A stretch of DNA of 64,000 nt from a virus: positions 1 to 64,000 of IMG/VR virus record IMGVR_UViG_3300009419_000010. One strand, written 5' to 3'. The position numbers and the translations under genes are program-made. Each line of letters opens with the position of its first letter. Within the stretch, counting starts at the first letter, position 1. The notes beneath the pieces were generated by a model. It had not been told where the DNA came from and did no database searches. It saw only the letters and a list, made by a program, of their open reading frames with translations. Shown one piece after another: positions 1 through 64,000 of this stretch.

Positions 1-68
1 GAATAGATGTACAATATAATAAAGAAATTTAGTTAAATTTAATCGCCAGAAAATTGAAAAACATCCGT

Positions 69-96
69 TTGACATCCCAAAAATCTGTGCTACTGT
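69..96 (+). promoter_or_regulatory. sigma70-like promoter of the methyltransferase gene
   Basis: TTGACA at 69-74, 16 bp spacer, TACTGT at 91-96, then exactly six bases to the ATG at 103. Initiation at the usual distance from the -10 would fall on the start codon, giving a leaderless mRNA. Upstream bases 1-68 hold no supported gene. Confidence 0.6.
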
Positions 97-102
97 CCAA
101 AC

Positions 103-1029
103 ATGAACGTAAATTACATCAAAAATATCGACGCAATGGCTGGATTGAAGGAATTACCTGACAAATCGATTCATTGTTGTCTCACATCACCTCCTTACTA
201 CAACCTTCGTCAATACACAGATGATGAAAATGAATTTGGATTGGCAGAGACACCTGAAGAGTTTGTCAATGGATTGTGTGATTACTACGATGAAGTCTAT
301 CGTGTTCTGCGAGATGATGGTGTTGTTTTTGTGAACTTAGGTGATACCTATCTTGGAAGTGGTAAAGGTGTTTGGAAAAACAAAGAAGAACCTCAAAAAG
401 AGTCATTCAAATTTCGAGAAAAACCCAAAGAGAAATTGGGTGGTTGGAGAAAACCCAAACAATTGGCATTAATTCCTTTTCGTTTTGCCATCGAGATGCA
501 GAATAGAGGATGGATTTTGAGAAATAATATCGTATGGCATAAAGGAAATGCCCTTCCACAGAGCGTCACAGATCGTTTTGTGGTTGATTTTGAATCGGTA
601 TTCATGTTCGTGAAAAGCAAATCATATTATTTCAAACAACAAATTGAACCATTTGCCAATTCTTCTAATCCAATGGAAGTCTACACAGGAGAGGCTACAA
701 AGGATTATGAGACTCAGAAGGCTCAGAACCCAAGTGATACGAAGAGAAGGATTCTGGATGCAATGCGTAAGCGAGGAGGACGTTCCATGAGAGCAGTCTG
801 GAAAATTAATACCAAACCCAACAAGTCAGTCCACACAGCCACATTCCCCGAAGAATTGGTGGAACGTATGTTGAAGAGTGGATGCCCTGAAGGTGGTGTC
901 GTATTGGACTTCTTTATGGGTTCAGGGACAACAGGAGCAGTTGCCAAACAATTAGGCATGAACTATATCGGATTTGATTTAAATTCCGAATATTGTGAAG
1001 TGGCGAGAAAGAGAATTAATTCTTTTTAA
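103..1029 (+). CDS. DNA methyltransferase, beta class (N4-cytosine or N6-adenine type)
   Basis: Site-specific DNA methyltransferase of 308 residues. Catalytic motif IV (TSPPYY, residues about 28-33) precedes the SAM-binding motif I (DFFMGSGTTG, about 270-279), the order that defines class beta enzymes. SPPY is common in N4-cytosine methylases, so base specificity is uncertain. It likely protects phage DNA from restriction or marks it. No restriction partner is adjacent, so it is an orphan enzyme. It has its own sigma70-like promoter abutting the ATG, suggesting early expression. The last 14 bases overlap the end of the convergent gene at 1016-1252. Confidence 0.9.
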   Translation: MNVNYIKNIDAMAGLKELPDKSIHCCLTSPPYYNLRQYTDDENEFGLAETPEEFVNGLCDYYDEVYRVLRDDGVVFVNLGDTYLGSGKGVWKNKEEPQKESFKFREKPKEKLGGWRKPKQLALIPFRFAIEMQNRGWILRNNIVWHKGNALPQSVTDRFVVDFESVFMFVKSKSYYFKQQIEPFANSSNPMEVYTGEATKDYETQKAQNPSDTKRRILDAMRKRGGRSMRAVWKINTKPNKSVHTATFPEELVERMLKSGCPEGGVVLDFFMGSGTTGAVAKQLGMNYIGFDLNSEYCEVARKRINSF

Positions 1030-1252
1030 TTTTCTTTCTGCGTTTTTTATTTTTTAATTTACCTCTCCTCGTGGTGATACCCATCCCATAAGGATTCCTA
1101 GCATCTCCTGAAGCAAACCAATCGGTGTTTTCAATACCAGCATGACCAGCGACATCGCCTCCATATACGTCTCCAGCAGTCATATCCTCGTTCAACATTT
1201 GTTGATAAAGATTTGCGATGTTATTTTGATCATTGACAAAGGGTTTGCTCAT
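1016..1252 (-). CDS. small late protein with candidate capsid-targeting N-terminus
   Basis: Unrecognised 78-residue protein. The N-terminus contains NNIANLYQQMLNED, an amphipathic stretch that recurs in several otherwise unrelated small late proteins of this window. The C-terminus is very basic (KNKKRRKKIKKN), which would suit DNA or RNA contact inside the head. It is expressed from its own late promoter (TAAATA five bases before the ATG). The late promoter and single-gene arrangement suggest a virion component, possibly an internal head protein; this is inference. Confidence 0.7.
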   Translation of the reverse strand: MSKPFVNDQNNIANLYQQMLNEDMTAGDVYGGDVAGHAGIENTDWFASGDARNPYGMGITTRRGKLKNKKRRKKIKKN

Positions 1253-1257
1253 GTTAT

Positions 1258-1263
1258 TATTTA
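1258..1263 (-). promoter_or_regulatory. late promoter TAAATA, N5 before ATG 1252
   Basis: Minus-strand CTAAATAATAACATG. Five bases separate TAAATA from the start codon. Confidence 0.75.
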
Positions 1264-1267
1264 GTCA

Positions 1268-1579
1268 ATGGAGGAAGTAACAGTAAATGAAGAGCTTTTG
1301 GGACAAGTCATTAATAATTTGGTGAAGTCTTTTGATGACGAATTATTTAATCTAAAAGAGAATGAACTGGAGTCACACTGGTTTTGGAATTGGAATGATG
1401 AACATTCAGTGAATTACAATACATATAAATTTTTTGATTTGCTAGGTTTGTATCAAAGCTCTTGTAGAAAATGGGAAGAAAAACATAATGGTTACATTTG
1501 TGTGGTTGAAAGAGTTCGGGATAAGTATCTCATACCGAAAATTGAAGAATTTTTGAAAATTTTGAAAGAGAAACAATGA
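1268..1579 (+). CDS. hypothetical protein, 103 aa
   Basis: Not recognised. An acidic, aromatic-rich protein with a WFWNWND stretch around residue 38-44 and a Lys/Glu-rich C-terminal helix. It starts 15 bases from the divergent late gene at 1252 and overlaps the next gene by ATGA, so it is the first gene of the short cluster that leads into the UvsY/UvsW/gp55 operon. No promoter of its own is obvious in the 15-base divergent gap. Confidence 0.7.
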   Translation: MEEVTVNEELLGQVINNLVKSFDDELFNLKENELESHWFWNWNDEHSVNYNTYKFFDLLGLYQSSCRKWEEKHNGYICVVERVRDKYLIPKIEEFLKILKEKQ

Positions 1580-1929
1580 TCAAAGTGGTGAATAAGTCAA
1601 AACATAAGCCGACTCCCGATGATGTCTATATCGGGCGTGGCTCTGTTTTAGGTAATCCTTATCATTCCAAAGAATCCGATCATCCTCAAGCTCTGTATAA
1701 AGTGGAAACCACTGAAGAAGCTATTGAAGGATATGGAAAACACTTTGAGTATTCCTATTCCAATGATGCAGCTTTTCATAAATATGTTCGTGAATTAATT
1801 GAACGAGAGTTAGATGATAAGGATACAAATCTTGTTTGCTACTGCGCTCCCGATAAATGTCATGGTGACTTTATCAAAAAATCTGTAGAAGATGCAGCGA
1901 ATCAAATCCGATGGTCTTCTTTTATGTAA
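1576..1929 (+). CDS. DUF4326-family protein
   Basis: 117 residues matching the DUF4326 pattern: an N-terminal YIGRGSVLGNPY segment and a C-terminal LVCYCAPDKCHGDFI block whose Cys/His residues (CYC...KCHGD) are the hallmark of the family. The family is common in phages and has no established biochemical role to my knowledge. It is coupled to its neighbours by a four-base ATGA overlap upstream and a six-base gap to the UvsY-like gene downstream. Confidence 0.8.
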   Translation: MIKVVNKSKHKPTPDDVYIGRGSVLGNPYHSKESDHPQALYKVETTEEAIEGYGKHFEYSYSNDAAFHKYVRELIERELDDKDTNLVCYCAPDKCHGDFIKKSVEDAANQIRWSSFM

Positions 1930-1934
1930 AAATT

Positions 1935-2333
1935 ATGAGTTACGAACTAATTAAAAAATATCAATCACAATATGAAGAATTTGCTAAGATCACAGACTTC
2001 AATCTTGAAGATGTGACTCGAAGAGTTCCCGCAGAGAAACACTTTTGGGTGTGTCGTCTCATTGATGCAAAAATCGAGAAAGACAAACTCTACAGATCGA
2101 AAGCATCTACCAAACACACTCTCCAGAAGAAAATCATGGAAGAGTCTCCAGTGGCTCTAAATAAGCAGGTCTTGGACGATTTAGATAAGACACCTTCATT
2201 GGAAAACATCAATCAAAAAATTAAAGAACAGGAATATTTGATTGAATATTTGGAAAAATTGGTAAGTCAGATTACCTTCATTGGTAATGATATTAAAAAT
2301 ATTTTGGAATTGCGGAAACTACAGGAATTATGA
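1935..2333 (+). CDS. uvsY: UvsY-like recombination mediator
   Basis: 132 residues. T4 UvsY loads UvsX onto gp32-coated ssDNA. Support is length (T4 UvsY is 137 aa), the layout of a basic N-terminal half (residues 25-60, rich in Lys/Arg) and a C-terminal helical block of hydrophobic heptads, and position directly before UvsW as in T4. The ATG at 1935 is preferred over an in-frame upstream start at 1911, which would overlap the previous gene. Sequence similarity to T4 is weak by eye, so the call rests partly on synteny. Confidence 0.6.
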   Translation: MSYELIKKYQSQYEEFAKITDFNLEDVTRRVPAEKHFWVCRLIDAKIEKDKLYRSKASTKHTLQKKIMEESPVALNKQVLDDLDKTPSLENINQKIKEQEYLIEYLEKLVSQITFIGNDIKNILELRKLQEL

Positions 2334-2536
2334 GTGAATATAAATTAAACCCAGAAGAATCTTTTTACGAAAATATCATTCGCGTTTTTAGAATGAAAAT
2401 GGAACACCAAAAAATCAAATTCGATTATATTAATCCCAATATGATGGCAGAAGTTCTTGAAAAATTGGAGGCTTATGGTAGATTTGAGGCTGATGAAGAA
2501 ATTTGGAAATGGATACAAGATATGTATGGAGCATGA
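2330..2536 (+). CDS. hypothetical protein, 68 aa, between uvsY and uvsW
   Basis: Unrecognised small helical protein. It overlaps the preceding and following genes by ATGA at both ends, so it is translationally coupled within the recombination operon. T4 likewise has small genes (uvsY.-1, uvsY.-2) between uvsY and uvsW, but no sequence match is claimed. Confidence 0.75.
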   Translation: MSEYKLNPEESFYENIIRVFRMKMEHQKIKFDYINPNMMAEVLEKLEAYGRFEADEEIWKWIQDMYGA

Positions 2537-3945
2537 TAACATTTGATTACAAAACAACCAAACGACAGGGGCAATTGATTACGGATTCCGAAACACTCGG
2601 TATGATCCGTAATCATTTTTCTGTTAAGAATGATGGTGCTTCTTTTGCCAAGAAGAAAGGGCATCGTTTTGTGAAAGACCGTAAGTATGCGATTACTCCC
2701 ACTGGTTTGTTTGACTTTGGATTTTATGGGGAGATTCTGAAATATCTAAGAGACAACCAAATTACTGATATCACATTCACTGATGAATTTCGTGATAGGT
2801 TGAAATGTGGTATTGGAAAATTTGAGTTCAAAGATGAACTTAAATACGATGCTCGTTATTATCAGAAAGATTCTATCATAGCTGGTTTGGAGAAAGGTTA
2901 TGGTGTTTTTCTATTAGCAACAGGTGCAGGTAAATCTTTAGCTCAAGCATTACTGATAGAAAATTATATGGAAAACGTATCAAATGATACATTCAAATGT
3001 CTTATCGTAGTTCCAGGTCTTTCTCTTGTAAATCAGTTACAAAAAGATTTCGAGGACTACCAAGTTACATTTTCATATTCAGGTTGGACTGGTGAAAGTC
3101 CCTTACAAGATACTCAAGTTGTTATATGCAATACTCAGAATTTAGGTTCTAAATTTACTGATAATTCTTGGATACTTGATGTGAACTTATTGATAGTCGA
3201 TGAGTGTCATGGTGTCAATAGTGATGCCAATTTGTCAAAAATTATTAATAAAATCAAAACACCAAATAAGTTCGGTTTCACAGGAACATTATCTGATAAA
3301 CCATTGAATCAATGGAAAACGCTCGGTGTGTTCGGACCAGTGATTTATGAGAAGAAATCTAAAGAATTGAGAGATGAGAAATATCTATCAAATGTTAATA
3401 TAAATGTTTTAAAATTGAAACATTCAAAAACATATAAATTAAATTATAAACAAGAATTAGAATACTTATATAAAAATGAAAAACGGAATGATTTTATTTG
3501 TAAATTGGCTGGTAAACTTAATGGCAACGTTCTCATTATGGTTAATCACTTGGAACATGGCGATTCTTTATTATCTGTTTTGTCTAATAAATTGGATAGA
3601 CATATATATTTTGTCAAAGGTGAAGTCGATGTTCAAGAAAGACAAAAAATAATTGACATGATGGAAAAGAATGATAATATCATCTGTATTGCGATGTCAT
3701 CTATCTTTTCCACAGGTATCAACATTAAAAATCTTCCAAATATTATGTTTGTTGGATTGGGTAAGAGCTTTATTCGTGTTGTTCAGTCAATTGGTAGAGG
3801 ACTTCGTTTACATGAAAGTAAAGACAAATTAAGAATATTTGACATTGTGGATAATACCAAATATTCATCTTCCCATGCTGAATACAGACAAGAAATTTAT
3901 GATAAAGAAGATATCCAATGGACGGAAAGAACAATTGAAATATGA
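2533..3945 (+). CDS. uvsW: UvsW-type DNA/RNA helicase
   Basis: Superfamily 2 helicase of 470 residues that in T4 unwinds R-loops and branched recombination intermediates and shuts off origin-dependent replication. An N-terminal substrate-binding domain (1-100) precedes motif I ATGAGKS (129-135), the DECH box (VDECHG), motif III FTGTL and motif VI SIGRGLRL. The ATG at 2533 overlaps the previous stop; an in-frame start 30 bases upstream would lie wholly inside the previous gene. It is followed by gp55 with a four-base overlap. Confidence 0.93.
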   Translation: MITFDYKTTKRQGQLITDSETLGMIRNHFSVKNDGASFAKKKGHRFVKDRKYAITPTGLFDFGFYGEILKYLRDNQITDITFTDEFRDRLKCGIGKFEFKDELKYDARYYQKDSIIAGLEKGYGVFLLATGAGKSLAQALLIENYMENVSNDTFKCLIVVPGLSLVNQLQKDFEDYQVTFSYSGWTGESPLQDTQVVICNTQNLGSKFTDNSWILDVNLLIVDECHGVNSDANLSKIINKIKTPNKFGFTGTLSDKPLNQWKTLGVFGPVIYEKKSKELRDEKYLSNVNINVLKLKHSKTYKLNYKQELEYLYKNEKRNDFICKLAGKLNGNVLIMVNHLEHGDSLLSVLSNKLDRHIYFVKGEVDVQERQKIIDMMEKNDNIICIAMSSIFSTGINIKNLPNIMFVGLGKSFIRVVQSIGRGLRLHESKDKLRIFDIVDNTKYSSSHAEYRQEIYDKEDIQWTERTIEI

Positions 3946-4382
3946 GTAATAAAAATGAGTATTATGTGAACTCCAAAGAGTTCCGACAGCTATTGATGAA
4001 TTATTATCAGTCTGATAATATGACTAATGATTTGGCATCAAACATTGTTAAAATAGCGGAGGGATTATCATATAATCATCGCTTTATTCGATATTCTCGA
4101 AGCTGGAAAGAAGAAATGGTGGGAGATGCGATTGTAAAAATGTATCATGCTTTGGAGAAAAAATTATATAACATTGAATCAGAATTTAACCCATTTTCTT
4201 ATTTCAATCGTATTGCATGGAACGCATTTACCAATCGTATTAATAAAGAAAAGGGACAGCATGAAGGTTTGAATGAATATAAAGAAATGGTTTATATGGA
4301 ATCAATGTCTGGTCCAGATGCGATGGGGCATGTATATGTAAAACCAGTTATGGAAGGAGATGAATATGACGATAATGAATAA
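3942..4382 (+). CDS. 55: late-transcription sigma factor, gp55 type
   Basis: 146 residues. T4 gp55 is a minimal sigma factor that binds host RNA polymerase and recognises the late promoter element TATAAATA. The core block here (WKEEMVGDAIVKMYHAL followed by NPFSYFNRIAWNAFTNRI and NKEK) matches the sigma2-like region of gp55. This gene explains the many TAAATA elements in this window. It lies directly after uvsW with an ATGA overlap and overlaps the next gene by 23 bases. Confidence 0.9.
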   Translation: MSNKNEYYVNSKEFRQLLMNYYQSDNMTNDLASNIVKIAEGLSYNHRFIRYSRSWKEEMVGDAIVKMYHALEKKLYNIESEFNPFSYFNRIAWNAFTNRINKEKGQHEGLNEYKEMVYMESMSGPDAMGHVYVKPVMEGDEYDDNE

Positions 4383-5070
4383 ATTACTTAAATTAATTGG
4401 GTTCGAGCGGAAAGGCTATCAATCAGAAACCTACCATTTCAAATGGGGGGAAGTCTCATGGCATCCTAAAAAATGGGATCTTGGTCTGAAAGTGTGTAAT
4501 TGGGGGTGTGAATCTCGAAATTTATTAATCATTAAACCTCTTTTTTGTTCGATATACATAAATTTATCAAAAGAATATGATAGGGATGATGAAGGATTTG
4601 ATTATGGATTTTATATTTATGATTGGTATGCTTTAGCATTGAGTTGGGGTAGTAAAACAATACATTGGGACTTTCCTTATATAGCAAAAGAATGGGATAG
4701 GACAGAGATTTTTGATGTTGAGGGTAATTTAAAATTTGTTGATAAAGCGGGTATTAATACAGGAGATGAGCGGTACGATATAGTCGATAAAATCCAAGTT
4801 TCATATCCTTATAAATATTATTTAAAAAATGGAGATATTCAAGAAAGAGAGGCTAAAGTCCATGTCACCAATATGGTTTGGACTCGTAAATGGTTTCCTT
4901 TTTTGAAGATAAATCGACGATATATTGATGTTAATTTTTCAGAAGAAGTTGGAGAAGGTGTTGACTCTTGGAAAGGTGGTTGTACAAGTTGTGGATATGA
5001 AATGAAGCAAGGAGAAACACCTGAGCAATGTTTGAGAAGAATGGAAAAAGAAAGAAAATTTGATAGATAA
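4360..5070 (+). CDS. hypothetical protein, 236 aa, Cys-rich C-terminus
   Basis: Not recognised. Rich in Trp/Tyr and beta-prone segments, ending in a motif GCTSCGYEM...PEQCLRRM with three cysteines that could bind metal. Start codons at 4360, 4366 and 4375 are all possible. AGGAG at 4355-4359 would best serve ATG 4366, one of very few Shine-Dalgarno-like sequences in the window. It sits between gp55 and gp47, overlapping gp55 by up to 23 bases. Confidence 0.75.
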   Translation: MNMTIMNKLLKLIGFERKGYQSETYHFKWGEVSWHPKKWDLGLKVCNWGCESRNLLIIKPLFCSIYINLSKEYDRDDEGFDYGFYIYDWYALALSWGSKTIHWDFPYIAKEWDRTEIFDVEGNLKFVDKAGINTGDERYDIVDKIQVSYPYKYYLKNGDIQEREAKVHVTNMVWTRKWFPFLKINRRYIDVNFSEEVGEGVDSWKGGCTSCGYEMKQGETPEQCLRRMEKERKFDR

Positions 5071-5071
5071 T

Positions 5072-6091
5072 ATGATAAAAAAACCAAAAGTAGCAATATT
5101 TTCAGACCTTCATTTGGGTCTATATGGAAATTCGACAGAGTGGCACGACATCGCTCTCAAGTGGGCAGATTGGATTACTGCTGATTTGAAGAAAAAGAAA
5201 ATCACTGACATTTTTTTCCTTGGTGACTTTTTCCATAATCGTTCAGAAATCTCTGTGCAGACTATTCACGTTGCCTCTGAATTGATTGCGAAGTTCAAGG
5301 GCTTCAACATGTTCATGGTAATTGGAAATCATGATGCTTTCTATAAAAATCGTAGTGATGTCCATAGCTTGGGATTCCTCAAGGGTCACGATAACATTAC
5401 GATTATCGATCAGAACTTGGAATTTGAGGCATTTGGTAAAAAAATATTATTTGTTCCTTGGAATCACGAATTACCAGACGGTAAATTTGACCATATTTTC
5501 GGACACTTTGAAATTCAGACATTTCAAATGAACAATTATAAGGTTTGTGATCACGGATTCCAAGTCATGGATTTCTTAGCATCCCGAACCACCAATGTTT
5601 GGTCTGGTCACTTCCATACTAAGAGTATTAAGAAATACAACGAAGGAACGATTCGATACATTGGTAATACTTTCCATCATGATTTCAACGATTGTGGAGA
5701 TGACAAGGGTTATCACATTCTGAATCTAGAAGATGATTCTGTCGAATTTGTAAAGAATACGGCATCTCCTGAATTTATTAAAATTCCTCTGACTAAGATC
5801 AAAAATTACAAAGCGGAGGATATCGAAGGAAACATCATCAAGTTCATAGTTGACAAAGACATTGAAGATGATAAGGTTGAGAAGTTCAAAGTCTATCTGT
5901 CTAACTTCGCTCCTTTCCGTCTCACCACGGAATACAACGTGGCAACGAAGACAATTGGTGATGTTGAACAAGTGGATTCTGTTGATATCGTGGGAATGTT
6001 TGATGAGTTCTATGAACAACTCAAGCTGGATGATGAGCAATTGATGAGAGTGAAGAAAATTAACGATGAGTTATACGAAAAGTGTAAATGA
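5072..6091 (+). CDS. 47: gp47 recombination endonuclease subunit (SbcD/Mre11-like)
   Basis: Metallophosphoesterase subunit of the gp46/gp47 complex that resects DNA ends for recombination-dependent replication. Metal-binding motifs appear in order: SDLHLG, GDFFHNRS, GNHD and WSGHFHTKS. Length 339 residues equals T4 gp47. The ATG at 5072, just after the previous stop, is preferred to an in-frame TTG at 5060. It overlaps gp46 by ATGA. Confidence 0.95.
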   Translation: MIKKPKVAIFSDLHLGLYGNSTEWHDIALKWADWITADLKKKKITDIFFLGDFFHNRSEISVQTIHVASELIAKFKGFNMFMVIGNHDAFYKNRSDVHSLGFLKGHDNITIIDQNLEFEAFGKKILFVPWNHELPDGKFDHIFGHFEIQTFQMNNYKVCDHGFQVMDFLASRTTNVWSGHFHTKSIKKYNEGTIRYIGNTFHHDFNDCGDDKGYHILNLEDDSVEFVKNTASPEFIKIPLTKIKNYKAEDIEGNIIKFIVDKDIEDDKVEKFKVYLSNFAPFRLTTEYNVATKTIGDVEQVDSVDIVGMFDEFYEQLKLDDEQLMRVKKINDELYEKCK

Positions 6092-7878
6092 AAAAAATCT
6101 TATATAAAAATTTAAAGGGGCAGAACTTCCTGAGTATCGGAAATGACCAGATTGTGATTGATTTCCAATCTGGTTTTAACCTGATTACTGGAAAGAATTT
6201 GGATAATCCTGATCGTGTGAACGGAATCGGGAAAAGTTGTATTGCAGAACTTTTCTACTATGCATTGTTTGGTAAAACCATCCGTGACATCAAGAAAGAA
6301 TTCATCATCAACAATATCACCAAAGGAAAGGGTGCTATTGAGCTTACGTTCGACGTAGAGACTGACAATGACACGCAGACATACACAATCAAGCGACAAC
6401 TTAAACCAAGCTCTGTGACGCTCCTGAGAGGCGAAGAAGACATCACCAAGGACTCCATTTCCAATACAGATAAATTCATCTGTGATTTGATCGGTTCCAA
6501 TCCTGTGATTTGTCGTAGTTGTGATATTCTATCTCTTTCGGATAACATCCCATTCATGGCAAAGAAGCCTGAAGAGAAGCGCAAATTCATCAATGATATT
6601 TTCTCTCTGGAAGTCTTTGGTAAGATGAGCAACGAATTGAAGAATCTGATTCGTGAGAACAAATCAGATATGAATATTTCCTCTGCTAAATTGGAAGAAA
6701 TTGACAACACTTTGGAAACTCTGAATAGACAACAAGAAGATTACCAAAAGAAAGTCGAAGAAATGGAGGGTCGTCTTGAGGCGAGACGCATTGAAATTCA
6801 AGGGAAAATCTTTGATATTGAAAAAGAGATTGATAAAACATCCGTTATGGATGTTTCTACGATACAACAAGAGCAAGAAAAGTATCATGAAGCATGGAGA
6901 AAGCTGGATGGAAAGATCGGTCATGTGAATGATGCGATTTCATCCAAGGAGACTTTGAGAAAGCTGAAGGTGAAAGAAATTGATAAATTTTCCTCTGTTG
7001 AAGATGGTATTCAGTGTGATAAATGCCTCCAAGATATTCCCCATACCCATGTGGAGCATCTGGAGAAGATGAAGGAACAGTATCAATCTGAACTGAATAA
7101 TATTGTAGAAGAAATTAATGGATTGAAAGAACAAAAATCTCAATTTCATTCTAAAAAAGAAAAAGTCCAAGCCAAAGTAGCTGAGTTTCAGGATCAAATC
7201 AATGAAGCAAAAGTCACCAAACAAAAATTGGAAGGTCTGGAAAACAGTCTCAAGCAATACAAAGAGTCTCTGGACAATTTGAAGCTGGAAGAATTACCTA
7301 AACCAAATTTCGAGGTAAGTATTCAAAATACTTGGGCGAGACAAAACGCTGAAAACGACAATTTCCGAATGTTCAAACAGAAATCAGATGATTATGAAAT
7401 CTGTAAATTCGTGCTAGGAGAAGAAGGTGTTCGTAGCTTTGTGGTGAAGAGACTTCTTTCCATGATGAACGCAAGCATTCAGCAATATATCAACGATCTT
7501 GGTATGTCCATTCGTTGCAAATTCGATGAATACTTTGATGAGCAGCTTTCCAATGATAAAGGTAAGGAGATTTCTTACTGGAACTTGAGTGGTGGCGAAC
7601 GTAGAACGGTTGACCTCGCGTGTGCGTGGGCATTCAAGGATTTGAAGAGAAAGATTTCAGGCGTGTCATCTAATGTGGAATGGATTGATGAAGTTTTCGA
7701 TTCCGCTTTTGATGAGAGAGGGTTTGACCTTCTTGTGGAACTCATGAAACAGAGAATTGATAAAAATTCTTTATCTGTCTATGCTATCTCTCATAGAAAG
7801 GAAATGGAGAAGCATGTTACTGGTGAAATAGTCTTCCTTGAAAAGGAAAATGGGGTCACTAGAAGACTAAATATATAA
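6088..7878 (+). CDS. 46: gp46 recombination endonuclease subunit (SbcC/Rad50-like)
   Basis: 596-residue SMC-like ATPase. It has an N-terminal P-loop region ending GIGKS (about residue 50), two long coiled-coil arms around a zinc hook CDKC (residues about 310-313), an ABC signature LSGGERR (about 500) and a Walker B-like WIDEVFD. It partners gp47 encoded immediately upstream (ATGA overlap). The next gene starts on the following base and carries its own late promoter inside the last codons of this gene. Confidence 0.95.
   Translation: MKKILYKNLKGQNFLSIGNDQIVIDFQSGFNLITGKNLDNPDRVNGIGKSCIAELFYYALFGKTIRDIKKEFIINNITKGKGAIELTFDVETDNDTQTYTIKRQLKPSSVTLLRGEEDITKDSISNTDKFICDLIGSNPVICRSCDILSLSDNIPFMAKKPEEKRKFINDIFSLEVFGKMSNELKNLIRENKSDMNISSAKLEEIDNTLETLNRQQEDYQKKVEEMEGRLEARRIEIQGKIFDIEKEIDKTSVMDVSTIQQEQEKYHEAWRKLDGKIGHVNDAISSKETLRKLKVKEIDKFSSVEDGIQCDKCLQDIPHTHVEHLEKMKEQYQSELNNIVEEINGLKEQKSQFHSKKEKVQAKVAEFQDQINEAKVTKQKLEGLENSLKQYKESLDNLKLEELPKPNFEVSIQNTWARQNAENDNFRMFKQKSDDYEICKFVLGEEGVRSFVVKRLLSMMNASIQQYINDLGMSIRCKFDEYFDEQLSNDKGKEISYWNLSGGERRTVDLACAWAFKDLKRKISGVSSNVEWIDEVFDSAFDERGFDLLVELMKQRIDKNSLSVYAISHRKEMEKHVTGEIVFLEKENGVTRRLNI
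7868..7873 (+). promoter_or_regulatory. late promoter TAAATA, N5 before ATG 7879
   Basis: CTAAATATATAAATG lies within the last codons of gp46, with exactly five bases before the ATG. Confidence 0.7.
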
Positions 7879-8526
7879 ATGAAAAGTGGGAATTATTTCT
7901 TAGACATTGCAAATATTTATTCGAGGATTATAAAAGAATCCCCTGATAATATTACAGTTATTGACAATGAGGGTAAACGTAAATATTTTTCGTATGATGA
8001 CACTCCAAATGCTTACACTGGTCTTATCGGTAGCGATGGTAAATATGCCATATCAAAAGATATTATAGGACATCACAATTTGATTGATGCGATTTTAAAT
8101 AGCGGTGAAGATATTATTCAAAAATTAATAACCAATGCTGATGATATCGGAGATCTGAAAAGTTTAGTCAGAGACAGAATAAAAATAAGAATCTGGAAAA
8201 ATCAAAAAGTTTATAGTATGTGGGATAAATACGATCCTTCATATGAAGATGCTATTAAAGATTCTCTGGAAGCAATAGGCGAAAATTATCAAGATTATAA
8301 ATATGATAATGACTATAAAGATTATGGAAATCTTCCTGATGCTGATACTTTCTTCGTAAAAAGCTTGTCAGATGCTGAAAAAGAAGAGAAAATGAAGGCT
8401 GAAATGGAAAAACGTCAAGCTGAAAGAGCTTTAGCAGACAGAATGGCTGGTATAAAAAGAAAAGCTTCGAGTGATTATGACGCTCCTTATAAAAAACCTT
8501 CTTGGATGAATAGAGAAGGGGATTGA
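7879..8526 (+). CDS. late protein with candidate capsid-targeting N-terminus, 215 aa
   Basis: Unrecognised. Near the N-terminus LDIANIYSRIIKES (residues 8-21) resembles the NIANLYQQMLNE stretch of the gene at 1016-1252 and similar ends of other small late proteins. The middle is acidic (many Asp/Tyr); the C-terminal third (about 150-215) is a charged helix followed by a basic tail ending KKPSWMNREGD. It has its own TAAATA promoter although it directly follows gp46, so it is probably a late virion-associated protein rather than part of the nuclease operon. Confidence 0.75.
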   Translation: MKSGNYFLDIANIYSRIIKESPDNITVIDNEGKRKYFSYDDTPNAYTGLIGSDGKYAISKDIIGHHNLIDAILNSGEDIIQKLITNADDIGDLKSLVRDRIKIRIWKNQKVYSMWDKYDPSYEDAIKDSLEAIGENYQDYKYDNDYKDYGNLPDADTFFVKSLSDAEKEEKMKAEMEKRQAERALADRMAGIKRKASSDYDAPYKKPSWMNREGD

Positions 8527-8549
8527 CATTTCAAATTAATACATAATTA
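8523..8549 (+). promoter_or_regulatory. possible sigma70-like promoter before glycosyltransferase
   Basis: TTGACA at 8523-8528, 15 bp, TAATTA at 8544-8549, then five bases to ATG 8555. The spacer is short, so this is weaker than the sites at 69 or 53750. Confidence 0.4.
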
Positions 8550-8554
8550 ATATT

Positions 8555-9742
8555 ATGTTTAATAGTCAACCATTTGCTTCTCCTTTCCCAACAAGTCCAT
8601 TTCAAGGGCAAAATAAACATCAAGAGGAACCCAAAAAAGGTAATGTTTATTTAAATTTCGTGGCAGATCGTCAAGGATGTGGTCAATGGCGAGTAGGTTG
8701 GCCCGAACATCACATCAATATGAATAATCTTGGTGAGTCTACATCGCTCACTAAGATGATTTTTGATAAAAATTGGTTTCGAGATATTAAAACCGTCAAA
8801 TTACAAAGACAAGCATCTACCCCTCAAAAACAATATTTTGAATTTCTCAAGAGTATTCAAGCAGAAATGGGATTCAAGATTATCTATGAAGTAGATGATG
8901 TTGTATTTCGTGAAGAAATTCCTGATTATAATTCAGGAAAACCATCGTTCGATAATGACGAAATCCGTCAAAATTGTGTTGACATGATGCGAATGGCAGA
9001 TGAAGTCACAGTCACATGTAAGTTCATGCGTGATTTGTTCATTCAAAAAACGGGTCAAGAAAAAATCTCCGTGATTCCAAATTTCCCACCTGAATGGTGG
9101 ATTGGGCATTATTACGATTCTTATAAAATTGCTAAAAATTACGATAAAAATCGTAAAAGACCGAGAATTTTATATTCTGGCTCAGGAGCGCACTTTGATG
9201 TGAAAAAAGGAGGGCAAGACGATTTTTCCCATGTGTTGAAATTTATTATCGATAATAGGTATAAATATCAATTCATTTTCATTGGTGCATTTCCTCCACA
9301 ATTGCATCCATACATTCAAAATGGAGAAATTGAATTTCATCATTGGCAGACATTGACAAATTATCCGAAATTTATTTCCGAACTAAATGTGCAATTAACT
9401 CTCGCACCTTTGATGGATAATAATTTCAATAAATCGAAGTCAGATATCAAATATATTGAGGGTGCTGTGTTAGGTATCCCTTGTATGTGTCAGGATTTGG
9501 TGACTTATTCCGATGTTCCTGATTTTCTGAAATTTAATAATTCAGAGGATTTAGCTGTAAAAGTAGAACAATTGTTGAATTACAAAAATCGTGATAGGTA
9601 TCACAATTTATCTAAAGAATTGAGAAAACTTGGTGAAACAAGATTCCTCGAAAGACCTGAAAACATTGGTGCTTTTCTTGAATCGATGAACACGCCTTGG
9701 GGTGATCAGTCTCGTAGATTTATGAAATACTGGAACGATTAA
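8555..9742 (+). CDS. glycosyltransferase, GT-B fold (GT4-like)
   Basis: 395 residues. A low-complexity N-terminal leader (1-30, Pro/Gln/Ser-rich) precedes a GT-B-like enzyme. IYEVDDVVF (about residue 110) is a typical acidic loop of phage GT4-like enzymes, and the C-terminal donor domain has KSDIKYIEGAVLGIPCM, resembling the E-x7-E/G region. The acceptor is unknown: phage DNA, a virion protein or host glycan are all possible. Early-type promoter and position among replication genes slightly favour a DNA- or host-directed role. Its stop overlaps the convergent gene end at 9739. Confidence 0.8.
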   Translation: MFNSQPFASPFPTSPFQGQNKHQEEPKKGNVYLNFVADRQGCGQWRVGWPEHHINMNNLGESTSLTKMIFDKNWFRDIKTVKLQRQASTPQKQYFEFLKSIQAEMGFKIIYEVDDVVFREEIPDYNSGKPSFDNDEIRQNCVDMMRMADEVTVTCKFMRDLFIQKTGQEKISVIPNFPPEWWIGHYYDSYKIAKNYDKNRKRPRILYSGSGAHFDVKKGGQDDFSHVLKFIIDNRYKYQFIFIGAFPPQLHPYIQNGEIEFHHWQTLTNYPKFISELNVQLTLAPLMDNNFNKSKSDIKYIEGAVLGIPCMCQDLVTYSDVPDFLKFNNSEDLAVKVEQLLNYKNRDRYHNLSKELRKLGETRFLERPENIGAFLESMNTPWGDQSRRFMKYWND

Positions 9743-10020
9743 TTTCTAGTAAATTCAGAATATTGAGCAAGAGTCGGTCGAAGACGCTCAAACATTCCTT
9801 TTAAATTGTCATACGGTGTCTTATTCGAAGGATTTTTGAAAAACTCTTCTTTATTGTTTTGATAATAAGCTATTGTTCCTTTTAGATATTTTTCGATATA
9901 TGAAGAAACTTCATTCACTTCAGCCTTCATCTTTTCGGTAAAAGCGTCATAATCATCATATGATGATTGAAAATCAAGATTTTCGTAAATCATACCTAAG
10001 TCTTTAAAATAATCATTCAT
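9739..10020 (-). CDS. small late protein, 93 aa
   Basis: Unrecognised, acidic and Tyr/Asp-rich, helical. N-terminal YFKDLGMIYENLD fits loosely the shared N-terminal motif of the small late proteins. It is expressed from a late promoter that lies in the loop of a perfect 12-bp inverted repeat covering the start codon (10015-10047), so readthrough mRNA from the upstream gene would have this start sequestered. Confidence 0.75.
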   Translation of the reverse strand: MNDYFKDLGMIYENLDFQSSYDDYDAFTEKMKAEVNEVSSYIEKYLKGTIAYYQNNKEEFFKNPSNKTPYDNLKGMFERLRPTLAQYSEFTRN

Positions 10021-10047
10021 ATCATTATTTAATAAAATGATATGAAT
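10015..10047 (-). repeat. perfect 12-bp inverted repeat around late promoter and start codon
   Basis: Arms 10015-10026 (ATTCATATCATT) and 10036-10047 (AATGATATGAAT), nine-base loop. It begins seven bases beyond the stop of the gene at 10054-11454 on the minus strand. The loop and adjoining arm contain the TAAATA element (10026-10031) and the arm contains the ATG of the next gene. It could act as a transcript end or as a translational block on readthrough RNA. Confidence 0.7.
10026..10031 (-). promoter_or_regulatory. late promoter TAAATA, N5 before ATG 10020
   Basis: Minus-strand TTAAATAATGATATG. It is embedded in the inverted repeat 10015-10047. Confidence 0.75.
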
Positions 10048-10053
10048 TGTAAT

Positions 10054-11454
10054 TTATCGACTGACCTCTTCCCAGTCTACGGAGCCATGAACAAGTTCAG
10101 TATTTGTACTCGCAGTAATAGCTAGAGTTAATTCGTAAGGTGTATTTGTAAAGCTATTTCTCTCAAGTTGGAATCTAAATAGAGCCTCTTTAAGAATGTC
10201 TATCGATGTTGATCCTTGAGCGTTAGATGTAAAATAGCCTGAAGCTAATATTCTACCTCCTGATACACTAGTTCCGTCTAACTTGTATTCTACTGAGGAA
10301 TTAACTCCTGCATCAGTCCATGTACCGCCAGAAGTTGTACCTGAAGCAATTACTCGCCAATTATATATACCCGTATCGATCCCCATTACAGACAACGCAG
10401 TTAGAATCACAATACTATCTAGCCTAGTTGGTTTTAAACGTAAAGAAACGACTGGGTAAAAGGTTCCTGCTGTCGCGAGAGCTTTTGGCGCAGTTATTTC
10501 CGTGCCGATTGCTTGCTGTAAACCTCTTAATTCATAACCACCTTCGGAAATAACCGTACTACAAACTTGCTTTAATTTACTTGGACTTGAAGTTGCAGCT
10601 TTATTTTCAATTTCATATCTAAGCGGTAATGATCCTGTTGTAATATATGTCGAATCAATTAGATTGGCATGGTGAAAGTAATGACAAGGAACGAATTGAC
10701 CATTGATAACAAATCCTGTTCTCACGGTACCTAATCCGAGCCATTCGATATCTGCCCATAAAATTTGAGCCTTTGTAATATCGAGAGTAATACCAGATTT
10801 TCCTGATCCGTCTAAGCGATCTACATTCCATTGTGATTGAGGAATACGAGTAGATGAAAGTGAGCCAGATGTAATACTGCGCTCAACCATATATAAAGTA
10901 GTGTCATCCAATTCCAAGTAGATCCCATTATCAGCACCAAAATAACCAACACGTTGTCTCAGATTTGTTTTAGATGGGTTAAAGGTAAATGTATTTAAAA
11001 TTTGTAAGCTCTTACCAGGTTGATATGCAAACACTTTCGTGGTTTCGCGATACACTTTAGAACCGCTTAAAGAATCAACTTTTAACTCCACAAGACCTTG
11101 AGTTTGAATGAATTCCGCAGAAGCAGAGGTTGTCGTGGTTCCACCTGTAAGTGTCGCCCAAAGGCTGTTATCTGTATATCTATGAGACGAGTCGAAAAGA
11201 GTTAATGGACTTGATGTTCTCGTTCTACCGAAAGCATCGCTAGCCATGTTGAAATTACCACTAAAGTTGCTTGTCGTATCATCGATATTCTTCACCAAAA
11301 CAGCATATTTTGGATATTCGACTATTTGAGGGGAACCGAAAGATGGATCTGTCATTGCCGATGTTGCTGGAAATCTAACATCATTTATGATCTCAACAAA
11401 TTTTCCGCTTTCGGTATTTGCAGCGTTTGTCCATACTTTAGTATTAATTGGCAT
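10054..11454 (-). CDS. virion structural protein (tail fibre-like)
   Basis: 466 residues. The segment SDAFGRTRTSSPLTLFDSSH (about residues 72-91) is a motif I recognise from structural/fibre proteins of T4-like marine and other phages; the rest is Thr/Ser-rich beta structure. No catalytic motif. A late promoter stands five bases before the ATG. It is isolated from the main fibre block at 32-36 kb. Exact virion location is unknown. Confidence 0.7.
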   Translation of the reverse strand: MPINTKVWTNAANTESGKFVEIINDVRFPATSAMTDPSFGSPQIVEYPKYAVLVKNIDDTTSNFSGNFNMASDAFGRTRTSSPLTLFDSSHRYTDNSLWATLTGGTTTTSASAEFIQTQGLVELKVDSLSGSKVYRETTKVFAYQPGKSLQILNTFTFNPSKTNLRQRVGYFGADNGIYLELDDTTLYMVERSITSGSLSSTRIPQSQWNVDRLDGSGKSGITLDITKAQILWADIEWLGLGTVRTGFVINGQFVPCHYFHHANLIDSTYITTGSLPLRYEIENKAATSSPSKLKQVCSTVISEGGYELRGLQQAIGTEITAPKALATAGTFYPVVSLRLKPTRLDSIVILTALSVMGIDTGIYNWRVIASGTTSGGTWTDAGVNSSVEYKLDGTSVSGGRILASGYFTSNAQGSTSIDILKEALFRFQLERNSFTNTPYELTLAITASTNTELVHGSVDWEEVSR

Positions 11455-11459
11455 ATTTA

Positions 11460-11465
11460 TATTTA
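11460..11465 (-). promoter_or_regulatory. late promoter TAAATA, N5 before ATG 11454
   Basis: Minus-strand TTAAATATAAATATG. Confidence 0.75.
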
Positions 11466-11490
11466 ATCATTTGATGGGGTTAATATCGTA

Positions 11491-11518
11491 TTGACTTTTG
11501 CATTTCATGGTTTATCAT
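11491..11518 (+). promoter_or_regulatory. sigma70-like promoter of DNA polymerase gene
   Basis: TTGACT at 11491-11496, 16 bp, TATCAT at 11513-11518, six bases, ATG 11525. This geometry supports 11525 over the in-frame ATG at 11507, which lies inside the promoter spacer. Confidence 0.6.
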
Positions 11519-11524
11519 TTTTTT

Positions 11525-14050
11525 ATGTATAGGAATTGTATTTACAACAACCGTGAACGCAAGGTTTTCTTGTGGACATGGAATGAAAATGGGGAGCGTG
11601 TGAAAGAAGAACACGACTTCAAGCCATATATTCTACTGGAGGATAAAGCGGGTAAAGAGAAATCTATCTATGGAACTCCTCTTAAAAAGAAAGAATTCGC
11701 TTCTTCGTATGACAGAAATAATTTCGTAAAAGATAGTAATATCAAGCGAATCTATGAAAATCTCCCCCCATACCAACAATTCTTGATTGATAATTATTGG
11801 TCAGTTTGTGAGGATGACAATTTCTCTCAATATCCTTTAAAGGTTGCTTATCTAGACATCGAATGTCCTCATCCTGATAAGTTCCCAGAACCAGAGACAG
11901 CGGAAGCAGTGATAAATCTGATCACTGTATTCGATTCATTTTCTAAAATGTATCATGTTTTCGGTTTGAAGAATTATCACACGACAAGAGATGACGTGAA
12001 ATATTATTTTTGTAAATCAGAAGAAGATTTGCTCAAATCATTCATCAAGTATTTCAGAAAAGAGGAATTTGATGTGATTAGTGGATGGAACATAGCAGGA
12101 TTTGATATCCCCTACCTGATCAACAGAATCACATTTGAATTGGGAGAAGAATGGGCAAAGAAATTGTCGCCAATTGAAAGGATTTATGAAAAGACAAATC
12201 CGAATGGTAAATTTGGAATGCCCACCAAAGAGTATGTGATCGAAGGAATTTCTATTTTGGATTATTATGTGATGTATATGAAATTCAGCTTAGAGAAGCG
12301 AGAATCATACAAGTTGGATAATATCGGAGAAGTTGAATTAGGTATCAACAAAATTCAACACGAAGGTAATCTATGGGAATTGGCTAAAAAAGATTGGTAT
12401 AACTATACTGACTATAACATTCGAGATGTGGAAATTTGTGTTAAATTGGACGAGAAAAAGGGATATATCAATCTTCTTCGATTCCTTGCATACACAGGAT
12501 TATGTGATTTAGAAAATGCCATCAAAACCGTTCCACCAATGAACGGTGCTATCGCTATTCGTGCGCGTATGCGCAACGAGTATATTCCAACTTTCATTCG
12601 ACCTGTTACTGATTATAAAGCACCTGGAGGTTATGTGGCAGAACCAAGAGTGGGATTTGCTGAAAATATCGTGTCATTCGATGCTAACTCTCTGTATCCA
12701 TCAGTCATGATCTCTCTTAATTTATCTCCTGAAACCAAAATTGGTAGAGTTGAGAAGGATGGTGATAAAGTGAAAATCCATCATGTATCAGGAAGACTAT
12801 TTGATATGACTAAAGAGAACTTTAAGAAGTTCATGGATGAAGAAAAGGCAGCTTTAACCAAAGCTGGATTTCTATTTTCTCAAAAGAAACGTGGTCTTGT
12901 TCCTGAGTTCTTGGATAACTTGTATTCCAAACGTAAAGAAATGAAGAATAAGATGTTGGAGTCTCGTAAGAAAGGGGATAAAGAAGGAGAACAGAAATTT
13001 GATAGTATTCAATATGCCTACAAAATTCACCTCAACTCTCTTTATGGGTACATGCTCAATAAATACGCTCCTCTTGGTGATGAAGATATCGGGGCATCTG
13101 TGACATTGACAGGTCAGGCAGTTATTAAGAAAAGTAATGATTTGTTCATGGATTACCTATCACAGTATTTCGACAATAAAGAAGAGATTGAAAAATCTTT
13201 GATATATAATGATACTGATAGCTTCTACACTTCTTTGAAGATATTTGAAAAAATTGGATACGAACTAAAAGATGGAGACAAAGTTTCCGATAAATTTTAT
13301 GGTTTGTGTCAAGATGTTGAAGACTTCGTGAATGAAGGAATCGCGAAATGGGCTAAACAGAATTTGAAAAGTATTGATCCGAGATTCGTGTTCAAGAGAG
13401 AGAGTATCTGTGACAGTGGTATTTTCATTGGTAAAAAATATTACGCTCTTCATAAATTGGATGAGGAGGGTGTCGTGATGAATAAATTCAAATATATTGG
13501 AGTTGATGTTGTGAAAACCACAATGCCTAAAAAGGTCAAACCATATGTCAAGAAAGTCATCGAACACATGATCATGACTCAATCCTTGAAAGAAACCAAT
13601 GATTTGTTCAATGAAGCATACGAAGAATTTAAGAAATTGCCTATCACAGATATTGCAAAGATCTCTGGTATGAACAATTACTCGGAATATTCAGCTAGAT
13701 GTAATGGAATGAATACCGTGAAAGGGATGCCGAGTCATCTAAAAGCCGCTTATTATCATGATCTAATTGTCGGACAGAACGAATGGTCTTCCAAATATGA
13801 TAAATTTAAAACAGGAGATAAAGTTCGTATGGTATATGTCAAGAAACCCAATAAATATAATTTGGACATGATCGGTTTCAAAGGAGATTGGCCCGAAGAA
13901 TTTAATAATATTTTCGTGGTTGATTATGAGAAAATGTTTAGCAAGATATTCCATGCCGCAATCGAGAGATTCTATGAAGCAGTCGGATGGAAACTCAGAA
14001 AACCATCGGAAAATCTTACAGTGGAATTGGAAGATTTGTTTGGATTGTAA
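11525..14050 (+). CDS. 43: DNA polymerase, family B (gp43)
   Basis: 841-residue replicative polymerase. Exonuclease motifs YLDIEC (about 108), NIAGFDIPYL and YNIRDVEIC are followed by polymerase motifs A DANSLYPSV (about 385), B NSLYGYM (about 503) and C YNDTDSF (about 561). T4 gp43 is 898 aa, so this is a compact member. The start at 11525 is chosen because the N-terminal strand then has the length usual for T4-like polymerases and because a promoter ends six bases upstream; 11507 remains possible. It works with gp45, gp44, gp41, the primase and gp32 encoded elsewhere in this window. Confidence 0.96.
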   Translation: MYRNCIYNNRERKVFLWTWNENGERVKEEHDFKPYILLEDKAGKEKSIYGTPLKKKEFASSYDRNNFVKDSNIKRIYENLPPYQQFLIDNYWSVCEDDNFSQYPLKVAYLDIECPHPDKFPEPETAEAVINLITVFDSFSKMYHVFGLKNYHTTRDDVKYYFCKSEEDLLKSFIKYFRKEEFDVISGWNIAGFDIPYLINRITFELGEEWAKKLSPIERIYEKTNPNGKFGMPTKEYVIEGISILDYYVMYMKFSLEKRESYKLDNIGEVELGINKIQHEGNLWELAKKDWYNYTDYNIRDVEICVKLDEKKGYINLLRFLAYTGLCDLENAIKTVPPMNGAIAIRARMRNEYIPTFIRPVTDYKAPGGYVAEPRVGFAENIVSFDANSLYPSVMISLNLSPETKIGRVEKDGDKVKIHHVSGRLFDMTKENFKKFMDEEKAALTKAGFLFSQKKRGLVPEFLDNLYSKRKEMKNKMLESRKKGDKEGEQKFDSIQYAYKIHLNSLYGYMLNKYAPLGDEDIGASVTLTGQAVIKKSNDLFMDYLSQYFDNKEEIEKSLIYNDTDSFYTSLKIFEKIGYELKDGDKVSDKFYGLCQDVEDFVNEGIAKWAKQNLKSIDPRFVFKRESICDSGIFIGKKYYALHKLDEEGVVMNKFKYIGVDVVKTTMPKKVKPYVKKVIEHMIMTQSLKETNDLFNEAYEEFKKLPITDIAKISGMNNYSEYSARCNGMNTVKGMPSHLKAAYYHDLIVGQNEWSSKYDKFKTGDKVRMVYVKKPNKYNLDMIGFKGDWPEEFNNIFVVDYEKMFSKIFHAAIERFYEAVGWKLRKPSENLTVELEDLFGL

Positions 14051-14057
14051 TATCTAT

Positions 14058-14063
14058 TAAATA
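14058..14063 (+). promoter_or_regulatory. late promoter TAAATA, N5 before ATG 14069
   Basis: TTAAATAATAATATG just after the polymerase stop. Confidence 0.75.
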
Positions 14064-14068
14064 ATAAT

Positions 14069-14434
14069 ATGCAATTTACGATTTTATTTGAAAAACTTTT
14101 AAACGAACTTGTTGATACTCTTTTTCCAACCTTCGTGACAAAAAGAGCAGAAGGAGCGAAAAAAATAGAAGAATCCGCAAGGAAAAAAGGTTCTTTTGCT
14201 ATCTTAACTGCTTACCACTTTGCTGGTAAGGTGAAACCATATGCTGATGCTTTGCGAAAAGCTAAGAAAGATGATAAAGAATCCCATCTCAAAGCAAAAT
14301 ATAAAGAAGCTTATGCTAAACTTAAAAATTTGGATTCTCTTTCACAAAAAGAATTTCAAATGATCACAGGAACTCTTGAAGCATATGGTGAAGTCTACAT
14401 TCAAGCGAAACATCCAAAAGATTATTCGAAATAA
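14069..14434 (+). CDS. small late protein, 121 aa
   Basis: Unrecognised, strongly basic and helical (many Lys/Ala, e.g. ALRKAKKDDKE). N-terminal FTILFEKLLNEL fits the shared hydrophobic N-terminal motif of the small late proteins. The late promoter and basic composition suggest a packaged internal head protein, inferred only. Confidence 0.75.
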   Translation: MQFTILFEKLLNELVDTLFPTFVTKRAEGAKKIEESARKKGSFAILTAYHFAGKVKPYADALRKAKKDDKESHLKAKYKEAYAKLKNLDSLSQKEFQMITGTLEAYGEVYIQAKHPKDYSK

Positions 14435-14437
14435 TAC

Positions 14438-14467
14438 TTGCATTCCCCTGTAACTAGGGTATATATT
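14438..14467 (+). promoter_or_regulatory. sigma70-like promoter with 5'-terminal hairpin
   Basis: TTGCAT at 14438-14443 and TATATT at 14462-14467 (18 bp) or TATATA at 14460-14465 (16 bp). Initiation near 14472-14474 would place an inverted repeat (ATCAGG 14471-14476, CCTGAT 14485-14490, eight-base loop) at the very 5' end of the RNA, about 14 bases before ATG 14504. Confidence 0.5.
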
Positions 14468-14503
14468 CTTATCAGGCACAACACCCTGATTTTACACAAA
14501 CAT

Positions 14504-14743
14504 ATGAACACAAGCAAAAACGCATACGAGATAAGGCTCGATATATTGAGCATAGCACATGGTGATTTAATGACAGTTTTCCACGAGAAGCTGCATAACG
14601 CCAAAAAGAGAATGGTCGGCAACCAAGACGATAGTTGGGTAGAAGATAAAATTGATGACAAAGTTATCAGTGATTTGCTTCCAACTTCGGAAGAAATTAT
14701 TAAACGCGCTAAAGAATTATACGCATTTGTAGAGAATGCATAA
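14504..14743 (+). CDS. conserved hypothetical protein, 79 aa
   Basis: Small helical protein whose N-terminal NAYEIRLDILSIA and C-terminal LPTSEEIIKRAKELYAFV blocks resemble a family of small hypothetical proteins of T4-like phages; its role is unknown to me. The ATG at 14504 is chosen over an in-frame TTG at 14438 because the promoter and hairpin occupy the intervening bases. It is the first gene of the short cluster leading to UvsX. Confidence 0.75.
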   Translation: MNTSKNAYEIRLDILSIAHGDLMTVFHEKLHNAKKRMVGNQDDSWVEDKIDDKVISDLLPTSEEIIKRAKELYAFVENA

Positions 14744-14749
14744 AAATTG

Positions 14750-14834
14750 GTGATAGGTCGCGCCTATCTGATCTGGAATAAGCAGGAGGAAGTCCAGCGA
14801 GAATGATGATAAACCCTGCACAAATTTATTAATT
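14750..14834 (+). ncRNA. candidate structured leader RNA: hairpin plus H-type pseudoknot
   Basis: The 91-base gap before ATG 14835 contains a hairpin (GATAGG 14752-14757 with CCTATC 14763-14768), then CTGGA 14773-14777 pairing with TCCAG 14793-14797, and GCAGG 14782-14786 in that loop pairing with CCTGC 14815-14819. The last two stems interleave as an H-type pseudoknot ending 15 bases before the start codon. The local GC content is higher than the surroundings. Identity is unknown; a translational control element or small RNA is plausible. Confidence 0.45.
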
Positions 14835-15086
14835 ATGACAATACAAGAAGCATATGTGAAGGGGTTGAATGATGCAGAGAATCGAATTATTGAAAATTTT
14901 ATCAATCTATTGAATGATAAAGAATATGATGTAGCATTCCCCAATCCAAATTTGGAAATCGTTCGTAAAGTAATCAAAGAGCGATCTGATTATTTCTTTA
15001 AGATGGCAGAAGGAAAACACGGGGTGGCATTAGGATTCCAGAAAAAATTACAAAACAACAAATTAGAACTTGAAAAAGCAAAATAA
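14835..15086 (+). CDS. hypothetical protein, 83 aa
   Basis: Unrecognised, helical. The start ATG 14835 follows the candidate structured RNA at 14750-14834, so its translation may be regulated by that element. It shares transcription direction with the UvsX cluster; the next gene may have its own promoter inside the end of this one. Confidence 0.7.
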   Translation: MTIQEAYVKGLNDAENRIIENFINLLNDKEYDVAFPNPNLEIVRKVIKERSDYFFKMAEGKHGVALGFQKKLQNNKLELEKAK

Positions 15087-15097
15087 TCCATTAAAAT
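15070..15097 (+). promoter_or_regulatory. sigma70-like promoter before 15108
   Basis: TTGAAA 15070-15075, 16 bp, TAAAAT 15092-15097, ten bases to ATG 15108, giving a leader of about four bases. Confidence 0.45.
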
Positions 15098-15107
15098 AAA
15101 ACAGTAT

Positions 15108-15461
15108 ATGAAAGAACAAAAACACGTAGCAATCATTGATCAAATCGGACGTAACATCATCGGTAAACTCGTAGGTGAAACGGAAACCACACTGACACTT
15201 AACAATCCAGTCATTCTATTCGTTCAACCAGAACAAACAGGACAGATTCAAGTTCAGAGCTTTCCAGTATTCTTCTTCGAGTTCATCAACAAGGAATTTC
15301 GTGATCAGAATAACTGGACATTTAACAAATCTAATATCGTAACGAGTGATGTGATTTTGGATGATAGAATTTTGCTTCAATATGAGAAGATTAATACTCC
15401 TCCCGTTGAACAAAATGCTCCGACATCTTCACCTAAAGTTATTTCGATTAACGATCTATAA
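15108..15461 (+). CDS. conserved phage protein, possibly LSm-like beta fold
   Basis: 117 residues. The N-terminal 60 residues (HVAIIDQIGRNIIGKLVGE... then ILFVQPEQTGQIQVQSFP) have the alternating pattern of a small beta barrel and resemble a hypothetical family of T4-like phages; an LSm-like fold is my inference. The C-terminal 30 residues are Pro/Ser/Thr-rich and probably disordered. Upstream of UvsX in the same direction. Confidence 0.65.
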   Translation: MKEQKHVAIIDQIGRNIIGKLVGETETTLTLNNPVILFVQPEQTGQIQVQSFPVFFFEFINKEFRDQNNWTFNKSNIVTSDVILDDRILLQYEKINTPPVEQNAPTSSPKVISINDL

Positions 15462-15462
15462 T

Positions 15463-15735
15463 ATGTCACCAGAACAATTTACATATTGGTTGAGGGGATT
15501 TTTCGAAATCTCTGATACCAATAATTTGAGCGAGAAACAAGTTCAGATCATTCGTGATCATTTGAATTTGGTTTTCAACAAAGTGACACCTGATAGAAAA
15601 GATGAGAATATTGGATATAAACTTTTAGATACAAGATTTACTGGTACGAACAATAATCCATTATGTAAGCAAGAGATTGATTGGAGGGACAATCCCAACT
15701 TTAAACAAATAAAAGAAGAAACAAAATACTGTTAA
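15463..15735 (+). CDS. conserved phage hypothetical protein, 90 aa
   Basis: Begins MSPEQFTYWLRGFFEIS, a pattern I recognise from a widespread family of small phage hypotheticals (EQFTYWLxGFxE...QIIRDHL). Function unknown. The ATG at 15463 overlaps nothing and follows the previous stop directly; in-frame upstream starts would lie inside the previous gene. Confidence 0.75.
   Translation: MSPEQFTYWLRGFFEISDTNNLSEKQVQIIRDHLNLVFNKVTPDRKDENIGYKLLDTRFTGTNNNPLCKQEIDWRDNPNFKQIKEETKYC
15727..15732 (+). promoter_or_regulatory. possible -10 element before uvsX
   Basis: TACTGT, identical to the -10 at 91-96, followed by six bases and ATG 15739. No -35 match is visible at 15705-15710, so an activator-dependent middle promoter or chance are both possible. 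Confidence 0.3.
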
Positions 15736-15738
15736 ATT

Positions 15739-16863
15739 ATGTCAAAAGATATTGATAAAGATATTTTAGCGTCTTTGAACGCTTTGGACGATGTAGTTCC
15801 ATACTCAGCATATCTGAGTGATTCCACTCTTTCCAGTGTAAATGACTGGATTGATACGGGGAGTATGGTTCTCAATGCTCTGATTTCTGGCTCGTTGTAT
15901 GGTGGTATTCCAAATGGACGCATCACACAATTAGCAGGACCATCAGGTGCATTTAAAACGGGACTTGTAATGCAAATTCTGGCAAATGCACAGAAGAAAG
16001 GTATGATTCCTGTCATCTTCGATACTGAGGGTGCAATTGATCCTGAATCTGCTGCTAAATTTGGTTTGGATATTACCAAAGTCAAATATGTTGGATGTGA
16101 ATCTGTTGAGCAAACCAGAAATGCGATTTATAAATTCCTGAAGAATGTTCGGGAGAAGAAACAATTCGGTAAATTTATTATCGCTATTGATTCTCTTGCG
16201 AATTTAAACTCAGAAATGGAACTGACCCGTATGGATAAGGATTCTATGTCTGCTGATATGGGAACATTTGCAAAATCTGTTAAGAGTTTGTTGAAGACAT
16301 GCACAAACATGTCAACTCTCACTAAGACTCCTATTCTGATTACTAATCATGTCTATGACGATCCGAGTGCAATGTATCCATCTTTGGAGAAGAATATGCC
16401 AGGTGGTAAAGCAGCGGTGTATCTTCCCTCTGTCACCATTCAACTCGCAAGAAAATTGGTAAAAGATGCTGATAACAAACAAGTCAATGATAAATTGGCT
16501 GCATCACAGAAGAATTATTCAGGTGTTGTTATCCGTGCTTTGACAGTTAAAAACCGCTTCATCAAGCAATATCTTGAAGGTGAGTTCTATCTGTCCTTTA
16601 GTAAAGGGTTGGACAAGTATTATGGTTTGCTTGACATCATGAAAGGTATGGGAGTAGTCGATAACTCAGGTTCTTCTTATACCGATTGGACAGGAGAGAA
16701 ACTTGGATACTATAAAGTATGGAGTAAAGACATTGATCTCTGGGAAAATAAATTTCTCCCAGAACTTGAGAAGCGAATCAAAGAGCATTGGGCTTATGGC
16801 TCATCTCCTGATGATGATAATTTGATTGAATTGGAAGAAGACGAGGATACCAATGCAGATTGA
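15739..16863 (+). CDS. uvsX: UvsX RecA-like recombinase
   Basis: 374 residues. Catalyses strand invasion in recombination-dependent replication and repair. The P-loop is GPSGAFKT (67-74), lacking the usual glycine before Lys-Thr, the same deviation as T4 UvsX (GPSKSFKS). A Walker B-like IIAIDSLANL and the L2-side segment ITNHVYDD...MPGG follow. The acidic C-terminal tail (EEDEDTNAD) is typical of RecA proteins. The adenine methyltransferase gene begins inside its last 11 bases. Confidence 0.94.
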   Translation: MSKDIDKDILASLNALDDVVPYSAYLSDSTLSSVNDWIDTGSMVLNALISGSLYGGIPNGRITQLAGPSGAFKTGLVMQILANAQKKGMIPVIFDTEGAIDPESAAKFGLDITKVKYVGCESVEQTRNAIYKFLKNVREKKQFGKFIIAIDSLANLNSEMELTRMDKDSMSADMGTFAKSVKSLLKTCTNMSTLTKTPILITNHVYDDPSAMYPSLEKNMPGGKAAVYLPSVTIQLARKLVKDADNKQVNDKLAASQKNYSGVVIRALTVKNRFIKQYLEGEFYLSFSKGLDKYYGLLDIMKGMGVVDNSGSSYTDWTGEKLGYYKVWSKDIDLWENKFLPELEKRIKEHWAYGSSPDDDNLIELEEDEDTNAD

Positions 16864-17623
16864 AAAAGGTATTCATCTGTTTCATGGTGATTGCTTGGAA
16901 GTTCTAAAAAAGCTTCCAAGCAATTCTGTTGATTTGATTTTGGCTGACCCTCCATATGAGAAAATGAAGTATGCGGTTTCGTGGGATTCAATCATTGATC
17001 TGGATCAAATGTGGGGGGAATTGAGACGAGTTAGGAAAGACAAAACTCCTACCGTATTATTTTCACAGCAACCATTTACTTCTAAGCTGATACTATCGAA
17101 TTTGGAAGAATATAAATGTGAATGGATTTGGGATAAACACATTTCACGAGGAATGCAAACAGCCAAGTACAAACCCATGGTAAGACATGAAAATATTTTA
17201 GTATTTGGAAATTCCAATTTAAATTATTATCCGATGATGGTTGAGCGTGATAAACCCATTAAACGAAAATTATATAAAAAGGATAATACGTATTTTATTG
17301 GGAAAAATGATGGGGAATATCGAGAATATACCCATAAAAATCCTGAAACCATTCTGGAAGGATTTTGGGAAAAAAACAAAGGTAAGATCCATCCAACCCA
17401 AAAACCTGTAAAATTATTGGAATATCTAATTAACACATATTCCAATGAAGGAGAATTGATATTGGATTTTTGTTATGGTTCCAACTCATGCGGCATCGCA
17501 GCTTCCAATACCAATAGAAAATATATTGGTATTGAAAAAGATGTGAAATTCTATGAAGCTGGTAGAGATCGGTTGATCAACCATTTAAACTCAACCAGTG
17601 GTGATAATTCACTGGTTTCTTAA
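16853..17623 (+). CDS. DNA adenine methyltransferase, beta class
   Basis: 256 residues. DPPY (residues 32-35, motif IV) precedes motif I DFCYGSNSCG (about 204-213), so it is class beta, and DPPY favours N6-adenine. Motif I has Asn where Gly is usual (GSN rather than GSG). The ATG at 16853 overlaps the uvsX stop; an in-frame TTG at 16826 is less likely. This is the second methyltransferase of the window, and no cognate nuclease is seen. Its last 47 bases are antisense to the end of the convergent gene 17577-18989. Confidence 0.9.
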   Translation: MQIEKGIHLFHGDCLEVLKKLPSNSVDLILADPPYEKMKYAVSWDSIIDLDQMWGELRRVRKDKTPTVLFSQQPFTSKLILSNLEEYKCEWIWDKHISRGMQTAKYKPMVRHENILVFGNSNLNYYPMMVERDKPIKRKLYKKDNTYFIGKNDGEYREYTHKNPETILEGFWEKNKGKIHPTQKPVKLLEYLINTYSNEGELILDFCYGSNSCGIAASNTNRKYIGIEKDVKFYEAGRDRLINHLNSTSGDNSLVS

Positions 17624-18989
17624 ATCCGCGATCTTTAAACTCGCCAATATTGTTTAGGTGGCTATCTTTTTTGACTTGTTCAGAGAAATACCCCATAACA
17701 CCTGTCTCTTCTTCCTCGTTCTTCTGTTTGCGAGGTTTTTTTGGTTTTTGTGTTGGGCTTTCTTTTTCTTTGGCGTAAAATGCGTCATCAGAAGCTTTTC
17801 TAACATCAGAAAAATTATCGGATGTGTCAATCTCTGCCGAACTAAATCCTGCTGCTTTTCTACCAGCAGAGATTTCTTGTTTTTCCAAAGCATCGGAAGA
17901 TTTTATCAATTCTTTCCATTTGAGAACAATTTCAATTTCTGGCTCAGTTATAATACCTTTGCTTGCCACACTGTTTAGAAAATTTGGAGTATAAATGTCG
18001 AGAATATCTTCAACGGCTTTTCGCTTGTCATCTATCATCTCTTCGGAAACTCCTCTTGTTTCACGCGATTCCAGATCATTTTCATATTCATCCGCAATAT
18101 ATTCGCTCATTTCTGAAGGAAATTTGTTAATGAAGGCATCATAAAGTTTCTCCTTGGAGACTGGTTTATTGTTCGATAATCTATCTTCCAAAGTTTTGAT
18201 GATCATACCCAATCCCTTAACATCTACGTTGTAATATTCGACTAATTCTTGATCGTCTCGCAAACCTATCAAAGTTTCAATAAACGTATCCAAAGGTATT
18301 AAATCCTCGGAAATTTTTTTATTACCATCATCAATCACGATTCTTTCTTTGTTTCGTAATGCTTGTATTGTTCCTGAAGGTAGTAAAGTTCTGCTTCTTC
18401 TATTTATTTTGGTAATAATTGGCCAAACCTCCCCCTTCATGGTTGCAAAATCATTAGCAGACATGGAATATTTTGTTTCGATACGGGTAGCATATCCCTT
18501 CGCCCTGTTTTTAAACTCTAATCTATCTTCGAGTTTCTGTTTATATTCTTCAATATATTCAGGACTCGTTACTTCATTGAAGAATTTTTCAGAAGTCGCG
18601 AGGTCAGGTTTTTTATTCGCTAAGTATGAAACGATCCACTTGGAACGCTTATTACTATCATTTGATCCCGTCCCGATGAAATCGAGATAATCTTCCTGTA
18701 ATTCGGGAGATTTTTCCCATAACTTTGCGATGTATTGATTGACACTTGTATATTGAAAAGTTGTTTTGTAAATTTTCTCGTATAATGCTTCCGTCACATA
18801 ATCGTTCAATAATTTGACATTTGCTGGAACTTTCCACTTTTCAAATAGTTTTTTTCCTATTTCTGGTCGTATCACATTGACAAAGTTTGCGACCTTTTCA
18901 TTTTTTTCTGGTCTTGTTGAAGATGTTTTAGCCATTTCAGACAAAACCTGTACCTTTTCTACCAAATAATCGAATCCGTAATTTCTCAT
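17577..18989 (-). CDS. large late protein, candidate internal head protein
   Basis: 470 residues, unrecognised, highly charged and predominantly helical, with a Lys/Glu-rich disordered-looking stretch near residues 400-425 (PTQKPKKPRKQKNEEEE). The N-terminal FDYLVEKVQVLSEMAK loosely fits the shared motif of late proteins. Expressed singly from a late promoter of the TAAGTA type five bases before ATG. No enzyme motif seen, so ADP-ribosyltransferase-like roles of T4 Alt cannot be supported. Confidence 0.75.
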   Translation of the reverse strand: MRNYGFDYLVEKVQVLSEMAKTSSTRPEKNEKVANFVNVIRPEIGKKLFEKWKVPANVKLLNDYVTEALYEKIYKTTFQYTSVNQYIAKLWEKSPELQEDYLDFIGTGSNDSNKRSKWIVSYLANKKPDLATSEKFFNEVTSPEYIEEYKQKLEDRLEFKNRAKGYATRIETKYSMSANDFATMKGEVWPIITKINRRSRTLLPSGTIQALRNKERIVIDDGNKKISEDLIPLDTFIETLIGLRDDQELVEYYNVDVKGLGMIIKTLEDRLSNNKPVSKEKLYDAFINKFPSEMSEYIADEYENDLESRETRGVSEEMIDDKRKAVEDILDIYTPNFLNSVASKGIITEPEIEIVLKWKELIKSSDALEKQEISAGRKAAGFSSAEIDTSDNFSDVRKASDDAFYAKEKESPTQKPKKPRKQKNEEEETGVMGYFSEQVKKDSHLNNIGEFKDRGFKKPVNYHHWLSLNG

Positions 18990-18994
18990 AATTA

Positions 18995-19000
18995 TACTTA
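18995..19000 (-). promoter_or_regulatory. late promoter variant TAAGTA, N5 before ATG 18989
   Basis: Minus-strand CTAAGTATAATTATG, overlapping the stop codon of the gene at 18998-19153. Confidence 0.6.
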
Positions 19001-19153
19001 GTAATCTCTTGTAATTTCTCTGTCGAATTCGGCAGATAATTTCTTCAAAAGTCCTTGTCGTCTGTTTCCATATTCATTTCGATCAAGATATTGTTTGATT
19101 AGATCACGATCCAACATTTTGGATTTGAGGTCTTTTAAATTTATTTTTACCAT
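18998..19153 (-). CDS. small hypothetical late protein, 51 aa
   Basis: Very basic helical peptide, unrecognised. The start at 19153 is chosen because TAAATA stands immediately upstream; a longer reading frame to 19186 would begin above the promoter. Only two bases separate TAAATA from this ATG, unlike the five seen elsewhere, so the start or the gene itself is less certain. Confidence 0.5.
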   Translation of the reverse strand: MVKINLKDLKSKMLDRDLIKQYLDRNEYGNRRQGLLKKLSAEFDREITRDY

Positions 19154-19155
19154 AT

Positions 19156-19161
19156 TATTTA
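19156..19161 (-). promoter_or_regulatory. late promoter TAAATA near ATG 19153
   Basis: Minus-strand TTAAATAATATGG with an atypical two-base gap to the ATG. Confidence 0.5.
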
Positions 19162-19166
19162 ATAAA

Positions 19167-19194
19167 TTGACTTCCCGATAAGACATGTTAAGGT
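19167..19194 (+). promoter_or_regulatory. sigma70-like promoter before 19201
   Basis: TTGACT 19167-19172, 16 bp, TAAGGT 19189-19194, six bases, ATG 19201. Same geometry as at 69-103. Confidence 0.5.
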
Positions 19195-19200
19195 AATTTT

Positions 19201-19857
19201 ATGTCAAATTCTAATATTTGTATCTTCACCGCGACCAAAGGCAATAATTGGCACTTTCCCCTAGCTAAAACAGCTTTGGATTTGGATTTGGATCATTTTA
19301 TTCGCCCAAAGTTCAACAATCGCCAAGGACTCGCCAAGGTTTATAATGAATTCCTAGACATAGCCATCAAGGAGAAATTTGATTATGTGATGTTCATCCA
19401 CGATGACGTTCATCTGGAACATGATCCTCGACCAAAGCTGGAGAAACTATTTCAGGAATTCGATATTGTGGGCGTAGCAGGGTGTTCTCAAGCAGAAATC
19501 AAGTCTCCTGCACTATGGCATCTAATGGGGCAAGGACACCTACACGGTGCAGTAGCACACAAGCACGGTGATAAAAAATATATGACAAGCTTTGGTGCTT
19601 ATCCACAAAGAGTGGTGATGATCGATGGCGTTTTCATGGCATTTAATCGGAAAGCGATTGAAACTGTGCGGTTTGATGAGGATTGTCCATCAGGTTTCCA
19701 CTTCTATGATCTTTGTATGCAACAAAAAGCTTTAGAAAAAGGCTTGAAAATTGGTGTGGGGGATGTTATCATTACTCACGAATCTCCAGGGTTACGAGAA
19801 TTTACTGAGGATTGGAAAGCTGGTGAGAAATATTATTTGGAGGTATACGGAAAATAA
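19201..19857 (+). CDS. glycosyltransferase, GT-A fold (StrF-like domain)
   Basis: 218 residues. VMFIHDDVHLEHD (about residues 62-74) provides the metal-binding acidic motif of GT-A enzymes; the order YNEFLDIA, then IHDDV, then VGVAGC, then a late VFMAFNR block matches StrF-type glycosyltransferase domains. The acceptor is unknown. It is the first gene of the gp41-to-gp32 operon, coupled to gp41 by a TAATG overlap, so it is made early with the replication proteins. Confidence 0.75.
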   Translation: MSNSNICIFTATKGNNWHFPLAKTALDLDLDHFIRPKFNNRQGLAKVYNEFLDIAIKEKFDYVMFIHDDVHLEHDPRPKLEKLFQEFDIVGVAGCSQAEIKSPALWHLMGQGHLHGAVAHKHGDKKYMTSFGAYPQRVVMIDGVFMAFNRKAIETVRFDEDCPSGFHFYDLCMQQKALEKGLKIGVGDVIITHESPGLREFTEDWKAGEKYYLEVYGK

Positions 19858-21173
19858 TGATAGAAATTGATTTTGATTATTTTGAAAAGGTTCTTGTGAA
19901 GAACGCGATCACGAATGGTGCTTTTCTGGCATCCATTGCTGATTATGTTCAACCCAAGTATTTCACGGATAAAAATATTGCGAAATATTTTGAGATTGTT
20001 GCAGATTTCTACGAGAAACGACAATCTCTTCCCACATTCACAGAGGTGAAGACATATCTCACGACAGATGAACTCAAAACCAACTTTAAAAAGTTAATTG
20101 AGTCATTCAAAGAGATTGATTCCAATCACAATCAGGATGAATTGTATGAGAATACTGAAAGATTCCTCAAGGAAAGAGGTATGTATCACTCTATTTTGGA
20201 GTCCGCAGAGGCAATTTCCGAAGGAGAAGCTGATACTGCCGAGATCGTAGAGAAATTTGAGAAGATTGCTGGTATCAATCTTAATGTTGATAAAGGAATT
20301 GAGCTTTATGGTGATGTTGAAAAGGTCATTGATGACATTTTGAGTGATGAAACCACCATTTCTTCCAAATGGGCATGGTTAGATGAAGCACTAGGAGGTG
20401 GATTCCAAGAAGCTGGTAAGGCATTGTATGTGTTCGCGGGTCAATCCAACATTGGTAAGAGTATTTTCCTTGGTAACGTGGCAGCAAACATCGCATCACA
20501 GGGTAAACATGTGCTTGTGGTGACTCTGGAGATGTCGGAAACGCTCTATGCTAAGAGAATTGCGTCCAATGTGACAAAGATTCCGATGAAAGAGTTCCGA
20601 AATTGTGTTCCAACGCTTCGACATGCCCTTGAACAAGAGCATAAAAACACTGATGGTAGGATTTATATCAAAGAATTCCCCCCATCTACGATTACCCCTA
20701 AGCAATTGGGAGCTTTCATCAAGAAAATGAAGGATTCTGGTATCAGAATCGATGCTGTGGTGCTTGATTACATCACTTTAATGACTGCTGCTGGTAGTAA
20801 CAGCTATGAAAAGGGTAAAAACATCTGTGAACAAGTCAGAGCATTGTCATATGTCTATAAATGCCCTATCATCTCAGCTTGTCAGTTGAATAGATCTGCT
20901 GTTGGACAAAATAACCCTGATATGTCAGGTGTTGCCGAGTCTTTGGCGATTGTTATGACTGCTGATGTGATCGCATCTATCTTCCAGAACGAAGAAGACC
21001 AAGAAATGGCAGTAATTCGTCTGGGAATGATGAAAAATAGGTTCGGACCGAGAGGAATGACACAAGCTATGAGAATTGATTACCCAACACTCACTGTGCA
21101 TCAATCGGAAGATGATGAAGAAGAGTTGATGAATGATAATGAATTGAGTCTTTTGGAGAAGTTGAGCGATTAA
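19857..21173 (+). CDS. 41: replicative helicase, DnaB-like (gp41)
   Basis: 438 residues. An N-terminal helical domain (1-150) is followed by a RecA-fold ATPase with Walker A GQSNIGKS (about 190-197), Walker B VVLDYITLM and a Q-rich motif (SACQLNR). T4 gp41 (475 aa) unwinds the fork and pairs with primase gp61, found here at 27852. Overlaps its neighbours by one base at each end. Confidence 0.93.
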   Translation: MIEIDFDYFEKVLVKNAITNGAFLASIADYVQPKYFTDKNIAKYFEIVADFYEKRQSLPTFTEVKTYLTTDELKTNFKKLIESFKEIDSNHNQDELYENTERFLKERGMYHSILESAEAISEGEADTAEIVEKFEKIAGINLNVDKGIELYGDVEKVIDDILSDETTISSKWAWLDEALGGGFQEAGKALYVFAGQSNIGKSIFLGNVAANIASQGKHVLVVTLEMSETLYAKRIASNVTKIPMKEFRNCVPTLRHALEQEHKNTDGRIYIKEFPPSTITPKQLGAFIKKMKDSGIRIDAVVLDYITLMTAAGSNSYEKGKNICEQVRALSYVYKCPIISACQLNRSAVGQNNPDMSGVAESLAIVMTADVIASIFQNEEDQEMAVIRLGMMKNRFGPRGMTQAMRIDYPTLTVHQSEDDEEELMNDNELSLLEKLSD

Positions 21174-22069
21174 TGAATACCCTTGACAAATTTATAAAAA
21201 ATTGTAGGTATGACATGTCAAAGTGTTTCGCTTGGGTTAATAGTGATTTGGATGGTATTGGTTCTACAGTCCTTCTAGGTAATTTATTTAAGAATTTTGA
21301 GTATCGCCACTGCTTCTTCGGTAAGTTTGAGGAGCAATACCTACCTTGGGCTAAAGAAAATGCAGAAGATTATGATAAAATCTTCGTAGTCGGCATGGTT
21401 TTAGATCAAAATCTCATCAAAAAGATTGATGATCATCGTGTGGTGTTCGTTTCAGACCGTCCCGAAGACTTTAAAACATGGGATTCCACCATGATTCAGG
21501 AAGAATGTTCATCTTGCACCAAGATGTTGTATAAAAAATTCAAAGAAAAGGTGGAATTTACGAAAGATTTGAAAAAATTCTTCCTATACGTCGATGATTA
21601 CAATTCATATGATCTGAAACACGAAGAAACCAAGTATCTCAATGCTCTTTATCGTAAATCTGGTGGAAATCGCTTTATTAATTTTGTAAATCGCTTCTGG
21701 AACGGGTTTGACGGGTTCACTACCACAGAAGTTAAGCTTGCTGAAGGTTTTTTCAAGGAATTAGAAAAAGAATTGGAGCAAATTCAACTATTCACAGGAG
21801 AATGGGAAGGATTTAAGGTCATTTCCACGATTTCTAAGTTCTCCGTGAATGAATTGAGCCATTCCATTATGGAAAATTATAAAGGAGACGCTGTAATTGT
21901 AATGAACCCTGATACAAAATTCGTTTCTTTTAGAAAATGTAAAGGATCGGAGGTTGACATTGCTAAAATGGCTGCTAATCTGTGTGACGGTGGTGGCGGC
22001 GAATGGGCATCAGGAGGTAAAATCACCAAGGAATTTTTGAAATTCAGCGAAACACTTACAGAATTATGA
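21173..22069 (+). CDS. DHH-family phosphoesterase (NrnA-like)
   Basis: 298 residues. WVNSDLDGIGSTVLL near residue 21-35 corresponds to the first DHH-family metal motif, VVFVSDRPED replaces the DHH box region, and the C-terminal GGGGEWASGGKI matches the glycine-rich DHHA1 substrate-binding loop. Such enzymes degrade short oligonucleotides or cyclic dinucleotides. The canonical Asp-His-His triplet is not obvious (SDRP in its place), so the active site may have diverged. Located between gp41 and the Tat-like protein in a tightly overlapped operon. Confidence 0.7.
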   Translation: MNTLDKFIKNCRYDMSKCFAWVNSDLDGIGSTVLLGNLFKNFEYRHCFFGKFEEQYLPWAKENAEDYDKIFVVGMVLDQNLIKKIDDHRVVFVSDRPEDFKTWDSTMIQEECSSCTKMLYKKFKEKVEFTKDLKKFFLYVDDYNSYDLKHEETKYLNALYRKSGGNRFINFVNRFWNGFDGFTTTEVKLAEGFFKELEKELEQIQLFTGEWEGFKVISTISKFSVNELSHSIMENYKGDAVIVMNPDTKFVSFRKCKGSEVDIAKMAANLCDGGGGEWASGGKITKEFLKFSETLTEL

Positions 22070-22611
22070 AAAGAAGAACATTTTTAGGAGCATTGGGAGC
22101 TTTGTTTCTCCCCACAGTAGCAGTAGCGAAAACAATTGTAGAAAATAAAATCACGCCCCCAACAGAGGAAGAAGATTTTTATCAATTCTTTTTAAATTTT
22201 AACGGATTTCCAATCAATGAAATGCAAAAAGGTATGTTCCGTTTTTATAAAAACGGATACACTTCAAATGCTTATGGGCGACAACTTGGCGTATCCACAT
22301 TCATGTTGACATTAGCAGCATGGGAAGCATTTAAAGGTAAAACAGTTGTCCATTTTTCATCAAATCAATATTTACGTGATAAAATTAGAAGAAAATATTA
22401 TGAAAATATTGACAAACATTTTGAAAAATATTGTGATGGTAAATTTCCAGGTATTAATTTTGATAGTATCGAATCGCAAAATAGGGGATATATGATGAAA
22501 AAATATGATGTGGCATTATTAGATCAATCTAGCCCATATTATCACGAAGCATGGTCTGCCATTGCTCCGTCAGTTAAAAAAACATTATTATTAAAAACAT
22601 ATGAGTTTTGA
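22066..22611 (+). CDS. Tat-signal-like protein with degenerate terminase-type ATPase domain
   Basis: 181 residues. The N-terminus MKRRTFLGALGALFLPTVAV carries a twin-arginine-type motif (RRTFL), a hydrophobic stretch and an AVA cleavage-like site. The remainder follows the layout of a large-terminase ATPase domain: GRQLGVST aligns with the Walker A of gp17 (SRQSGKTT in the terminase of this window) with Lys replaced by Val, and VALLDQ aligns with Walker B LLLDE with Glu replaced by Gln, followed by HEAWSAIAP like the T4 gp17 segment HDSWLAIQP. It has no nuclease domain. This suggests an inactive, possibly exported paralogue; function unknown. Confidence 0.6.
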   Translation: MKRRTFLGALGALFLPTVAVAKTIVENKITPPTEEEDFYQFFLNFNGFPINEMQKGMFRFYKNGYTSNAYGRQLGVSTFMLTLAAWEAFKGKTVVHFSSNQYLRDKIRRKYYENIDKHFEKYCDGKFPGINFDSIESQNRGYMMKKYDVALLDQSSPYYHEAWSAIAPSVKKTLLLKTYEF

Positions 22612-22885
22612 TCCATCATCAGAAATTGTGGAAGAGGAAACAAATCACCTCTTCCTATGCTATTGTTCCTTTATAAATCATCTTAAAGGAAAAAAATTAT
22701 CTATTCAAAATGTTTTCGTGACTACTCTCCAAGAAGAGAAACTGAAAACAATACTGAAAACGATATTGTCGCTTGATTCCGATCAGGAATTGGTTAGAGT
22801 ATTTTTAGACTATGATCCTACTATTTCACGTAGTAAGTTCATCACGAAATACATCAACTCGGAGCAGAAAAAAAGAAAGAAATGA
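22601..22885 (+). CDS. hypothetical protein, 94 aa, in the position of T4 gp33
   Basis: Unrecognised, helical with a very basic C-terminus (SEQKKRKK). In T4 the order is 33-59-32; this gene lies two genes before gp32, so it occupies the place of the late co-activator gp33. No gp33-type C-terminal clamp-binding hydrophobic tail is visible, so the identity is only a positional suggestion. It overlaps both neighbours. Confidence 0.65.
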   Translation: MSFDPSSEIVEEETNHLFLCYCSFINHLKGKKLSIQNVFVTTLQEEKLKTILKTILSLDSDQELVRVFLDYDPTISRSKFITKYINSEQKKRKK

Positions 22886-23511
22886 CTGACTTTCAAAAAA
22901 GAATATACAATTCCCATCTCGCCATCTCCCGTAAAATGAGAGATAAACCATTTCGGATTAGAAAAGATTTCTCCGACATGGATCAAACCAAGTTAGATCG
23001 ACTTGCTTCTTTAGAAAGGTTCTTCAATAGCTATCAGAATATTAAAATTGATGACTACTTCTCTGCCCCTTACGTTATTTTTGAGGATGATGACTATTTT
23101 GATTTGGATTTTTACTTGACTTCCAAAGCAAAGAAGGCATACTCTCAATACATGAAGAAAATTGAGATGGATGATCCTGATTCGGAAAGTTCCCTCAATC
23201 GAATGGTGGATAGTCTCAAATTTGTCAAAAATTTCTGTAGAGAAAAAAACTTGACTTTGAAAGAATATCCATTATATATTGAAGGAGCTTTACCGACCAT
23301 GATTGACCATCTGAAGAACCATCATATAAATATGTATGCGCTTCATGCTTTAGGTGTTTCAAAAATCGAGGTAGAGAATCGTATTCTGGATTTTATTTTT
23401 TCAGATTTTTGGATCACGTTTCAAAAGACGAAGAACAAATTTTATCTGTCGAAAAAAATGAAGGAATTTTCAAAACAAGCAATTGACAAAATACAAAAAC
23501 AACTACAATAA
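22882..23511 (+). CDS. possible gp59-like helicase loader
   Basis: 209 residues, close to T4 gp59 (217 aa), directly upstream of gp32 as in T4. All-helical, with aromatic-rich segments such as APYVIFEDDDYFDLDFYL near residue 60. T4 gp59 loads gp41 on gp32-coated DNA. No diagnostic motif is known to me, so the call relies on length, composition and the 59-32 gene order. Confidence 0.45.
   Translation: MTDFQKRIYNSHLAISRKMRDKPFRIRKDFSDMDQTKLDRLASLERFFNSYQNIKIDDYFSAPYVIFEDDDYFDLDFYLTSKAKKAYSQYMKKIEMDDPDSESSLNRMVDSLKFVKNFCREKNLTLKEYPLYIEGALPTMIDHLKNHHINMYALHALGVSKIEVENRILDFIFSDFWITFQKTKNKFYLSKKMKEFSKQAIDKIQKQLQ
23483..23509 (+). promoter_or_regulatory. sigma70-like promoter before gp32
   Basis: TTGACA 23483-23488, 15 bp, TACAAT 23504-23509, 13 bases to ATG 23523. 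It lies within the end of the preceding gene and would give gp32 an independent short-leader transcript. Confidence 0.45.
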
Positions 23512-23522
23512 CTAAACAACAA

Positions 23523-24434
23523 ATGAGTACAAAAACAAAAAGCAAATTCGGTGCTGCGATGTTCGATTCGATCAAAGCAGCCTTAAACAAGGGTAATGAT
23601 TCGTCTGGTGGACAATTCTCAAATATTATGAGTTTTCCTGCTGGTAATACATACACTCTGCGTCTGATCCCTAATGTGGAGAATCCTGAAAAGAGTCTCT
23701 TCCATCATTGGGTGAATGGCTGGAATAGCAAAGCGACAGGTTCTTATATGAGCTTCATTGGTCTTCAAACTTTTGGTGATCGTGATCCGATTTCTGAACT
23801 TCGCTGGAAACTTTGGAAAAGCTGGAAAGAAGCTAATCCCAAAGCTGAGAACAAAGAATACAAAGCAGAAATTGCTCAAAAAGAGCAGTGGCTTGTAAAT
23901 GTTTACGTGATCAATGATCCTGCTAAACCAGAAAATAATGGCACTGTGAAGATTCTTCGTATGGGTCCACAACTCAAGAAAATTATCGACGATGCCACTG
24001 AAGGTGAGCGTTCCGATGAACTTGGTTGGGATATTTTCGACCCGACTAAAGGACACGATTTCAAGATCGTTGCTGAGAAGAAAGGCGAATACACCACATT
24101 TGAATCTTCGTTTATCACTACCAAGTCCAAGACTGTTTTGGATGAGGAAGAGATTGATAAGATTTGCGAGTCTCTTCATGATCTGGAAGCGGTTTATCCC
24201 GTGAAGACTTATGACGAGCTTCAAGAATTTCTCAACGAACACTTCTTCGTTGGTGAAGAGAAAGAAGAGCGCAAGCCTCTAAAACAAGCCAAAAAAGAAG
24301 TAGTAGTTGATGATGATGACGACGACATTCCTTTCGTTCATGAAAAACCGAAAGTGACATCGACTCCCAAAAAGCAAGTAGTCGAAGATGACAATGATGA
24401 AATTGATGATCTTCTTGCTGGATTAGATGACTAA
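23523..24434 (+). CDS. 32: ssDNA-binding protein gp32
   Basis: 303 residues, like T4 gp32 (301). A basic N-terminus (KTKSK) for cooperative binding, a central OB-type core containing SFPAGNTYTLRLIPN and FHHWVNGW...GDRDPISE, and a long acidic C-terminal tail (VVVDDDDDD and ending DDLLAGLDD) that recruits partner proteins. The zinc-binding cysteines of T4 gp32 are absent; only one Cys occurs in the protein. Followed by a terminator at 24442-24480. Confidence 0.93.
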   Translation: MSTKTKSKFGAAMFDSIKAALNKGNDSSGGQFSNIMSFPAGNTYTLRLIPNVENPEKSLFHHWVNGWNSKATGSYMSFIGLQTFGDRDPISELRWKLWKSWKEANPKAENKEYKAEIAQKEQWLVNVYVINDPAKPENNGTVKILRMGPQLKKIIDDATEGERSDELGWDIFDPTKGHDFKIVAEKKGEYTTFESSFITTKSKTVLDEEEIDKICESLHDLEAVYPVKTYDELQEFLNEHFFVGEEKEERKPLKQAKKEVVVDDDDDDIPFVHEKPKVTSTPKKQVVEDDNDEIDDLLAGLDD

Positions 24435-24441
24435 CCCCACT

Positions 24442-24480
24442 AACCCTCTCCATCAATCGGTGGGGAGGGTTTCCCCTTTA
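24442..24480 (+). terminator. rho-independent terminator after gp32
   Basis: AACCCTCTCC (24442-24451) pairs with GGGGAGGGTT (24462-24471), ten pairs with one G-T, ten-base loop, then a T-containing tract. It closes the operon that starts at 19201. Confidence 0.7.
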
Positions 24481-24487
24481 ATAAATT

Positions 24488-24934
24488 ATGAACAACATTC
24501 CCGAAGAAATTGAAGCAATGGCATTCCTGATTGGACAATCCAATCAGATTGATCAAATGATGGTTGACCGACCATCGACACTTATCACATCAGCGCAGAC
24601 TTTGAAAAAAGGTTTGAATGATTACATTCAAACGCAAAGACAACAAGCTCCTCAACCTGTTCAATATCAACAACCCCCTCAACCTCCAGTCGTTAATTTA
24701 CCACCCCAACAATTACCTCAAGTTCCCCAGTATGCACCAATGCCACAAAAAGTGGATGACGGGCAATTGGAATTGAATTTGGAGCCGACTAAAGTTGAGG
24801 AAATTATTATTTTGTTGAAAGAAATCTCTAATAAGTTGACAAAGCAGAATAGTCTGCTAGAAAAGACGTATGCAAATCAATCTAAACAGAAAACCGTTTC
24901 AGAACCTGTTGTTAAGCTTGTCGCAAATAAGTGA
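24488..24934 (+). CDS. hypothetical protein with Pro/Gln-rich linker, 148 aa
   Basis: A helical N-terminus (1-50), a Gln/Pro-rich region (55-95) and a C-terminal helix or coiled coil (105-140). Not recognised. The flexible linker between two helical parts suggests an adaptor. The sliding-clamp gene begins inside its last 65 bases in another frame, so the two may be translationally coupled. Confidence 0.7.
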   Translation: MNNIPEEIEAMAFLIGQSNQIDQMMVDRPSTLITSAQTLKKGLNDYIQTQRQQAPQPVQYQQPPQPPVVNLPPQQLPQVPQYAPMPQKVDDGQLELNLEPTKVEEIIILLKEISNKLTKQNSLLEKTYANQSKQKTVSEPVVKLVANK

Positions 24935-25577
24935 CACATGTGTTCTGGAGATGAAAGATGATGGCATACATGGTATTTCCTCTAGCGAGGATAACTCCAT
25001 GTATGCTCATGCATATCTAAGAGGTGATTTTGAAGAAAAGAATCTAAATCTACCTTCTCTGAAAAAGCTTTCCAAAGCATTAGACATGGTATCATCTGAT
25101 ACCGTGAAGCTAAAGTTGAATGGAAACCATTTGGAGTATAAAGATAAGCAAATCAAATTCAAATACCATCTTCATGAAGAAGGTGTTATCACTAGACCGA
25201 AATTATCTCTGGAAAAGATTCGTAATTTTGAATATAACATCGAATTTGAGTTGGACTTCGATTTCCTTTCCAATATTCTCCAAAAATCTTCCATCACAAA
25301 CACCAAAAAATTATATATTTTCACAGAAGATGGTAATTTGGTGTGGAAAGTAGGAGACGAGACTGTTCCAAACAGCGATACTCTGAGTATTGTAGGGGAT
25401 GAAGTTGAATTCGAACTCAATCCTTTCATTCTAAAGATTGACAATTTGAAATTATTGTCTAAAGTATCGAAGACTGGTAATGTATTCAAAATCAATTCCA
25501 AGTTGGGAGTTGGTTGTATCGTCACGAAGAGTGGTGATTTTGAAATGGAATATATTTTTAGCTCATTGAAGAATTAA
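24870..25577 (+). CDS. 45: sliding clamp, gp45 type
   Basis: 235 residues (T4 gp45 is 228). Processivity factor and, in T4, mobile activator of late transcription. The N-terminus MQINLNRKPFQNLLLSLSQI followed by VLEMKDDGIHGISSSED has the clamp pattern of helix then beta strands with a DNA-facing loop; the C-terminus has GVGCIVTKSGDFEMEYIFS. The ATG at 24870 lies 65 bases inside the upstream gene but is the first that gives the full N-terminal helix. Confidence 0.85.
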   Translation: MQINLNRKPFQNLLLSLSQISDTCVLEMKDDGIHGISSSEDNSMYAHAYLRGDFEEKNLNLPSLKKLSKALDMVSSDTVKLKLNGNHLEYKDKQIKFKYHLHEEGVITRPKLSLEKIRNFEYNIEFELDFDFLSNILQKSSITNTKKLYIFTEDGNLVWKVGDETVPNSDTLSIVGDEVEFELNPFILKIDNLKLLSKVSKTGNVFKINSKLGVGCIVTKSGDFEMEYIFSSLKN

Positions 25578-25579
25578 TT

Positions 25580-25786
25580 ATGGACGAAGAAACGAAATTA
25601 CAAATCGAGGATGCTAGAGCATCTATTCAAGCTCTTGATCATCAACAACAAGAAATTTATAAAAATATCAAAGATTTAGTGAACCCTGATATCGAAGATT
25701 ATCTATGGGATTACTGCTTCAATTGTGAAATTGGTGACAGATCGGAATTTATCACAAGAACAAAAGAAATTATTTATGGCGATTAA
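25580..25786 (+). CDS. hypothetical protein, 68 aa
   Basis: Acidic, helical (DARASIQALDHQQQEIYKNI), with two cysteines near the C-terminus. Not recognised. Two bases after the clamp stop and overlapping the next gene by 11 bases. Confidence 0.65.
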   Translation: MDEETKLQIEDARASIQALDHQQQEIYKNIKDLVNPDIEDYLWDYCFNCEIGDRSEFITRTKEIIYGD

Positions 25787-26030
25787 CGAAATTACAGGAA
25801 AAGTCATTAAAACATCTCCTCAGAATTCTACATATTCTGAAGGATGGGAAAAAGTCTTCGCTAAGAAATCTGCAAACGAATGGCTCAAGACGATGCCAGA
25901 TGTTCAAATGATGGACCCTGATGGTTGGAGACAGAACGATGGTGTCGATATGGATACCCCAATCAAATGGTCTGATTTCCAAAAAAGATTAAACATTTCA
26001 ACAATACTTTGTAAAATACCCAATGTATAA
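25776..26030 (+). CDS. conserved phage hypothetical protein, 84 aa
   Basis: The core MPDVQMMDPDGWRQNDGVD followed by MDTPIKWSDF is a motif I recognise from small conserved proteins of T4-like and other phages (DPDGWR...DGVxMDTPIxxxxF). Role unknown. ATG 25776 overlaps the previous gene; an earlier in-frame start at 25725 would be largely inside it. Confidence 0.75.
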   Translation: MAINEITGKVIKTSPQNSTYSEGWEKVFAKKSANEWLKTMPDVQMMDPDGWRQNDGVDMDTPIKWSDFQKRLNISTILCKIPNV

Positions 26031-26412
26031 TTTATTCTTAGACGATGTTAGAAACCCGAAAGAAGCATTTCTTTATGAGGAGAAAAAAATGTTGTGTGAA
26101 TACTCTGGTATCCCCAATGGTTGTTGGGAAATTGCCAGAAATTATGAAGACTTTGTAAAAATCCTTAAAGAAAAGGGATTACCACGAGCAGTTTCTTTCG
26201 ATTGTGATTTGTGTGAAGACCATATGGTTCATTACATGAAAGAAACAACACGGTCTGAAATTTATGAATGGGAAAATTTTAATATCAAATGCGGTATTCA
26301 CTGTGCCTATTACTTTAAATCATTATTAACAGGTGACGAAGATATTAAAATCTATGTTCACACTGCAAATCACGTAGGAAGACGAATCATTAAACAAATA
26401 TTATCATGCTAA
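26023..26412 (+). CDS. cyclic-phosphate-processing receiver (cREC) domain protein
   Basis: 129 residues. LFLDDVRNP at the N-terminus, ARNYEDFVKIL, AVSFDCDLCED and the C-terminal VHTANHVGRRII together match the cREC family of receiver-like domains, which has been linked by others to RNA-end or cyclic-phosphate processing. It overlaps both neighbours and is followed by a HAD phosphatase, a pairing that suggests a shared phosphate-ester pathway (inference). Confidence 0.75.
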   Translation: MYNLFLDDVRNPKEAFLYEEKKMLCEYSGIPNGCWEIARNYEDFVKILKEKGLPRAVSFDCDLCEDHMVHYMKETTRSEIYEWENFNIKCGIHCAYYFKSLLTGDEDIKIYVHTANHVGRRIIKQILSC

Positions 26413-26930
26413 ATAAAATTTTCATAGATCTCGACGAGACATTAATATCTGGATCAGCGGCATCCCGATATCTAACTGATTGTGATTTCACTATCGCATT
26501 AGAATACGGTGGTGTTTATGACATCAAAGTCCGACCATCAGCACTCGATGTCATTAAATTGGCACGTAGCTATGTTGGATCGGAAAACGTGTATATATTG
26601 ACAATTGCGACAAGAGAATACGCAACAGAAATATCAAGATTAGCTTGTTTCGACTTTCATTCTGAGAATATAATTCCCAGAGAGGAAATTCACCAAGCAA
26701 CATATAAGACATTATACGGTGGTATGAATTATGGGACTAATATTAAAATATCAAATTCTGATAATGTTTTGATTGATAATCTTCCTGCCAGAGAGAATGA
26801 GCGAAAAATGATTTATATTGGTATTAAACCTGATCGTTATCTCAGTATCACGCCTTATTACGGGACGAATTTTGAGGATGACGATTTCTACTCATCGGTA
26901 GAAGAATTTCTCTTGCAAAAATCCAAATAA
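26406..26930 (+). CDS. HAD-family phosphatase
   Basis: 174 residues. The nucleophile motif FIDLDETLI (residues 6-14) has the DxDxT signature, ILTIATRE supplies the Thr of motif II, and NVLIDNLPARE resembles motif IV with only one acidic residue in the usual DD position. Substrate unknown. Overlaps the cREC gene by seven bases. Confidence 0.8.
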   Translation: MLNKIFIDLDETLISGSAASRYLTDCDFTIALEYGGVYDIKVRPSALDVIKLARSYVGSENVYILTIATREYATEISRLACFDFHSENIIPREEIHQATYKTLYGGMNYGTNIKISNSDNVLIDNLPARENERKMIYIGIKPDRYLSITPYYGTNFEDDDFYSSVEEFLLQKSK

Positions 26931-26933
26931 CAG

Positions 26934-26939
26934 TAAATA
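26934..26939 (+). promoter_or_regulatory. late promoter TAAATA, N5 before ATG 26945
   Basis: GTAAATATTTCTATG in the 14-base gap after the HAD gene. Confidence 0.65.
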
Positions 26940-26944
26940 TTTCT

Positions 26945-27271
26945 ATGAAGAATAATATTACCACACAAGGTTATTTTGTTAAAAGATTGAGAGATTCTGG
27001 TTTCATCGTGGTCAAATTGTTTGATCAATACGGTCAACACGATCCTCGTAAATGGTCTGTGATGGTAGATCCGAGTAATACATCTGTAATGATCACTTGT
27101 TATCAAAATAAAGAGTTCAAAGGTGATATTTTATTCGAGATTAATGACGGTGGAAATCGTTTTATTAAAAATTTCAACCTTAAAACACAAAGTATGGAGA
27201 TTATTATCACCACTTTGATTGAAAAGGGTGTCGGGCAGATCGAAGAAAATTCAGTCTATAAAAAAGACTAA
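26945..27271 (+). CDS. conserved phage hypothetical protein, 108 aa
   Basis: Contains LRDSGFIVVKLF, DPRKWSVMVDP, SVMITCYQNK and LFEINDGGNRFIKNF in an order I recognise from T4-like phage hypotheticals. Function unknown. It has its own late promoter in a region otherwise made of early genes. Confidence 0.75.
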   Translation: MKNNITTQGYFVKRLRDSGFIVVKLFDQYGQHDPRKWSVMVDPSNTSVMITCYQNKEFKGDILFEINDGGNRFIKNFNLKTQSMEIIITTLIEKGVGQIEENSVYKKD

Positions 27272-27274
27272 ATA
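27269..27274 (+). promoter_or_regulatory. late promoter TAAATA, N5 before ATG 27280
   Basis: CTAAATAATATTATG; its TAA is also the stop codon of the preceding gene. Confidence 0.7.
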
Positions 27275-27279
27275 ATATT

Positions 27280-27591
27280 ATGGAAAAGGGAGAAGAACCC
27301 CCTGATGAGGTATTTGTAGATGAAAAGGTTTTGGAAATCCTTAGAGAATCTTTGAAGCAAAAGCTCAAAAGAGATAGGAAAGGTAGCAAAAGCGTAATTA
27401 AAAATGCCTTAAAAGCTACAATGCAAGAATTTTTAACATGCGGTAAACTTATTGGATATGATTTGGATGGAAATGTTGTGGAAATCTCATTTCATTCCAA
27501 TAAACTGGAAGATAACGCCATGCAGAACCTCTTTATTCAAAAATTTGGAGAGTTTATGGCTGGCAGAATGAATATATCAGGTGATTTTTAA
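27280..27591 (+). CDS. hypothetical protein, 103 aa
   Basis: A basic helical segment near residues 25-45 (LKQKLKRDRKGSKSVIKNAL) and a C-terminal acidic/aromatic part. Not recognised. Begins at a late promoter and runs into two further genes including the primase, so these may be transcribed late as well as early. Confidence 0.7.
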   Translation: MEKGEEPPDEVFVDEKVLEILRESLKQKLKRDRKGSKSVIKNALKATMQEFLTCGKLIGYDLDGNVVEISFHSNKLEDNAMQNLFIQKFGEFMAGRMNISGDF

Positions 27592-27868
27592 TTTTTTAAA
27601 ACCAAAAATAAAAAAAGGCGATGTCTATGCTGTTCAAGTAGGAGACTTCGTTGGTCAATTCTTTAATTTTATTAAAAAAGATGGCGATGAATACATTTTT
27701 CTTTCCACACCAATGATGGAAATCCAACGAGTCCCGAAAGAAAAATTTGACTTTGCAAAAGAACAAGGTATCATTGAATACATTGAAAATCTTCCAAGAA
27801 ATATCTTCCAAGTTATCGAAGCGGAATATCAACACCAATCAAAAAAGATTGGTGGAGATTCCAAGTGA
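27581..27868 (+). CDS. hypothetical protein, 95 aa, GTG start
   Basis: Begins GTG at 27581, overlapping the previous stop by 11 bases; no ATG is available near. The segment KKGDVYAVQVGDFVGQFFNFIKK suggests a small beta-barrel. Unknown function. The primase gene starts inside its last codons. Confidence 0.65.
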   Translation: MIFNFLKPKIKKGDVYAVQVGDFVGQFFNFIKKDGDEYIFLSTPMMEIQRVPKEKFDFAKEQGIIEYIENLPRNIFQVIEAEYQHQSKKIGGDSK

Positions 27869-28871
27869 TTACGTTGTATCCAAATTTTACGAATTTGGGT
27901 ATAAAGTGAGTCATAATACTCATGGGAACACGTATAATTGTTGTTGCCCTATCTGTAGAGAAGGAAAAAGCTGGGGTCATAAGAAAAGATGCTTCTATAT
28001 TCCAGAGAATGATAACATTTTTTGTCATAATTGTGGGTGGTCATCCAAACCTTACAAATGGATTAAAGAAGTTTCAGGAATGTCATTCAATCAAATAGTC
28101 GATGAGATTGAAAAAGGTAATTTCGGTATGATAAATGTGATGGATTTAGAAGAAAAAGAAGAAAAACCAAAGACTACATCGTCTTTACCAGTGGATAGTA
28201 TTAATTTATCTGATAAAAATCAGACAGATTACTACAAGAATAATAAGATTGTCCAAAAAGCCTTGGATTATATCAAGGAGAGACGATTGAATAAGGCTGT
28301 AAACCATCCTGATGCATTCTATTTGTCGTTGAAAGACCGTGTGCATAATAACCGTCTAGTGATACCATTCAAAGATGAGTCAGGTAAGATAATCTATTAC
28401 CAATCCAGAAGGATTTTGGATGATGAGTCTCCGAGTTACTTGTCAAAAGACGGTGGAGATAAAAGTGTCTTCGGTATCGAGCGAGTATCGTCTGACTTAG
28501 ATAAGGTGTTTATCATTGAAGGACCGTTAGATGCTTGTTTCGTAAAAAACGGATTAGGTATTGGAGGTATTACTAAAGGTGAACAATTGTTTACTTTTAG
28601 TCAACAAGAACAAATGGATGGTTTAAAATTCTTTGAGAGAATTTGGGTGCTTGATAGCCAATGGATCGATAAGACTGCACGAGAAAAAACCCTAAAGCTC
28701 ATAGAGATGGGGGAGAAAGTCTTTATATGGCCTGAATACGATGGAAAAAGATTCAAAGACATAAATGCCGTATGTATGGCTTATGAAATGAACGAATACC
28801 CGACAGATTTAATTCTGAAGAACACCCACAAAGGGTTGGCAGCAACTGTGAAGATGAAATTGATCAAATGA
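27852..28871 (+). CDS. 61: DNA primase, gp61/DnaG type
   Basis: 339 residues (T4 gp61 is 342). The N-terminal zinc finger has CPIC (about residue 32) and FCHNCGW (about 57-63). The Toprim domain shows FIIEGPLDAC (about 220-229) and VLDSQWID. It synthesises pentamer primers at the fork with gp41. No ATG exists at a suitable place; GTG 27852 (or TTG 27849) is proposed, overlapping the previous gene by 17-20 bases. A far upstream TTG at 27747 would add 35 residues without family support. Confidence 0.88.
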   Translation: MEIPSDYVVSKFYEFGYKVSHNTHGNTYNCCCPICREGKSWGHKKRCFYIPENDNIFCHNCGWSSKPYKWIKEVSGMSFNQIVDEIEKGNFGMINVMDLEEKEEKPKTTSSLPVDSINLSDKNQTDYYKNNKIVQKALDYIKERRLNKAVNHPDAFYLSLKDRVHNNRLVIPFKDESGKIIYYQSRRILDDESPSYLSKDGGDKSVFGIERVSSDLDKVFIIEGPLDACFVKNGLGIGGITKGEQLFTFSQQEQMDGLKFFERIWVLDSQWIDKTAREKTLKLIEMGEKVFIWPEYDGKRFKDINAVCMAYEMNEYPTDLILKNTHKGLAATVKMKLIK

Positions 28872-28887
28872 TCAATAATTGATATTA

Positions 28888-29301
28888 TTAAGACTTCTTC
28901 GCAGCGATGAACGCTTGTTGCAGAGCAGCGAGATCAGAAGCGATACGACCAATCTTAACTTGTTGTCTTTGCAAGTTTCCTAAAATAGAATCAGGATTTG
29001 CAGTGGCTAGAACGCTTTGAATGCTGTTTGGTTGATCACCATTCAAATAACCAAGGAACTTATCAATGTTATTACTCCATTTATCGACAACGCCCACCAT
29101 TTGCTCATTCTGACGAGCGACAGCATCACCAATTTCATCCATAGCATTTGGATCGGGCTCAACATCCACATCGTAATCATCGAGATTCACACCATCATCT
29201 AATTGTCCACCAGCAGCAGCTTCTTCAGCAGCAGGATCGAAATCGAGTTCAGGTGCTTCTCTGAGTAATTTAATGAATTTAGCTTGAAATTTGTTTCGCA
29301 T
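28888..29301 (-). CDS. late acidic protein, candidate prohead core component
   Basis: 137 residues. The N-terminal FQAKFIKLLREAPELDF fits the shared N-terminal helix of the small late proteins. Residues 22-60 are Ala/Asp/Glu/Gly-rich and disordered-looking, followed by a helical C-terminal half. Composition resembles T4 prohead core proteins, but no direct match is claimed. It is transcribed divergently from the gene at 29338, each with its own late promoter. Confidence 0.72.
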   Translation of the reverse strand: MRNKFQAKFIKLLREAPELDFDPAAEEAAAGGQLDDGVNLDDYDVDVEPDPNAMDEIGDAVARQNEQMVGVVDKWSNNIDKFLGYLNGDQPNSIQSVLATANPDSILGNLQRQQVKIGRIASDLAALQQAFIAAKKS

Positions 29302-29306
29302 ACTAT

Positions 29307-29312
29307 TATTTA
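29307..29312 (-). promoter_or_regulatory. late promoter TAAATA, N5 before ATG 29301
   Basis: Minus-strand CTAAATAATAGTATG; back to back with the plus-strand element at 29324. Confidence 0.75.
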
Positions 29313-29323
29313 GCTGAAATGAT

Positions 29324-29329
29324 TAAATA
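29324..29329 (+). promoter_or_regulatory. late promoter TAAATA, N8 before ATG 29338
   Basis: TTAAATAATCTATATATG; eight bases to the ATG, giving a predicted three-base leader. Confidence 0.65.
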
Positions 29330-29337
29330 ATCTATAT

Positions 29338-29691
29338 ATGGCTGCTTCTAATTCTCCTTATTCCACTGCAATCGCTTCTGGTGCTATTGATTTTGATTTC
29401 AAAAATCCTTTAAATCCTTCTGAGCAGATGAGAAAATACAAAACGGACGAGAAATTGGCGCAAGCACCAGACACTCTCCCATATGAATTCGAGGGTCTAC
29501 CTCAATATTTGGCTAATATCCAAGATAGTGCATTTCAAGCGTCTTCTAAATTGGATAATATTATTAAAATGGAAAAATATCAACAAAATGGTGATCTAAT
29601 TAAGCTAAAAGGTAATCTGGAGAAGATCATGATGTATTTGATGAAAAATGGTGACAAGATATTGTCGAATTATACCATTGGCAACGATTAA
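29338..29691 (+). CDS. late protein, 117 aa
   Basis: Unrecognised. The N-terminal part is Ser/Ala/Pro-rich (ASNSPYSTAIASGAIDFDF), the C-terminal half helical. Late promoter upstream. Its stop lies just downstream of a -35-like TTGGCA that belongs to the next gene. Probably a minor virion protein, by promoter type only. Confidence 0.7.
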   Translation: MAASNSPYSTAIASGAIDFDFKNPLNPSEQMRKYKTDEKLAQAPDTLPYEFEGLPQYLANIQDSAFQASSKLDNIIKMEKYQQNGDLIKLKGNLEKIMMYLMKNGDKILSNYTIGND

Positions 29692-29706
29692 AAACTAGAT
29701 TATAGT
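29678..29706 (+). promoter_or_regulatory. sigma70-like promoter before 29713
   Basis: TTGGCA 29678-29683, 17 bp, TATAGT 29701-29706, six bases, ATG 29713. The -35 overlaps the end of the preceding late gene. Confidence 0.55.
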
Positions 29707-29712
29707 TGGGGC

Positions 29713-30195
29713 ATGTTTAAAATCCCCAAAAAATCAAAAATGAAGCGTATTCATGGGAATGTCTCCATGAGCAACTGTTTTTTAATTAATATGAGCAATA
29801 AAAAGAAAAAGAAAAACAAACAGAAGTGGCTAACTGACAAGCTAAAAGGTGATTGGATGGATAAAGATTCGATTATTGAAATTGCTCTTTTCAATTCCTT
29901 AATTCATTATGTTGAAAAAGAAGATGGGCTTAATGACAGTTGTTATGACTTTTCTGAAGAGTTACAAAAGGGACATGTCAGACAGGATACTGTGGATGCC
30001 ATCAAACTCAGACAAAAAGAACTTAACGATGTGTATCTTTATCTGAAAAATGAGCGTCCTGCTTTGAAAAAACAGGTTGATGAGTGGGATGGGACTAATA
30101 TTGATGAATTTGTAGCACTAGAAGATTCGCTTTTGAATAAAGATACAGAATTGATGAATACAATTGTAAAATACAGAGGATACATGTGGACATGA
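29713..30195 (+). CDS. hypothetical protein, 160 aa
   Basis: Unrecognised. The basic N-terminus (KKKKKNKQKW around residues 29-38) precedes an acidic helical body. ATG 29713 is six bases after a strong -10, the same arrangement as other early genes here; ATG 29791 is an alternative start, preceded by an inverted repeat TCATGG/CCATGA (about 29751-29770) and a T-run. Confidence 0.65.
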   Translation: MFKIPKKSKMKRIHGNVSMSNCFLINMSNKKKKKNKQKWLTDKLKGDWMDKDSIIEIALFNSLIHYVEKEDGLNDSCYDFSEELQKGHVRQDTVDAIKLRQKELNDVYLYLKNERPALKKQVDEWDGTNIDEFVALEDSLLNKDTELMNTIVKYRGYMWT

Positions 30196-30220
30196 AATCA
30201 AATTGTAGAGGATTGAGAAA

Positions 30221-30979
30221 ATGAAAGATAATAGTATTGAAAATCACGAAGCATATAAAAATTGCGAAGGAAAGCTAATCTGTCAATTGATCGGTGGTTC
30301 TACTTTGTATGGATTGAACACGCCAGAGTCCGATGTTGATTATCGTGGTCTATTTGTTGCTAAAAATAAGCGATATCTAGCTAATTTGGATAATATTGAA
30401 TCGATTGTCCAGACTGATGACATTGATTCTACTTATTATGAGATCACTCGATACTTAAAATTATTGAGAAAGAGCAATACTCAGGTATTGGAGATATTAT
30501 TCGCTCCCGACACAGCATTTACATACAAACATCCAATCTTTGATGAGATTGCGTCCCATGCTTACGATCTAATCGACACTAATACCCTTAAAAATTCATT
30601 AAAGGGTTATGTATTCAGCGAAATTCGATTGGCTACTGGGCAAAGAAGCGGTCAATTAGGCGGTAAGAGGAAAAAAGCAGTGGAAACCTATGGGTTCAGT
30701 CCAAAAAACTTTGTTCAAATTCTTCGATTGTGTAAAGTCGGTATTGAGTTCTTCACCACTGGTAAATACATGGTAAACGTCAAGGAATTTGATGAGAAGT
30801 ATTGGGAGAAATTGATGGATTTAAAAACTAGCCCACAATACTACACATGCGAGCAATTGGAACAAATGGTGAACGAAGAATTTGGCAAGTTGGAAGGAAT
30901 CATGGAGTCATCTAAGATCTCTTTCAAATTTGATCCAGACATTGCAGCAGATATTATTTTAAAAGCAAAACAAATATGA
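30221..30979 (+). CDS. predicted nucleotidyltransferase, RlaP/YcgL-like (PF10127-type)
   Basis: 252 residues. GGSTLYGLNTPESDVDYRG (about residues 24-42) is the nucleotidyltransferase signature with GGS and paired aspartates of the Pol beta superfamily; VLEILFAPD supplies the next conserved block. Members of this family occur with RNA ligases and in phages; its reaction is not settled. One of few genes here with a Shine-Dalgarno-like AGAGGA upstream (30207-30212). Overlaps the next gene by ATGA. Confidence 0.82.
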   Translation: MKDNSIENHEAYKNCEGKLICQLIGGSTLYGLNTPESDVDYRGLFVAKNKRYLANLDNIESIVQTDDIDSTYYEITRYLKLLRKSNTQVLEILFAPDTAFTYKHPIFDEIASHAYDLIDTNTLKNSLKGYVFSEIRLATGQRSGQLGGKRKKAVETYGFSPKNFVQILRLCKVGIEFFTTGKYMVNVKEFDEKYWEKLMDLKTSPQYYTCEQLEQMVNEEFGKLEGIMESSKISFKFDPDIAADIILKAKQI

Positions 30980-31491
30980 AATACGGGAAACAGATATTAT
31001 TGGGAGTAGTGGCTTCAAGTGCCATTGCTTATGGGTTATCAGATAATTTGGAGTCATTCTCTAAAACATTCGTCTTAGCTGGATTAGGTTACGGTTCGAT
31101 TTATTACTGGTCGCAAAATAAGAAGACAAATGATAAAAGAGTGGAAGAATTGGAAGAACTTTTGGGAAAGAAAAAAGTTGATGAGCGCGTCGAGACTCTG
31201 GAGAATATGCTTCAAGAATCCGATGTGGTAATCACGGAGCAAGAAGAAGTTATTAAAAATTATGAGGAACTATTGGACGATGCATCTGTCAAATTCCCTT
31301 GTAATTGTGGTAACAACATGTTCGATGGCATTTTTAAACCAATGGAAGAATTTGTTGTTGAATGTGACTACTGCAAAAACAAATATTCCGTCACACTTAA
31401 ATTGGATACTATACTGATCACTGAACCAATCGAAGAACTTAACATTGATAAACTAATTAACGAAAATACAAATGATAAAAATAGAAACTAA
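30976..31491 (+). CDS. membrane protein with coiled coil and zinc ribbon
   Basis: 171 residues. Two hydrophobic segments near the N-terminus (about 7-22 and 31-46), a coiled coil of Glu/Leu heptads (50-100), then CNCGNNMFDG...VECDYCKNKY, a four-cysteine ribbon likely to bind zinc. Predicted to be anchored in the host membrane with the ribbon in the cytoplasm. Function unknown. Confidence 0.7.
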   Translation: MKYGKQILLGVVASSAIAYGLSDNLESFSKTFVLAGLGYGSIYYWSQNKKTNDKRVEELEELLGKKKVDERVETLENMLQESDVVITEQEEVIKNYEELLDDASVKFPCNCGNNMFDGIFKPMEEFVVECDYCKNKYSVTLKLDTILITEPIEELNIDKLINENTNDKNRN

Positions 31492-31702
31492 AAAAGGAAA
31501 TGTGGAAATGACACTGACTGAATTTGCAAGATGGGCATGTTTAGCGGAAGCATTTATCTTCATTGAAAACAAAGCTGAAGAACTAAACATTAACCCTATT
31601 AACATGATTAAGCCACTGGCAATTGAAAAATACATTGATGAGCGATACCATGCAATGCTTTCTGATGTTCGATATGAGTATGATTTAGGAATTTTGGAGT
31701 AA
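31472..31702 (+). CDS. hypothetical protein, 76 aa
   Basis: Small helical protein, unrecognised (MTLTEFARWACLAEAFIFIE central). It overlaps the previous gene by 20 bases and the end of the convergent glycosyltransferase by 18 bases. Last gene of the plus-strand early region. Confidence 0.65.
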   Translation: MIKIETKKGNVEMTLTEFARWACLAEAFIFIENKAEELNINPINMIKPLAIEKYIDERYHAMLSDVRYEYDLGILE

Positions 31703-32524
31703 TCCTATAACTTCTTTCTCAATTTCCGATTGTTTATCTTCCGATAATACGTCTTTGAAATGTTCTTTCAATTCGTTTGTCGGAAGATTCAATTCGTGAA
31801 AACCTAACATGTAATTACGAAATCTTTCTTCGTATTTGTTCGGATAAGTGACCCCATTTGGTCTATTAAAACGATGTAACCATCTTAAAAACGGTAAGCA
31901 CAATGTTCTTTTACCATTTTTTATGTATTTTTTATGAATATATCCTTCTTCTCCACCGAATCCACGAAATTCTTTGTTAAATCCTAACCAAGAATTTTTT
32001 CTACACGAGAAAAGACCAAGACCCTGAGAGGGGATTTCAAAGGGATCGTTATCTTTATCTGATCCTCTTTCATCTGTTTGCCAAGTGCCTAACATATGTC
32101 CTCTCCATGTAAAGTCGAAATGAGTTGAATAATTTTTCAAATCATCATAAATGATCGGTCCTTGTAGGAGATTACCATCATCTAAACCACTGTCATAAAA
32201 ATCTATCAGTCTTTTTAAAGATCCTTTTTCCAAAAGGACATGAGAATCAATTGATAACACATAGGGAGTATCTGCCAACTCGAATATTTTATTTCTAATA
32301 CTGGTTGATTTGTATTTTACGAAAGGAAGATATTGAAACGGTTCTTTCATCCAATTTGTTAAATCCCTTATCGCTTTACCATGATTTGAATCAGGATTAT
32401 TATCAATAATTACAAATTCGATATTATCCAAAACTTCCGAATGATACATTCTTATCGCTTGAATGGTGAAATATACCCCATCATAATCATCATGTGTCGC
32501 CATTCCAATGGTCAGTTTTCGCAT
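31685..32524 (-). CDS. glycosyltransferase, GT-A fold (GT2/GT27-like)
   Basis: 279 residues. The N-terminal nucleotide-binding strand LTIGMATHDDYDGV, then VIIDNNPD, then LSIDSHVLLEKG, which supplies the DxH metal-binding motif of polypeptide GalNAc-transferase-like and GT2 enzymes; GFGGEEGYIHKKY is the acceptor-side acidic block. It lies 11 bases downstream of the Thr/Ser/Pro-rich protein and probably shares its late transcript, suggesting that protein may be its substrate (inference). Confidence 0.8.
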   Translation of the reverse strand: MRKLTIGMATHDDYDGVYFTIQAIRMYHSEVLDNIEFVIIDNNPDSNHGKAIRDLTNWMKEPFQYLPFVKYKSTSIRNKIFELADTPYVLSIDSHVLLEKGSLKRLIDFYDSGLDDGNLLQGPIIYDDLKNYSTHFDFTWRGHMLGTWQTDERGSDKDNDPFEIPSQGLGLFSCRKNSWLGFNKEFRGFGGEEGYIHKKYIKNGKRTLCLPFLRWLHRFNRPNGVTYPNKYEERFRNYMLGFHELNLPTNELKEHFKDVLSEDKQSEIEKEVIGLLQNS

Positions 32525-32535
32525 GTAAATAATTA

Positions 32536-33030
32536 TTAGAATCCTAATTTATTACAAGTATTATCTATACATTTTGGAATTAAAATTGTTGGAATAGTAG
32601 TCGTAGTAGTCGTGGTAGTTGTAGTAGTTGTAGTGGTCGTGTTTGTTATATTGATATTTAAAGGATTTAAAGTGCTTGGTGGTGTCAACGAAACCGATAA
32701 TGGTGGTATAGAGATAGTGGTAAAATTCGGCACAATAGGTGGTAAATTTACCGTGACTTCTGGTGGAGGTACGCAACATTTTTCAGTTGTTGTTTCAGGT
32801 GGAACAGTTGTTGTTGGCGGTGGAGTCGTTGTAGCAGTGGTAGAAGTAGACGTAGAAGTAGAGGTAGATGTAGAAGTAGATGTAGTAGGTGGAGGAGTAG
32901 TAGATGTAGAGGTAGATGTAGAGGTAGATGTAGTAGGTGAAGGAGTAGTAGATGTAGTAGGTGGAGGAGTAGTAGATGTAGTAGGTGGAGTAGTAGTAGT
33001 AGTAGGTTGAAAAGTAGTAGTAGTAGACAT
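32536..33030 (-). CDS. mucin-like Thr/Ser/Pro-rich virion protein
   Basis: 164 residues. Residues 2-80 are almost entirely Thr, Ser and Pro in TTSTTPPP and STSTST units; a second poly-Thr tract lies near 130-146. Between them is a short Val/Pro/Leu-rich beta segment and a CC pair; the C-terminus has two further cysteines. Such composition suits an extended, O-glycosylated or flexible display or stalk segment on the tail. TAAATC stands 11 bases before the ATG. Immediately followed by a glycosyltransferase. Confidence 0.75.
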   Translation of the reverse strand: MSTTTTFQPTTTTTPPTTSTTPPPTTSTTPSPTTSTSTSTSTSTTPPPTTSTSTSTSTSTSTSTTATTTPPPTTTVPPETTTEKCCVPPPEVTVNLPPIVPNFTTISIPPLSVSLTPPSTLNPLNINITNTTTTTTTTTTTTTTTIPTILIPKCIDNTCNKLGF

Positions 33031-33065
33031 GATAGAATATAGATTTACGAAATTTATTTTTTAAA

Positions 33066-33533
33066 TTACATTAAAATATAATTATTATCAGTCACTATGT
33101 AAAACGTATTCGCATCCCGAGTACTTGATAAAGTTGAAAAAGTTGTTCTATTAGTGCTTACTAAATTTGTTATAGTACTTCCAAAAACAGATATTTGTGT
33201 GTTGCTATCAATTCCTTTACCTCCAATAGCCTCCCAATCGCCAATATTAGCTCCAGTGCCACTCTTCAATCGATATAGTATTTTGGTGTCACTATTATAA
33301 ACAGTGTCTCCAATTTCTGCTGGAGCGACACTGGTGATATTTGTCACTGTCCCTTTAAATAGATTACCAGCGAGGACACCACCAGTCGTCACTCCATCAC
33401 CAATAAATAATCTTTTGGTATCAGTAGTGAAAGCAGGTTCCCCCGAATTAAAAATTATATTTCGGCGTTCATTATCAGTTCCTTGACGGAATAAAATTTT
33501 TAATAGCGTGTTATTGAAGATTTGTATACTCAT
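33066..33533 (-). CDS. tail fibre protein, Mtd-N-like N-terminus
   Basis: 155 residues. The N-terminal LFRQGTDNERRNII followed by NSGEPAFTTDTKRLFIGDG is the repeat found at the start of many fibre proteins (Mtd N-terminal type). A short Ser/Thr-rich beta C-terminus follows. Paralogous at its N-terminus to the next gene upstream (33536-34648). No reverse transcriptase or variable-repeat pair is visible, so a diversity-generating system is not supported. Confidence 0.75.
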   Translation of the reverse strand: MSIQIFNNTLLKILFRQGTDNERRNIIFNSGEPAFTTDTKRLFIGDGVTTGGVLAGNLFKGTVTNITSVAPAEIGDTVYNSDTKILYRLKSGTGANIGDWEAIGGKGIDSNTQISVFGSTITNLVSTNRTTFSTLSSTRDANTFYIVTDNNYILM

Positions 33534-33535
33534 GA

Positions 33536-34648
33536 TTAATATGCGAAAATTGGAATTGCGAATCTACCGAATGGTTGACCTGTTTTTGATGTGGAATCAC
33601 CCTCAAAAGTTAAGAATCCAGCGGAAGATAGATTTACTACTACCGTAGTGAAACCATTTGAAGATAAAGTTCTAAATTGTGTTATTCCTAATCCTGGAAT
33701 AGCACCGACTCCATCGATAGCATGTGAAGGTCTTCCATTAAAGATGGTGGATAAACTATCATTAATATTACTCCCATTACCAGTAAATGCTGAGAGGCAT
33801 GTCAGTGTTGTGAAAACAGACCTTTGAACTGCTTTTCTATCGCCAATATCTTCCCATGCACTTAATGAATCATTAGTCGATTCAAATGCTTGATATAATA
33901 CACCGCCCACGGTGGCAACATCCCCAAAATTTGCATTTAATGCTGTTAGGCTATTTACAGAACTCTGCGGAGTGAAAAATTGATTTTGATTTCCGTAAGA
34001 ACTAATCGAATTATATATTGAAGTATAATTAGCAGACAACGCACCATTAACGAATGTGAAACTATTCGGATCAGCTTTTAAAGTGATGATATTACCATTC
34101 CCACCACTCAAACCATTACCAAATGATGATGATAATATTTCTCTAGTGGTGATTGAAGCAGCGTTTAACGATAATTTATTAGCTGAAAGACTGAAAAATG
34201 TTGGATTGTAATTAATTTCCAACTTGCCATTTAAGATATGTAACCCATTACTAACAGTAGCAGGGTTTATTTTGGAAGCTGAAAGACCACTCAATTTTAA
34301 ATTGATAGTCGAAGACGAATCATACTCAAATTCTTGTGATATTTTCGTGGCAATTCTACCCCATTTTGTGATATCAGTGTAAGGATTGGCAGTCAATTGA
34401 TACCAGATATTTTGAATCGAAACAATATCACCTACTTCTGAATATGTGTCAGATAAACTGGTGAAATTGACCAAAGGTATGTGATTTTTCGTTGTCACAG
34501 AAACACCACCACTCAATACACCGTTTCCAATGTATAAACGATTGGTATCAATTGCGTATCCAGGTTCTCCCTGATCCAAACGAATCGATTTTCTTTGATC
34601 GTTTGTCCCTCTGCGAAATTTTAATTTTGATATGTAAATGTCAGGCAT
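33536..34648 (-). CDS. tail fibre protein, Mtd-N-like N-terminus, 370 aa
   Basis: N-terminal KFRRGTNDQRKSIRL and GEPGYAIDTNRLYIGNG match the sibling at 33066-33533; the remaining 300 residues are Ser/Asn/Leu-rich beta structure typical of a trimeric fibre shaft and tip. The C-terminus (FGRFAIPIFAY) is short and hydrophobic. Transcribed in a chain of minus-strand fibre genes with gaps of two bases. Confidence 0.78.
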   Translation of the reverse strand: MPDIYISKLKFRRGTNDQRKSIRLDQGEPGYAIDTNRLYIGNGVLSGGVSVTTKNHIPLVNFTSLSDTYSEVGDIVSIQNIWYQLTANPYTDITKWGRIATKISQEFEYDSSSTINLKLSGLSASKINPATVSNGLHILNGKLEINYNPTFFSLSANKLSLNAASITTREILSSSFGNGLSGGNGNIITLKADPNSFTFVNGALSANYTSIYNSISSYGNQNQFFTPQSSVNSLTALNANFGDVATVGGVLYQAFESTNDSLSAWEDIGDRKAVQRSVFTTLTCLSAFTGNGSNINDSLSTIFNGRPSHAIDGVGAIPGLGITQFRTLSSNGFTTVVVNLSSAGFLTFEGDSTSKTGQPFGRFAIPIFAY

Positions 34649-34650
34649 AA

Positions 34651-35310
34651 TTATGAAATTCTTTTCCAGATGTATAATCCAAACGAAGGAGGTGTGTTAT
34701 TATGGGCTTGATTACCACCAGTGTCCAAAATACCTATATCGCCAATATTTGCTTCTGACCCAGGTTCCCATGTTTGTTCTGGATCGTCACTTGTTAATTC
34801 AAATGGTGATCTTGTTTGATTATTCGTATTACCATTAGCACCAGTAAAACCGTGTCTATGTGTTGGCATTTCAGCTATGGACAATGTGTGTTCGTATTCA
34901 CCATTGTTATCACCAAGTGAAAATGTTTTAGATGCACCGTTAATATCAGCAGAACTTCCAACACCGACTATGAACCGTCCTTCTGAAATTCTCTCCCACG
35001 CTGTGTTGGGGAATAAGAAACTCGGTGGAATCGTTGGTTCCACACTTAGATACACGCTACCCACTGGATAGATGTAATCAATTAATTTTTTCTCTGATGA
35101 GCCAACTACTATTTTGAAATCATCAGCAGTTACTGATCCTGTGAATCTTACACCTTTTTTATCACCCCCTAATTTCATGGATGTTTTATTACCCATCCCA
35201 TCATAAACCACTTGGGGATCTGTTTCTGCTGTGAGTTCTGTATTTGATGTGTGTAACAATCCCTTGTAAGACTGCGAAACGGGTTGACTAGTGAGATTTG
35301 GGAGTGCCAT
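34651..35310 (-). CDS. tail collar/baseplate-type fibre protein
   Basis: 219 residues. YPVGSVYLSV (about 82-91), EGRFIVGVG and the C-terminal block EMPTHRHG...HNNTPPSFGLYIWKR match the phage tail collar/short-fibre domain with metal-binding HxH. Paralogue of 35365-35967; the two are arranged in tandem. Own late promoter five bases before the ATG. Confidence 0.82.
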   Translation of the reverse strand: MALPNLTSQPVSQSYKGLLHTSNTELTAETDPQVVYDGMGNKTSMKLGGDKKGVRFTGSVTADDFKIVVGSSEKKLIDYIYPVGSVYLSVEPTIPPSFLFPNTAWERISEGRFIVGVGSSADINGASKTFSLGDNNGEYEHTLSIAEMPTHRHGFTGANGNTNNQTRSPFELTSDDPEQTWEPGSEANIGDIGILDTGGNQAHNNTPPSFGLYIWKRIS

Positions 35311-35315
35311 GTTAT

Positions 35316-35321
35316 TATTTA
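35316..35321 (-). promoter_or_regulatory. late promoter TAAATA, N5 before ATG 35310
   Basis: Minus-strand CTAAATAAATAATAACATG. Confidence 0.75.
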
Positions 35322-35364
35322 TTTAGAAGTAATCTTTTTGCCTACTATGTAATCAATCAATATT

Positions 35365-35967
35365 TTATGAAGTTCTTTGCCATACATACAAACCAAAGCC
35401 AGGTGGTGTATTGTTATGGGGTAAACCACCACCAGTAGATTCAGTTTCAACAGTGCCACCGTCATCCCAATACCCTTTATTTTCATCATTGTCTCTATCC
35501 CCAACATATTTAAAATCGTTTAAAGTATGGGTGTGTGCTGGCATCTCGGCAATAGTCAATGTATGTTGGTATTCACCGCTATTATCTCCTTCAGTAAATG
35601 TTTTGGTTACACTATTAACATCTTGATCAGAACCAACACCTACAATGAATCTTCCTTGTGAAATTTGAGTCCATGAAGTTCCAGTAAATCTAATTGTGGG
35701 GGGATTATTATCAACGCTGAAATACACCGACCCAATTGGATAAAGATAGTCGATCAACGTAGCATAATTACCAATACTATAATTACCAGATGATAAAGTT
35801 CCTGTAAAAGATCCTCCATTACCATCAGATCCAATACTAAAAGATGTTTTATTACCCAAACCGTCATAAACTTTGGGCAAATTAGTTCCAGTAGTGGGAA
35901 TTTTTGAGGTGTGTAGAATCCCTGTATACGAATCTGCAATGAATTGGTCTGTGAGATCAGGTAGCAT
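35365..35967 (-). CDS. tail collar/baseplate-type fibre protein, tandem paralogue
   Basis: 200 residues with the same order of blocks: DGLGNKTSFSIG, YPIGSVYFSV, QGRFIVGVG, EMPAHTHT and HNNTPPGFGLYVWQR. The region between the HxH and HNN blocks differs most from its sibling, as expected for the exposed receptor-facing part. Late promoter overlaps the stop of the next gene upstream. Confidence 0.82.
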   Translation of the reverse strand: MLPDLTDQFIADSYTGILHTSKIPTTGTNLPKVYDGLGNKTSFSIGSDGNGGSFTGTLSSGNYSIGNYATLIDYLYPIGSVYFSVDNNPPTIRFTGTSWTQISQGRFIVGVGSDQDVNSVTKTFTEGDNSGEYQHTLTIAEMPAHTHTLNDFKYVGDRDNDENKGYWDDGGTVETESTGGGLPHNNTPPGFGLYVWQRTS

Positions 35968-35972
35968 ATTAT

Positions 35973-35978
35973 TATTTA
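35973..35978 (-). promoter_or_regulatory. late promoter TAAATA, N5 before ATG 35967
   Basis: Minus-strand ATAAATAATAATATG. Confidence 0.75.
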
Positions 35979-37757
35979 TTCTACCGTTGTCAAATTAGCA
36001 ACTAATTTTTGTTGTATTTCAGTTATTGACGTGAAAATCCTTTGCATTGTCGTCGTGTTGATACTCTCATTACCATTGATCCGTAAATTATCCAAATCGT
36101 AATCAATTGCTTTGATATTATTCAATAATACATCATCTTTTTTGAAATTAAATGAATTTGATGCTTTAGTAAAGAGTGTTAATACGTCTTTCAGAATGTT
36201 TAAAAGGTTTTTGTTGAAGAAAATACCAAACGAATAATCACCACATGTTACATTCTTGAAATTTTTAGCAATACTATTATCAATTGCAGAGTATCTAGTG
36301 CTTACAATAGGTTGTTTTAAAGCATATAGTCTACCAGAATTATGTAATAATGTATAATTTTTATCACCCTTAGTAATTTCACTGAATATCAGGTTATAAA
36401 AGTTATTAGCATTCATTCTATTCGTATTCCACTTGATTGGAGCGTTACGACTGTCAAATTTACGATAAGTGTTTTTCCAGAGATAGTCGGGAGGATATTT
36501 CAAATTGAATTTCTTGAAATTACCAGCAGTGTTAATTGGATTTGATATAAATCTCGTTTCCACATTTTTAATACTTTTTATAAAGAAAATATTCGAATCA
36601 TGAGTTGAAAAGGTGATATCGTAATCATCTTTATCTAAATCACTTATCTCATAATTGATAAAAGTATCGGTGATTGAATAAGGATCAAATGTAGCAATCG
36701 AATAAACGCCATTTTTTTCATGTAAAATGATAACAAAATCGTCAATATCTCTGATATCAATAGCAGAAACGTTTTCTATGTTATATTCGAGAAGATTTAC
36801 TGTTCCAAGTAAAGTTGATGATTTTTTATTCCAAAGATAAAGAATACTTCCATCGATAATAGTTCTTATATTATCACCAAATTTCATAAATTTGGTGTCA
36901 TATATGCTTCTTGTAAAAAGATTAGTAGTAAATAATTTATTAGTATCGGAAAAATTTTTATCATAATCCCAAGTGAAAAGAACTTCCTCAGTAATTCCGA
37001 TTTGAAGACTATCAACTAAAATCAAAGTTCCACATTCAATATAATTCAATCCTTCATAAGTTTCAATGACACCATTTATGATTATATTAATTTTATTTTC
37101 AAATTCATCATAATTTATACCATAAACTTCTTCATCTACTGACAATTCTTGAATGCTATATGTTAATAAAGAAGTATTGTCGAACGATCCATCTATAGTT
37201 ATCAAATCATTGCCAGTTGAACAGAGATATTTGAATTTTTGATCAGATTTTACTACAAAATCACCATATTTTACCTTTTCCAAAAAACTCCATTCATTAG
37301 AATAGTCAAAATTATCAATATGGGTGACGACATCTTTACCCACCATCAAATCATTATTTATTTCATCTTTAATTGTTGATGATAGTCCATAAAAATGGCA
37401 ATCGTTTTCATCAAAATCCACGATTTGAGGGTTACTAATAATCAAAGATTTGAAAACAATCAAATTGTTTGTATTGATTTTATCGAAAATTTTATCTAAT
37501 TCATTTTTATTTAAAACATCGAAAGCATTAGTGTAATATGGTGTTATGCGTTGAATCGAATCAAATTGATTATCAAATTCTAATTTTTTAAGATAAAATT
37601 CTGACGAGAAATTATTTTTCGATGTCAATTCTTCAGAGAATTGGTCTTTGGTTTTGCCAGTATAGGCTATACCATTATCAACATTAAAAAATCCTGAATA
37701 ATCAATACCATTTGAGGTAAAGGATTCACCGTTTGTATATTTAAAATATGTAATCAT
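35976..37757 (-). CDS. large baseplate/tail structural protein, 593 aa
   Basis: Not recognised. Repeated beta-strand pairs of about 45 residues (for example YGDFVVKSDQKFKYLCSTG, FMKFGDNIRTIIDGSILYLW, DDFVIILHEKNGVYSIATF) suggest a propeller-like body, followed by a helical C-terminal tail. Its ATG overlaps the stop of the 737-aa gene upstream. Position between the collar proteins and the large baseplate genes suggests a peripheral baseplate or fibre-connector protein. Confidence 0.65.
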   Translation of the reverse strand: MITYFKYTNGESFTSNGIDYSGFFNVDNGIAYTGKTKDQFSEELTSKNNFSSEFYLKKLEFDNQFDSIQRITPYYTNAFDVLNKNELDKIFDKINTNNLIVFKSLIISNPQIVDFDENDCHFYGLSSTIKDEINNDLMVGKDVVTHIDNFDYSNEWSFLEKVKYGDFVVKSDQKFKYLCSTGNDLITIDGSFDNTSLLTYSIQELSVDEEVYGINYDEFENKINIIINGVIETYEGLNYIECGTLILVDSLQIGITEEVLFTWDYDKNFSDTNKLFTTNLFTRSIYDTKFMKFGDNIRTIIDGSILYLWNKKSSTLLGTVNLLEYNIENVSAIDIRDIDDFVIILHEKNGVYSIATFDPYSITDTFINYEISDLDKDDYDITFSTHDSNIFFIKSIKNVETRFISNPINTAGNFKKFNLKYPPDYLWKNTYRKFDSRNAPIKWNTNRMNANNFYNLIFSEITKGDKNYTLLHNSGRLYALKQPIVSTRYSAIDNSIAKNFKNVTCGDYSFGIFFNKNLLNILKDVLTLFTKASNSFNFKKDDVLLNNIKAIDYDLDNLRINGNESINTTTMQRIFTSITEIQQKLVANLTTVE

Positions 37758-39970
37758 TATTCAATAAATTCTATGTTATTTACTTCCGAAGTTAAAGGTG
37801 AGAAGGATTTGCATGTTTCCGTTACAATCTTTTTCAATTCATTTTTGATATTATCGGGGAGACTAATATTTTTAATCAAAATATCAACATGATTTGATTT
37901 GAAGGTTTGATTATTACAGACACTTTGTAATAATTCGATTTCATCTTCACTATTTCGTTGTCCCGATGGAATGGTGATAACCAGAGTATCTATACTTTGC
38001 AACCCATTAATATATGGTAATATTAAAGACTCGTCGAAATCGACATATCTTGTATATATTTTGAAATTTTGGACATTATCATTGCCAACAAAGTCTCCGA
38101 AAAGTATTTTCTTACCAAAAAATTGTGATTTATCGAAAGTGAACTCTTTGATAATCGTACCATTCAAATTAAAATATCCTCGTCCATTGATACTATCGAT
38201 AGCAACTGCCAACGTGTTAATCTTTAATTTTTTAAAACCTGCAATAGCATCAAAACTGATAATAGTTTCATTACTAGGATCATACAAATTCATCAGGAAG
38301 GAAATATTACCATCATTGTTGTTATTTTTATCAATACTCAATCCACCATTAATATTATTGCGTCTACTAGAAAATGACCAATTGGTGCTATCACCGCTGA
38401 AAGTGAAGAATATGGAAAAAACACCATCCGTATTTATATTGTCGAAATAATTTATTTCTTCAAAATAATTGGAATTTTCAATTCCACATACTGGAATTTC
38501 ATTTGGAGAAATTATATCGGGTAAAGAATTTAACCGTTCATATATAAATACATCATTTGGTTCAATGATGAAATCGCTTTTCTTGTCAAAAACCTGATAA
38601 GCCGACAGACTTTGTTTGATAAGTTCATTTCCAGATACTAATTGTTCGATCAAATCAGTGTAAGTGACATTGAAAGTTGAATTGGTTGCTAATGCAGATG
38701 CCTTTTCAATACGATCAGGGTAATAATATCTATCTACCCATACTTTATTATCACTTAAAGGCGAACCAGATAACCAAGTGCATAGGTAATTTTGTCCATC
38801 AGTGTATCCATTGGTATTATCCAATTTATAAACCTTATCAGCATACAGAGGAGTTGTATATGAAAATGCCCCCGATTCTACAAATTTTGTATCATTTATG
38901 TTGATTTTTGTGAAAGGATTTAGATCGTTTGGAGCTTTGATCGTATTTATACCACTTTTAATGATATAAGGTTTATTGTAAAATACATAATTCAAAGACA
39001 AACTTTCATCTTTTTCACTATCAATATCATTAAAAATCGATGTATATGACCTCATCTCTTTCATATAGAAAGGAGAATTGTTTGAAGATATCAATGTGTT
39101 TCCAGATGTGAAAATATCTTCCTGAGTCAATTGGTTTTTCAAAGTGATGATCTCAACATCATCGTTTTCAGAATGCAATAGATAATTGTTAGATAAATCT
39201 TTTTCTATCAGATTATCTGGGATGATGTTACTCTCCTCATAACCAACCAATGTGAAATTCTCATTGTTGTCAATATTGTTATAGATTTTTTTGTCAATTT
39301 TGATATTATTCAAGGGAGCCAATATTTTATTGGCACTTGTAAATGGAACTAGAGTTAGATTATTACCTTGTTTTACGAGTATCTTACAAGACCCATCATT
39401 TCTGAATAGGCATAACGAGTTATTAGAGCTAGAGTAAATGTAATTGAAATCTATACCAGATAATCCTAATTTTCTAGTATAAAAATTGACAGTATTGTTA
39501 GAATCTTGTGTCAGATAGTATTTTTTATAATTGTAAACTTTGTAAATGTTACAAACATTTGAATCTTTCAGATCAATTATAAAATTGGTCGAATCTGACG
39601 TAATATCGACGAAAGAATAATCTCCATAATAATCATATTTTGTATAAATGCCAGATAATGACAATTTTAACGTATCCATTGGTTTAAATCCCAAATAAAT
39701 TCCTCCAAATTTTAAAAATGTCAGAGATTCTTCCAATTTTATAACATTTTTCTCATTGAAAGTTATGTCAGACAGCTTACGTTCATCAGTCAAATAGAAA
39801 ATACTATAATTTTTATATTTGACATCTCTGATGTTAGAAAATGCGTTATAAAAATTGAATTTATACCCTCCATCATAGTATCTTTCAAATTTATTGAGCG
39901 TGGAGTTCTCATCATTGTATGAGAAATCACGAGCTTTACAGGATGATATTTTACTTATAAAGGTATCCAC
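37757..39970 (-). CDS. large baseplate/tail protein with lectin-like region, GTG start
   Basis: 737 residues. The C-terminal part (about 510-660) has the layout of a concanavalin/LamG-like sandwich (FSIFFTFSGDSTNWSFSS, GYFNLNGTIIKEFTF, KKILFGDFVGND). The rest is beta-rich and unrecognised. The start is GTG at 39970, supported by a TAAATA promoter five bases upstream. Shares one base with the next gene. Confidence 0.65.
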   Translation of the reverse strand: MDTFISKISSCKARDFSYNDENSTLNKFERYYDGGYKFNFYNAFSNIRDVKYKNYSIFYLTDERKLSDITFNEKNVIKLEESLTFLKFGGIYLGFKPMDTLKLSLSGIYTKYDYYGDYSFVDITSDSTNFIIDLKDSNVCNIYKVYNYKKYYLTQDSNNTVNFYTRKLGLSGIDFNYIYSSSNNSLCLFRNDGSCKILVKQGNNLTLVPFTSANKILAPLNNIKIDKKIYNNIDNNENFTLVGYEESNIIPDNLIEKDLSNNYLLHSENDDVEIITLKNQLTQEDIFTSGNTLISSNNSPFYMKEMRSYTSIFNDIDSEKDESLSLNYVFYNKPYIIKSGINTIKAPNDLNPFTKININDTKFVESGAFSYTTPLYADKVYKLDNTNGYTDGQNYLCTWLSGSPLSDNKVWVDRYYYPDRIEKASALATNSTFNVTYTDLIEQLVSGNELIKQSLSAYQVFDKKSDFIIEPNDVFIYERLNSLPDIISPNEIPVCGIENSNYFEEINYFDNINTDGVFSIFFTFSGDSTNWSFSSRRNNINGGLSIDKNNNNDGNISFLMNLYDPSNETIISFDAIAGFKKLKINTLAVAIDSINGRGYFNLNGTIIKEFTFDKSQFFGKKILFGDFVGNDNVQNFKIYTRYVDFDESLILPYINGLQSIDTLVITIPSGQRNSEDEIELLQSVCNNQTFKSNHVDILIKNISLPDNIKNELKKIVTETCKSFSPLTSEVNNIEFIE

Positions 39971-39975
39971 ATTAG

Positions 39976-39981
39976 TATTTA
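39976..39981 (-). promoter_or_regulatory. late promoter TAAATA, N5 before GTG 39970
   Basis: Minus-strand TTAAATACTAATGTGG. An out-of-frame ATG overlaps, but the five-base distance points at the in-frame GTG. Confidence 0.7.
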
Positions 39982-40467
39982 ATTGAATGGTGTTTCAAGC
40001 TCAATTAAATACCCACCATTTTTGGTCACAAATTGGTGTATTTTTTTATCAAATTTGCTAATGGTGTTTATCAACGTCAAATCTTCAATACTTTGCGAAT
40101 AATTATAATTAACAACACTGATGGGAACGGTGAAAGTGGAGATATCACCATTACAATAGGATACGTAAAAATTTGCCGATAATTTTTGACTTGTTGAAGA
40201 AACACTTGGGTAATACACATGACTATAAGTGGTATTCAATACTTCTGAATACCTACTAATCGGTGAAAAAATGTTCAACATGACATCATTTTCAAAAAAA
40301 TCTTCAACATTATCACCCCAATTTATTCTTAAAAAACAAGGTAAAAATTTTTCTGAAACACCAGTCAAAACAACATTCAGTGTTGTTATATCATTCAACA
40401 CCACCAAAGGCACTGTTGTTGTATTGGATGTGTTAATCGAAGATAATGATAAATATGCGGTATTCAT
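39979..40467 (-). CDS. tail protein with PKD-like beta domain, 162 aa
   Basis: A single beta-sandwich-like protein: FLRINWGDNVEDFF followed by TYSHVYYPS resembles the WDFGDG...HxY pattern of PKD domains. Overlaps the 843-aa gene by four bases (ATGA), so the two are made together. Likely a baseplate accessory domain protein. Confidence 0.6.
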   Translation of the reverse strand: MNTAYLSLSSINTSNTTTVPLVVLNDITTLNVVLTGVSEKFLPCFLRINWGDNVEDFFENDVMLNIFSPISRYSEVLNTTYSHVYYPSVSSTSQKLSANFYVSYCNGDISTFTVPISVVNYNYSQSIEDLTLINTISKFDKKIHQFVTKNGGYLIELETPFN

Positions 40468-42995
40468 TTTTGATTGTATTGTGAAATATTTATTATTTCC
40501 AAAGGATTCATTTTGAAATCCATTTCACTCATAACAAATTCATTTAGAGCATTCTTAATCAAGAATGATGTGGTAAATTTGTCATTTTTTGGATTGTAAG
40601 CCAATGTTGGAGATTCAAATGTGGATATTGAAGGTGAATTGACCTTTATTGGAGATAGGGAATAATCATCATATTCCAATAAAGTATGCTTTTCAGTGTC
40701 GAATTTGAATATCGAAGGTCTTACAAAGACGGAATCGACATTATTACTCGACAAGCTTCCAATAGTGGTGAAATAAATATTGCCGTCTTTGCTGTATCTA
40801 TTTGAAATATTCCCATTATGCTGAACGGTGTATACCTGTTTAGTCGGAGTCAAAAATTCACCATTTTCGAAAATCAATTTAATAATAATCAAGTTGTTTT
40901 CCGTTTCAATTGTGAGAATATCGGAAATAATATCAAATCTCTTGACAGCACTTACCGATTCCGTATACACTGACAATGGAAGAACACTCGTTAGATAACT
41001 CAATTCAGATTCAAAAGGTAAAATCTCCATTGTATATGAGTTTCTAACATACAATTTACCATTCAAATTGAATCTGTTATAAAGATTTTGAACAGGTGCT
41101 GAAGATAATACATATTCACTTGATTTCAAAGTAGTATTATCGTAATAAATTTGAGATATAGTCGGAGAAAAATCTGGATAATCGCTACCAAACGAAGCAC
41201 CATCAATCATAAATGTGCTTAATTCGTTAGGAAAAATATTTTGAGTCATGTTTGCTGTTATAGTCGGGAACCTAGCATCCGATAAAGCTCTCCTCAATGG
41301 TGTGGAAGAATTGATACCACCCTCAATCAGTCTTGAGTAATAGAAACTACCACTCAATTCAAAAGAACTCAAATCAGACGAAGCAGCATCGATATAAGGC
41401 GTGTCTCCATCCATTATGAACAAACCTTCCAATGTTTGAAAATTTGGAAGATATTCATTTTCATAATAAAATTGATTACTATCGAAAGTTCCACCGAATA
41501 TTTGATAATACAGATCGATACTAGAAAAACCGTTAGTGAATGTGCTTAATCCTGATCTACTTGTGTAATCATATATGGTATTATCAACTGTTGAATAATT
41601 GAAATTGAAGCCTTCACCATAGAGATAGTCATAAAAAGTATGACCATTCAATATTTGATAGTATATCGGGGCAGCTTCATAAGTAGAAATAGTTTTCGTG
41701 AAGCTATTATCATCTTTAAACAATCCGAATAAATTATTGTAAATATCGCGTTTAGAATCTTGTAAATAACCGATATTTGGCAATCTATCGAGGTATTTAT
41801 CAAAATTTGGTTCAATTTTTGATATGTATCCGTAATATTTACTGTCATTTCTTTTACTCGACGGTAATATTTGCGATTTACCAGAAGTGAAATTTTTACG
41901 AACATAGTCATTATCATTGATGAACGTGATAATATCACCATTATCACCTCTTATAGAGGGATCAGGGAAATAATAAATGGTATTTGGCTTTAGATTATCT
42001 GTATTGAAAGAGAAGCTAAGTGTTTTCCCATCGATATTGATTATCGAGGTTTTGTGAGGTCGAAAATATCCAATATCTTCCTTTGAAATTAAGATTTTTC
42101 TGTCTGTCGATGCTGTTGTCGGATAATCAACATTTAAAAAATTTTGTGATGGATCATCTGCTAATATAGCTAGACCAGATACAAAATCACTCACAGTTGA
42201 ACCAGTGGACAAATAATAAAAATCACTACCGATGTATTTTTCCGTTAGTCTTCTTTTATTGTCTAAAAGGTCATTTATTTCTTTGATACCTAATTCCGAA
42301 CTAGACATATTCGAAAACACGTCTGAAATAATTTCTGAATTATTTTTCAAGAATATATCAAATCCATAATCTAAATCTTTATTATCATAAATCTTCTCAT
42401 TCGGAGTTTGGTTGAAATACAAAGGGTATGAATCATACAATTCATCAATATCGATATCAATATCGTCTTTGATTTGTTGAATATCATAATAAATTTCACC
42501 ATCAGAAACATTTTCCAAATAATTTATGATATTGTTTCTTATCTCTTGCGCCAATAGATTATTAGTACCAAGTAACTTTTTCTTTGTGACTTGATATTTT
42601 GCTTCTTCTCTCTTTTTATTGTAATAATTAGCAATCTCTATTAATTTTCGACTGTAAAATGGTATTGCCAACTCCAAATCCAATGGGTCATTGAAATCCA
42701 ATTGCGATAAGAATTTCTGTTCCTCTGTTGTGGAATATTTTAAATTTATTTCTTTTATAAAATCTCTATATCTCTCAACAATAGTCAAAGAATCTTCCGA
42801 TTCTTTTACATCTTTCACCCTATTCCATTTTTTCAGGTATTGAATGTAAACATTCTGTAAGTTATCAACTGAATCTTCCGTTATTTTTATAAATTCCAAG
42901 AAAGAAAATGGTTGCGACGAATCCAAAGCATTGATAATATCAACATTTGGATTTGTGATGGATTTGGGAAGTGTGATGTTTAATACGTTCTCCAT
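40464..42995 (-). CDS. very large baseplate structural protein, 843 aa
   Basis: The N-terminal 200 residues are helical and charged; from residue 230 the protein is Asn/Asp/Tyr/Ser-rich beta structure. Not recognisable by motif. Its place next to gp6 and gp25 is that of the T4 wedge genes 7 and 8, so a wedge component is plausible. Late promoter with six bases to the ATG. Confidence 0.65.
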   Translation of the reverse strand: MENVLNITLPKSITNPNVDIINALDSSQPFSFLEFIKITEDSVDNLQNVYIQYLKKWNRVKDVKESEDSLTIVERYRDFIKEINLKYSTTEEQKFLSQLDFNDPLDLELAIPFYSRKLIEIANYYNKKREEAKYQVTKKKLLGTNNLLAQEIRNNIINYLENVSDGEIYYDIQQIKDDIDIDIDELYDSYPLYFNQTPNEKIYDNKDLDYGFDIFLKNNSEIISDVFSNMSSSELGIKEINDLLDNKRRLTEKYIGSDFYYLSTGSTVSDFVSGLAILADDPSQNFLNVDYPTTASTDRKILISKEDIGYFRPHKTSIINIDGKTLSFSFNTDNLKPNTIYYFPDPSIRGDNGDIITFINDNDYVRKNFTSGKSQILPSSKRNDSKYYGYISKIEPNFDKYLDRLPNIGYLQDSKRDIYNNLFGLFKDDNSFTKTISTYEAAPIYYQILNGHTFYDYLYGEGFNFNYSTVDNTIYDYTSRSGLSTFTNGFSSIDLYYQIFGGTFDSNQFYYENEYLPNFQTLEGLFIMDGDTPYIDAASSDLSSFELSGSFYYSRLIEGGINSSTPLRRALSDARFPTITANMTQNIFPNELSTFMIDGASFGSDYPDFSPTISQIYYDNTTLKSSEYVLSSAPVQNLYNRFNLNGKLYVRNSYTMEILPFESELSYLTSVLPLSVYTESVSAVKRFDIISDILTIETENNLIIIKLIFENGEFLTPTKQVYTVQHNGNISNRYSKDGNIYFTTIGSLSSNNVDSVFVRPSIFKFDTEKHTLLEYDDYSLSPIKVNSPSISTFESPTLAYNPKNDKFTTSFLIKNALNEFVMSEMDFKMNPLEIINISQYNQK

Positions 42996-43000
42996 TTTTA

Positions 43001-45082
43001 TTATTTAACCAAAGATAATGATTGATAAAGCGTATCACGTAATACAATTCCCATTGTGAAGTCTTTGTAAGACGGTGTGACATATTCACTGAGAATATAA
43101 TCCCCGTTTTCATCCAAAATCGGATCATTATCACTATCTCTAATAATATTTTCTCCAGATAACATGCTATATAACGTATTATCTTTGATTATGGTGTTAT
43201 CATACAGAGTATTGTCGAAAGTATCGACATATTCGAAAAATAGATAATATTTTTCTATATCTTCAAATTGGAAAGTATCAGGTAATACCAACGGCCATCC
43301 CCAATTTTGATTATAGGATGATAATGTATAGACAGTATTTGTAGTATATTCAACAGGCTGCTCAGTATTCAATAGGGAGTATTTATTACTGAATTTTTCC
43401 AGTGCTACAATAGGAGTTCCAGCAGATACCACATAAGTATTCGTGTTTATCTGATCTCCGAGATTGATACCGTATACACTCTTAGATGAGTATCCTCTCA
43501 AATCGAAATTTTCTTTGAATTTGTTATTAATACCTAACAATTTATTGTTGCTGATGGAAAAAAGATCCAAAATTCTTTTAACTTTTTCTGGATAGGTGAA
43601 AGAATTGTTTTCAAACACATTATTCGATGCGTTCAGCATTTTCATTTGTGAAATCAATGGGAATATCTCATTCTTATCAACATCTTGAATATTTTGAACA
43701 AAATTTGTTATTTTTTCGTATATCTTCTTGCCAAGAGTATCATAAGATGAAGTCAATGTTCCAAATATAGACCCAATAAACTCATCAAACAGCATACTAT
43801 CATCCAAAAGAAATTCTTGGAATCGTAAATCCTTGAACATTTCAGTGGCATCGTAACTCTCATTCTTTTTCTCAATTGTTAAGAAATTCTGTGGATAAAC
43901 ATCAAATACAGATGTCTCACCATTCAAAGAATATGCGCTACCTTGGACAGATGATACTGATCCAGATACCGTGATTTTAACATCATTTATTTTGTTTGGC
44001 GATGTGAAACGTATGGTATTTCTTATTGCACCACTGAAAGAATCTTTAGCTGATATTGTATAATATTGAGATGAAATAACTTCGTTTGAAGATAACACCG
44101 TATATACCAAGTTTGAAGCAGAAAGAGGTTTAAAATTCTTAACTGTAAAGTGTTCTGAATCTTTAACTTTGATGACAAAGGGAATATCAACGTTTGAAAA
44201 CTTTTGAGAATCTATATCGAAAGAATTTTCAACATAAAATTCACCATCCATACCATTTGATGTGACACTAAAATTATCTACTTCATTGTTTTGAATAATA
44301 TTAGCAGATAGAGACACTTTCAAATTATTATTCCATATGTTATTGTTTCTTTTATCAAAGAAAAGATCGATTTGTAATTTGTTGACACTATCGTCTTTGA
44401 AATAGACTTGCTTGTTACCTGATAGACCAACATAAAACGCTGATACATCTGTGGAATTAGTCTGTATGATACTATTATTTGATATCTTAGCATATACTGG
44501 AACTGTATCCATTTCAATTTTATCAATCTCAATATATTCATATTGCTTTTTTGTCTGATTGTATATCTTTTCAAAAAAAGAATATGTATTTCTTAAATGT
44601 CTGAACTTATCTGGAGTATCTTGGAAATAATACTCACTACCACTTCCGCTTATTCTGTAGAATATGGTGGAAGGAGTGACATTACTTGGGTAAGTTGCTG
44701 AAGCAATTAAAGGACCTGATATCTTTCCATTTTTCCATATAATATTGTCATAATACGATACATCTTCAAAGTCTATTTTAAAGGTGTTTACCAAATAGTC
44801 TTTGATATCAACTGTTTTGATTGTATTTGATATGATGGCATTTGAATAGCAATCAAAAATTGTTAGATTGGTATCATATTTTCCAGGCTTATCGTAATAT
44901 TTGTTAGCAGTTAATGATGTGGAATACGTACCATCACCAAAATCCCACAAAACTCTAATATATGTAAAATTATTGACATTTGGTATAAATTTTAACGGCG
45001 TTTCTTTTAGAGCATATGCACTAAGAACTTGTTCGTTTTTATAATCAATGATTTTAAAATCAAATTGTTGGTAATTACTCAT
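43001..45082 (-). CDS. PKD-domain baseplate protein, 693 aa
   Basis: The N-terminal PKD domain shows VLWDFGDGTYS (about 43-53) and a KYYDKPGKYDTNLTI strand, the classic PKD signature. Further beta-rich domains follow, then a helical section around 430-520 and a C-terminal acidic stretch. PKD domains serve as protein or carbohydrate-binding spacers. Overlaps gp6 by eight bases, so it belongs to the wedge operon. Confidence 0.7.
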   Translation of the reverse strand: MSNYQQFDFKIIDYKNEQVLSAYALKETPLKFIPNVNNFTYIRVLWDFGDGTYSTSLTANKYYDKPGKYDTNLTIFDCYSNAIISNTIKTVDIKDYLVNTFKIDFEDVSYYDNIIWKNGKISGPLIASATYPSNVTPSTIFYRISGSGSEYYFQDTPDKFRHLRNTYSFFEKIYNQTKKQYEYIEIDKIEMDTVPVYAKISNNSIIQTNSTDVSAFYVGLSGNKQVYFKDDSVNKLQIDLFFDKRNNNIWNNNLKVSLSANIIQNNEVDNFSVTSNGMDGEFYVENSFDIDSQKFSNVDIPFVIKVKDSEHFTVKNFKPLSASNLVYTVLSSNEVISSQYYTISAKDSFSGAIRNTIRFTSPNKINDVKITVSGSVSSVQGSAYSLNGETSVFDVYPQNFLTIEKKNESYDATEMFKDLRFQEFLLDDSMLFDEFIGSIFGTLTSSYDTLGKKIYEKITNFVQNIQDVDKNEIFPLISQMKMLNASNNVFENNSFTYPEKVKRILDLFSISNNKLLGINNKFKENFDLRGYSSKSVYGINLGDQINTNTYVVSAGTPIVALEKFSNKYSLLNTEQPVEYTTNTVYTLSSYNQNWGWPLVLPDTFQFEDIEKYYLFFEYVDTFDNTLYDNTIIKDNTLYSMLSGENIIRDSDNDPILDENGDYILSEYVTPSYKDFTMGIVLRDTLYQSLSLVK
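43002..43007 (-). promoter_or_regulatory. late promoter TAAATA, N6 before ATG 42995
   Basis: Minus-strand TTAAATAATAAAAATG. Confidence 0.7.
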
Positions 45083-46880
45083 TTACTATTGAAATTTTTT
45101 GATATATTGATTGGGGATTGAAGAAATATGGAAATTTGAAGAATGGTAATGTTGTCGTTTGGTTGATAATAAGATCATCAACGTCTTCATAAATAGCATT
45201 CCATGATACAAATGAAATACCATTGAAAATCTCATTACCATTTCTTGTTCTTATATTGGCGACTCCTTCCAAACTTAATATGTCCGATGTCAGCGATGAA
45301 ATATCCAGCTTTTGCCCTAAGACATTTCTTGAACTATCGAAAAACGACAAGATGATATCACCAACTTTCTTTTTCAAATTTTCAGGATTTGTTTTAGAAT
45401 CGTTTCTACGAACAATTTCCAATTTACTTGTATCCAAGACGCTTTTACTTGCGACACCATTGGTAAATCCAATATCGAAAGCGACATAAATTGGATCACG
45501 AGGGACTACTTCGTGGCTTAAAATTTTTCTATCTTTTGTTTTTTCAATGATCAAATTTTTCAAACTATTTGACAGAAATGGTGGATATGTCCCATCATCT
45601 TTCAGACTAAATTTAGGAACGCAGAACACGTTTACATTATTGAAGTCACAAGAATCTGCGAAATTTACTTGGTTTATAATTACTCTGTTTGATTTATTGG
45701 GATCAACACAAATTTTGTAGAAATAGTCAATGTAACTATCAATGAAAATTTTATTATTGACAGTCTTAACAGAAGAAATGATATTCGATATCTCTTTGTT
45801 CAAGAAAGTATCATAATCATCCTCAGTTACCAATTTTATTTGAGAATTTAAATATTTGGGAACGTTGTTTTTGATTTGTTCAACACTTTCTGCTTCTGAT
45901 ATAGCAGTGGAATTGTCGGTATTGGTGAAATACAGAAACGAATTGTTTACAGAATCAATGACATTTTCACTGTTGGAATTTGTAGTATCATTATAGATTT
46001 GAGTAAATCTAGTGGAGTTAAAATTAAACAATTTGTTACCATTGATAGCACCTTTACTGATAATACCATTGAGGTTATCACTCAGGATGTAATAAATTGC
46101 AACTTCATCACCAGATTCAATTTTTCTACCGAAAATACCATTACCGAATTTGACTTCATAGAACCCTGAATCGTTTAAACGAACACTGTAGTAACGATCA
46201 TCGTTTTTAGCGAGGAAAATGTTATCCAATTCTTGGTATTCATACCATTTACCATCACTCTTTTCTTTGACATACACACTGATACTTCCATCAGAAATAA
46301 ATCTTGTATCGTTAGTATCAACTCTATTAACTACCACAATTGGAAGAGTTTCAAACTCATCGCCATTTGCAGTATATATCGGGTATTCACCGACTGTGCC
46401 TTGATAAAGGATCAAATTATTTTTGATACTATCAATATCCTGAGAACCAGTAATTGATTTTTCAAAATTGAAATCCTCCAATATCGTGTATTGGATTTTA
46501 TCAACCAAGAAATATCCATATTTTCTTAATGTGTAATTACCCACTCCCAAAGAACTACTTGCCACACATGACACGGGAACTAGAGATGTTTGTTTACCAG
46601 TTGGCTTATACCCAACCAAATTTACAATTTTGTTAATATTCTCATAAATCGTAGCTTGAGAAAACATACTCTCCGAAGCTGTCTGATTCAAATAAAACAG
46701 TAAGACATGGTAACTAAAAGCGATGATATCAATAAAAGAAGCTAAGTTACTCCCCTCATAATTCTGATCAGTGAAATTAGAATTTTCATTCAATTTTTGA
46801 ATGATGAAATCTTTGAGAGAAAGCGCATCGAAATTGATGTAAGCGTTTTTCGGTAAATTGTATTCAATAGATTCTTTCAT
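45075..46880 (-). CDS. 6: baseplate wedge protein gp6 (baseplate J family)
   Basis: 601 residues (T4 gp6 is 660). The N-terminal helical region YEGSNLASFIDIIAFSYHVL and NINKIVNLVGYKPTGKQT, then a beta domain with FGNGIFGRKIESGDEVAIYY, and a C-terminal part with LDISSLTSDILSLEGVANI, match gp6/baseplate J. gp6 dimers form the ring that holds the wedges together. Gene order gp25-gp6 is as in other T4-like phages (53-5 excepted). Confidence 0.88.
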   Translation of the reverse strand: MKESIEYNLPKNAYINFDALSLKDFIIQKLNENSNFTDQNYEGSNLASFIDIIAFSYHVLLFYLNQTASESMFSQATIYENINKIVNLVGYKPTGKQTSLVPVSCVASSSLGVGNYTLRKYGYFLVDKIQYTILEDFNFEKSITGSQDIDSIKNNLILYQGTVGEYPIYTANGDEFETLPIVVVNRVDTNDTRFISDGSISVYVKEKSDGKWYEYQELDNIFLAKNDDRYYSVRLNDSGFYEVKFGNGIFGRKIESGDEVAIYYILSDNLNGIISKGAINGNKLFNFNSTRFTQIYNDTTNSNSENVIDSVNNSFLYFTNTDNSTAISEAESVEQIKNNVPKYLNSQIKLVTEDDYDTFLNKEISNIISSVKTVNNKIFIDSYIDYFYKICVDPNKSNRVIINQVNFADSCDFNNVNVFCVPKFSLKDDGTYPPFLSNSLKNLIIEKTKDRKILSHEVVPRDPIYVAFDIGFTNGVASKSVLDTSKLEIVRRNDSKTNPENLKKKVGDIILSFFDSSRNVLGQKLDISSLTSDILSLEGVANIRTRNGNEIFNGISFVSWNAIYEDVDDLIINQTTTLPFFKFPYFFNPQSIYQKISIVNE

Positions 46881-46887
46881 TTTTTAT

Positions 46888-46893
46888 TATTTA
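46888..46893 (-). promoter_or_regulatory. late promoter TAAATA, N7 before ATG 46880
   Basis: Minus-strand CTAAATAATAAAAAATG; overlaps the gp25 stop. Confidence 0.65.
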
Positions 46894-47376
46894 GAGGATA
46901 GTGTAACCGATGGTATTTAATTTTGATTTGATACTTAAACCTTCCACATCTAAAGATGGAATATTGATTTGTAGAAAAATTTGATATTCCTGTGCATCGG
47001 GATCAGCAATTACTGAAACATCTGTCACTGTAATTCTTGGTTCTAAAAGAGGTAATCTTCTTGAGATGTCATCTTCGATGATTTCTGAGGTATAATCATC
47101 CACAGGTTCAAACAGAAATCTTCTCAGATCGATACCAAAGGTAGGATTCAATATCTTTTGACCAGGTGCTGTCAAGAAACAATTAACAATACTATTTTTA
47201 ATCGCTTCGACATCGAATATAGCTTGAATATCCTTCAAATTCTCTTTTCTATTCAATTGGTTATTGTAAGAATAAGCTGGCTTGAGGTCAAAATCGACAT
47301 CTTTATACAAATATCCAGAAGAACTTGCATTTTTTTGTGCTTTTGACTTTTGAAGAGATGATATTTTAATACTCAC
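46891..47376 (-). CDS. 25: baseplate wedge protein gp25, GTG start
   Basis: 161 residues. FDVEAIKNSIVNCFLTAPGQ followed by NPTFGIDLRRFLFEP and the C-terminal ITVTDVSVIADPDAQEYQI is the gp25/GPW family core that contacts sheath and wedge. The N-terminal 40 residues are an extension relative to T4 gp25 (132 aa). The start is GTG at 47376, five bases after a TAAATA element. Confidence 0.9.
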   Translation of the reverse strand: MSIKISSLQKSKAQKNASSSGYLYKDVDFDLKPAYSYNNQLNRKENLKDIQAIFDVEAIKNSIVNCFLTAPGQKILNPTFGIDLRRFLFEPVDDYTSEIIEDDISRRLPLLEPRITVTDVSVIADPDAQEYQIFLQINIPSLDVEGLSIKSKLNTIGYTIL

Positions 47377-47381
47377 ATTAT

Positions 47382-47387
47382 TATTTA
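47382..47387 (-). promoter_or_regulatory. late promoter TAAATA, N5 before GTG 47376
   Basis: Minus-strand TTAAATAATAATGTG; divergent from the element at 47397. Confidence 0.75.
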
Positions 47388-47396
47388 ATTGATGAC

Positions 47397-47402
47397 TAAA
47401 TA
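47397..47402 (+). promoter_or_regulatory. late promoter TAAATA, N5 before ATG 47408
   Basis: CTAAATAATCATATG; together with 47382-47387 it forms the divergent control point between the minus and plus virion blocks. Confidence 0.75.
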
Positions 47403-47407
47403 ATCAT

Positions 47408-48544
47408 ATGCCTAAGATTTCCCAATATGATCCAGCGACAACACCTCTATCTGGTGGTGAGACTTTTATTTTGAATCAAAAAGGGGTAACATACAATACT
47501 TCTTTAAGCTCTATCAAAAATTATACGGACACCACACTTCGTAGCTTATCCGCTAATTATGCTAGAGTGAACGTTAATAATAATTTTTCAACGACTCAAA
47601 CTTTTGCTACAAGTGCGATCAATATAGGCAGCTTACCGATTAGCGCAACACGAGCTAATAGCTTTTTTGTAGGTAAAAGTGCTGGTAATGGTGCTACAGG
47701 TGTAACTGGTTCCAATTTCATAGGTAAGAATGCTGGTAGTGGTGCTACATTTGCAGGTTATTCCAATTTTATAGGTCAAGATGCTGGTAGTGGTGCTACA
47801 AATGCGAGTAGTTCTAACTTTTTGGGGCAAAATGCTGGTAAAGACGCTCTAACTTCTAATGGTTCTAATTTCATAGGTCAGGATGCTGGTGTTGGTGCTG
47901 AAAATGCAAGTGATTCTAACTTCATAGGTAGTTTCGCTGGTAAATATGCATCAGATTCTAGTACATCTAATTTCTTAGGTTATAAAGCTGGTTATCTTGC
48001 TGTATTTGCATTCGACTCTAATTTCTTAGGTAGAAATGCTGGTCATCAATCTAGTGTCGCTATGGCAGGTGCAAATAATTCCAATTTTTTAGGATATAAT
48101 GCTGGTGATGTTGCTACCTATGCAAATAATTCCAATTTCTTAGGTCAGAATGCTGGTGGCGGTAGCACTGGTGTCTATGCTTCAAATGCAGGTTATTCTA
48201 ATTTCTTCGGTCAGAATGCTGGTTATGGTGCTACAAATGCAAGTAATTCTAATTTCTTTGGTAAGGATGCTGGTAGTGGTGCTACAAATGCAAATAATTC
48301 TATTTTCATAGGTGAAGAAGCTGGTGCTAATGCTATTAATGCGAATAATTCTATCTTCATTGGTTCTAACTCTGGAGCATCTTTATCTGGTTGTATTGCT
48401 TTAGGCACTGGTGCTGTCCCTACTGCACGTAATCAATTTGTTCTTGGTTCATCATCAGTTCCACTATCAACAGTAGACGGTGGCAATTCTTTAGTTATAA
48501 GAATAAACGGCACTCTTAAAAAGATAGCTTTGCTTTCTGTCTAA
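47408..48544 (+). CDS. tail fibre/adhesin made of 17-residue repeats
   Basis: 378 residues. After a fibre-like N-terminus (about 1-85) come roughly 13 tandem units of usually 17 residues with consensus SNFxGxxAGxGATxAxx (residues about 90-325), ending in a capping block RNQFVLGSSSVPLSTVDG. The spaced Phe/Ile, Gly and Ala suggest a beta-roll or YadA-head-like solenoid. DNA identity between units is high enough to allow recombination. Likely an exposed receptor-binding fibre. Confidence 0.78.
   Translation: MPKISQYDPATTPLSGGETFILNQKGVTYNTSLSSIKNYTDTTLRSLSANYARVNVNNNFSTTQTFATSAINIGSLPISATRANSFFVGKSAGNGATGVTGSNFIGKNAGSGATFAGYSNFIGQDAGSGATNASSSNFLGQNAGKDALTSNGSNFIGQDAGVGAENASDSNFIGSFAGKYASDSSTSNFLGYKAGYLAVFAFDSNFLGRNAGHQSSVAMAGANNSNFLGYNAGDVATYANNSNFLGQNAGGGSTGVYASNAGYSNFFGQNAGYGATNASNSNFFGKDAGSGATNANNSIFIGEEAGANAINANNSIFIGSNSGASLSGCIALGTGAVPTARNQFVLGSSSVPLSTVDGGNSLVIRINGTLKKIALLSV
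47681..48377 (+). repeat. tandem coding repeat, about 51 bp unit
   Basis: In-frame repeats within the fibre gene: each unit contains a variant of TCTAATTTCTTAGGT followed by GCTGGT. Some units are longer (20-22 residues), showing unit expansion. Confidence 0.75.
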
Positions 48545-48551
48545 TTCAGAT

Positions 48552-48557
48552 TAAATC
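48552..48557 (+). promoter_or_regulatory. late promoter variant TAAATC, N5 before ATG 48563
   Basis: TTAAATCTTGAGATG; the last base differs from TAAATA. Confidence 0.5.
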
Positions 48558-48562
48558 TTGAG

Positions 48563-49363
48563 ATGAAAGAAATATTTTTTGTCGGTGGGCTACCAAGATC
48601 TGGTAGCACACTACTTATGAATTTATTGGCACAGAATGAAAATGTATTCTGTACTCCTACCTCTGGTTTACCAAATCTATTAAACAATATCAAGGTTTCT
48701 TGGTCTAATATGTTAGAACACCGTGCTGATAAAAATGCTTCTGCCGATGAAAATTTGAAAAGAATACTCAATACGGTGTTTTATAATTATCATAACACTG
48801 ATAAACCATTTATCTTTGATAAATCGAGAGCATGGGGACATAATATAGAGATGATCGAAGCGATAACAGGTAAAAAAGTTAAAATTATCGCTCCTGTAAG
48901 AGATATTAAAGATGTTTTAGCTTCTTTCGAGTCTTTATACAGAAAAGGCTCATATAAATTCCCACCTCAAGGTCCGATGCCTCAATGTGTGACAACTCAA
49001 GGTAGGGTGCAACACTGGGGTAGTCTACAAGGTGAAGTAGGAGCAGCATATGCAATTCTACAAGATGCATTTTTAAGAGGTTACAGCGATAGGTTTCTTT
49101 TGATTGATTATGATTACCTTACACATAATCCAAAATATGTTATGGATAGAGTTTGGGAATTTTTGGATATTCCTAAAATTGAACACGATTTTGATAATAT
49201 AGTCAATAAAACACCAGAGGACGATACAGTATATAATTACGTTGATTTACATACAATAAAAAATTCTATTATCCCTTCCAAGTCTAAAGCAAATGAGATT
49301 TTAGGAGAAGATATATGTAAAACATTAAAAGGTTACGAATTTTGGAAAAATTTAGCTAAATAA
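48563..49363 (+). CDS. sulfotransferase (PAPS-dependent)
   Basis: 266 residues. The 5'-phosphosulfate-binding loop GGLPRSGST (8-16) and the 3'-phosphate motif region IAPVRDIKDVLAS (about 109-121) with conserved Arg/Ser mark the PAPS sulfotransferase fold; LIDYDYLTHNP is a later family block. It would transfer sulfate from PAPS to a hydroxyl of a carbohydrate or protein. It lies between the repeat fibre and head genes and is expressed late, which suggests that a virion surface component is sulfated (inference). Confidence 0.85.
   Translation: MKEIFFVGGLPRSGSTLLMNLLAQNENVFCTPTSGLPNLLNNIKVSWSNMLEHRADKNASADENLKRILNTVFYNYHNTDKPFIFDKSRAWGHNIEMIEAITGKKVKIIAPVRDIKDVLASFESLYRKGSYKFPPQGPMPQCVTTQGRVQHWGSLQGEVGAAYAILQDAFLRGYSDRFLLIDYDYLTHNPKYVMDRVWEFLDIPKIEHDFDNIVNKTPEDDTVYNYVDLHTIKNSIIPSKSKANEILGEDICKTLKGYEFWKNLAK
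49357..49362 (+). promoter_or_regulatory. late promoter TAAATA, N5 before ATG 49368
   Basis: CTAAATAATAACATG, overlapping the sulfotransferase stop. Confidence 0.75.
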
Positions 49364-49367
49364 TAAC

Positions 49368-49733
49368 ATGTCATTATTAGGAGACAACACAATACCATTA
49401 CGAGTACCAGTGCCGAAGAAGGTTAGACTGGAAAATACCACCAGACGTATTAAAGAATTATCAAAAAATTGCTTTAATAATTTGGTTAAGACCCAGAGAG
49501 ATGGTATTGATATCATGTGGAATCATGAAAACTTGACTCCTCAAGAAATTATCGATGAATTGGGAGTTGATGTATTCAAAGTTTTCCATTTTCACGCTAA
49601 ACTGACACAATTCATTTCAGAATTGGCACAATTTGATGGTTCCACTGTTGAATTGAAATATCCAACTAATTCATTCGATATGGATGTTAATGCTGGAACT
49701 GTAACTGTAACCAATCAACCATATCAACCATAA
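49368..49733 (+). CDS. late virion-associated protein, 121 aa
   Basis: Unrecognised. A basic N-terminus, a central helix-turn-helix-like segment (NLTPQEIIDELGVDVFKVF), and a beta C-terminus. It opens the operon that continues with the acidic protein at 49737. Presence at this place before neck and terminase genes suggests a head-related role. Confidence 0.68.
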   Translation: MSLLGDNTIPLRVPVPKKVRLENTTRRIKELSKNCFNNLVKTQRDGIDIMWNHENLTPQEIIDELGVDVFKVFHFHAKLTQFISELAQFDGSTVELKYPTNSFDMDVNAGTVTVTNQPYQP

Positions 49734-49736
49734 TTT

Positions 49737-50756
49737 ATGAGAAAAAAACAAACAACACTAGGAGATGTTTACGGAGAAATGCTTAAAAGTGTTAAAACCG
49801 TTGTAAATGAGAACGCTCAGGAAAATATCAATAAATCCAAAAAAATTCCTAAAATGTCGAAAAATGCATTTAATGATAAAATGGATATCCAAAAAGGCGG
49901 ACCTACAGCAGCAGATGGTTTCCATAAAGCATTGAATGATGATTATTGTGGTTGTGATGAAGAAGACAACGAAGAACAATATAATAGAATTTCTGAAATC
50001 GAGAAAAAATTGGAAAATCCTAATCTATCTGATAAAGAAAAAGCTTCTCTTGAGAAAAATCTCAAAAATATGAAAAAAAATATGCAAAGAGAAGAAGCTG
50101 AAGAAAATATTGTTGAAGAATCTAAAAAAATTGCAAGAGAAAGACTAAATACTTTTATGATGAAAAAATCTACATTTGATAAATTGTTTGAATCTGTTAT
50201 GGGTGGCGATTTCTCCGAAGACGCTGAAAACGCTGCATTGGGTCTTTCCGATGCTCCTACTGATGACGAATTCGGTGATGACATGGGTGATGAAGATATG
50301 GGTGATGAAGTTACCTTTACTCTTGATCGTGCCACTGCTCAAAAACTTCATGATGTGCTTATGGGCGTTCTTGGAGGTGAAGAAGACCTCGGTGACGAAG
50401 GTGATGATCTAGACTTCGATATGGAAGGCGAAGAAATGGACGAAGAAGGTGATATGTATGACGATGAAGAGGAATACGAAGAAGATGAAGAAACCTTCCC
50501 TACCGATAAAGTTGGTAACGATGGGACAATTGGTGCTAAAAACTCCAAAGATGGTTCTCACAAACTCCAATCCAAAAACAACAAAGTTGGTGGTCGTCCA
50601 CAACCTAAAAATCAAGGAACCAAAGTAACTGGAACCACAGATAAAGTTGGTAACGATGGTGATCACGGTCATGCTCTACACGGTGCAAAACAACCAAACA
50701 TGGGCAAACAAAACCAAGTGTCTGATTTGAGAACATCGGAAGACTACTTCCGCTGA
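49737..50756 (+). CDS. acidic late protein, candidate prohead scaffold/core
   Basis: 339 residues. The N-terminus TTLGDVYGEMLKSVKTV and an internal FDKLFESVMGGD both fit the shared late N-terminal helix. Residues about 180-260 are extremely Asp/Glu-rich; the C-terminal 85 residues are basic and contain a duplicated TDKVGNDG motif. The strongly acidic middle and charged segments resemble scaffold/core proteins. A perfect terminator follows at 50785. Confidence 0.7.
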   Translation: MRKKQTTLGDVYGEMLKSVKTVVNENAQENINKSKKIPKMSKNAFNDKMDIQKGGPTAADGFHKALNDDYCGCDEEDNEEQYNRISEIEKKLENPNLSDKEKASLEKNLKNMKKNMQREEAEENIVEESKKIARERLNTFMMKKSTFDKLFESVMGGDFSEDAENAALGLSDAPTDDEFGDDMGDEDMGDEVTFTLDRATAQKLHDVLMGVLGGEEDLGDEGDDLDFDMEGEEMDEEGDMYDDEEEYEEDEETFPTDKVGNDGTIGAKNSKDGSHKLQSKNNKVGGRPQPKNQGTKVTGTTDKVGNDGDHGHALHGAKQPNMGKQNQVSDLRTSEDYFR

Positions 50757-50784
50757 TAATTTCTAGAAAAAAATAAACTCAAGA

Positions 50785-50816
50785 AGGGAGAATCGTGGTG
50801 ATTCTCCCTTTTTTCT
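50785..50816 (+). terminator. rho-independent terminator
   Basis: GGGAGAATC and GATTCTCCC form a nine-pair stem with a short loop followed by TTTTTTC. It ends the 49368-50756 operon directly upstream of the next late promoter. Confidence 0.9.
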
Positions 50817-50822
50817 TAAATA
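50817..50822 (+). promoter_or_regulatory. late promoter TAAATA, N5 before ATG 50828
   Basis: TTAAATAGTAATATG immediately after the terminator tract. Confidence 0.75.
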
Positions 50823-50827
50823 GTAAT

Positions 50828-51187
50828 ATGGAATCTTTTCTGGAATTTTTTGAAAAACACAACGGTGTCATACTAGAATACCGACACAAAGATGCTTTCG
50901 GAAATATCAAACAGAGTCTAGTAAATCCTAGTAATAAAAAAGGTGGTAGTGATATTGCTCGTATGGTTAATAGAAAAAATATCTCAACCAAAGGACCATA
51001 TCAAAAGATCAGAAGTAATGGGCAAATTTTGATTGGTGATGAATTATTGAAAGAGTTGGGATCTTTGGGTGGCATCGAATTTGAAGATGGAAAGGAAATT
51101 AAAAGAAAGAATTCCAATCAAATCATAAAAATGTTCACCAATTTACACGGTCAACAATGCGGAAAAATCGTAGAAATTAAAAAATAA
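50828..51187 (+). CDS. hypothetical late protein, 119 aa
   Basis: Unrecognised, basic, with NPSNKKGGSDIARMVNRKNIS near residue 40. ATG 50828 is fixed by the late promoter; in-frame codons upstream lie in the terminator. Overlaps the neck-like gene by one base, first gene of the 51-54 kb packaging operon. Confidence 0.72.
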   Translation: MESFLEFFEKHNGVILEYRHKDAFGNIKQSLVNPSNKKGGSDIARMVNRKNISTKGPYQKIRSNGQILIGDELLKELGSLGGIEFEDGKEIKRKNSNQIIKMFTNLHGQQCGKIVEIKK

Positions 51188-51978
51188 TGGCTGGATGTCC
51201 TACAATACCCTTATCGTGCTTAACACCTGAAAACATTTTCGCTGGTGTATATCGTCCTAATTGTGGTGGATTTGCTGATCCATCTAATTTCCAAGCAGAA
51301 AGAGCAATTTTCAATTCTCAATTTGGAGAACTTATCAATAACTACGGTGTAACGATTGGTTACATGGTCAATACTTTTGAACCAGACCAAATGAACTCTA
51401 TTTACGGAGAACACACCACGATGTATTGGTTGAGTGCAATGGAAATCAAAGCATATATTCAAATGGAAAACGGTTCTCCGATTTATGCGTTGGCTGGTAT
51501 GGATTCCCCTGACACTTTGACACTGTATTTACATATCGATGAATTTGAGACGAAATTCGGTTCTTTGAGTTATTTCCAAAATCATCCAGTAGAACCCAAA
51601 TCACAGGATAAGATCATCGTGTATCCATTTGGTTGTGATAGACCTAATGGTAGAAGTGCTAAAATATTTGAAGTGACAGAGGCGATGGATGAGGATCAAT
51701 CAGAACTCAATCCTGCAATGGGTCATTATGTGTGGAGACTTAAAGCTGTCCGTAGTGAACACAATTTCACCACCAATGAGCCTAGAGAAGCATTCAATCA
51801 ACAAATTGCTGATAATTCTTACTTTGGTAAAATATCATCAGTATTGTTTCCTGAATTGTCCAGTGCTTTGAGTGCCAATAAGATTTATACAGAAAATTCA
51901 GACGATATTGTGAGAAATGAGATATTCCCACCATCTACAGGAGGTAGTGATGGGAGTGTTTATGGTAATTACTTTTAA
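51187..51978 (+). CDS. neck protein, gp14-like
   Basis: 263 residues (T4 gp14 is 256). The block IYGEHTTMYWLSAMEIKAYI with following LYLHIDEFETKFG, and the C-terminal part, fit the gp14-type neck subunit that joins head and tail; gene order directly before gp17 also fits the T4 13-14-15-16-17 cluster. No gp16 small terminase gene is visible between them. Assignment is from pattern and synteny. Confidence 0.6.
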   Translation: MAGCPTIPLSCLTPENIFAGVYRPNCGGFADPSNFQAERAIFNSQFGELINNYGVTIGYMVNTFEPDQMNSIYGEHTTMYWLSAMEIKAYIQMENGSPIYALAGMDSPDTLTLYLHIDEFETKFGSLSYFQNHPVEPKSQDKIIVYPFGCDRPNGRSAKIFEVTEAMDEDQSELNPAMGHYVWRLKAVRSEHNFTTNEPREAFNQQIADNSYFGKISSVLFPELSSALSANKIYTENSDDIVRNEIFPPSTGGSDGSVYGNYF

Positions 51979-51980
51979 TC

Positions 51981-53753
51981 ATGGCAGCTAAAAGAAAAAA
52001 ACAGGAGTATATGGGTAATCCCAATCTCCCAACTGCTGATGCGGTATTTGAATACACACCAGAAATGGTGATGGAGATGGAGAAGTGTAAAGGTTCTCTA
52101 TTATATTTTGCATCTAATTATTTCTATATTATCGATCCCGATGAGGGTAAGAAAGTCATCCCTCTTTTTGATTATCAACAGAGATTATTGAAATCTTTCG
52201 ATGAACATCGATTCAATATTGTGTTATCAAGCCGTCAATCGGGGAAAACGACTGTAGCAACAGCATTAGCATTGCATGAAGCTTGTTTCAAAGATCATAA
52301 AAACATTGTTATTGTTGCTAACAAAGAAGAAACAGCAAAAAACATCTTCAAACGTGTTCGACTTGCATATTTGGAGCTACCAAATTGGTTGAAGCCAGGT
52401 ATTAAAAAATGGGGTGATACTGGTTTGGAATTGGCTAATGGTAGCACTATTGAAATTTCGACCACGACTGGTAATGCTGCACGGGGTAAAACAATTAACT
52501 TGTTGCTATTGGATGAGTTGGCGTTCATTGAACCCGAAAGTATTGTTGAGGACTTCTGGAGATCCGTTTACCCAACTATTTCTCGTGCTAAAACCTCAAG
52601 AATTTTGATCACATCGACTCCGAATGGGGTAGGTAACTTGTTCCATCGGTTATATATTGGTGCAACGAAGAAAGAGAATCGTTTTCATTATGAAAGAATT
52701 GATTGGTGGGAAGTTCCTGGTCGTGATAATGAATGGAAACAAGAACAGATCAAGGATTTGGGTTCTTATGAGTCATTTGCTCAAGAATATGGTAACGAGT
52801 TTAATGATAATTCTCAAACATCGATTGACGAGGAGTTGTTCGACAAATTAAAACAAGAATGTAAAGAACCATTACATATTCTCAAGGATGGTGCATATAA
52901 AATATGGGAAGAATACGACCAAGAAAAAATATATGCTATTGGAGGTGACGTTTCTGAAGGTGTTGGTCTAGATTCATCTGTTTTGGAGATATTCGACATA
53001 ACTAATCCCAAAGAAATTGTTCAAGTCGGAGAATATGTTAATAATAAGATAGGTCCATCTGAATTCACTAATGTCATTGCTGAAATTTGTGGTCATTGGG
53101 GTAATCCATTGTTATTAATTGAGCGAAACAACCAAGGAACAGGTGTTTGTGATCGTTTGGCAAATGAATTCATGTATCAAAATTTGGTATCATGGGGTGC
53201 TAAAGAAGCACACAAAAACAAGCAGAATGGTATGATATCCCACATCAACACCAAATATAAAGCTGTTTTAAACATGCGTTATTTTGTAAATGAATCGAAA
53301 TCTGTCACATTCCGTTCCATTGATAGCTTGAAAGAATTTAAAACGTTTGTGAGATATCCAAATGGATCTTGGAAAGCAAAAGGAGGGGAGCATGACGATA
53401 GAGTTATGGCTACTGTATGGATGCTGATGTCATTATACAATGACATTGCGGAATTGTATTTTGAAATTGAGGAATTGGATGATTGCGACAGACCATTGGT
53501 GATCAAACCAATTGATCAAGGACTATTCAAATACAAATCAGCAACATCTATTTACACCAACGAAGAAGTTGCTAAAATTGAACATTCCAACTTAGCACCA
53601 ATGCTTTTTGGTGGGGAAGGTTCCATGGCAGCTAGTGACATGGCAGATTTAGAAGCACAGGGATGGTTCTTACCTCAAGGTTCCATCAATTCCAATCCTG
53701 ATAGGAATATTTCTTATGAACAATGGGATGCTATGAATAAGTATTTTGGTTGA
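51981..53753 (+). CDS. 17: large terminase subunit gp17
   Basis: 590 residues (T4 gp17 is 610). ATPase: SSRQSGKTT (Walker A, about 81-89), LLLLDELAF (Walker B with catalytic Glu, about 172-180), TSTPNG coupling motif. Nuclease domain: GGDVSEG (about 320), LIERNNQG and GEHDDRVMA supply the acidic residues. Drives headful DNA packaging. Follows the neck-like gene by two bases; no gp16 gene recognised. Confidence 0.96.
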   Translation: MAAKRKKQEYMGNPNLPTADAVFEYTPEMVMEMEKCKGSLLYFASNYFYIIDPDEGKKVIPLFDYQQRLLKSFDEHRFNIVLSSRQSGKTTVATALALHEACFKDHKNIVIVANKEETAKNIFKRVRLAYLELPNWLKPGIKKWGDTGLELANGSTIEISTTTGNAARGKTINLLLLDELAFIEPESIVEDFWRSVYPTISRAKTSRILITSTPNGVGNLFHRLYIGATKKENRFHYERIDWWEVPGRDNEWKQEQIKDLGSYESFAQEYGNEFNDNSQTSIDEELFDKLKQECKEPLHILKDGAYKIWEEYDQEKIYAIGGDVSEGVGLDSSVLEIFDITNPKEIVQVGEYVNNKIGPSEFTNVIAEICGHWGNPLLLIERNNQGTGVCDRLANEFMYQNLVSWGAKEAHKNKQNGMISHINTKYKAVLNMRYFVNESKSVTFRSIDSLKEFKTFVRYPNGSWKAKGGEHDDRVMATVWMLMSLYNDIAELYFEIEELDDCDRPLVIKPIDQGLFKYKSATSIYTNEEVAKIEHSNLAPMLFGGEGSMAASDMADLEAQGWFLPQGSINSNPDRNISYEQWDAMNKYFG

Positions 53754-53777
53754 AATTTAATACCATTATGATATTAT
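53750..53777 (+). promoter_or_regulatory. sigma70-like promoter before 53784
   Basis: TTGAAA 53750-53755, 16 bp, TATTAT 53772-53777, six bases, ATG 53784. Early-type promoter within the late virion cluster. Confidence 0.6.
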
Positions 53778-53783
53778 CATTAT

Positions 53784-54167
53784 ATGAGATATACGCCAGA
53801 TAATATTACAGAATTGAGTGATAACGATTACATGGTCTTCGGATCGAATAAATCGGGAAGGCACGGACTCGGAGCAGCTAAAACAGCACATAAGAAATTT
53901 GGCGCGGAATATGGAGTTGGAGAAGGATTGACTGGTAGATGTTATGCTCTCCCCACTAAAGGTTACAATTTATCTAGAATGTCTTTAGTAGAAATCAAAA
54001 ACCATGTGGATATTTTTCTAAAATTTGCTAAGGATAATCCCGATAAGACATTTCTTGTCACACAGATTGGTTGTGGATTGGCTGGACATAAGCCAAAGGA
54101 TATTGCACCGATGTTCGAAGAACGAACAGCGAACGTGATTATCCCAAAAGAATTTGATGTTACTTGA
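53784..54167 (+). CDS. A1S_2505-type phage non-structural protein, macrodomain-like
   Basis: 127 residues. YMVFGSNKSGRHGLGAAKTA near the N-terminus, CYALPTKGYNLSRM and TQIGCGLAGHKPKDIAPMF match a phage family resembling macro domains, which bind ADP-ribose-like ligands. It has a sigma70-like, leaderless-geometry promoter and stands alone between terminase and tail genes, so its timing probably differs from its neighbours. Possible role in NAD- or ADP-ribose-related host interaction is inferred. Confidence 0.75.
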   Translation: MRYTPDNITELSDNDYMVFGSNKSGRHGLGAAKTAHKKFGAEYGVGEGLTGRCYALPTKGYNLSRMSLVEIKNHVDIFLKFAKDNPDKTFLVTQIGCGLAGHKPKDIAPMFEERTANVIIPKEFDVT

Positions 54168-54180
54168 ACGGTTTTTCTAT

Positions 54181-54186
54181 TAAATA
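54181..54186 (+). promoter_or_regulatory. late promoter TAAATA, N6 before ATG 54193
   Basis: TTAAATAATATAGATG. Confidence 0.7.
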
Positions 54187-54192
54187 ATATAG

Positions 54193-54798
54193 ATGTCAAC
54201 ACCTGTACAGCAATCATGGCTTAACCGATCAAGAAAAGACAAATTTCTTCTCGTTTTCGATTTGCCCCCAATTCTCAAGAAAATCCAATCGAATTACACG
54301 AGAAATAATAACACGATCATTCCTGATAGTGTGCAATTCAGCATCTATGGGACAATGGTTCCAGGTCTGACAATCAAAGCGATTGCGACTCGATATGCTG
54401 GCGATACTCTTTATGTGTCATCTCACTCCAAAGATCCATATCCTCCTGTAAATGTTAAATTTAAGGTAGATTCTGGTTATAATAATTATTGGGCAATTTA
54501 TCAATGGTTAAATCTGCAACATGACCAAGAAACAGGTCAATTTAATGCAAAGGGGATTGTAGTTGATGGTAATTTCTCTGATTATCAAACAGATATAACG
54601 ATGTATGGTTTGGATGAATATGATAATAAAGTAATTCAATTTAAATATACGAAAGCTTTTGTAACATCAATCGATGAATTAGCATTCTCTCAGAATGAGA
54701 CGGGTGAAATGGAGATTGAAAGCGGATTTACTTTTGTTTTCTCACAAATGCACATCAATTTACTGGGATGTGATAGATATAATCAGACTCTTTCTTAA
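54193..54798 (+). CDS. tail-tube-fold protein, 201 aa
   Basis: Beta-rich protein with the layout of T4-like tube relatives: DKFLLVFDLPPIL, VQFSIYGTMVPGLTIKA, then NVKFKVDSGYNNYWAIYQW, then YTKAFVTSIDELAFS. Length matches the gp19-type proteins at 58461 and 59047. Located directly before sheath, the place of tail-terminator or proximal tail proteins in T4-like maps. Its exact role (tube initiator, terminator or completion) is undecided. Confidence 0.65.
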   Translation: MSTPVQQSWLNRSRKDKFLLVFDLPPILKKIQSNYTRNNNTIIPDSVQFSIYGTMVPGLTIKAIATRYAGDTLYVSSHSKDPYPPVNVKFKVDSGYNNYWAIYQWLNLQHDQETGQFNAKGIVVDGNFSDYQTDITMYGLDEYDNKVIQFKYTKAFVTSIDELAFSQNETGEMEIESGFTFVFSQMHINLLGCDRYNQTLS

Positions 54799-54824
54799 AT
54801 AGGAAATTTTTGTTCGGTATTTGC

Positions 54825-54830
54825 TAAATA
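54825..54830 (+). promoter_or_regulatory. late promoter TAAATA, N5 before ATG 54836
   Basis: CTAAATAATTATATG. A second TAAATA at 54796-54801 overlaps the previous stop and could give a longer leader. Confidence 0.8.
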
Positions 54831-54835
54831 ATTAT

Positions 54836-57574
54836 ATGCAACGAACAATTAACAGCCCAGGAGTAGAAATTTTCGAAAGAGATTTGAGTCTCATCGCACC
54901 AACAAATGTTGGTACTAACGTTTTCGTGACTGGTTTCACCTCACAAGGTCCATCAGATGAAGTGATCAAAATCACTACTAGAGACGAATTGGATTCGATT
55001 TACGGCACACCAACGAATAGTGCTGAAAGATATTTTTATTATACTGTAAGAGAACTTCTGAATTCTCCTGCCAACATCTACACTTTCCGCATTCCTTATG
55101 GTAGCGGTTCTGGTGATGGATTCGGTACACAACACACTGCACTGGTTTATCCAGTAGTTGCAGTATCTAATTCTGGTTCTCAGACTACATCTGTTAGTAG
55201 CTTTGATTTGTCTATAAATTATAATGGAGCTTTGAAAGCATCTCCTCTTTCTGGTTCAGCTTTTAAAATTCAAACATCTAGAGGGCAATCAAAAACTGTT
55301 GTGTTTAAAATTGGTAGTGATAATCCTTACAGACAAGGAGATATCGTGGTTCCAGTGGCAGAATCTTTCACTATATCACAGGTGTTGACAGCTATTGGAA
55401 ACACCCTACCATTATCTGCAACAGATTTAACCGTTTCACTTGGCACAAATACTTTTACAGTAAAATTATCAGGATATGTTCCATTGACGATTACCCCTTC
55501 AGTAAGTTCTTCTATTTTAGCTGGCTTAGATGATGAGGGTGATGTATTTACAATCTCCTCTAATACAATAAATTCATTCCAATTAGGTGAAATTGTTAAT
55601 TCCACCCTTAATATGTCTTCAGGGACATATTTCCTCGGAAAACCTTATCAAGTCAGTCTCACGGAAGCTGAATTTGCTCAAGCCATGGAAGGAACACTCT
55701 TTGATTGGAGTTCCACTGCTGCTGCCACATCCTCTTTTGAAGGAACTAAATCTTCCGCTATTAGCAGTATGGGTGGTGCTGGTATCATTATCTTTGACAA
55801 AGCACAAACCACAATCAACAGCCAATTTGAAGGTTATTATGTGGGTATTGCGGACAACGTGAATCATAATCCAGCATCCAACTTCGATGCTGTCACCCGT
55901 GCATACACCAATAGCCTCACTGCTGATGTTGTTTCAAATTATACACAGATTCCTAACGGAACTCTACAATTCAATCTCTCAGCTACTGCCAATGGTGCAT
56001 CTAACAGTATTTCCCAAGTTATGGAGAATCTTACAGACTACAACATTGATGGTAGGGAAGATGATGACCTTCTGAACATTGGTGTCTTTAAGCTCCGCAA
56101 GAGCATTTATGCTACGGAAGCGTTCAAGCTGGATTATGTGCTTGATGATCGTATCGTTGGTTCGATTGATTCATTCCGTACTCAACTCAATCCTTCTGGT
56201 GGTCCATCTGTCCCATTCTTCTTGGAAACTCAAGATACGAATGCTCGTAATGTGGAAATCATGGTCAACCCATATATCTCCAACAAGTTCACCCAATCCT
56301 CTCTGGATTCTTCGGGTAATCCAATTAAGAAAATTCGTGTCCTCACAGAATCTCTTTTGGACACGAATTTTTCTGAAATTTCTGCTGCTGTTGGTGTCAC
56401 CCAACAAGCACTTTCAGATGTTTCGAATATACTAAATACTGCAAATGCTCTGTATCCTCTTGGTGCATATAGCCCAACTAAAATTACACAGAAATTGCTT
56501 GGAAGCATTCCAAGTAAAATCAATCGTGCTTTGGAAAGTGTTAAAAACGATGAGATTTACGACATTGATGTCGTAGTCGAAGGTGGTCTTGGAACAGTGT
56601 TCACAATGGCATCTGCCGCTGGAACAACTTATTACGATGATACTCTATACAATCCTGCATTGAAAACAAAAGTCGATTCTCTTAGAACATCGCGAGATAT
56701 TTTCAACGATACGGTTGCTACCGATCTTCGTGGAAGCTACAGTGCAGTCTTCAATCAATTTGAAAATTTCTGTAACCTCCCAAGTAACACTGGTGGTCGT
56801 GGTGACTGTATCTTCATTGCTGATCCAATCCGTCATATTCTTGTGACTGGAAGAAACAGTAAGATTCTTACTGACAAAACCAGAAACTTCCAATTGGACG
56901 TTTATTGGGCAATGAGACACCAATTTGAATTGGAGAATACCTCGTATGCAGCTACCTATGGTAACTGGGTACAAGCTTATGACGATTTCACTGGTGAGAA
57001 AGTTTGGATTCCATTCTCTGGTTATCAAGCTGCTATCATGGCTCGTAGCGATGCTGCTGAATTCCCATGGTCTGCTCCTGCTGGATTCACTCGTGGTCTT
57101 GTAACCAACGCTTTGGATATCGCTATCAATCCTAATCAGAAACAACGTGATGAACTTTACAAGGTAAACATTAACCCTGTTATGTTCTCTGCATCTCAAG
57201 GAATCGTGGTGTTCGGTCAAAAAACAATGTCTCGCAAACCAAGCGCATTTGATCGTATCAATGTTCGTAGATTGTTCCTCGCTCTGGAAAGACCTACTAA
57301 GAAAACAGCACAATTCTTCGTGTTTGAACCTAACAATGAATTCACTCGCACCAGATTGGTCAATACATTGAACCCAATCTTCAAAACTGCGAAGGAAAAT
57401 GGTGGTTGCTATGATTACTTGATTGTCTGCGATGAAAGAAATAACACGCCACAAGTCATTGATAGTAATGAACTGAAAGTTGATATTCTAATCAAACCAA
57501 CGAGAACTGGTGAGTTCATCCTCTGCACCTTCACAGCGACCAGATCCGATGCAAACTTCGACGAATTGGTATAA
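54836..57574 (+). CDS. 18: tail sheath protein gp18
   Basis: 912 residues, longer than T4 gp18 (659). The N-terminus INSPGVEIFERDLS and VFVTGFTSQGP, the attachment loop DELDSIYG, and the C-terminal core with INVRRLFLALER and FEPNNEFTR are typical sheath blocks. An extra beta-rich region around residues 105-270 probably forms an additional surface domain. ATG 54836 is fixed by the late promoter; an upstream in-frame start at 54821 lies inside it. Confidence 0.94.
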   Translation: MQRTINSPGVEIFERDLSLIAPTNVGTNVFVTGFTSQGPSDEVIKITTRDELDSIYGTPTNSAERYFYYTVRELLNSPANIYTFRIPYGSGSGDGFGTQHTALVYPVVAVSNSGSQTTSVSSFDLSINYNGALKASPLSGSAFKIQTSRGQSKTVVFKIGSDNPYRQGDIVVPVAESFTISQVLTAIGNTLPLSATDLTVSLGTNTFTVKLSGYVPLTITPSVSSSILAGLDDEGDVFTISSNTINSFQLGEIVNSTLNMSSGTYFLGKPYQVSLTEAEFAQAMEGTLFDWSSTAAATSSFEGTKSSAISSMGGAGIIIFDKAQTTINSQFEGYYVGIADNVNHNPASNFDAVTRAYTNSLTADVVSNYTQIPNGTLQFNLSATANGASNSISQVMENLTDYNIDGREDDDLLNIGVFKLRKSIYATEAFKLDYVLDDRIVGSIDSFRTQLNPSGGPSVPFFLETQDTNARNVEIMVNPYISNKFTQSSLDSSGNPIKKIRVLTESLLDTNFSEISAAVGVTQQALSDVSNILNTANALYPLGAYSPTKITQKLLGSIPSKINRALESVKNDEIYDIDVVVEGGLGTVFTMASAAGTTYYDDTLYNPALKTKVDSLRTSRDIFNDTVATDLRGSYSAVFNQFENFCNLPSNTGGRGDCIFIADPIRHILVTGRNSKILTDKTRNFQLDVYWAMRHQFELENTSYAATYGNWVQAYDDFTGEKVWIPFSGYQAAIMARSDAAEFPWSAPAGFTRGLVTNALDIAINPNQKQRDELYKVNINPVMFSASQGIVVFGQKTMSRKPSAFDRINVRRLFLALERPTKKTAQFFVFEPNNEFTRTRLVNTLNPIFKTAKENGGCYDYLIVCDERNNTPQVIDSNELKVDILIKPTRTGEFILCTFTATRSDANFDELV

Positions 57575-57583
57575 TATTAATAC

Positions 57584-57589
57584 TAAATA
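57584..57589 (+). promoter_or_regulatory. orphan late promoter TAAATA with no gene
   Basis: CTAAATAATATAAG ten bases after the sheath stop; predicted initiation near 57595 leads straight into the terminator at 57598. Confidence 0.45.
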
Positions 57590-57597
57590 ATATAAGA

Positions 57598-57632
57598 AAT
57601 CCTGATTGGCAATACCAGTCAGGATTTTTTTT
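57598..57632 (+). terminator. rho-independent terminator after sheath gene
   Basis: AATCCTGATTGG (57598-57609) pairs with CCAGTCAGGATT (57615-57626), five-base loop, followed by eight T. Confidence 0.92.
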
Positions 57633-57670
57633 ATAAAAGGATTTATTTGGAAAAAGTTATATCTCTAGAC

Positions 57671-57676
57671 TAAATA
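57671..57676 (+). promoter_or_regulatory. late promoter TAAATA, N5 before ATG 57682
   Basis: CTAAATAATAATATG before the homing endonuclease. Confidence 0.75.
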
Positions 57677-57681
57677 ATAAT

Positions 57682-58452
57682 ATGGCTGGAACTACCATTG
57701 AAAATTTAGGCAAAGCAACAGAATACGATCAATGTCCTGCTATTTATATTTTAAAAAATAATAAAAACGGTAAGGTTTATGTCGGAGAAACTATGAATTT
57801 GAGACAGCGAGTATATTCATATCATAAATCAAATATAGATACCCCTAGACCTATATTGAGAGCTATCAATAAACATGGTTTAGAAAATTTTTCATTCGAA
57901 TATCAATATTATCCTGATATGTCTAAGGACGAATTATTGGATATTGAAGAGAGATTAATAAAAGAACACAATAGTTTAATGAGTGGAAGCGGATACAATG
58001 TTTGTTCAAGAGGGCAAAATAGATATTTAGCAACACAATCTCTTGAAGCTCGTAAAAAAAGGAGTGAAATTTTTAAAGGGAGAGTCATTACAGAAGAATG
58101 GAGAGAAAACATGTCAAAAGCCAAGAGTGGAGAGAACCATCCAATGTATGGTAAAAAAATGTCAGAGGAGACGAGGAAAAAAATGGGCGATTCCAGAAGA
58201 GGTGAGAGAAATGGGAGATATGGGAAGAAAATGTCTGAAGAAGCTAAAAGAAAAATGGTAGAAAATTTACCAAATAAAGTATGTGTATCACAATATACAA
58301 AATCTGGTGAATTTGTTAAATCTTATTTTTCTATAGCTGAAGCTGCGAAACAAACTGGAATAGATAGTCGTCATATAAGTGCGGTGTGTAATAATAAAAA
58401 TAGAAAAACATCTGGTGGTTATATTTGGAAAAAAGACACACTTCATCACTAA
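57682..58452 (+). CDS. GIY-YIG homing endonuclease with NUMOD domains
   Basis: 256 residues. The GIY-YIG domain (about 18-105) has AIYILKNNKNGKVYVGET and the catalytic Arg in LRQRVYSYH and Glu in IEERLIKEHN. Two NUMOD3-like repeats follow (GENHPMYGKKMSEETRKKM, then GERNGRYGKKMSEEAKRKM), then a C-terminal NUMOD1-like helix-turn-helix ending SGGYIWKK. A free-standing homing enzyme inserted between sheath and tube genes; its first codons and promoter resemble those of the tube gene downstream. Confidence 0.92.
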   Translation: MAGTTIENLGKATEYDQCPAIYILKNNKNGKVYVGETMNLRQRVYSYHKSNIDTPRPILRAINKHGLENFSFEYQYYPDMSKDELLDIEERLIKEHNSLMSGSGYNVCSRGQNRYLATQSLEARKKRSEIFKGRVITEEWRENMSKAKSGENHPMYGKKMSEETRKKMGDSRRGERNGRYGKKMSEEAKRKMVENLPNKVCVSQYTKSGEFVKSYFSIAEAAKQTGIDSRHISAVCNNKNRKTSGGYIWKKDTLHH

Positions 58453-58455
58453 ATA
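58450..58455 (+). promoter_or_regulatory. late promoter TAAATA, N5 before ATG 58461
   Basis: CTAAATACTATTATG; overlaps the endonuclease stop codon. Confidence 0.8.
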
Positions 58456-58460
58456 CTATT

Positions 58461-59030
58461 ATGCCAACAAGTATTGAAAATTTTATGTCACAGGCGATGC
58501 AAAAACAATTTGCTCGCGACTTCCTTTTCCGTGTTAAACAGATCGACATCACAGGACTTTCCTTGGATGGTGAGACTGATTTGGTTTACGCTAAAACAGC
58601 TACTTTTCCTGGAAGAGATATTGAAAACAAACAGGTGAATTATTCAGGTCAAACTTTCAATATTCCTGGAAAATCTAGCTATCCAGGTTCTGAAGGTTGG
58701 TCTGTAGAATTTTATCTTGATCAAAATTTGGATATCAGAGAGAAACTCGAAAGAGCAAGTAGAGTCCTATTCGACAACGAAACCACCACTGGTAATATTT
58801 GTATGCCAGGATACGAATCCGTAATTACTTTGGATGTTCTTCAAATCCCTTGTCAAAGAGGTCCTAATGTAACATCGGGTAGTGAAATGCAAGTTGGTAG
58901 AACAATCCAATTGATTGGTGCTTCTCTTCGAAATATCAGCGAAGTTTCTTATGAAATTGCTGATGGAACTGGTGAAATTAAAACATTCACTGCGACTTTC
59001 GCGTATCATTTCTATCGTGGACTGGTCTAA
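58461..59030 (+). CDS. 19: tail tube protein gp19
   Basis: 189 residues (T4 gp19 is 163). DFLFRVKQIDITGLSLDG near the N-terminus, KTATFPGRDIENKQVNYSG and EGWSVEFYLDQNLDIREKLE followed by a beta C-terminus TFTATFAYHFYRGL form the T4-like tube fold. Forms the inner tube on which sheath assembles. ATG 58461 is set by the late promoter; an in-frame upstream ATG-like start falls inside the endonuclease gene. Confidence 0.88.
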   Translation: MPTSIENFMSQAMQKQFARDFLFRVKQIDITGLSLDGETDLVYAKTATFPGRDIENKQVNYSGQTFNIPGKSSYPGSEGWSVEFYLDQNLDIREKLERASRVLFDNETTTGNICMPGYESVITLDVLQIPCQRGPNVTSGSEMQVGRTIQLIGASLRNISEVSYEIADGTGEIKTFTATFAYHFYRGLV

Positions 59031-59035
59031 GTGAT

Positions 59036-59041
59036 TAAGTA
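59036..59041 (+). promoter_or_regulatory. late promoter variant TAAGTA, N5 before ATG 59047
   Basis: TTAAGTAATTACATG. Confidence 0.6.
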
Positions 59042-59046
59042 ATTAC

Positions 59047-59655
59047 ATGTCTAACCCACAGATTGAAGATTTTCTCCAAGCGTTCTCAGGGGACGCTAGA
59101 TACTGTCTTTCTATACCAGTATTATGGTCAGTATCCATTGATGGAGTATCGAATGATTCCATAAACCAGTATTTACAGTTAGCACAGGAAAAATGGAGAG
59201 CTAAGATCACTCCTAATTCCATGACAAAAAATGGTAATATTTTACCAGCACAAGCAGTGACAATTCCAACTGAGGGAGCTAATTTTGGTTCTAGTTCAAT
59301 TGGTGAAAATAGTGGTGGATTTTTGCCAGGATATGTTTTGAACAGTAGACAAGATTTCTTGTCTCGTAGCTTTTCTATAAACTTTTTAGAGACTAGAAAA
59401 GATTTGGAACATGAATATTTCAGACCTTGGATTATCGCTACATCTATAAAAGGATTAATCGAAGCAGGTGCAAATCTCAAAGCTGATATCACAGTGAAAC
59501 AATACACAAACGGTGGTGAATTGAGAAAAGGTTATATCTTTAGAAAAGCATTTCCCACTGCTGTTGAAGGATTTACAATGGATTATCAAAATACAGAATT
59601 TCCTGTGAAATCCGTGACATTTGCTTGTCAGAATTACGAACAGATTGCTGTGTAA
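59047..59655 (+). CDS. tube-like baseplate protein (gp48/gp54-type candidate)
   Basis: 202 residues. RYCLSIPVLWSVSIDG, VTIPTEGANFGSSS and RSFSINFLETRKDLEHEYFRPWI follow the tube-fold order, with the same length as gp19 but an added N-terminal helix. In T4 gp48 and gp54 are gp19-like and cap the baseplate to start the tube; a similar role is plausible. Directly coupled to the next gene by a one-base overlap. Confidence 0.65.
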   Translation: MSNPQIEDFLQAFSGDARYCLSIPVLWSVSIDGVSNDSINQYLQLAQEKWRAKITPNSMTKNGNILPAQAVTIPTEGANFGSSSIGENSGGFLPGYVLNSRQDFLSRSFSINFLETRKDLEHEYFRPWIIATSIKGLIEAGANLKADITVKQYTNGGELRKGYIFRKAFPTAVEGFTMDYQNTEFPVKSVTFACQNYEQIAV

Positions 59656-60356
59656 TGAGGATAACAATCAAAGATATAAAAAAATGTTTGGAGGAAGATG
59701 AGGATTTCTTCGTGGATTATTTGAATAAATTCAAAGGTAATAATACACATGAAAAGTTCATAAACGTCTTAAAGAATTGGGAGAAATATGTTTCATATAC
59801 CATCAATTTCAATATAAAAGAGAAAAATATAAAAATATCATTAGATTATCTCATAAAGGAATTGAATGAATTTGTTGCTGAACCCACTTGGTTTGAACAT
59901 TCAAATATAAAAGTATTAGTCGATATCCCAAGTAAATTTGTAAAAGAATTGAATATCCTATCGGTGTCCAATTTCATCAAAAAAATAGAATACGGTAATT
60001 TTGTTGTTGATTTTGCGGAATTATCAGATGAAGTTAAAGATGAAATGTTGGAAAAATTACCAGCAGATTTCTATAATAAAATGATACAATTTTTAGTAAA
60101 CGCAAAGGATAAAAAAATCATTTTACAAAACGCTGCACTAGAAAACATGGAAATCAACTTCTTAACATCTTTACCATACGAAATGATTAAAGGATTGTTT
60201 TATTCTTATGATATGGATTACTTTCGAGATATCATATATCATCTTTCAAAGAAAATTGACGGTGGAATTTTAATGGATTCTACCATCATGGATATTGAAT
60301 ATTACATAGATAAAATGAAAGGTGAAGCTCCAACGGAAAATATGCCACTTTTTTAG
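59655..60356 (+). CDS. gp26-related baseplate hub/chaperone-type protein
   Basis: 233 residues. The middle FVVDFAELSDEVKDEMLEKL and following LPADFYNKMIQFLVNAKDKK parallel the segment LSFSELSIKDRISVIENLP...NQDIAKFIDKIKE in the next gene, so the two are probably paralogues. The N-terminus is helical and acidic. ATG 59655 overlaps the previous stop; an earlier start is inside that gene. Confidence 0.55.
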   Translation: MRITIKDIKKCLEEDEDFFVDYLNKFKGNNTHEKFINVLKNWEKYVSYTINFNIKEKNIKISLDYLIKELNEFVAEPTWFEHSNIKVLVDIPSKFVKELNILSVSNFIKKIEYGNFVVDFAELSDEVKDEMLEKLPADFYNKMIQFLVNAKDKKIILQNAALENMEINFLTSLPYEMIKGLFYSYDMDYFRDIIYHLSKKIDGGILMDSTIMDIEYYIDKMKGEAPTENMPLF

Positions 60357-60383
60357 TTGACAAATGATTTGTCACAGTAAATA
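60357..60383 (+). promoter_or_regulatory. hybrid promoter with palindrome before 60389
   Basis: TTGACA at 60357-60362 and TAAATA at 60378-60383 (15 bp apart), then CGGGC and ATG 60389. Between them TGACAAA (60358-60364) and TTTGTCA (60368-60374) form a 7-bp inverted repeat with a three-base centre. The site could serve both sigma70 and gp55 and may bind a regulator. Confidence 0.5.
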
Positions 60384-60388
60384 CGGGC

Positions 60389-61120
60389 ATGGACAATAAT
60401 GTTAAGAACTTCTTGGACAGTATCCAAGATTTAAAAAATACAAAATTCAAAGTGAATCGTATTACTACTGGTGAAAAAGTTGATTGCGTTCCTTTGTCAT
60501 TCAAACAACAAAAGAATATTATTTCTACCTTCACAGAAGGAACTGTTGGTGTTTTGAAATTCCAAAAGATGTTGAATGATATTATCATTGAAAACACTGG
60601 AAATAATGATTGGTTGGTTGTTGATAAGGTTCCTGTTATTTTAAAATTGAGAAAAGAAAGTCTAGGTGACATCGTTAAAACATCAGAAGGAGAAATTGAT
60701 ATCAGAGACATCAAAATTTTGGATAAAATTGATATTCCACTCCTACATATTGTCGAAGGAGCAGTGACAGTAGAACTGGACACACCTACATTATCTGAAG
60801 AAAATAAAGTCATCAATTATGCAATTGATATTCTTAAAAAAGATGGAGAAAAAGATGTCGGAAAGAATCTGACCAATCTATTCACCTTTGAAATTGTAAA
60901 ATTCGTCAAGACTGTGAAATTTGGCGAAAAATCTTTGAGTTTCTCCGAATTATCTATCAAAGATAGAATTTCAGTAATTGAGAACTTACCACTGTCTATC
61001 AATCAAGATATTGCTAAATTTATTGATAAAATTAAAGAAATTGATAGAACCCAGACCAAAGTGGTTATCGATGGGGAAGAAAAATCATTTGATATTGACA
61101 TAACATTTTTTGATAATTAA
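60389..61120 (+). CDS. 26: baseplate hub protein, gp26 family (T4_baseplate type)
   Basis: 243 residues. FKVNRITTGEKVDCVPLSFKQQ (about 20-41), the family start block in which a beta hairpin leads into PLSFKQQK, followed by LKFQKMLNDII, matches the T4 gp26 family. In T4 gp26 helps assemble the central hub. Late TAAATA five bases before the ATG, with an added -35-like element. Confidence 0.7.
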   Translation: MDNNVKNFLDSIQDLKNTKFKVNRITTGEKVDCVPLSFKQQKNIISTFTEGTVGVLKFQKMLNDIIIENTGNNDWLVVDKVPVILKLRKESLGDIVKTSEGEIDIRDIKILDKIDIPLLHIVEGAVTVELDTPTLSEENKVINYAIDILKKDGEKDVGKNLTNLFTFEIVKFVKTVKFGEKSLSFSELSIKDRISVIENLPLSINQDIAKFIDKIKEIDRTQTKVVIDGEEKSFDIDITFFDN

Positions 61121-61122
61121 TT

Positions 61123-61347
61123 ATGAAGAAAAACACGATACTTAAAAAATTGGAAACTCACGAAGAGAAAATTATTAAATCTATTAACGATTTTCAAGAT
61201 TTTCTTGATTCGATTGATGATACTGAAATTTCAGTAATGGCTGAAGATTTCTGTGCAGGTGCGCTTGACTTCATTCAAGAGAATGATACTTGTAGTCTGA
61301 TCAACATTAGAGAATTTATCGAGAACGAATATGACCCAGAGCAATAA
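61123..61347 (+). CDS. hypothetical protein, 74 aa
   Basis: Short acidic helical protein, unrecognised. Two bases after the hub gene and overlapping the nucleotide-sugar gene by 17 bases, so it links the two clusters on one transcript. Confidence 0.65.
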   Translation: MKKNTILKKLETHEEKIIKSINDFQDFLDSIDDTEISVMAEDFCAGALDFIQENDTCSLINIREFIENEYDPEQ

Positions 61348-62266
61348 TATTTTAATTTTAGGTAAAGGTTACATTGGTAATTACCTTTTTAACCATTTAC
61401 AATCTAAATCATTTAACATCCAAATTAAATCGAGAAACGATCTTGATTACCATGACATGTCAGTATTGAAGAAATTCATTCTCAATAATAATATTAGAAC
61501 GGTAATAAATTGTTCAGGATTTACTGGTAAACCTAATGTGGATCAAGCAGAATTGGAAAAAGAAGAATGTTGGAAATTGAACACCACTGTTCCTTTGGAA
61601 ATTAATAGATCATGCGACTCATTGGGAGTCTACTACATCCACGTTTCTACTGGTTGTCTTTATGATGGATACGATAAAGAGTGGTCGGAAAAAGATACTC
61701 CTAATTTTGGATTGTTTCAAAATCACAGTTCATTCTACAGCAGATCCAAACATGCTTACGAAAATCTCGCAAAAGATTTGAAAGGTATTGTTTTGAGAAT
61801 TAGAATGCCATTTGGTCAAGATAATTCATATAGAAATTATCTCACTAAAATTAAAAATTATAATGATTTATTGAATCTTGTAAATTCCAAGACATACATT
61901 CCTGATCTTTGTGATTTCGTGCAATACCTTATTAGCACCTTAGATAATGACACTTATTGGATTCGTAGAGAGACTTACAATATCACCAATCCCGAACCAT
62001 TGAAAACCGAGGAGATTTGTGAGATTCTGAAATCATATGGTATGCACAATTCCAATTGGAAATTGGGAGATAGATCACAATTGAAAGCACATGCAAATCG
62101 TTCTAATTGTGTATTAGATACCAGTAAATTGCAAGAAATATTTCCAATCAGAACTGAGAAGCAAGCAATCATTGAATGTTGTGAACAAATCATCGCTGAT
62201 CAAAAGGAAAGATTGAAGAAACAACAAGAAATCTCTGAAGACGAACTATATAAAATTTATGACTAA
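61331..62266 (+). CDS. NAD(P)-dependent sugar reductase, RmlD-like SDR
   Basis: 311 residues. Rossmann loop LGKGYIGNYL (residues 9-18), VINCSGFTGKPNVDQAE as in RmlD-type reductases, catalytic YSRSKHAYE (Tyr-x3-Lys). It probably reduces a nucleotide-linked 4-keto sugar such as dTDP-4-keto-rhamnose or a related derivative. The C-terminal 40 residues are a charged helix. Overlaps the RmlA-like gene by eight bases. Confidence 0.8.
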   Translation: MTQSNNILILGKGYIGNYLFNHLQSKSFNIQIKSRNDLDYHDMSVLKKFILNNNIRTVINCSGFTGKPNVDQAELEKEECWKLNTTVPLEINRSCDSLGVYYIHVSTGCLYDGYDKEWSEKDTPNFGLFQNHSSFYSRSKHAYENLAKDLKGIVLRIRMPFGQDNSYRNYLTKIKNYNDLLNLVNSKTYIPDLCDFVQYLISTLDNDTYWIRRETYNITNPEPLKTEEICEILKSYGMHNSNWKLGDRSQLKAHANRSNCVLDTSKLQEIFPIRTEKQAIIECCEQIIADQKERLKKQQEISEDELYKIYD

Positions 62267-62999
62267 AAAAGGAATTGTTCTTTCGGGGGGGAAGGCGACT
62301 CGCTTATACCCCATTACAAAAACGACATCCAAACAATTGTTGGGTATTTACAAAAAACCAGTGATTGCCTATCCCCTTCAAACACTGAAGGAAATGGGTT
62401 ATCAAGATATCCTTATTATCAATGCTGATGAGGAACAACAAAAACAATTTAAGATTTTGTTGGGAGATGGTGGTAAATTCGGTCTGAATCTGACTTATGC
62501 AATTCAGGACAAACCTCGTGGTCTTGTCGATGCTTTTATTGTTGGAGAAGAATTTATTAAAGATGCAGATGAAATCTGTTTGATCCTTGGTGATAATATT
62601 ATCATCGGCAACTCACCGATTTATCCCCAATCGAATACGATCTACACTTACAAAGTAAAAGACCCATCAGCATATGGCGTTGTAGAAACTGATGAAAATG
62701 GTTTGATCAAAAAAATTGTGGAGAAACCTAAAGAATTTATTTCAGAAGATGCTGTGATCGGTCTTTATGTATTTTCCAATGAAGTGGTTGAGATGGCTAA
62801 AAAGGTCACACCATCAGCAAGAGGAGAATTGGAAATCGTTGATCTCATTCGCTTGATGAATGAGAAAGAAGGTGTCAATGTCGAGAAACTGGATGGTTTT
62901 TGGTTCGATATTGGTGACTTCGATTCCCTATTGGATTGTGCAAATCTTGTTCGAACTATTGACAAACGCTCAAACCATGCTATTGGTATTGATGTATGA
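62259..62999 (+). CDS. sugar-1-phosphate nucleotidylyltransferase, RmlA-like
   Basis: 246 residues, about 45 shorter than bacterial RmlA. LSGGKATRLYP (residues 8-18) corresponds to the GGxGTRLxP activation loop with Ala in place of Gly; KQLLGIYKKPVIAYPL, GDNIIIG (metal Asp), EKPKEF and DIGDFDSLLDC follow in family order. The missing C-terminus removes the RmlA allosteric/oligomer helices. Activates a hexose-1-phosphate for the reductase encoded upstream; RmlB and RmlC equivalents are not in this window. Confidence 0.85.
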   Translation: MTKKGIVLSGGKATRLYPITKTTSKQLLGIYKKPVIAYPLQTLKEMGYQDILIINADEEQQKQFKILLGDGGKFGLNLTYAIQDKPRGLVDAFIVGEEFIKDADEICLILGDNIIIGNSPIYPQSNTIYTYKVKDPSAYGVVETDENGLIKKIVEKPKEFISEDAVIGLYVFSNEVVEMAKKVTPSARGELEIVDLIRLMNEKEGVNVEKLDGFWFDIGDFDSLLDCANLVRTIDKRSNHAIGIDV

Positions 63000-63919
63000 G
63001 CGACTTATGGGTAGAACAATATAGACCACAGACTTTGGATGATCTGATGGTTGATGATAAAACAAGACAAATAATCCAAAACTTTGGTAGAGATATCCCG
63101 AATTTGTTATTGACTGGTGTTGCTGGAAGCGGTAAGACCAGTCTTGCCAAAATCATCACTAAAGATATTTTGAATTGTGATTATCTTTATATTAATGCCT
63201 CTGATGAAAACGGCGTGGACACGATTCGAGAGAAAGTTATTGGGTTTGCCCAAACAATGAGTTTTGATGGTGGATTGAAAATTGTAATTCTGGATGAAGC
63301 AGATGGTATCTCCAAACAGGCACAGGGGATTCTACGTAACGTAATGGAGTCCTATTCATCCACCACACGATTCATCCTCACAGGTAATTACAAACACCGT
63401 ATCATCCCTGCTCTACAGTCTCGTTGTCAGAGTCTCACTCTTCATACATCCCTGAAAGATGTCACTCGTCGTTGTGTGGATATTCTTAGAAAAGAGAATG
63501 TGGAGATTCCTGATGATCAGAAGAAGAATCTGGTAAATCTGATCAGAAGTCATTTTCCTGATATCAGGAAATGTATCAATGAGTTGGAGAAGTTCTCCAA
63601 GTCTGGTGTTCTCACTATTGAATCGAAGAAGGATACTAATGAGACATTAGAATTAATCTATAACAATCTCAAGTCAGGTAAGACACTGGAAACCAGAAAG
63701 TTTCTCATTGAGAACGAAGAATTATTTGATTCTGATCACGAAGCTCTTTTGAAAGATTTGTTGAATCATTTTTATGATCTACAAATTGATGACACTATAA
63801 AAAAACAAGCTATCCTAATAATTGCGGATAGCTTGTTTAAAATGATTTCTGTTACTGACAGGGAGATATGTTGTATCGCTTGTCTATTACAGTTGGAAGA
63901 ATTATTCCCCCCAAAATAA
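62996..63919 (+). CDS. 44: clamp loader large subunit gp44 (RFC-like AAA+)
   Basis: 307 residues (T4 gp44 is 319). WVEQYRPQTLDDL at the N-terminus, Walker A GVAGSGKTS (41-49), Walker B VILDEADG (about 97-104), sensor 1 ILTGNY and the SRC motif LQSRCQ are typical of clamp-loader subunits that open gp45. Overlaps the RmlA-like gene by ATGA. The gp62 partner is not seen in the window. Confidence 0.94.
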   Translation: MSDLWVEQYRPQTLDDLMVDDKTRQIIQNFGRDIPNLLLTGVAGSGKTSLAKIITKDILNCDYLYINASDENGVDTIREKVIGFAQTMSFDGGLKIVILDEADGISKQAQGILRNVMESYSSTTRFILTGNYKHRIIPALQSRCQSLTLHTSLKDVTRRCVDILRKENVEIPDDQKKNLVNLIRSHFPDIRKCINELEKFSKSGVLTIESKKDTNETLELIYNNLKSGKTLETRKFLIENEELFDSDHEALLKDLLNHFYDLQIDDTIKKQAILIIADSLFKMISVTDREICCIACLLQLEELFPPK

Positions 63920-64000
63920 CTTATCGTAATTCTCTCTTACGAAATTCTTATCGTAGGTTTTTTGAATATTGCGAGATTTACCTTTTTTCGGATTTGGTGT
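63902..64000 (-). CDS. partial minus-strand gene (C-terminal 32 residues)
   Basis: An open frame enters from the right edge and stops at TAA (63902-63904), overlapping the end of gp44 by 18 bases. The visible tail is basic and Asn/Tyr-rich (begins TPNPKKGKSRNIQKTY). Too short to identify; other late genes here are arranged as single convergent minus-strand genes in the same way. Confidence 0.5.
   Translation of the reverse strand, partial: TPNPKKGKSRNIQKTYDKNFVRENYDKLFWGE

Follow-up and report, generated by a model that had tools for sequence, protein, structure and literature searches.

Among phages, mRNAs without leaders have to our knowledge been described chiefly for isolated examples, lambda cI being one. 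TA-led leaderless genes have been described in cellular genomes, most abundantly among Actinobacteria and Deinococcus-Thermus (Zheng et al. 2011, PMC3160421), and a −10 element adjacent to the ORF has been shown experimentally to be a promoter for leaderless mRNA in Deinococcus-Thermus (PMC12340547). Far-T4 phages are uncultured aquatic T4-like phages, some of which have been linked in silico to Bacteroidota (PMC7198788). Our literature search, conducted mostly outside subscription papers, yielded no account of leaderless promoters in a T4-like phage.

The window analyzed here is a stretch of 64,000 bases, corresponding to bases 1–64,000 of a T4-like phage record that is 108,762 bases long. 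T4-like genes in this record include gp43, gp44, gp45, gp46/47 (SbcC/D-like), gp41 (DnaB-like helicase), UvsX, a single-stranded DNA-binding protein, gp17–19 (terminase, sheath, and tube), and gp55. The genome has 35% GC and short intergenic gaps. We compared eight genomes, namely the window's record and seven IMG/VR relatives (G001–G007); three more distant relatives (G008, G009, and G011) were held out from matrix building. Although many close relatives are present in IMG/VR, the polymerase is only ~30% identical to that of the nearest cultured phages. Searches of 84,980 species genomes with the polymerase, and of the same genomes with the CTAGA pattern described below, returned no match. 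The cyanophage marker psbA (PF00124) was absent in all members searched, whereas it was present in S-RIM50; psbA and psbD are common in cyanophages, though not universal. Given the distance to cultured phages, the lack of a database match, and the absence of psbA, no host can be named.

Two observations concern individual genes near or at the polymerase locus. A virion structural protein encoded at 10054–11454 (−) is 63% identical to cyanophage proteins, whereas the polymerase is so distant from cultured phages; based on this sequence comparison, the structural protein gene appears to be a mosaic gene. In addition, the gp43 span is larger in L026 (10001–13549, 3549 bases) and L029 (743–4514, 3772 bases) than in the window (~2523 bases), and the extra ~1.0–1.25 kb suggests a possible inserted intron or intein.

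The original prediction held that sigma70-like promoters in the window end exactly six bases before ATG. Across the eight genomes, the pattern TTGACN-16-TANNNT-6-ATG had 29 matches, compared with one for the reversed control. In a count that did not depend on gene calls, TTGACN-16-TANNNT was followed by ATG at distance 6 in 29 instances, as opposed to ~4 at other distances (maximum 12); with TGn added to the pattern, there were 21 instances at distance 6 and ~2 elsewhere (maximum 11). Promoter-like matches are therefore not equally frequent across distances from the start codon. Similarly, 31 genes from 16 families carry TTGAC exactly at position −34 relative to their called ATG, against a background per position of 1.3 genes on average (1.1 families), with a maximum of 6. 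A secondary TTGAC peak at −37 (13 genes, 9 families) would imply leaders of 2–4 bases for some genes. A position-weight scan for −35/−10 pairs at fixed distance also peaked at 6 across the eight genomes: the sigma70 matrix, which consists of general E. coli hexamer weights and is not derived from these phages, gave 17 matches at distance 6, spread over 16 gene families, compared with 0.7 in dinucleotide shuffles. After removal of CTAGA and late genes, 14 matches in 13 families remained at this distance, and some matches to the matrix lay at distances >6 from ATG. We preferred the simpler TTGAC position count because genome scans with the clustered early matrix were too noisy alone in held-out genomes; in G009, an open frame began exactly at +1 in only 3 of the 25 best sites.

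Genes chosen on TTGAC at −34 alone share further positions: T at −15 (83%), G at −14 (83%), T at −12 (96%), A at −11 (100%), and T at −7 (70%). These genes thus carry TGnTAnnnT followed by six bases to ATG, and the arrangement matches the sigma70 hexamers (TTGACA/TATAAT-like, spacer of 15–19 bases) with a spacer of 16 bases. Based on sequence, we predict that the TTGAC class comprises extended −10 promoters held at a constant distance from the start codon. A pyrimidine at −1, which is a usual feature of transcription start sites, is found in 94% of TTGAC genes, 88% of late genes, and 100% of CTAGA genes, compared with 55% of in-operon starts. The −7 element of Bacteroidota sigma-ABfr is TAnnTTTG (PMC6847099); we rejected this reading, as T at −8, T at −6, and G at −5 occur in 22%, 16%, and 32% of the TTGAC class, respectively.

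All five promoter-like sites listed in the original prediction proved letter-exact in sequence and spacing on direct reading, but they do not form one class. The shared geometry holds for the sites at 103, 11525, and 19201, whereas the site at 29713 fits the CTAGA class and the one at 53784 is doubtful (Table 1). At the last of these, the TTGAAA hexamer contains the terminase stop codon TGA (53751–53753), and of the three orthologues, G001 has not retained the −10. Two sites had also been proposed as near variants with short leaders. The site at 15108 stands as such, with a leader of 1–4 bases; its −35 is partly coding, and its family has 7–10 bases after the −10. We rejected the site at 23523, where TTGACA is part of a coding sequence and is not kept in either G001 or G002. 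The single sites at 53784 and 23523 may be chance matches.

Sites beyond the original list are those at 24870 (gp45) and, with the −35 at −32, at 8555 and 60389. The site at 24870 lies within the preceding gene, so that coding confounds its conservation; it is kept in G001, G003, G004, G006, and G007 and missing in G002 and G005. Upstream of the glycosyltransferase-like gene at 8555, TTGACA is found at about −32 to −34 of ATG in nine distinct upstream sequences.

Table 1. Genes and candidate promoter elements in the window, with the sequence elements or evidence for each.
Feature	Position	Strand	Elements or evidence
Candidate promoter of methyltransferase-led operon	69..105	+	TTGACA-16-TACTGT-6-ATG; −35 69–74, TGn 88–90, −10 91–96, discriminator CCAAAC 97–102, ATG 103–105; predicted +1 at 103; orthologue conservation
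gp55-like late sigma factor	3942..4382	+	phrog_234, E 4.7e-25
Variant site, glycosyltransferase-like gene	8523..8557	+	TTGACA-15-TAATTA-5-ATG; 9 distinct upstreams
Candidate DNA polymerase (gp43-like) promoter	11491..11527	+	TTGACT 11491–11496, 16 bases, TATCAT 11513–11518, 6 bases, ATG 11525
DNA polymerase, gp43-like	11525..14050	+	phrog_262, E 5e-191
Late class example	14058..14071	+	TAAATA-5-ATG
Candidate promoter of operon leading to gp41-like helicase	19167..19203	+	TTGACT 19167–19172, TGT 19186–19188, TAAGGT 19189–19194, ATG 19201; spacers 16 and 6; 11 orthologues
Candidate promoter of gp45-like clamp, same geometry	24836..24872	+	TTGACA 24836–24841, TAGAAA 24858–24863, ATG 24870
Sliding clamp, gp45-like	24870..25577	+	phrog_223, E 6.5e-12
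Late element	27269..27282		TAAATAATAAT directly before ATG
CTAGA-class candidate promoter	29690..29715	+	AAAAACTAGA 29690–29699, TATAGT 29701–29706, ATG 29713; posterior 1.00
Weak candidate at 53784	53750..53786	+	TTGAAA-16-TATTAT-6-ATG; TTGAAA 53750–53755, TATTAT 53772–53777; posterior 0.59
Late element	57671..57684		TAAATAATAAT directly before ATG
Composite TTGACA + TAAATA	60357..60391	+	TTGACA 60357–60362, 15 bases, TAAATA 60378–60383, 5 bases, ATG 60389; kept in G001, G003, G004

Orthologue comparisons showed conservation confined to the promoter-like positions. Among 11 non-redundant orthologues of the 19201 locus, conservation is limited to the −35, TGnTA..T, and the pyrimidine immediately preceding ATG, and neither the spacer nor the flanks are conserved; a four-codon difference at the N-terminus leaves the distance from promoter to ATG unchanged. 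In orthologues of the 103 locus (L261–L277), TTGA(C) and TGnTAnnnT are kept together with their position, and the rest has diverged. In the relatives L020 and L025, the DNA upstream of the polymerase gene is unrelated to that in the window, yet the geometry is the same (TTGACA-16-TATACT-6-ATG in L020; TTGACA-16-TATGAA-6-ATG in L025). Polymerases encoded downstream of such unrelated DNA likewise start with M(S)YRN, which confirms the polymerase start at 11525 that had been chosen on the spacing rule.

We also aligned upstream sequences at ATG and clustered them with an unsupervised mixture model that was given no promoter knowledge. The model recovered three position-locked classes: the late class, with TAAATAATAAT directly before ATG; a class with TTTAAAAACTAGAATACAATnAngAC directly before ATG; and TTGAca...TGtTAAa directly before ATG. 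In each of the three, the elements would put +1 on the A of ATG.

In the late class, TAAATA was found 11 bases before ATG 255 times, compared with ~25 at other distances, and ~206 genes in the eight genomes carry it at exactly −11. With the late matrix, an open frame began exactly at +1 in 16 of 40 sites in held-out G009. The TAAATA element occurs together with a gp55 sigma and a gp45 clamp, as in T4-type late transcription, and the late elements are consistent with gp55-type late promoters that lack leaders; by the general register of T4 late promoters, +1 in this class would fall on the A of ATG. An excess of TTGA is seen at −32 in the late class (14, compared with ~2), which suggests that genes whose composite promoters combine the two elements (TTGACA at −32, TAAATA at −11) may be read both early and late. 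A homing-endonuclease-like gene (phrog_314) at 57682–58452 (+), flanked by the genes for tail sheath and tail tube, has its own late element.

The CTAGA class, which is strongly conserved, was absent from the original list; its member at 29713 had been read as TTGGCA-17-TATAGT-6-ATG, whereas the actual layout is AAAAACTAGA-T-TATAGT, and the element is kept in the G007 orthologue. The class pattern is AAAAACTAGA-n-TAnnAT-6-ATG, with the box directly abutting the −10. Clustering gave a 25-bit motif in ~116–128 genes of the eight genomes, most of them within the region of small genes (G000 77–108 kb), and many further IMG/VR contigs carry it (L085–L164). A minority of CTAGA genes have leaders of 3–50 bases. 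With the CTAGA matrix, an open frame began exactly at +1 in 17 of 25 sites in held-out G009; an open frame exactly at +1 was likewise obtained with both matrices (CTAGA and late) in held-out G008 and G011, but not in control phages. Tandem paralogous small genes with a RELKFRVW... motif are present at G000 81345–83030, outside the window.

Shine-Dalgarno (SD) motifs occur at 2–8% of starts in the clade, no more than in the control interval, and they are also absent at internal operon starts, where the context is A-rich. In control phages, SD cores were found at 56% (T4), 46% (pelagiphage Mosig), 22% (cyanophage P-SSM2), and 16% (RM378) of starts. TAAATA at −11 was found in 0, 6, 2, and 0 genes of these four phages, respectively, compared with 8–41 per genome in the clade. 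Among the 638 genes with an upstream gap of at least 15 bases, 237 have one of the three elements in strict register and 288 do so with looser matching; a substantial proportion of the genes that probably lead operons, though not all, therefore appear to follow the ATG-register rule.

We consider it probable that the TTGAC sites are real pre-replicative sigma70-type promoters giving leaderless mRNAs, in a register common to all promoter classes. They would serve replication and DNA-modification genes, and a sigma70-type holoenzyme would read them through TTGACA, the 16-base spacer, and the extended −10 (TGnTAnnnT). With six bases between the −10 and ATG, the first transcribed base would be the A of the start codon, which would leave the mRNA leaderless; ribosomes would then have to initiate on a 5′-terminal AUG. 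The position at which RNA polymerase begins can vary by one or two bases. Positional statistics, orthologue footprints, the signature of a pyrimidine at −1 with A at +1, and the lack of SD motifs uphold the original claim of a −10 that ends six bases before ATG, with +1 expected on the A. From the observed positions, enrichment, conservation, pyrimidine at −1, lack of SD motifs, and clade specificity, we infer promoter activity, +1 at the A, and use of the host polymerase. That the TTGAC class is "early" is a guess from gene content. Since the late (gp55-type TAAATA) and CTAGA classes share the ATG alignment, leaderless first genes would be common to all classes. A broader proposal, to which we give slightly less than an even chance, is that leaders were lost throughout the lineage, with the first genes of most transcription units transcribed from the A of AUG in three classes and CTAGA read by an undescribed host sigma or phage factor.

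It is unlikely, in our view, that TTGAC is instead the site of a phage-encoded activator, as at T4 middle promoters, where a box near −30 accompanies an extended −10; CTAGA would then be the true early class and the mRNAs would still be leaderless. The TTGAC class does precede replication genes, which are middle genes in T4, and carries TGn, and CTAGA promoters crowd a small-gene region typical of immediate-early genes; however, TTGACA with a 16-base spacer is an ordinary sigma70 −35. The MotA box is centered on TGCTT, whereas the conserved box here is TTGAC. A search for the MotA and AsiA families (PF09158, PF09010) found both in T4 and neither in relatives, and this result gives no support to middle regulation of the T4 type, although another activator may be involved. 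We give still less weight to the possibility that these are real promoters with very short leaders (1–5 bases) instead of none: the sub-peak at −37 and the 15108 family fit such leaders, but the main peak lies exactly at −34 (distance 6), and a pyrimidine at −1 is paired with A at +1. Very improbably, the signal is an AT-rich start context for translation without SD, as in Bacteroidota, that merely resembles a −10; SD absence and the A-rich context at in-operon starts agree with this idea, but it accounts for neither the TTGAC at −34 nor the TG at −15/−14, and in-operon starts lack both. Least credible is chance in a compact, AT-rich genome whose short gaps force promoters near ATG, given the difference from shuffled sequences and the absence of the pattern in T4 and Mosig, which are equally compact and AT-rich.

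If leaderless mRNAs are indeed used throughout this lineage, a T4 programme would be able to run without SD leaders, and host ribosomes would be predicted to start well on a 5′-terminal AUG. With first genes transcribed from the A of AUG, promoter and start codon would form one fused module, and the register would allow both to be annotated by one strict criterion in phages that have not been cultured.

Among known phages, the lineage resembles the Far-T4 phages in being uncultured, aquatic, and T4-like. It differs from the Rhodothermus phage RM378, which lacks the ATG-aligned placement and has core proteins that are only distantly similar. Like T4 (Straboviridae), it has a gp55-like sigma, a gp45 clamp, the TAAATA late element, and sigma70-like promoters at replication genes; in T4, however, promoters lie upstream of SD-containing leaders (56% SD), no late elements are found at −11, and MotA and AsiA are present. 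As in TA-led leaderless genes (PMC3160421), where TANNNT lies ~12 bases before the start, SD is lacking, and +1 is predicted at or next to the start, the phage genes have TANNNT ~10–12 bases before the start beyond chance and no SD; the differences are that the carrier is a T4-like phage, that a −35 and an extended −10 are present, and that two other promoter classes share the register. As in the Deinococcus-Thermus motif (PMC12340547), the −10 stands at a constant short distance upstream of the ORF; there the −10 alone suffices and a −35 only strengthens it, whereas in these low-GC viruses TTGACA-16 is conserved.

What the first reader, a model, noticed from the sequence alone, without database searches (positions are those of the whole stretch)
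1182..1252. Shared N-terminal helix on unrelated late proteins: candidate capsid-targeting sequence
Small late proteins that are otherwise dissimilar begin with a similar amphipathic stretch: NNIANLYQQMLNED (1252-), LDIANIYSRIIKES (7879), FKDLGMIYENLD (10020-), FTILFEKLLNEL (14069), FQAKFIKLLREA (29301-) and TTLGDVYGEMLKSV (49737). Most stand alone behind a late promoter. T4 internal head proteins share a removable N-terminal targeting peptide; this could be the equivalent here and would mark a set of co-packaged proteins scattered through the genome.
Basis: partly seen in the sequence, partly recalled or inferred. Interest (0 to 1): 0.7.

Follow-up and report, generated by a model that had tools for sequence, protein, structure and literature searches.

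The report
Phage head-packaging tags on many proteins
Many unrelated proteins of this uncultured marine T4-like virus begin with the same short address label, a longer version of the one phage T4 uses to load proteins into its head, so the label probably marks a set of proteins that are packed with the DNA and injected into the host.

Summary
The N-terminal motif is real. It is best explained as a capsid-targeting sequence (CTS), an extended relative of T4's MKTYQEFIAE|A. Consensus: phi-x-x-phi-Y-x-x-phi-phi-x-E|small; its second half matches T4's targeting (4, 7) and processing (8, 10) residues position for position. It sits at N-termini of about 15-20 families in the record and four relatives, above internal and shuffled controls. 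Most carriers have a late promoter (TAAATA, 5 nt, ATG) shared with sheath, gp22 and gp21 genes. Two natural experiments: one mature protein follows a T4-type tag (MKSFYQFFWE|) in three genomes and the extended tag (IANLYSEILVE|) in a fourth; and two copies lie inside a fused 478-aa protein that is two genes elsewhere. In cyanophage S-CREM2 (published virion proteome) all four non-lytic virion enzymes carry T4-type tags. Targeting and cleavage are not shown experimentally in this phage. Bonus: the 1252- protein copies the post-cleavage N-arm of its group's major capsid protein, and S-CREM2 does likewise with its own.

The parts
1187..1252 (-). Extended CTS of the 78-aa protein 1016-1252(-): MSKPFVNDQNNIANLYQQMLNE|D, predicted cut after Glu22
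   Evidence: Best-scoring motif member; IAN[IL]YQ[QT]MLNE kept in 34 contigs
1258..1263 (-). Late promoter TAAATA, 5 nt before ATG 1252
1091..1138 (-). Segment GIENTDWFASGDARNP resembling the post-cleavage N-arm of gp23 of relatives; a K/R-rich tail follows to 1016
7879..7938 (+). Extended CTS of the 215-aa protein 7879-8526: MKSGNYFLDIANIYSRIIKE|S
   Evidence: Y14, I17, I18, E20 and S21 invariant in six relatives; predicted helix 4-20 in a low-confidence model
7868..7873 (+). Late promoter TAAATA, 5 nt before ATG 7879
9967..10020 (-). Extended CTS of the 93-aa protein 9739-10020(-): MNDYFKDLGMIYENLDFQ|S; Q at the expected Glu (E in the G002 ortholog), so cleavage is doubtful
10026..10031 (-). 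Late promoter TAAATA, 5 nt before ATG 10020
14069..14107 (+). Short T4-type CTS candidate of the 121-aa protein: MQFTILFEKLLNE|L
   Evidence: late promoter; start conserved in five genomes, but the Glu is not kept in G004 (MEFTNLFEKLMTK)
14058..14063 (+). Late promoter TAAATA, 5 nt before ATG 14069
18936..18989 (-).
   Evidence: orthologs start alike behind TAAATA-N5 (here TAAGTA)
29257..29301 (-). Short T4-type CTS candidate of the 137-aa protein 28888-29301(-): MRNKFQAKFIKLLRE|A
   Evidence: conserved in five genomes, all with the late promoter
29307..29312 (-). Late promoter TAAATA, 5 nt before ATG 29301
49737..49811 (+). Extended CTS of the 339-aa acidic protein 49737-50756: MRKKQTTLGDVYGEMLKSVKTVVNE|N; no own promoter, cleavage Glu displaced
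   Evidence: 20 related loci; LGD[IV]YG kept in the four relatives with the start in frame
50828..50857 (+). Weak short CTS-like start MESFLEFFEK of the 119-aa protein 50828-51187; G004 ortholog MQSFSQFFES
   Evidence: late promoter; no Glu at position 10

Best explanation
The shared N-terminal stretch is a capsid-targeting sequence (CTS) of T4 type in an extended form. During late infection each tagged protein is made from a late promoter that abuts its start codon, probably as a leaderless message. Its amphipathic N-terminal helix docks on the gp22-type prohead core. The T4-type protease gp21 then cuts after the phi-x-E at the end of the tag and frees the mature protein inside the head, which is ejected with the DNA. 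Shown by sequence: motif, position, conservation, late-promoter linkage, exchange with a T4-type tag, modular fusion and fission, presence of gp21, gp22 and gp23 in relatives. Inferred: docking, cleavage, packaging, ejection.
For: Enrichment at N-termini. Residue match to T4 MKTYQEFIAE|A and to its mapped targeting and processing residues (PMC9026906). Late promoter TAAATA-N5-ATG shared with head and tail genes; 23 of 67 late families carry phi..phi-phi.E in the first 30 residues against 28 of 343 others, p = 1.4e-7, and 3 of 67 internal windows of the same proteins. Tag exchange MKSFYQFFWE|AFSD to IANLYSEILVE|AFSD on one protein family. Internal copies in the 478-aa fusion, separate genes elsewhere. 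gp21 and gp23 in relatives. In S-CREM2 all four non-lytic virion enzymes carry T4-type tags; strict pattern 5/52 virion against 2/167 other proteins, p = 0.009. A tagged relative carries Kinase-PolyVal, a domain of proteins proposed to be injected.
Against: No virion data for this phage group. The record itself lacks the protease, portal and capsid genes, as expected of a fragment. 10020 lacks the cleavage Glu and 49737 has it displaced. Some patterns were refined after seeing the data; the pattern fixed earlier gives only p = 0.025 in S-CREM2. On phage T4 the loose pattern also has chance hits (13 against 4.5 expected).
Confidence: 0.82

Rival explanations
1. The helix is a docking signal for the prohead core but is not generally removed; phi-x-E at its end is coincidental in many members.
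For: 10020 has Q at the cut in two of three orthologs, 49737 lacks Glu at the expected place, and 14069 loses it in G004. In T4, Asp at residue 10 blocks processing but not targeting (PMC9026906).
Against: Most core families keep E followed by A, S, G or D. The exchanged tags join the same mature protein exactly after E. The 1252- protein and gp23 resemble each other just after their predicted cuts.
Confidence: 0.12
2. The helix is an assembly or partner-binding signal for another late structure (tail, baseplate, membrane), not for the head.
For: Late promoters are shared with tail genes, and some tagged genes lie near tail genes.
Against: The match is to T4's head signal, residue by residue. 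Sheath, tube and fibre proteins with the same promoter lack the extended motif. In S-CREM2, enzymes rather than tail parts carry the tag.
Confidence: 0.05
3. Chance or composition: short amphipathic starts in AT-rich genes look alike, or a few paralogs share a start by descent.
For: The unseeded motif is not above internal controls in the subset of proteins of 110 aa or more, and a permissive pattern has many chance hits.
Against: Family-level enrichment against internal windows and shuffles. Mature parts are unrelated by the BLAST clustering used. The same mature protein carries different tags.
Confidence: 0.03

Closest known systems
Phage T4 capsid-targeting sequence of IPII, IPIII, IPI and Alt (Mullaney and Black 1996; reviewed in PMC9026906 and PMC3012670)
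   Same: Short N-terminal tag on otherwise unrelated proteins; Y-x-x-phi-phi-x-E|small in the same spacing as MKTYQEFIAE|A; late expression; gp21 protease and gp22 core in relatives
   Different: Extra upstream phi-x-x-phi and leader residues; more tagged families per group; both short and extended tags in one genome; copies inside a fused protein; late promoter abutting the start codon
Giant-phage head propeptides (phiKZ, SPN3US; PMC5694885)
   Same: N-terminal propeptides on ejected head proteins, cut at phi/A/S-x-E
   Different: Those are mostly over 100 residues long and lack this motif; tags here are 10-25 residues
Polyvalent proteins (PMC5512222)
   Same: Proposed co-injected enzymes; a tagged G003 protein has the Kinase-PolyVal domain
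   Different: Here mostly small proteins, each with its own tag, rather than one large multidomain chain
Virion-associated enzymes of cyanophage S-CREM2 (PMC10665884)
   Same: SAM hydrolase, kinase, cytidylyltransferase and Cas9-like nuclease found in virions begin with T4-type tags
   Different: Short T4-type tag only; the paper's main text mentions neither capsid targeting nor N-terminal features

Membership tests
T4-type CTS internal head protein | Tag at the extreme N-terminus, about 10-20 residues | tested here: met
   Tags end at residue 10-25; start codons supported by TAAATA-N5-ATG
T4-type CTS internal head protein | Key residues at T4 positions 4 and 7 (targeting) and 8 and 10 (processing) | tested here: met
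   Y..phi-phi.E in 1252- and 7879 and most relatives; only partly in 10020 and 49737
T4-type CTS internal head protein | Same tag on otherwise unrelated mature proteins | tested here: met
   15 core families separate by BLAST
T4-type CTS internal head protein | Late expression with head genes | tested here: met
   TAAATA-N5-ATG shared with gp21, gp22 and sheath genes; promoter activity itself not measured
T4-type CTS internal head protein | gp21-type protease and gp22/gp23 head in the same phage | tested here: inconclusive
   Present in four relatives; absent from this fragmentary record
T4-type CTS internal head protein | Protein found inside virions | not testable with these tools
   No proteome for this group; S-CREM2 serves as a distant proxy
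T4-type CTS internal head protein | Tag removed by gp21 | not testable with these tools
   Only predicted from phi-x-E and the junction evidence
T4-type CTS internal head protein | Tag sufficient to package foreign proteins | not testable with these tools
   Natural tag exchange on one family is suggestive only
Giant-phage (phiKZ/SPN3US) head propeptide | Propeptides mostly over 100 residues | tested here: not met
   Tags here end at residue 10-25
Polyvalent protein | Several disparate effector domains in one chain | tested here: not met
   No recognised multidomain effector chain among the window's tagged proteins

The most novel reading that the evidence does not exclude
These phages run an open cargo system: two interchangeable tags, single or in tandem inside fused proteins, load ten or more proteins per virion. 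One cargo, the 1252- protein, exposes after cleavage a copy of the capsid protein's own N-arm followed by a basic tail, so it may occupy capsid arm sites and tether DNA to the shell.
Probability: 0.3. Interest if true: 0.75.

Novelty: new variant of a known kind. Interest (0 to 1): 0.6.

Why it matters
If right, the N-terminus plus the promoter lets one read from sequence which uncharacterised proteins a marine T4-like phage injects; such proteins are the likeliest first-response counter-defence and takeover factors, as IPI and Alt are in T4. It also extends the T4 CTS, best studied in coliphages, to uncultured marine phages and, through S-CREM2, ties it to published virion data whose main text does not mention such tags.

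Tried and rejected
Canonical TATAAATA as the late promoter: not enriched; the real element is TAAATA with 5 nt to ATG. Pfam and PHROGs on the six proteins: no confident family. A first soft-EM motif search degenerated to a generic helix and was replaced by a fixed-site search. The retrained profile is circular, so leave-one-out was used. AlphaFold of a tagged protein that looks like an ADP-ribosyltransferase by eye failed (pLDDT 43) and was not searched further; the 215-aa protein model is weak (pLDDT 55) and used only to note a helix at residues 4-20. tblastn against annotated phages: no match for the 1252-, 7879, 49737 and 17577-18989 proteins. The S-CREM2 ORF160 N-terminus found no other annotated phage, so how common the capsid-arm copy is stays open.

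Full report
What was checked. The window is bases 1-64000 of a 108,762-base IMG/VR virus record. It is T4-like: DNA polymerase, single-strand binding protein, terminase (31-38% identical to the nearest annotated phages listed, mostly cyanophages), sheath and tube genes. The six proteins have no convincing match in Pfam or PHROGs.

Relatives. Two scans gave close relatives, including records of 184, 198, 150 and 154 kb. These contain a T4-type prohead protease (PF03420, E about 1e-29) and a gp23 capsid protein (PF07068, E about 1e-85). The window's record lacks both, which fits a fragment. I called genes in all five records with a codon and ribosome-site score (home-made, so starts are approximate) and grouped 1176 proteins into 535 families.

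The motif. Anchored on its tyrosine it reads phi-x-x-phi-Y-x-x-phi-phi-x-E, then mostly A, S, G or D: IANLYQQMLNE|D, IANIYSRIIKE|S, IGLIYENILLE|A, IGDIYTDLLQE|S, IANLYSEILVE|A, IRNLYNQIINE|R, LVYLYEQIITE|G, LQNIYSDLILE|Y. T4's IPII and IPIII start MKTYQEFIAE|A; gp24 starts MAKINELLRE|S and Alt MELITELFDE|D. In T4, mutational work assigns targeting mainly to residues 4 and 7 and processing to 8 and 10 (PMC9026906). Those are the Y, phi, phi and E of the motif here, in the same spacing.

Is it more than chance? Y..phi-phi.E occurs in 34 of 1176 N-termini, against 7.7 in internal windows and 8.6 in shuffles. Drawing one member per family, the extended pattern occurs 6.6 times against 0.8 internally, maximum 3 in 500 draws. 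A seedless search over N-termini returned it as the top motif, but not above internal controls for the subset of longer proteins. Leave-one-family-out scoring recovered the site in 15 of 15 core families; these were picked by the motif, so this measures coherence, not discovery.

Late promoter. TAAATA lies exactly 5 nt before the start codon in 34 cases among 61 CTS-family genes and in 136 cases among the other genes, including sheath, gp22, gp21, fibre and tape-measure genes; enrichment of TAAATA upstream of CTS genes has p = 3e-15. In the window's record all 22 such starts lie in 1-77,400 and none in 77,400-108,762. The element is [AG][CT]TAAATAATAAT-ATG. T4 late promoters are an 8-bp TATA box about one helical turn before the transcription start (PMC2988020), so transcription would start at about the ATG and the messages would be leaderless; this is inference. 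It also supports the start codons, hence the motif's position. Among late families 23 of 67 have phi..phi-phi.E in the first 30 residues, against 28 of 343 other families (p = 1.4e-7) and 3 of 67 internal windows of the same late proteins.

Natural experiments. (1) One protein family begins MKSFYQFFWE|AFSDLGKLSPEQL, or a close variant, in G001, G002 and G003 and MKLTQKDQSEIANLYSEILVE|AFSDLGKLSPEQL in G004: the same mature protein behind a T4-type or an extended tag, joined exactly after E. (2) Record 64937-66373(-), just outside the window, is a 478-aa protein with two internal copies, each after GESKSW, and a related start MGKKFDAIYETVIQRGE; in G001 the modules are separate 243-aa and 118-aa genes, the second with its own near-N-terminal tag; in G003 they are also two genes, and in G002 and G004 one shorter fusion. 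So the motif behaves as a module boundary. (3) The 1252- family in 34 contigs keeps IAN[IL]YQ[QT]MLNE|D, and nearly all also keep the TAAATA spacing.

Experimental anchor from a marine T4-like phage. The C-terminal module of the 478-aa protein is up to 92% identical over 38 residues to proteins of several hundred cyanophage records. One such protein, ORF160 of S-CREM2, was detected in virions (PMC10665884 Table 3). In that proteome the four non-structural, non-lytic enzymes begin MKDFDSFLEE| (SAM hydrolase), VKRFDAFLTE| (kinase), MKNFSSFLTE|A (cytidylyltransferase) and MTSRWSNWSTGSDKKPLRFASFMAE|A (Cas9-like nuclease); ORF13 and ORF136 begin MKDLHSFLTE| and MQTFSMFFSE|. The strict pattern marks 5 of 52 virion proteins and 2 of 167 others (p = 0.009); the looser one 8 and 9 (p = 0.025). 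The strict form was set after seeing these N-termini. The paper's main text does not mention capsid targeting or N-terminal features.

Cargo. Most mature parts are unknown. Exceptions in relatives: a Kinase-PolyVal domain (E 8e-36), a poly(A) polymerase/CCA-type nucleotidyltransferase and a putative protease. Kinase-PolyVal is a domain of polyvalent proteins, proposed to be injected with DNA (PMC5512222). Some others look like ADP-ribosyltransferases by eye, without database support.

Capsid-arm mimic. After its predicted cut the 1252- protein reads DMTAGDVYGGDVAGHAGIENTDWFASGDARNP; gp23 of relatives reads SNNAGSNGVFGATLQPTGVPGIANSDSYASGDARLP after its own predicted cut. The GDAR-x-P pattern occurs only in these two of 535 families, and the alignment score was reached by none of 2000 shuffles, though the best shuffle (55) came near the observed 58. 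S-CREM2 ORF160 does the same with its own, different gp23 (AAGATGFTGAAAPEGPVAGYDPLM and AVGADGFTGAAAPGGPNAGFDPVM; score 95, best shuffle 51), while comparisons across the two phages are not significant. A basic stretch follows in both. A decoy or anchor that takes the place of a capsid arm is the simplest idea; it is untested.

Verdict. It is a new variant of a known kind, with direct proof of packaging and cleavage still missing.

Noticed in passing
1091-1138 (-); L115:1874-2767; L118:40482-41852: The small basic protein at 1016-1252(-) copies the post-cleavage N-arm of its group's gp23, and cyanophage S-CREM2 ORF160 copies its own, different gp23 arm; cross-group matches are not significant.
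   Followed up: partly
genome-wide, e.g. 1258-1263 (-), 7868-7873 (+): Late genes carry TAAATA exactly 5 nt before the start codon, which would make late messages leaderless.
   Followed up: partly
record 64937-66373 (-), just outside the window (L002:1937-3373): 478-aa protein with tag-like modules fused in series and a PQQAQ-repeat linker; split into separate genes in G001 and G003. Its C-terminal module is up to 92% identical over 38 aa to proteins of several hundred cyanophage records.
   Followed up: partly
L096:3001 onward; L102, L108 and L109: In some relatives the 1252- protein runs on into an extra C-terminal domain.
   Followed up: no
54193-54798, 58425-59030, 59047-59655 (+): Three tail-tube-like genes (phrog_45) instead of one, the first upstream of the sheath gene and the other two downstream.
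   Followed up: no
47408-48544 (+): Protein made of repeats of the type SNFIGxNAGxGATxA, with a late promoter.
   Followed up: no
48563-49363 (+): Sulfotransferase-like gene shared with a few Synechococcus phages and marine single-cell viruses.
   Followed up: no

Follow-up and report, generated by a model that had tools for sequence, protein, structure and literature searches.

The locus at 22066..22611 (+ strand) raises the question of what a small terminase-like protein that has lost both catalytic residues does in a phage with a packaging motor of its own, and where it does it. This locus lies in the window, which is the whole stretch of 64,000 nucleotides analysed here and belongs to a viral contig 108,762 bases long. 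The source is a large uncultured T4-like phage, which carries its real packaging motor plus the small pseudo-terminase gene. The large terminase of this phage (gp17; 51981..53753, + strand) contains intact SRQSGKTT and LLLLDE segments. The pseudo-terminase consists of 181 aa, and all segments cited in the first-pass annotation (MKRRTFL, GRQLGVST, VALLDQ and YYHEAWSAIAPSV) are found in its open reading frame. In three related phages (L060, L062 and L063), the gp17 frames are interrupted by internal stops or enlarged (949 aa), a pattern expected from an intron or intein.

Genomic setting and evolution of the gene

The pseudo-terminase gene is located between the gene for a DHH phosphoesterase family protein (21173..22069, + strand; PF01368 below the cut-off, phrog_26954 with an E value of 3.7e-9) and a gp33-like 94-aa ORF (22601..22885, + strand). 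Its ATG and the stop codon of the DHH gene overlap (ATGA), and at its 3' end it runs into the 94-aa ORF, which starts at 22601. These overlaps on both sides suggest that translation is coupled. The order of the operon is DnaB-type gp41 (19857), DHH (21173), pseudo-terminase, 94-aa ORF, 209-aa ORF, gp32 (23523) and clamp gp45 (24870), and the proximity of the gp41, gp32 and gp45 genes bears out the proposed position in a replication operon. The 94-aa and 209-aa ORFs are taken as gp33 and gp59 by gene order, neither having a convincing family match. Elsewhere in the window, a GIY-YIG-type endonuclease-like ORF (57682-58452) is present between gp18-like and gp19-like genes, a 164-aa ORF consisting almost entirely of Thr/Pro/Ser repeats (32536-33030, - strand) is present in a tail-fibre-like cluster, and an ORF with a tandem SNFLGQNAG-type repeat (47408-48544) is present beside baseplate-like genes.

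The gene is optional. Direct searches detect close relatives with identities of 82-99% and one with 54%, and divergent members are added when the slot is fetched through the DHH gene and broader alignments are then used. Four of these (L038, L080, L082 and L087; 29-35% identity) have their own Tat-like signals, and three (L036, L020 and L022; 25-42%) have a different N-terminus. Among 30 distinct slots, which are those reached through the DHH gene and those of L003, L005 and the window itself, 10 contain a family member, 3 contain another ORF, and the other 17 are empty, so that the DHH gene directly adjoins the gp33-like ORF. The slot of L013, in which the DHH frame is split, is counted as empty. 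No family member is detected elsewhere in the searched records whose slot is empty or otherwise occupied, these records being contigs that may be incomplete, and no relative of the family is detected in a scan of bacterial and archaeal genomes. In G006 (L064), phrog_2 has a second match, which was recognised by eye as a PhoH-like protein and is not counted as a pseudo-terminase.

The core of the family changes, by divergence or by swapping, far more rapidly than the genes around it. The window protein and L005 are identical in the first 36 residues, whereas their identity is about 15-60% per 20-residue block past residue ~60 and 41% over residues 36-181. The dN value between them is 0.515 for the pseudo-terminase gene and 0.021 for the DHH gene. 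The mid-core of L036 is nearer to that of the window protein than that of L005 is, even though L036 has the other N-terminus and L005 shares that of the window protein, so that members appear to have reassorted their N-termini and cores. L002, L018, L082 and L087 have free-standing GIY-YIG-like endonuclease ORFs, recognised by eye, no more than a few kb away, which may be a means of such exchange. No order of events is drawn, because the core tree is weakly supported, with many nodes below 75. Between members of 72-90% identity, dN/dS is 0.10-0.35, with some dS values near saturation. The family is under purifying selection, and the ORF of the window is a real gene under selection.

The degenerate ATPase core and its relatives

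Residues ~38-181 are predicted to adopt a terminase/SF2-helicase P-loop fold, on which AlphaFold2, Foldseek and profile comparisons concur, so that the terminase-type ATPase fold read from the sequence stands and no unrelated fold emerges. In the AlphaFold2 model (11 sequences), the block-mean pLDDT is 84-96 across most of residues 31-180, lower at residues 121-150 (71-81) and below 50 for residues 1-28, and the strands and helices of the core are arranged in P-loop order. When this model is compared with the PDB by Foldseek, it matches the PhiV-1 terminase in the Avs3 complex (5.7e-5), the ATPase domain of the P74-26 terminase (2.8e-4), the T4 gp17 ATPase (4.1e-4) and the HK97 terminase (9.8e-4), all with a probability of 1.00. 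A reverse-gyrase helicase domain ranks slightly above the terminases, and the best matches also include DEAD-box domains. Structure alone therefore assigns the protein just to the wider SF1/SF2/terminase class. Many terminases and some small uncharacterised proteins are matched in the viral library. The PhiV-1 terminase is also the top match (2.1e-5) of a second model, that of the divergent L036, which is built on an alignment overlapping that of the window model and is not fully independent of it.

Conservation within the core is highest at residues 38-60 (FYxFFxxFNGFPINxxQKxM; 22177..22245, + strand), a block that is aligned with the Q-motif region of gp17. This block is followed by a degenerate Walker A motif, GRQLGVST (residues 71-78; 22276..22299, + strand), in which Lys is replaced by Val, and by a degenerate Walker B motif, VALLDQ (residues 149-154; 22510..22527, + strand), in which Asp is kept and Glu is replaced by Gln. 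The C-terminal strand LLLKTYEF (22585..22608, + strand) can be matched with the gp17 ITSTPNG (motif III) strand only by forcing a global alignment. The protein stops after the ATPase core, without a C-terminal RNase-H-like nuclease domain. Thus, both the replacement of the catalytic residues and the missing nuclease, as first described, hold.

The Walker-A Lys and Walker-B Glu are absent from all 11 aligned members of the family, in which Lys is replaced by Val, Thr or Ala, and Glu by Gln, Cys or Asn; these members include close groups (the window protein with L002 and L003; L080 with L082) and do not represent 11 independent losses. The same 11 all share the Walker-B Asp, the Arg and Gly in the Walker-A-like segment, and the Gln in the Q-motif-like block, and the remainder of the Walker-A-like loop varies (GVST, GVTT, GTTT, GVSI, GATT and GATV). 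The signal-less homologues (L036, L020 and L022) also retain an R-x-x-G-x-(S/T)-like segment. The likeness to gp17 previously seen in HEAWSAIAP, where gp17 of the window reads VEDFWRSVYPTIS, is weaker than first described: it is confined to the closest relatives and has disappeared from L005, L038 and L087. The order RG-x(4-5)-hhhhD is common to the family and gp17 (LRGKSYDVCLYDC and IRGSNPSIALFDN versus ARGKTINLLLLDE).

When the family core is compared by hhalign with the 86 ORFs of the window of at least 100 aa, gp17 ranks first after the core itself (58%; next 9%). The UvsW-, gp46- and gp44-like ORFs, represented by single sequences only, are outside the best 15 of this ranking. The local alignment with gp17 covers both Walker motifs as well as the Q-motif region. 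With multi-sequence profiles, the hhalign probability is 93.5% between the family and T4 Vs.8, 92.9% between Vs.8 and gp17, and 64% between the family and gp17. Nine control profiles score 6.9% (gp41 helicase) or less than 1% against the family (UvsX, 0.16%). Over 16 related phage records, the family profile matches only family members and, weakly, the Walker-A region of gp17, which is its sole non-family match in the window's own record (E value of 0.0036). PF03237 (T4-type terminase) is the top Pfam match of L020, with an E value of 0.028, below the cut-off. The window protein itself yields nothing usable in Pfam, in NCBIfam or in PDB sequence searches with a single sequence or a profile, and matches phrog_2586 weakly (E value of 0.003). 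Its tblastn matches to cultured phages are weak (E value of 0.04 or worse); those to Asteriusvirus-type baseplate proteins are treated as chance, and a Gordonia terminase is matched with an E value of 0.2. The phrog_2586 match of L121 is a UvsX-like ORF and not a family member.

The phrog_2586 match led to T4 Vs.8 (PHROG 1488) and small proteins of Aeromonas T4-like phages (PHROG 2586). By profile comparison, the nearest relative of the window family is this uncharacterised, catalytically intact family of stand-alone mini-terminases. The resemblance to gp17 proposed in the first-pass annotation is sustained among the ORFs of the window, but gp17 is not the closest relative. T4 Vs.8 (AF158101 64253-64912, - strand; L124) contains intact GRQSGKS and IIDEP segments and is matched in 975 phage records; it is annotated merely as a conserved hypothetical protein, and as a terminase in a few relatives. 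To our knowledge, no function of Vs.8 has been published, and no account of its function or of an exported pseudo-terminase is found in the open-access literature. Both types are stand-alone proteins of ~150-220 aa with a terminase-type P-loop core, encoded by T4-like phages separately from gp17. However, the Vs.8-type proteins have an intact Walker-A GK(S/T), within GRxSGK(S/T), and an intact Walker-B Glu, within (D/E)E, both the Lys and the Glu being present in all 12 aligned, and have no Tat-like signal. In addition, the Vs.8 gene adjoins denV in T4 (Tevenvirinae; Merlin was also examined), whereas the window gene lies between the DHH gene and the gp33-like ORF. The window protein shares the fold of the ATPase subdomain and the motif order with gp17, but is one third its length, lacks the nuclease and the catalytic residues, and is encoded elsewhere in the genome. 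The window family is thus probably a dead, mostly signal-bearing relative of a known but uncharacterised kind of mini-terminase.

The twin-arginine-like N-terminus

Residues 1-22 of the window protein (22066..22131, + strand) form a Tat-like signal, with an n-region (MKRR), an RRTFL motif, a hydrophobic h-region and a possible cleavage site (AVA|K). A strict Tat-like pattern is detected in only one of the 129 ORFs of the window, the pseudo-terminase, and in 10 of 972 distinct ATG ORFs across all loci examined, nine of which belong to the window family; shuffled window ORFs pass the same rule at 0.09%. This concentration bears out the twin-arginine-like N-terminus first noticed. RR-x-F-(L/I) is kept in the divergent L038, L080, L082 and L087 (variants across members being RRTFL, RRNFI and RRSFL), and the maximum 13-residue hydropathy of the signals is 1.8-2.2. 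A lysine is located close to the end of the hydrophobic stretch in some members, and a lysine at this position disfavours Sec export. The family resembles Tat signals in RR-x-F-(L/I), in the moderately hydrophobic stretch and, in some members, in a possible A-x-A site. However, the window protein does not reach PF10518 (TAT_signal), which gives only a weak match in L087 (E value of 0.18, below the cut-off). The N-terminus is likely a signal or membrane anchor, and the pseudo-terminase may be exported by the Tat pathway.

The signal is not shared by all members of the family. It is present in 8 of the 11 aligned members, and the remaining three (L036, L020 and L022) carry another N-terminal module of ~85 aa (MKLYEIQHIN...; 7340-7594 of L036) on the same dead core. 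This module has no hydrophobic stretch and no family match, and is modelled with low confidence.

Possible role of the pseudo-terminase

Our preferred explanation, to which we give a little less than an even chance, is that the dead mini-terminase is a non-enzymatic binding protein, which in the window version is exported by the Tat pathway and acts at the envelope. Every member has lost both catalytic residues but kept the fold and the conserved block, which suggests binding without hydrolysis, and the signal carried by most members suggests a place at the envelope. The protein would be a stand-alone ATPase domain of the terminase type, catalytically dead and related to T4 Vs.8 as a degenerate form, that works by binding something and not by burning ATP; it would be expressed together with the replication genes, probably through translational coupling. 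The twin-arginine signal of the window version would send the folded domain into or across the inner membrane of the host. The absence of ATP outside the cytoplasm would fit the loss of Lys and Glu with the fold kept. The protein would most likely act at the envelope, for example by binding a membrane or periplasmic factor of the host or by excluding competing phages; no sequence match to a known superinfection-exclusion protein is detected in Pfam or PHROGs.

Export cannot be the sole cause of the loss of catalysis, because the signal-less L036, L020 and L022 are equally dead, and these members keep a cytoplasmic decoy or regulator as the main rival. According to this rather unlikely alternative, the N-terminus just tethers the protein to the membrane or plays no part in export, and gp17 is mimicked in the cytoplasm by the dead domain, which tunes the motor or occupies Avs-type immune receptors by which the host recognises large terminases. 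The Avs3-bound PhiV-1 terminase is among the best structural matches, and the domain evolves or is exchanged at a much higher rate than the neighbouring genes, as expected in an arms race. However, most members keep the Tat-like signal, with an N-in/C-out charge pattern that would place the domain outside the cytoplasm. The protein might instead be a non-hydrolysing sensor, which holds a nucleotide or nucleic acid in its cleft and works as a switch, as the invariant Asp, Arg, Gly and Gln residues would allow. This is distinctly unlikely, because every member lacks the main phosphate ligand, the Walker-A Lys, and the rest of the loop varies.

That the likeness is just to SF1/SF2 helicase P-loop domains in general, and not to terminases, is suggested by the reverse-gyrase and DEAD-box domains among the best Foldseek matches. 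It is highly improbable, because the profiles pick Vs.8 and gp17 and give little to DnaB-type gp41, the RG-x(4-5)-hhhhD order is common with gp17, and a terminase family is the top, albeit below-cut-off, Pfam match of L020. A decaying, functionless remnant of a terminase or Vs.8 gene would be in accord with the loss of both catalytic residues and the absence of the gene from many relatives, but is barely credible, because the frames are open in all members, the fold and block 38-60 are conserved at 25-35% identity, and the purifying selection seen between close pairs already disfavours it.

Binding at the envelope, the preferred reading, also has a wider form, which is doubtful at present: a packaging-motor ATPase fold may have been turned into a Tat-exported, ATP-independent envelope effector, one of a set of exported pseudo-ATPases with interchangeable dead domains. 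If export is true, a motor domain would have been re-used outside the cytoplasm; if it is not, the protein is a candidate terminase decoy. The finding ties the unnamed T4 gene vs.8 to the packaging motor and indicates that the mini-terminase kind has an inactive, probably signal-bearing branch, and through T4 vs.8 the question can be addressed in a laboratory phage.
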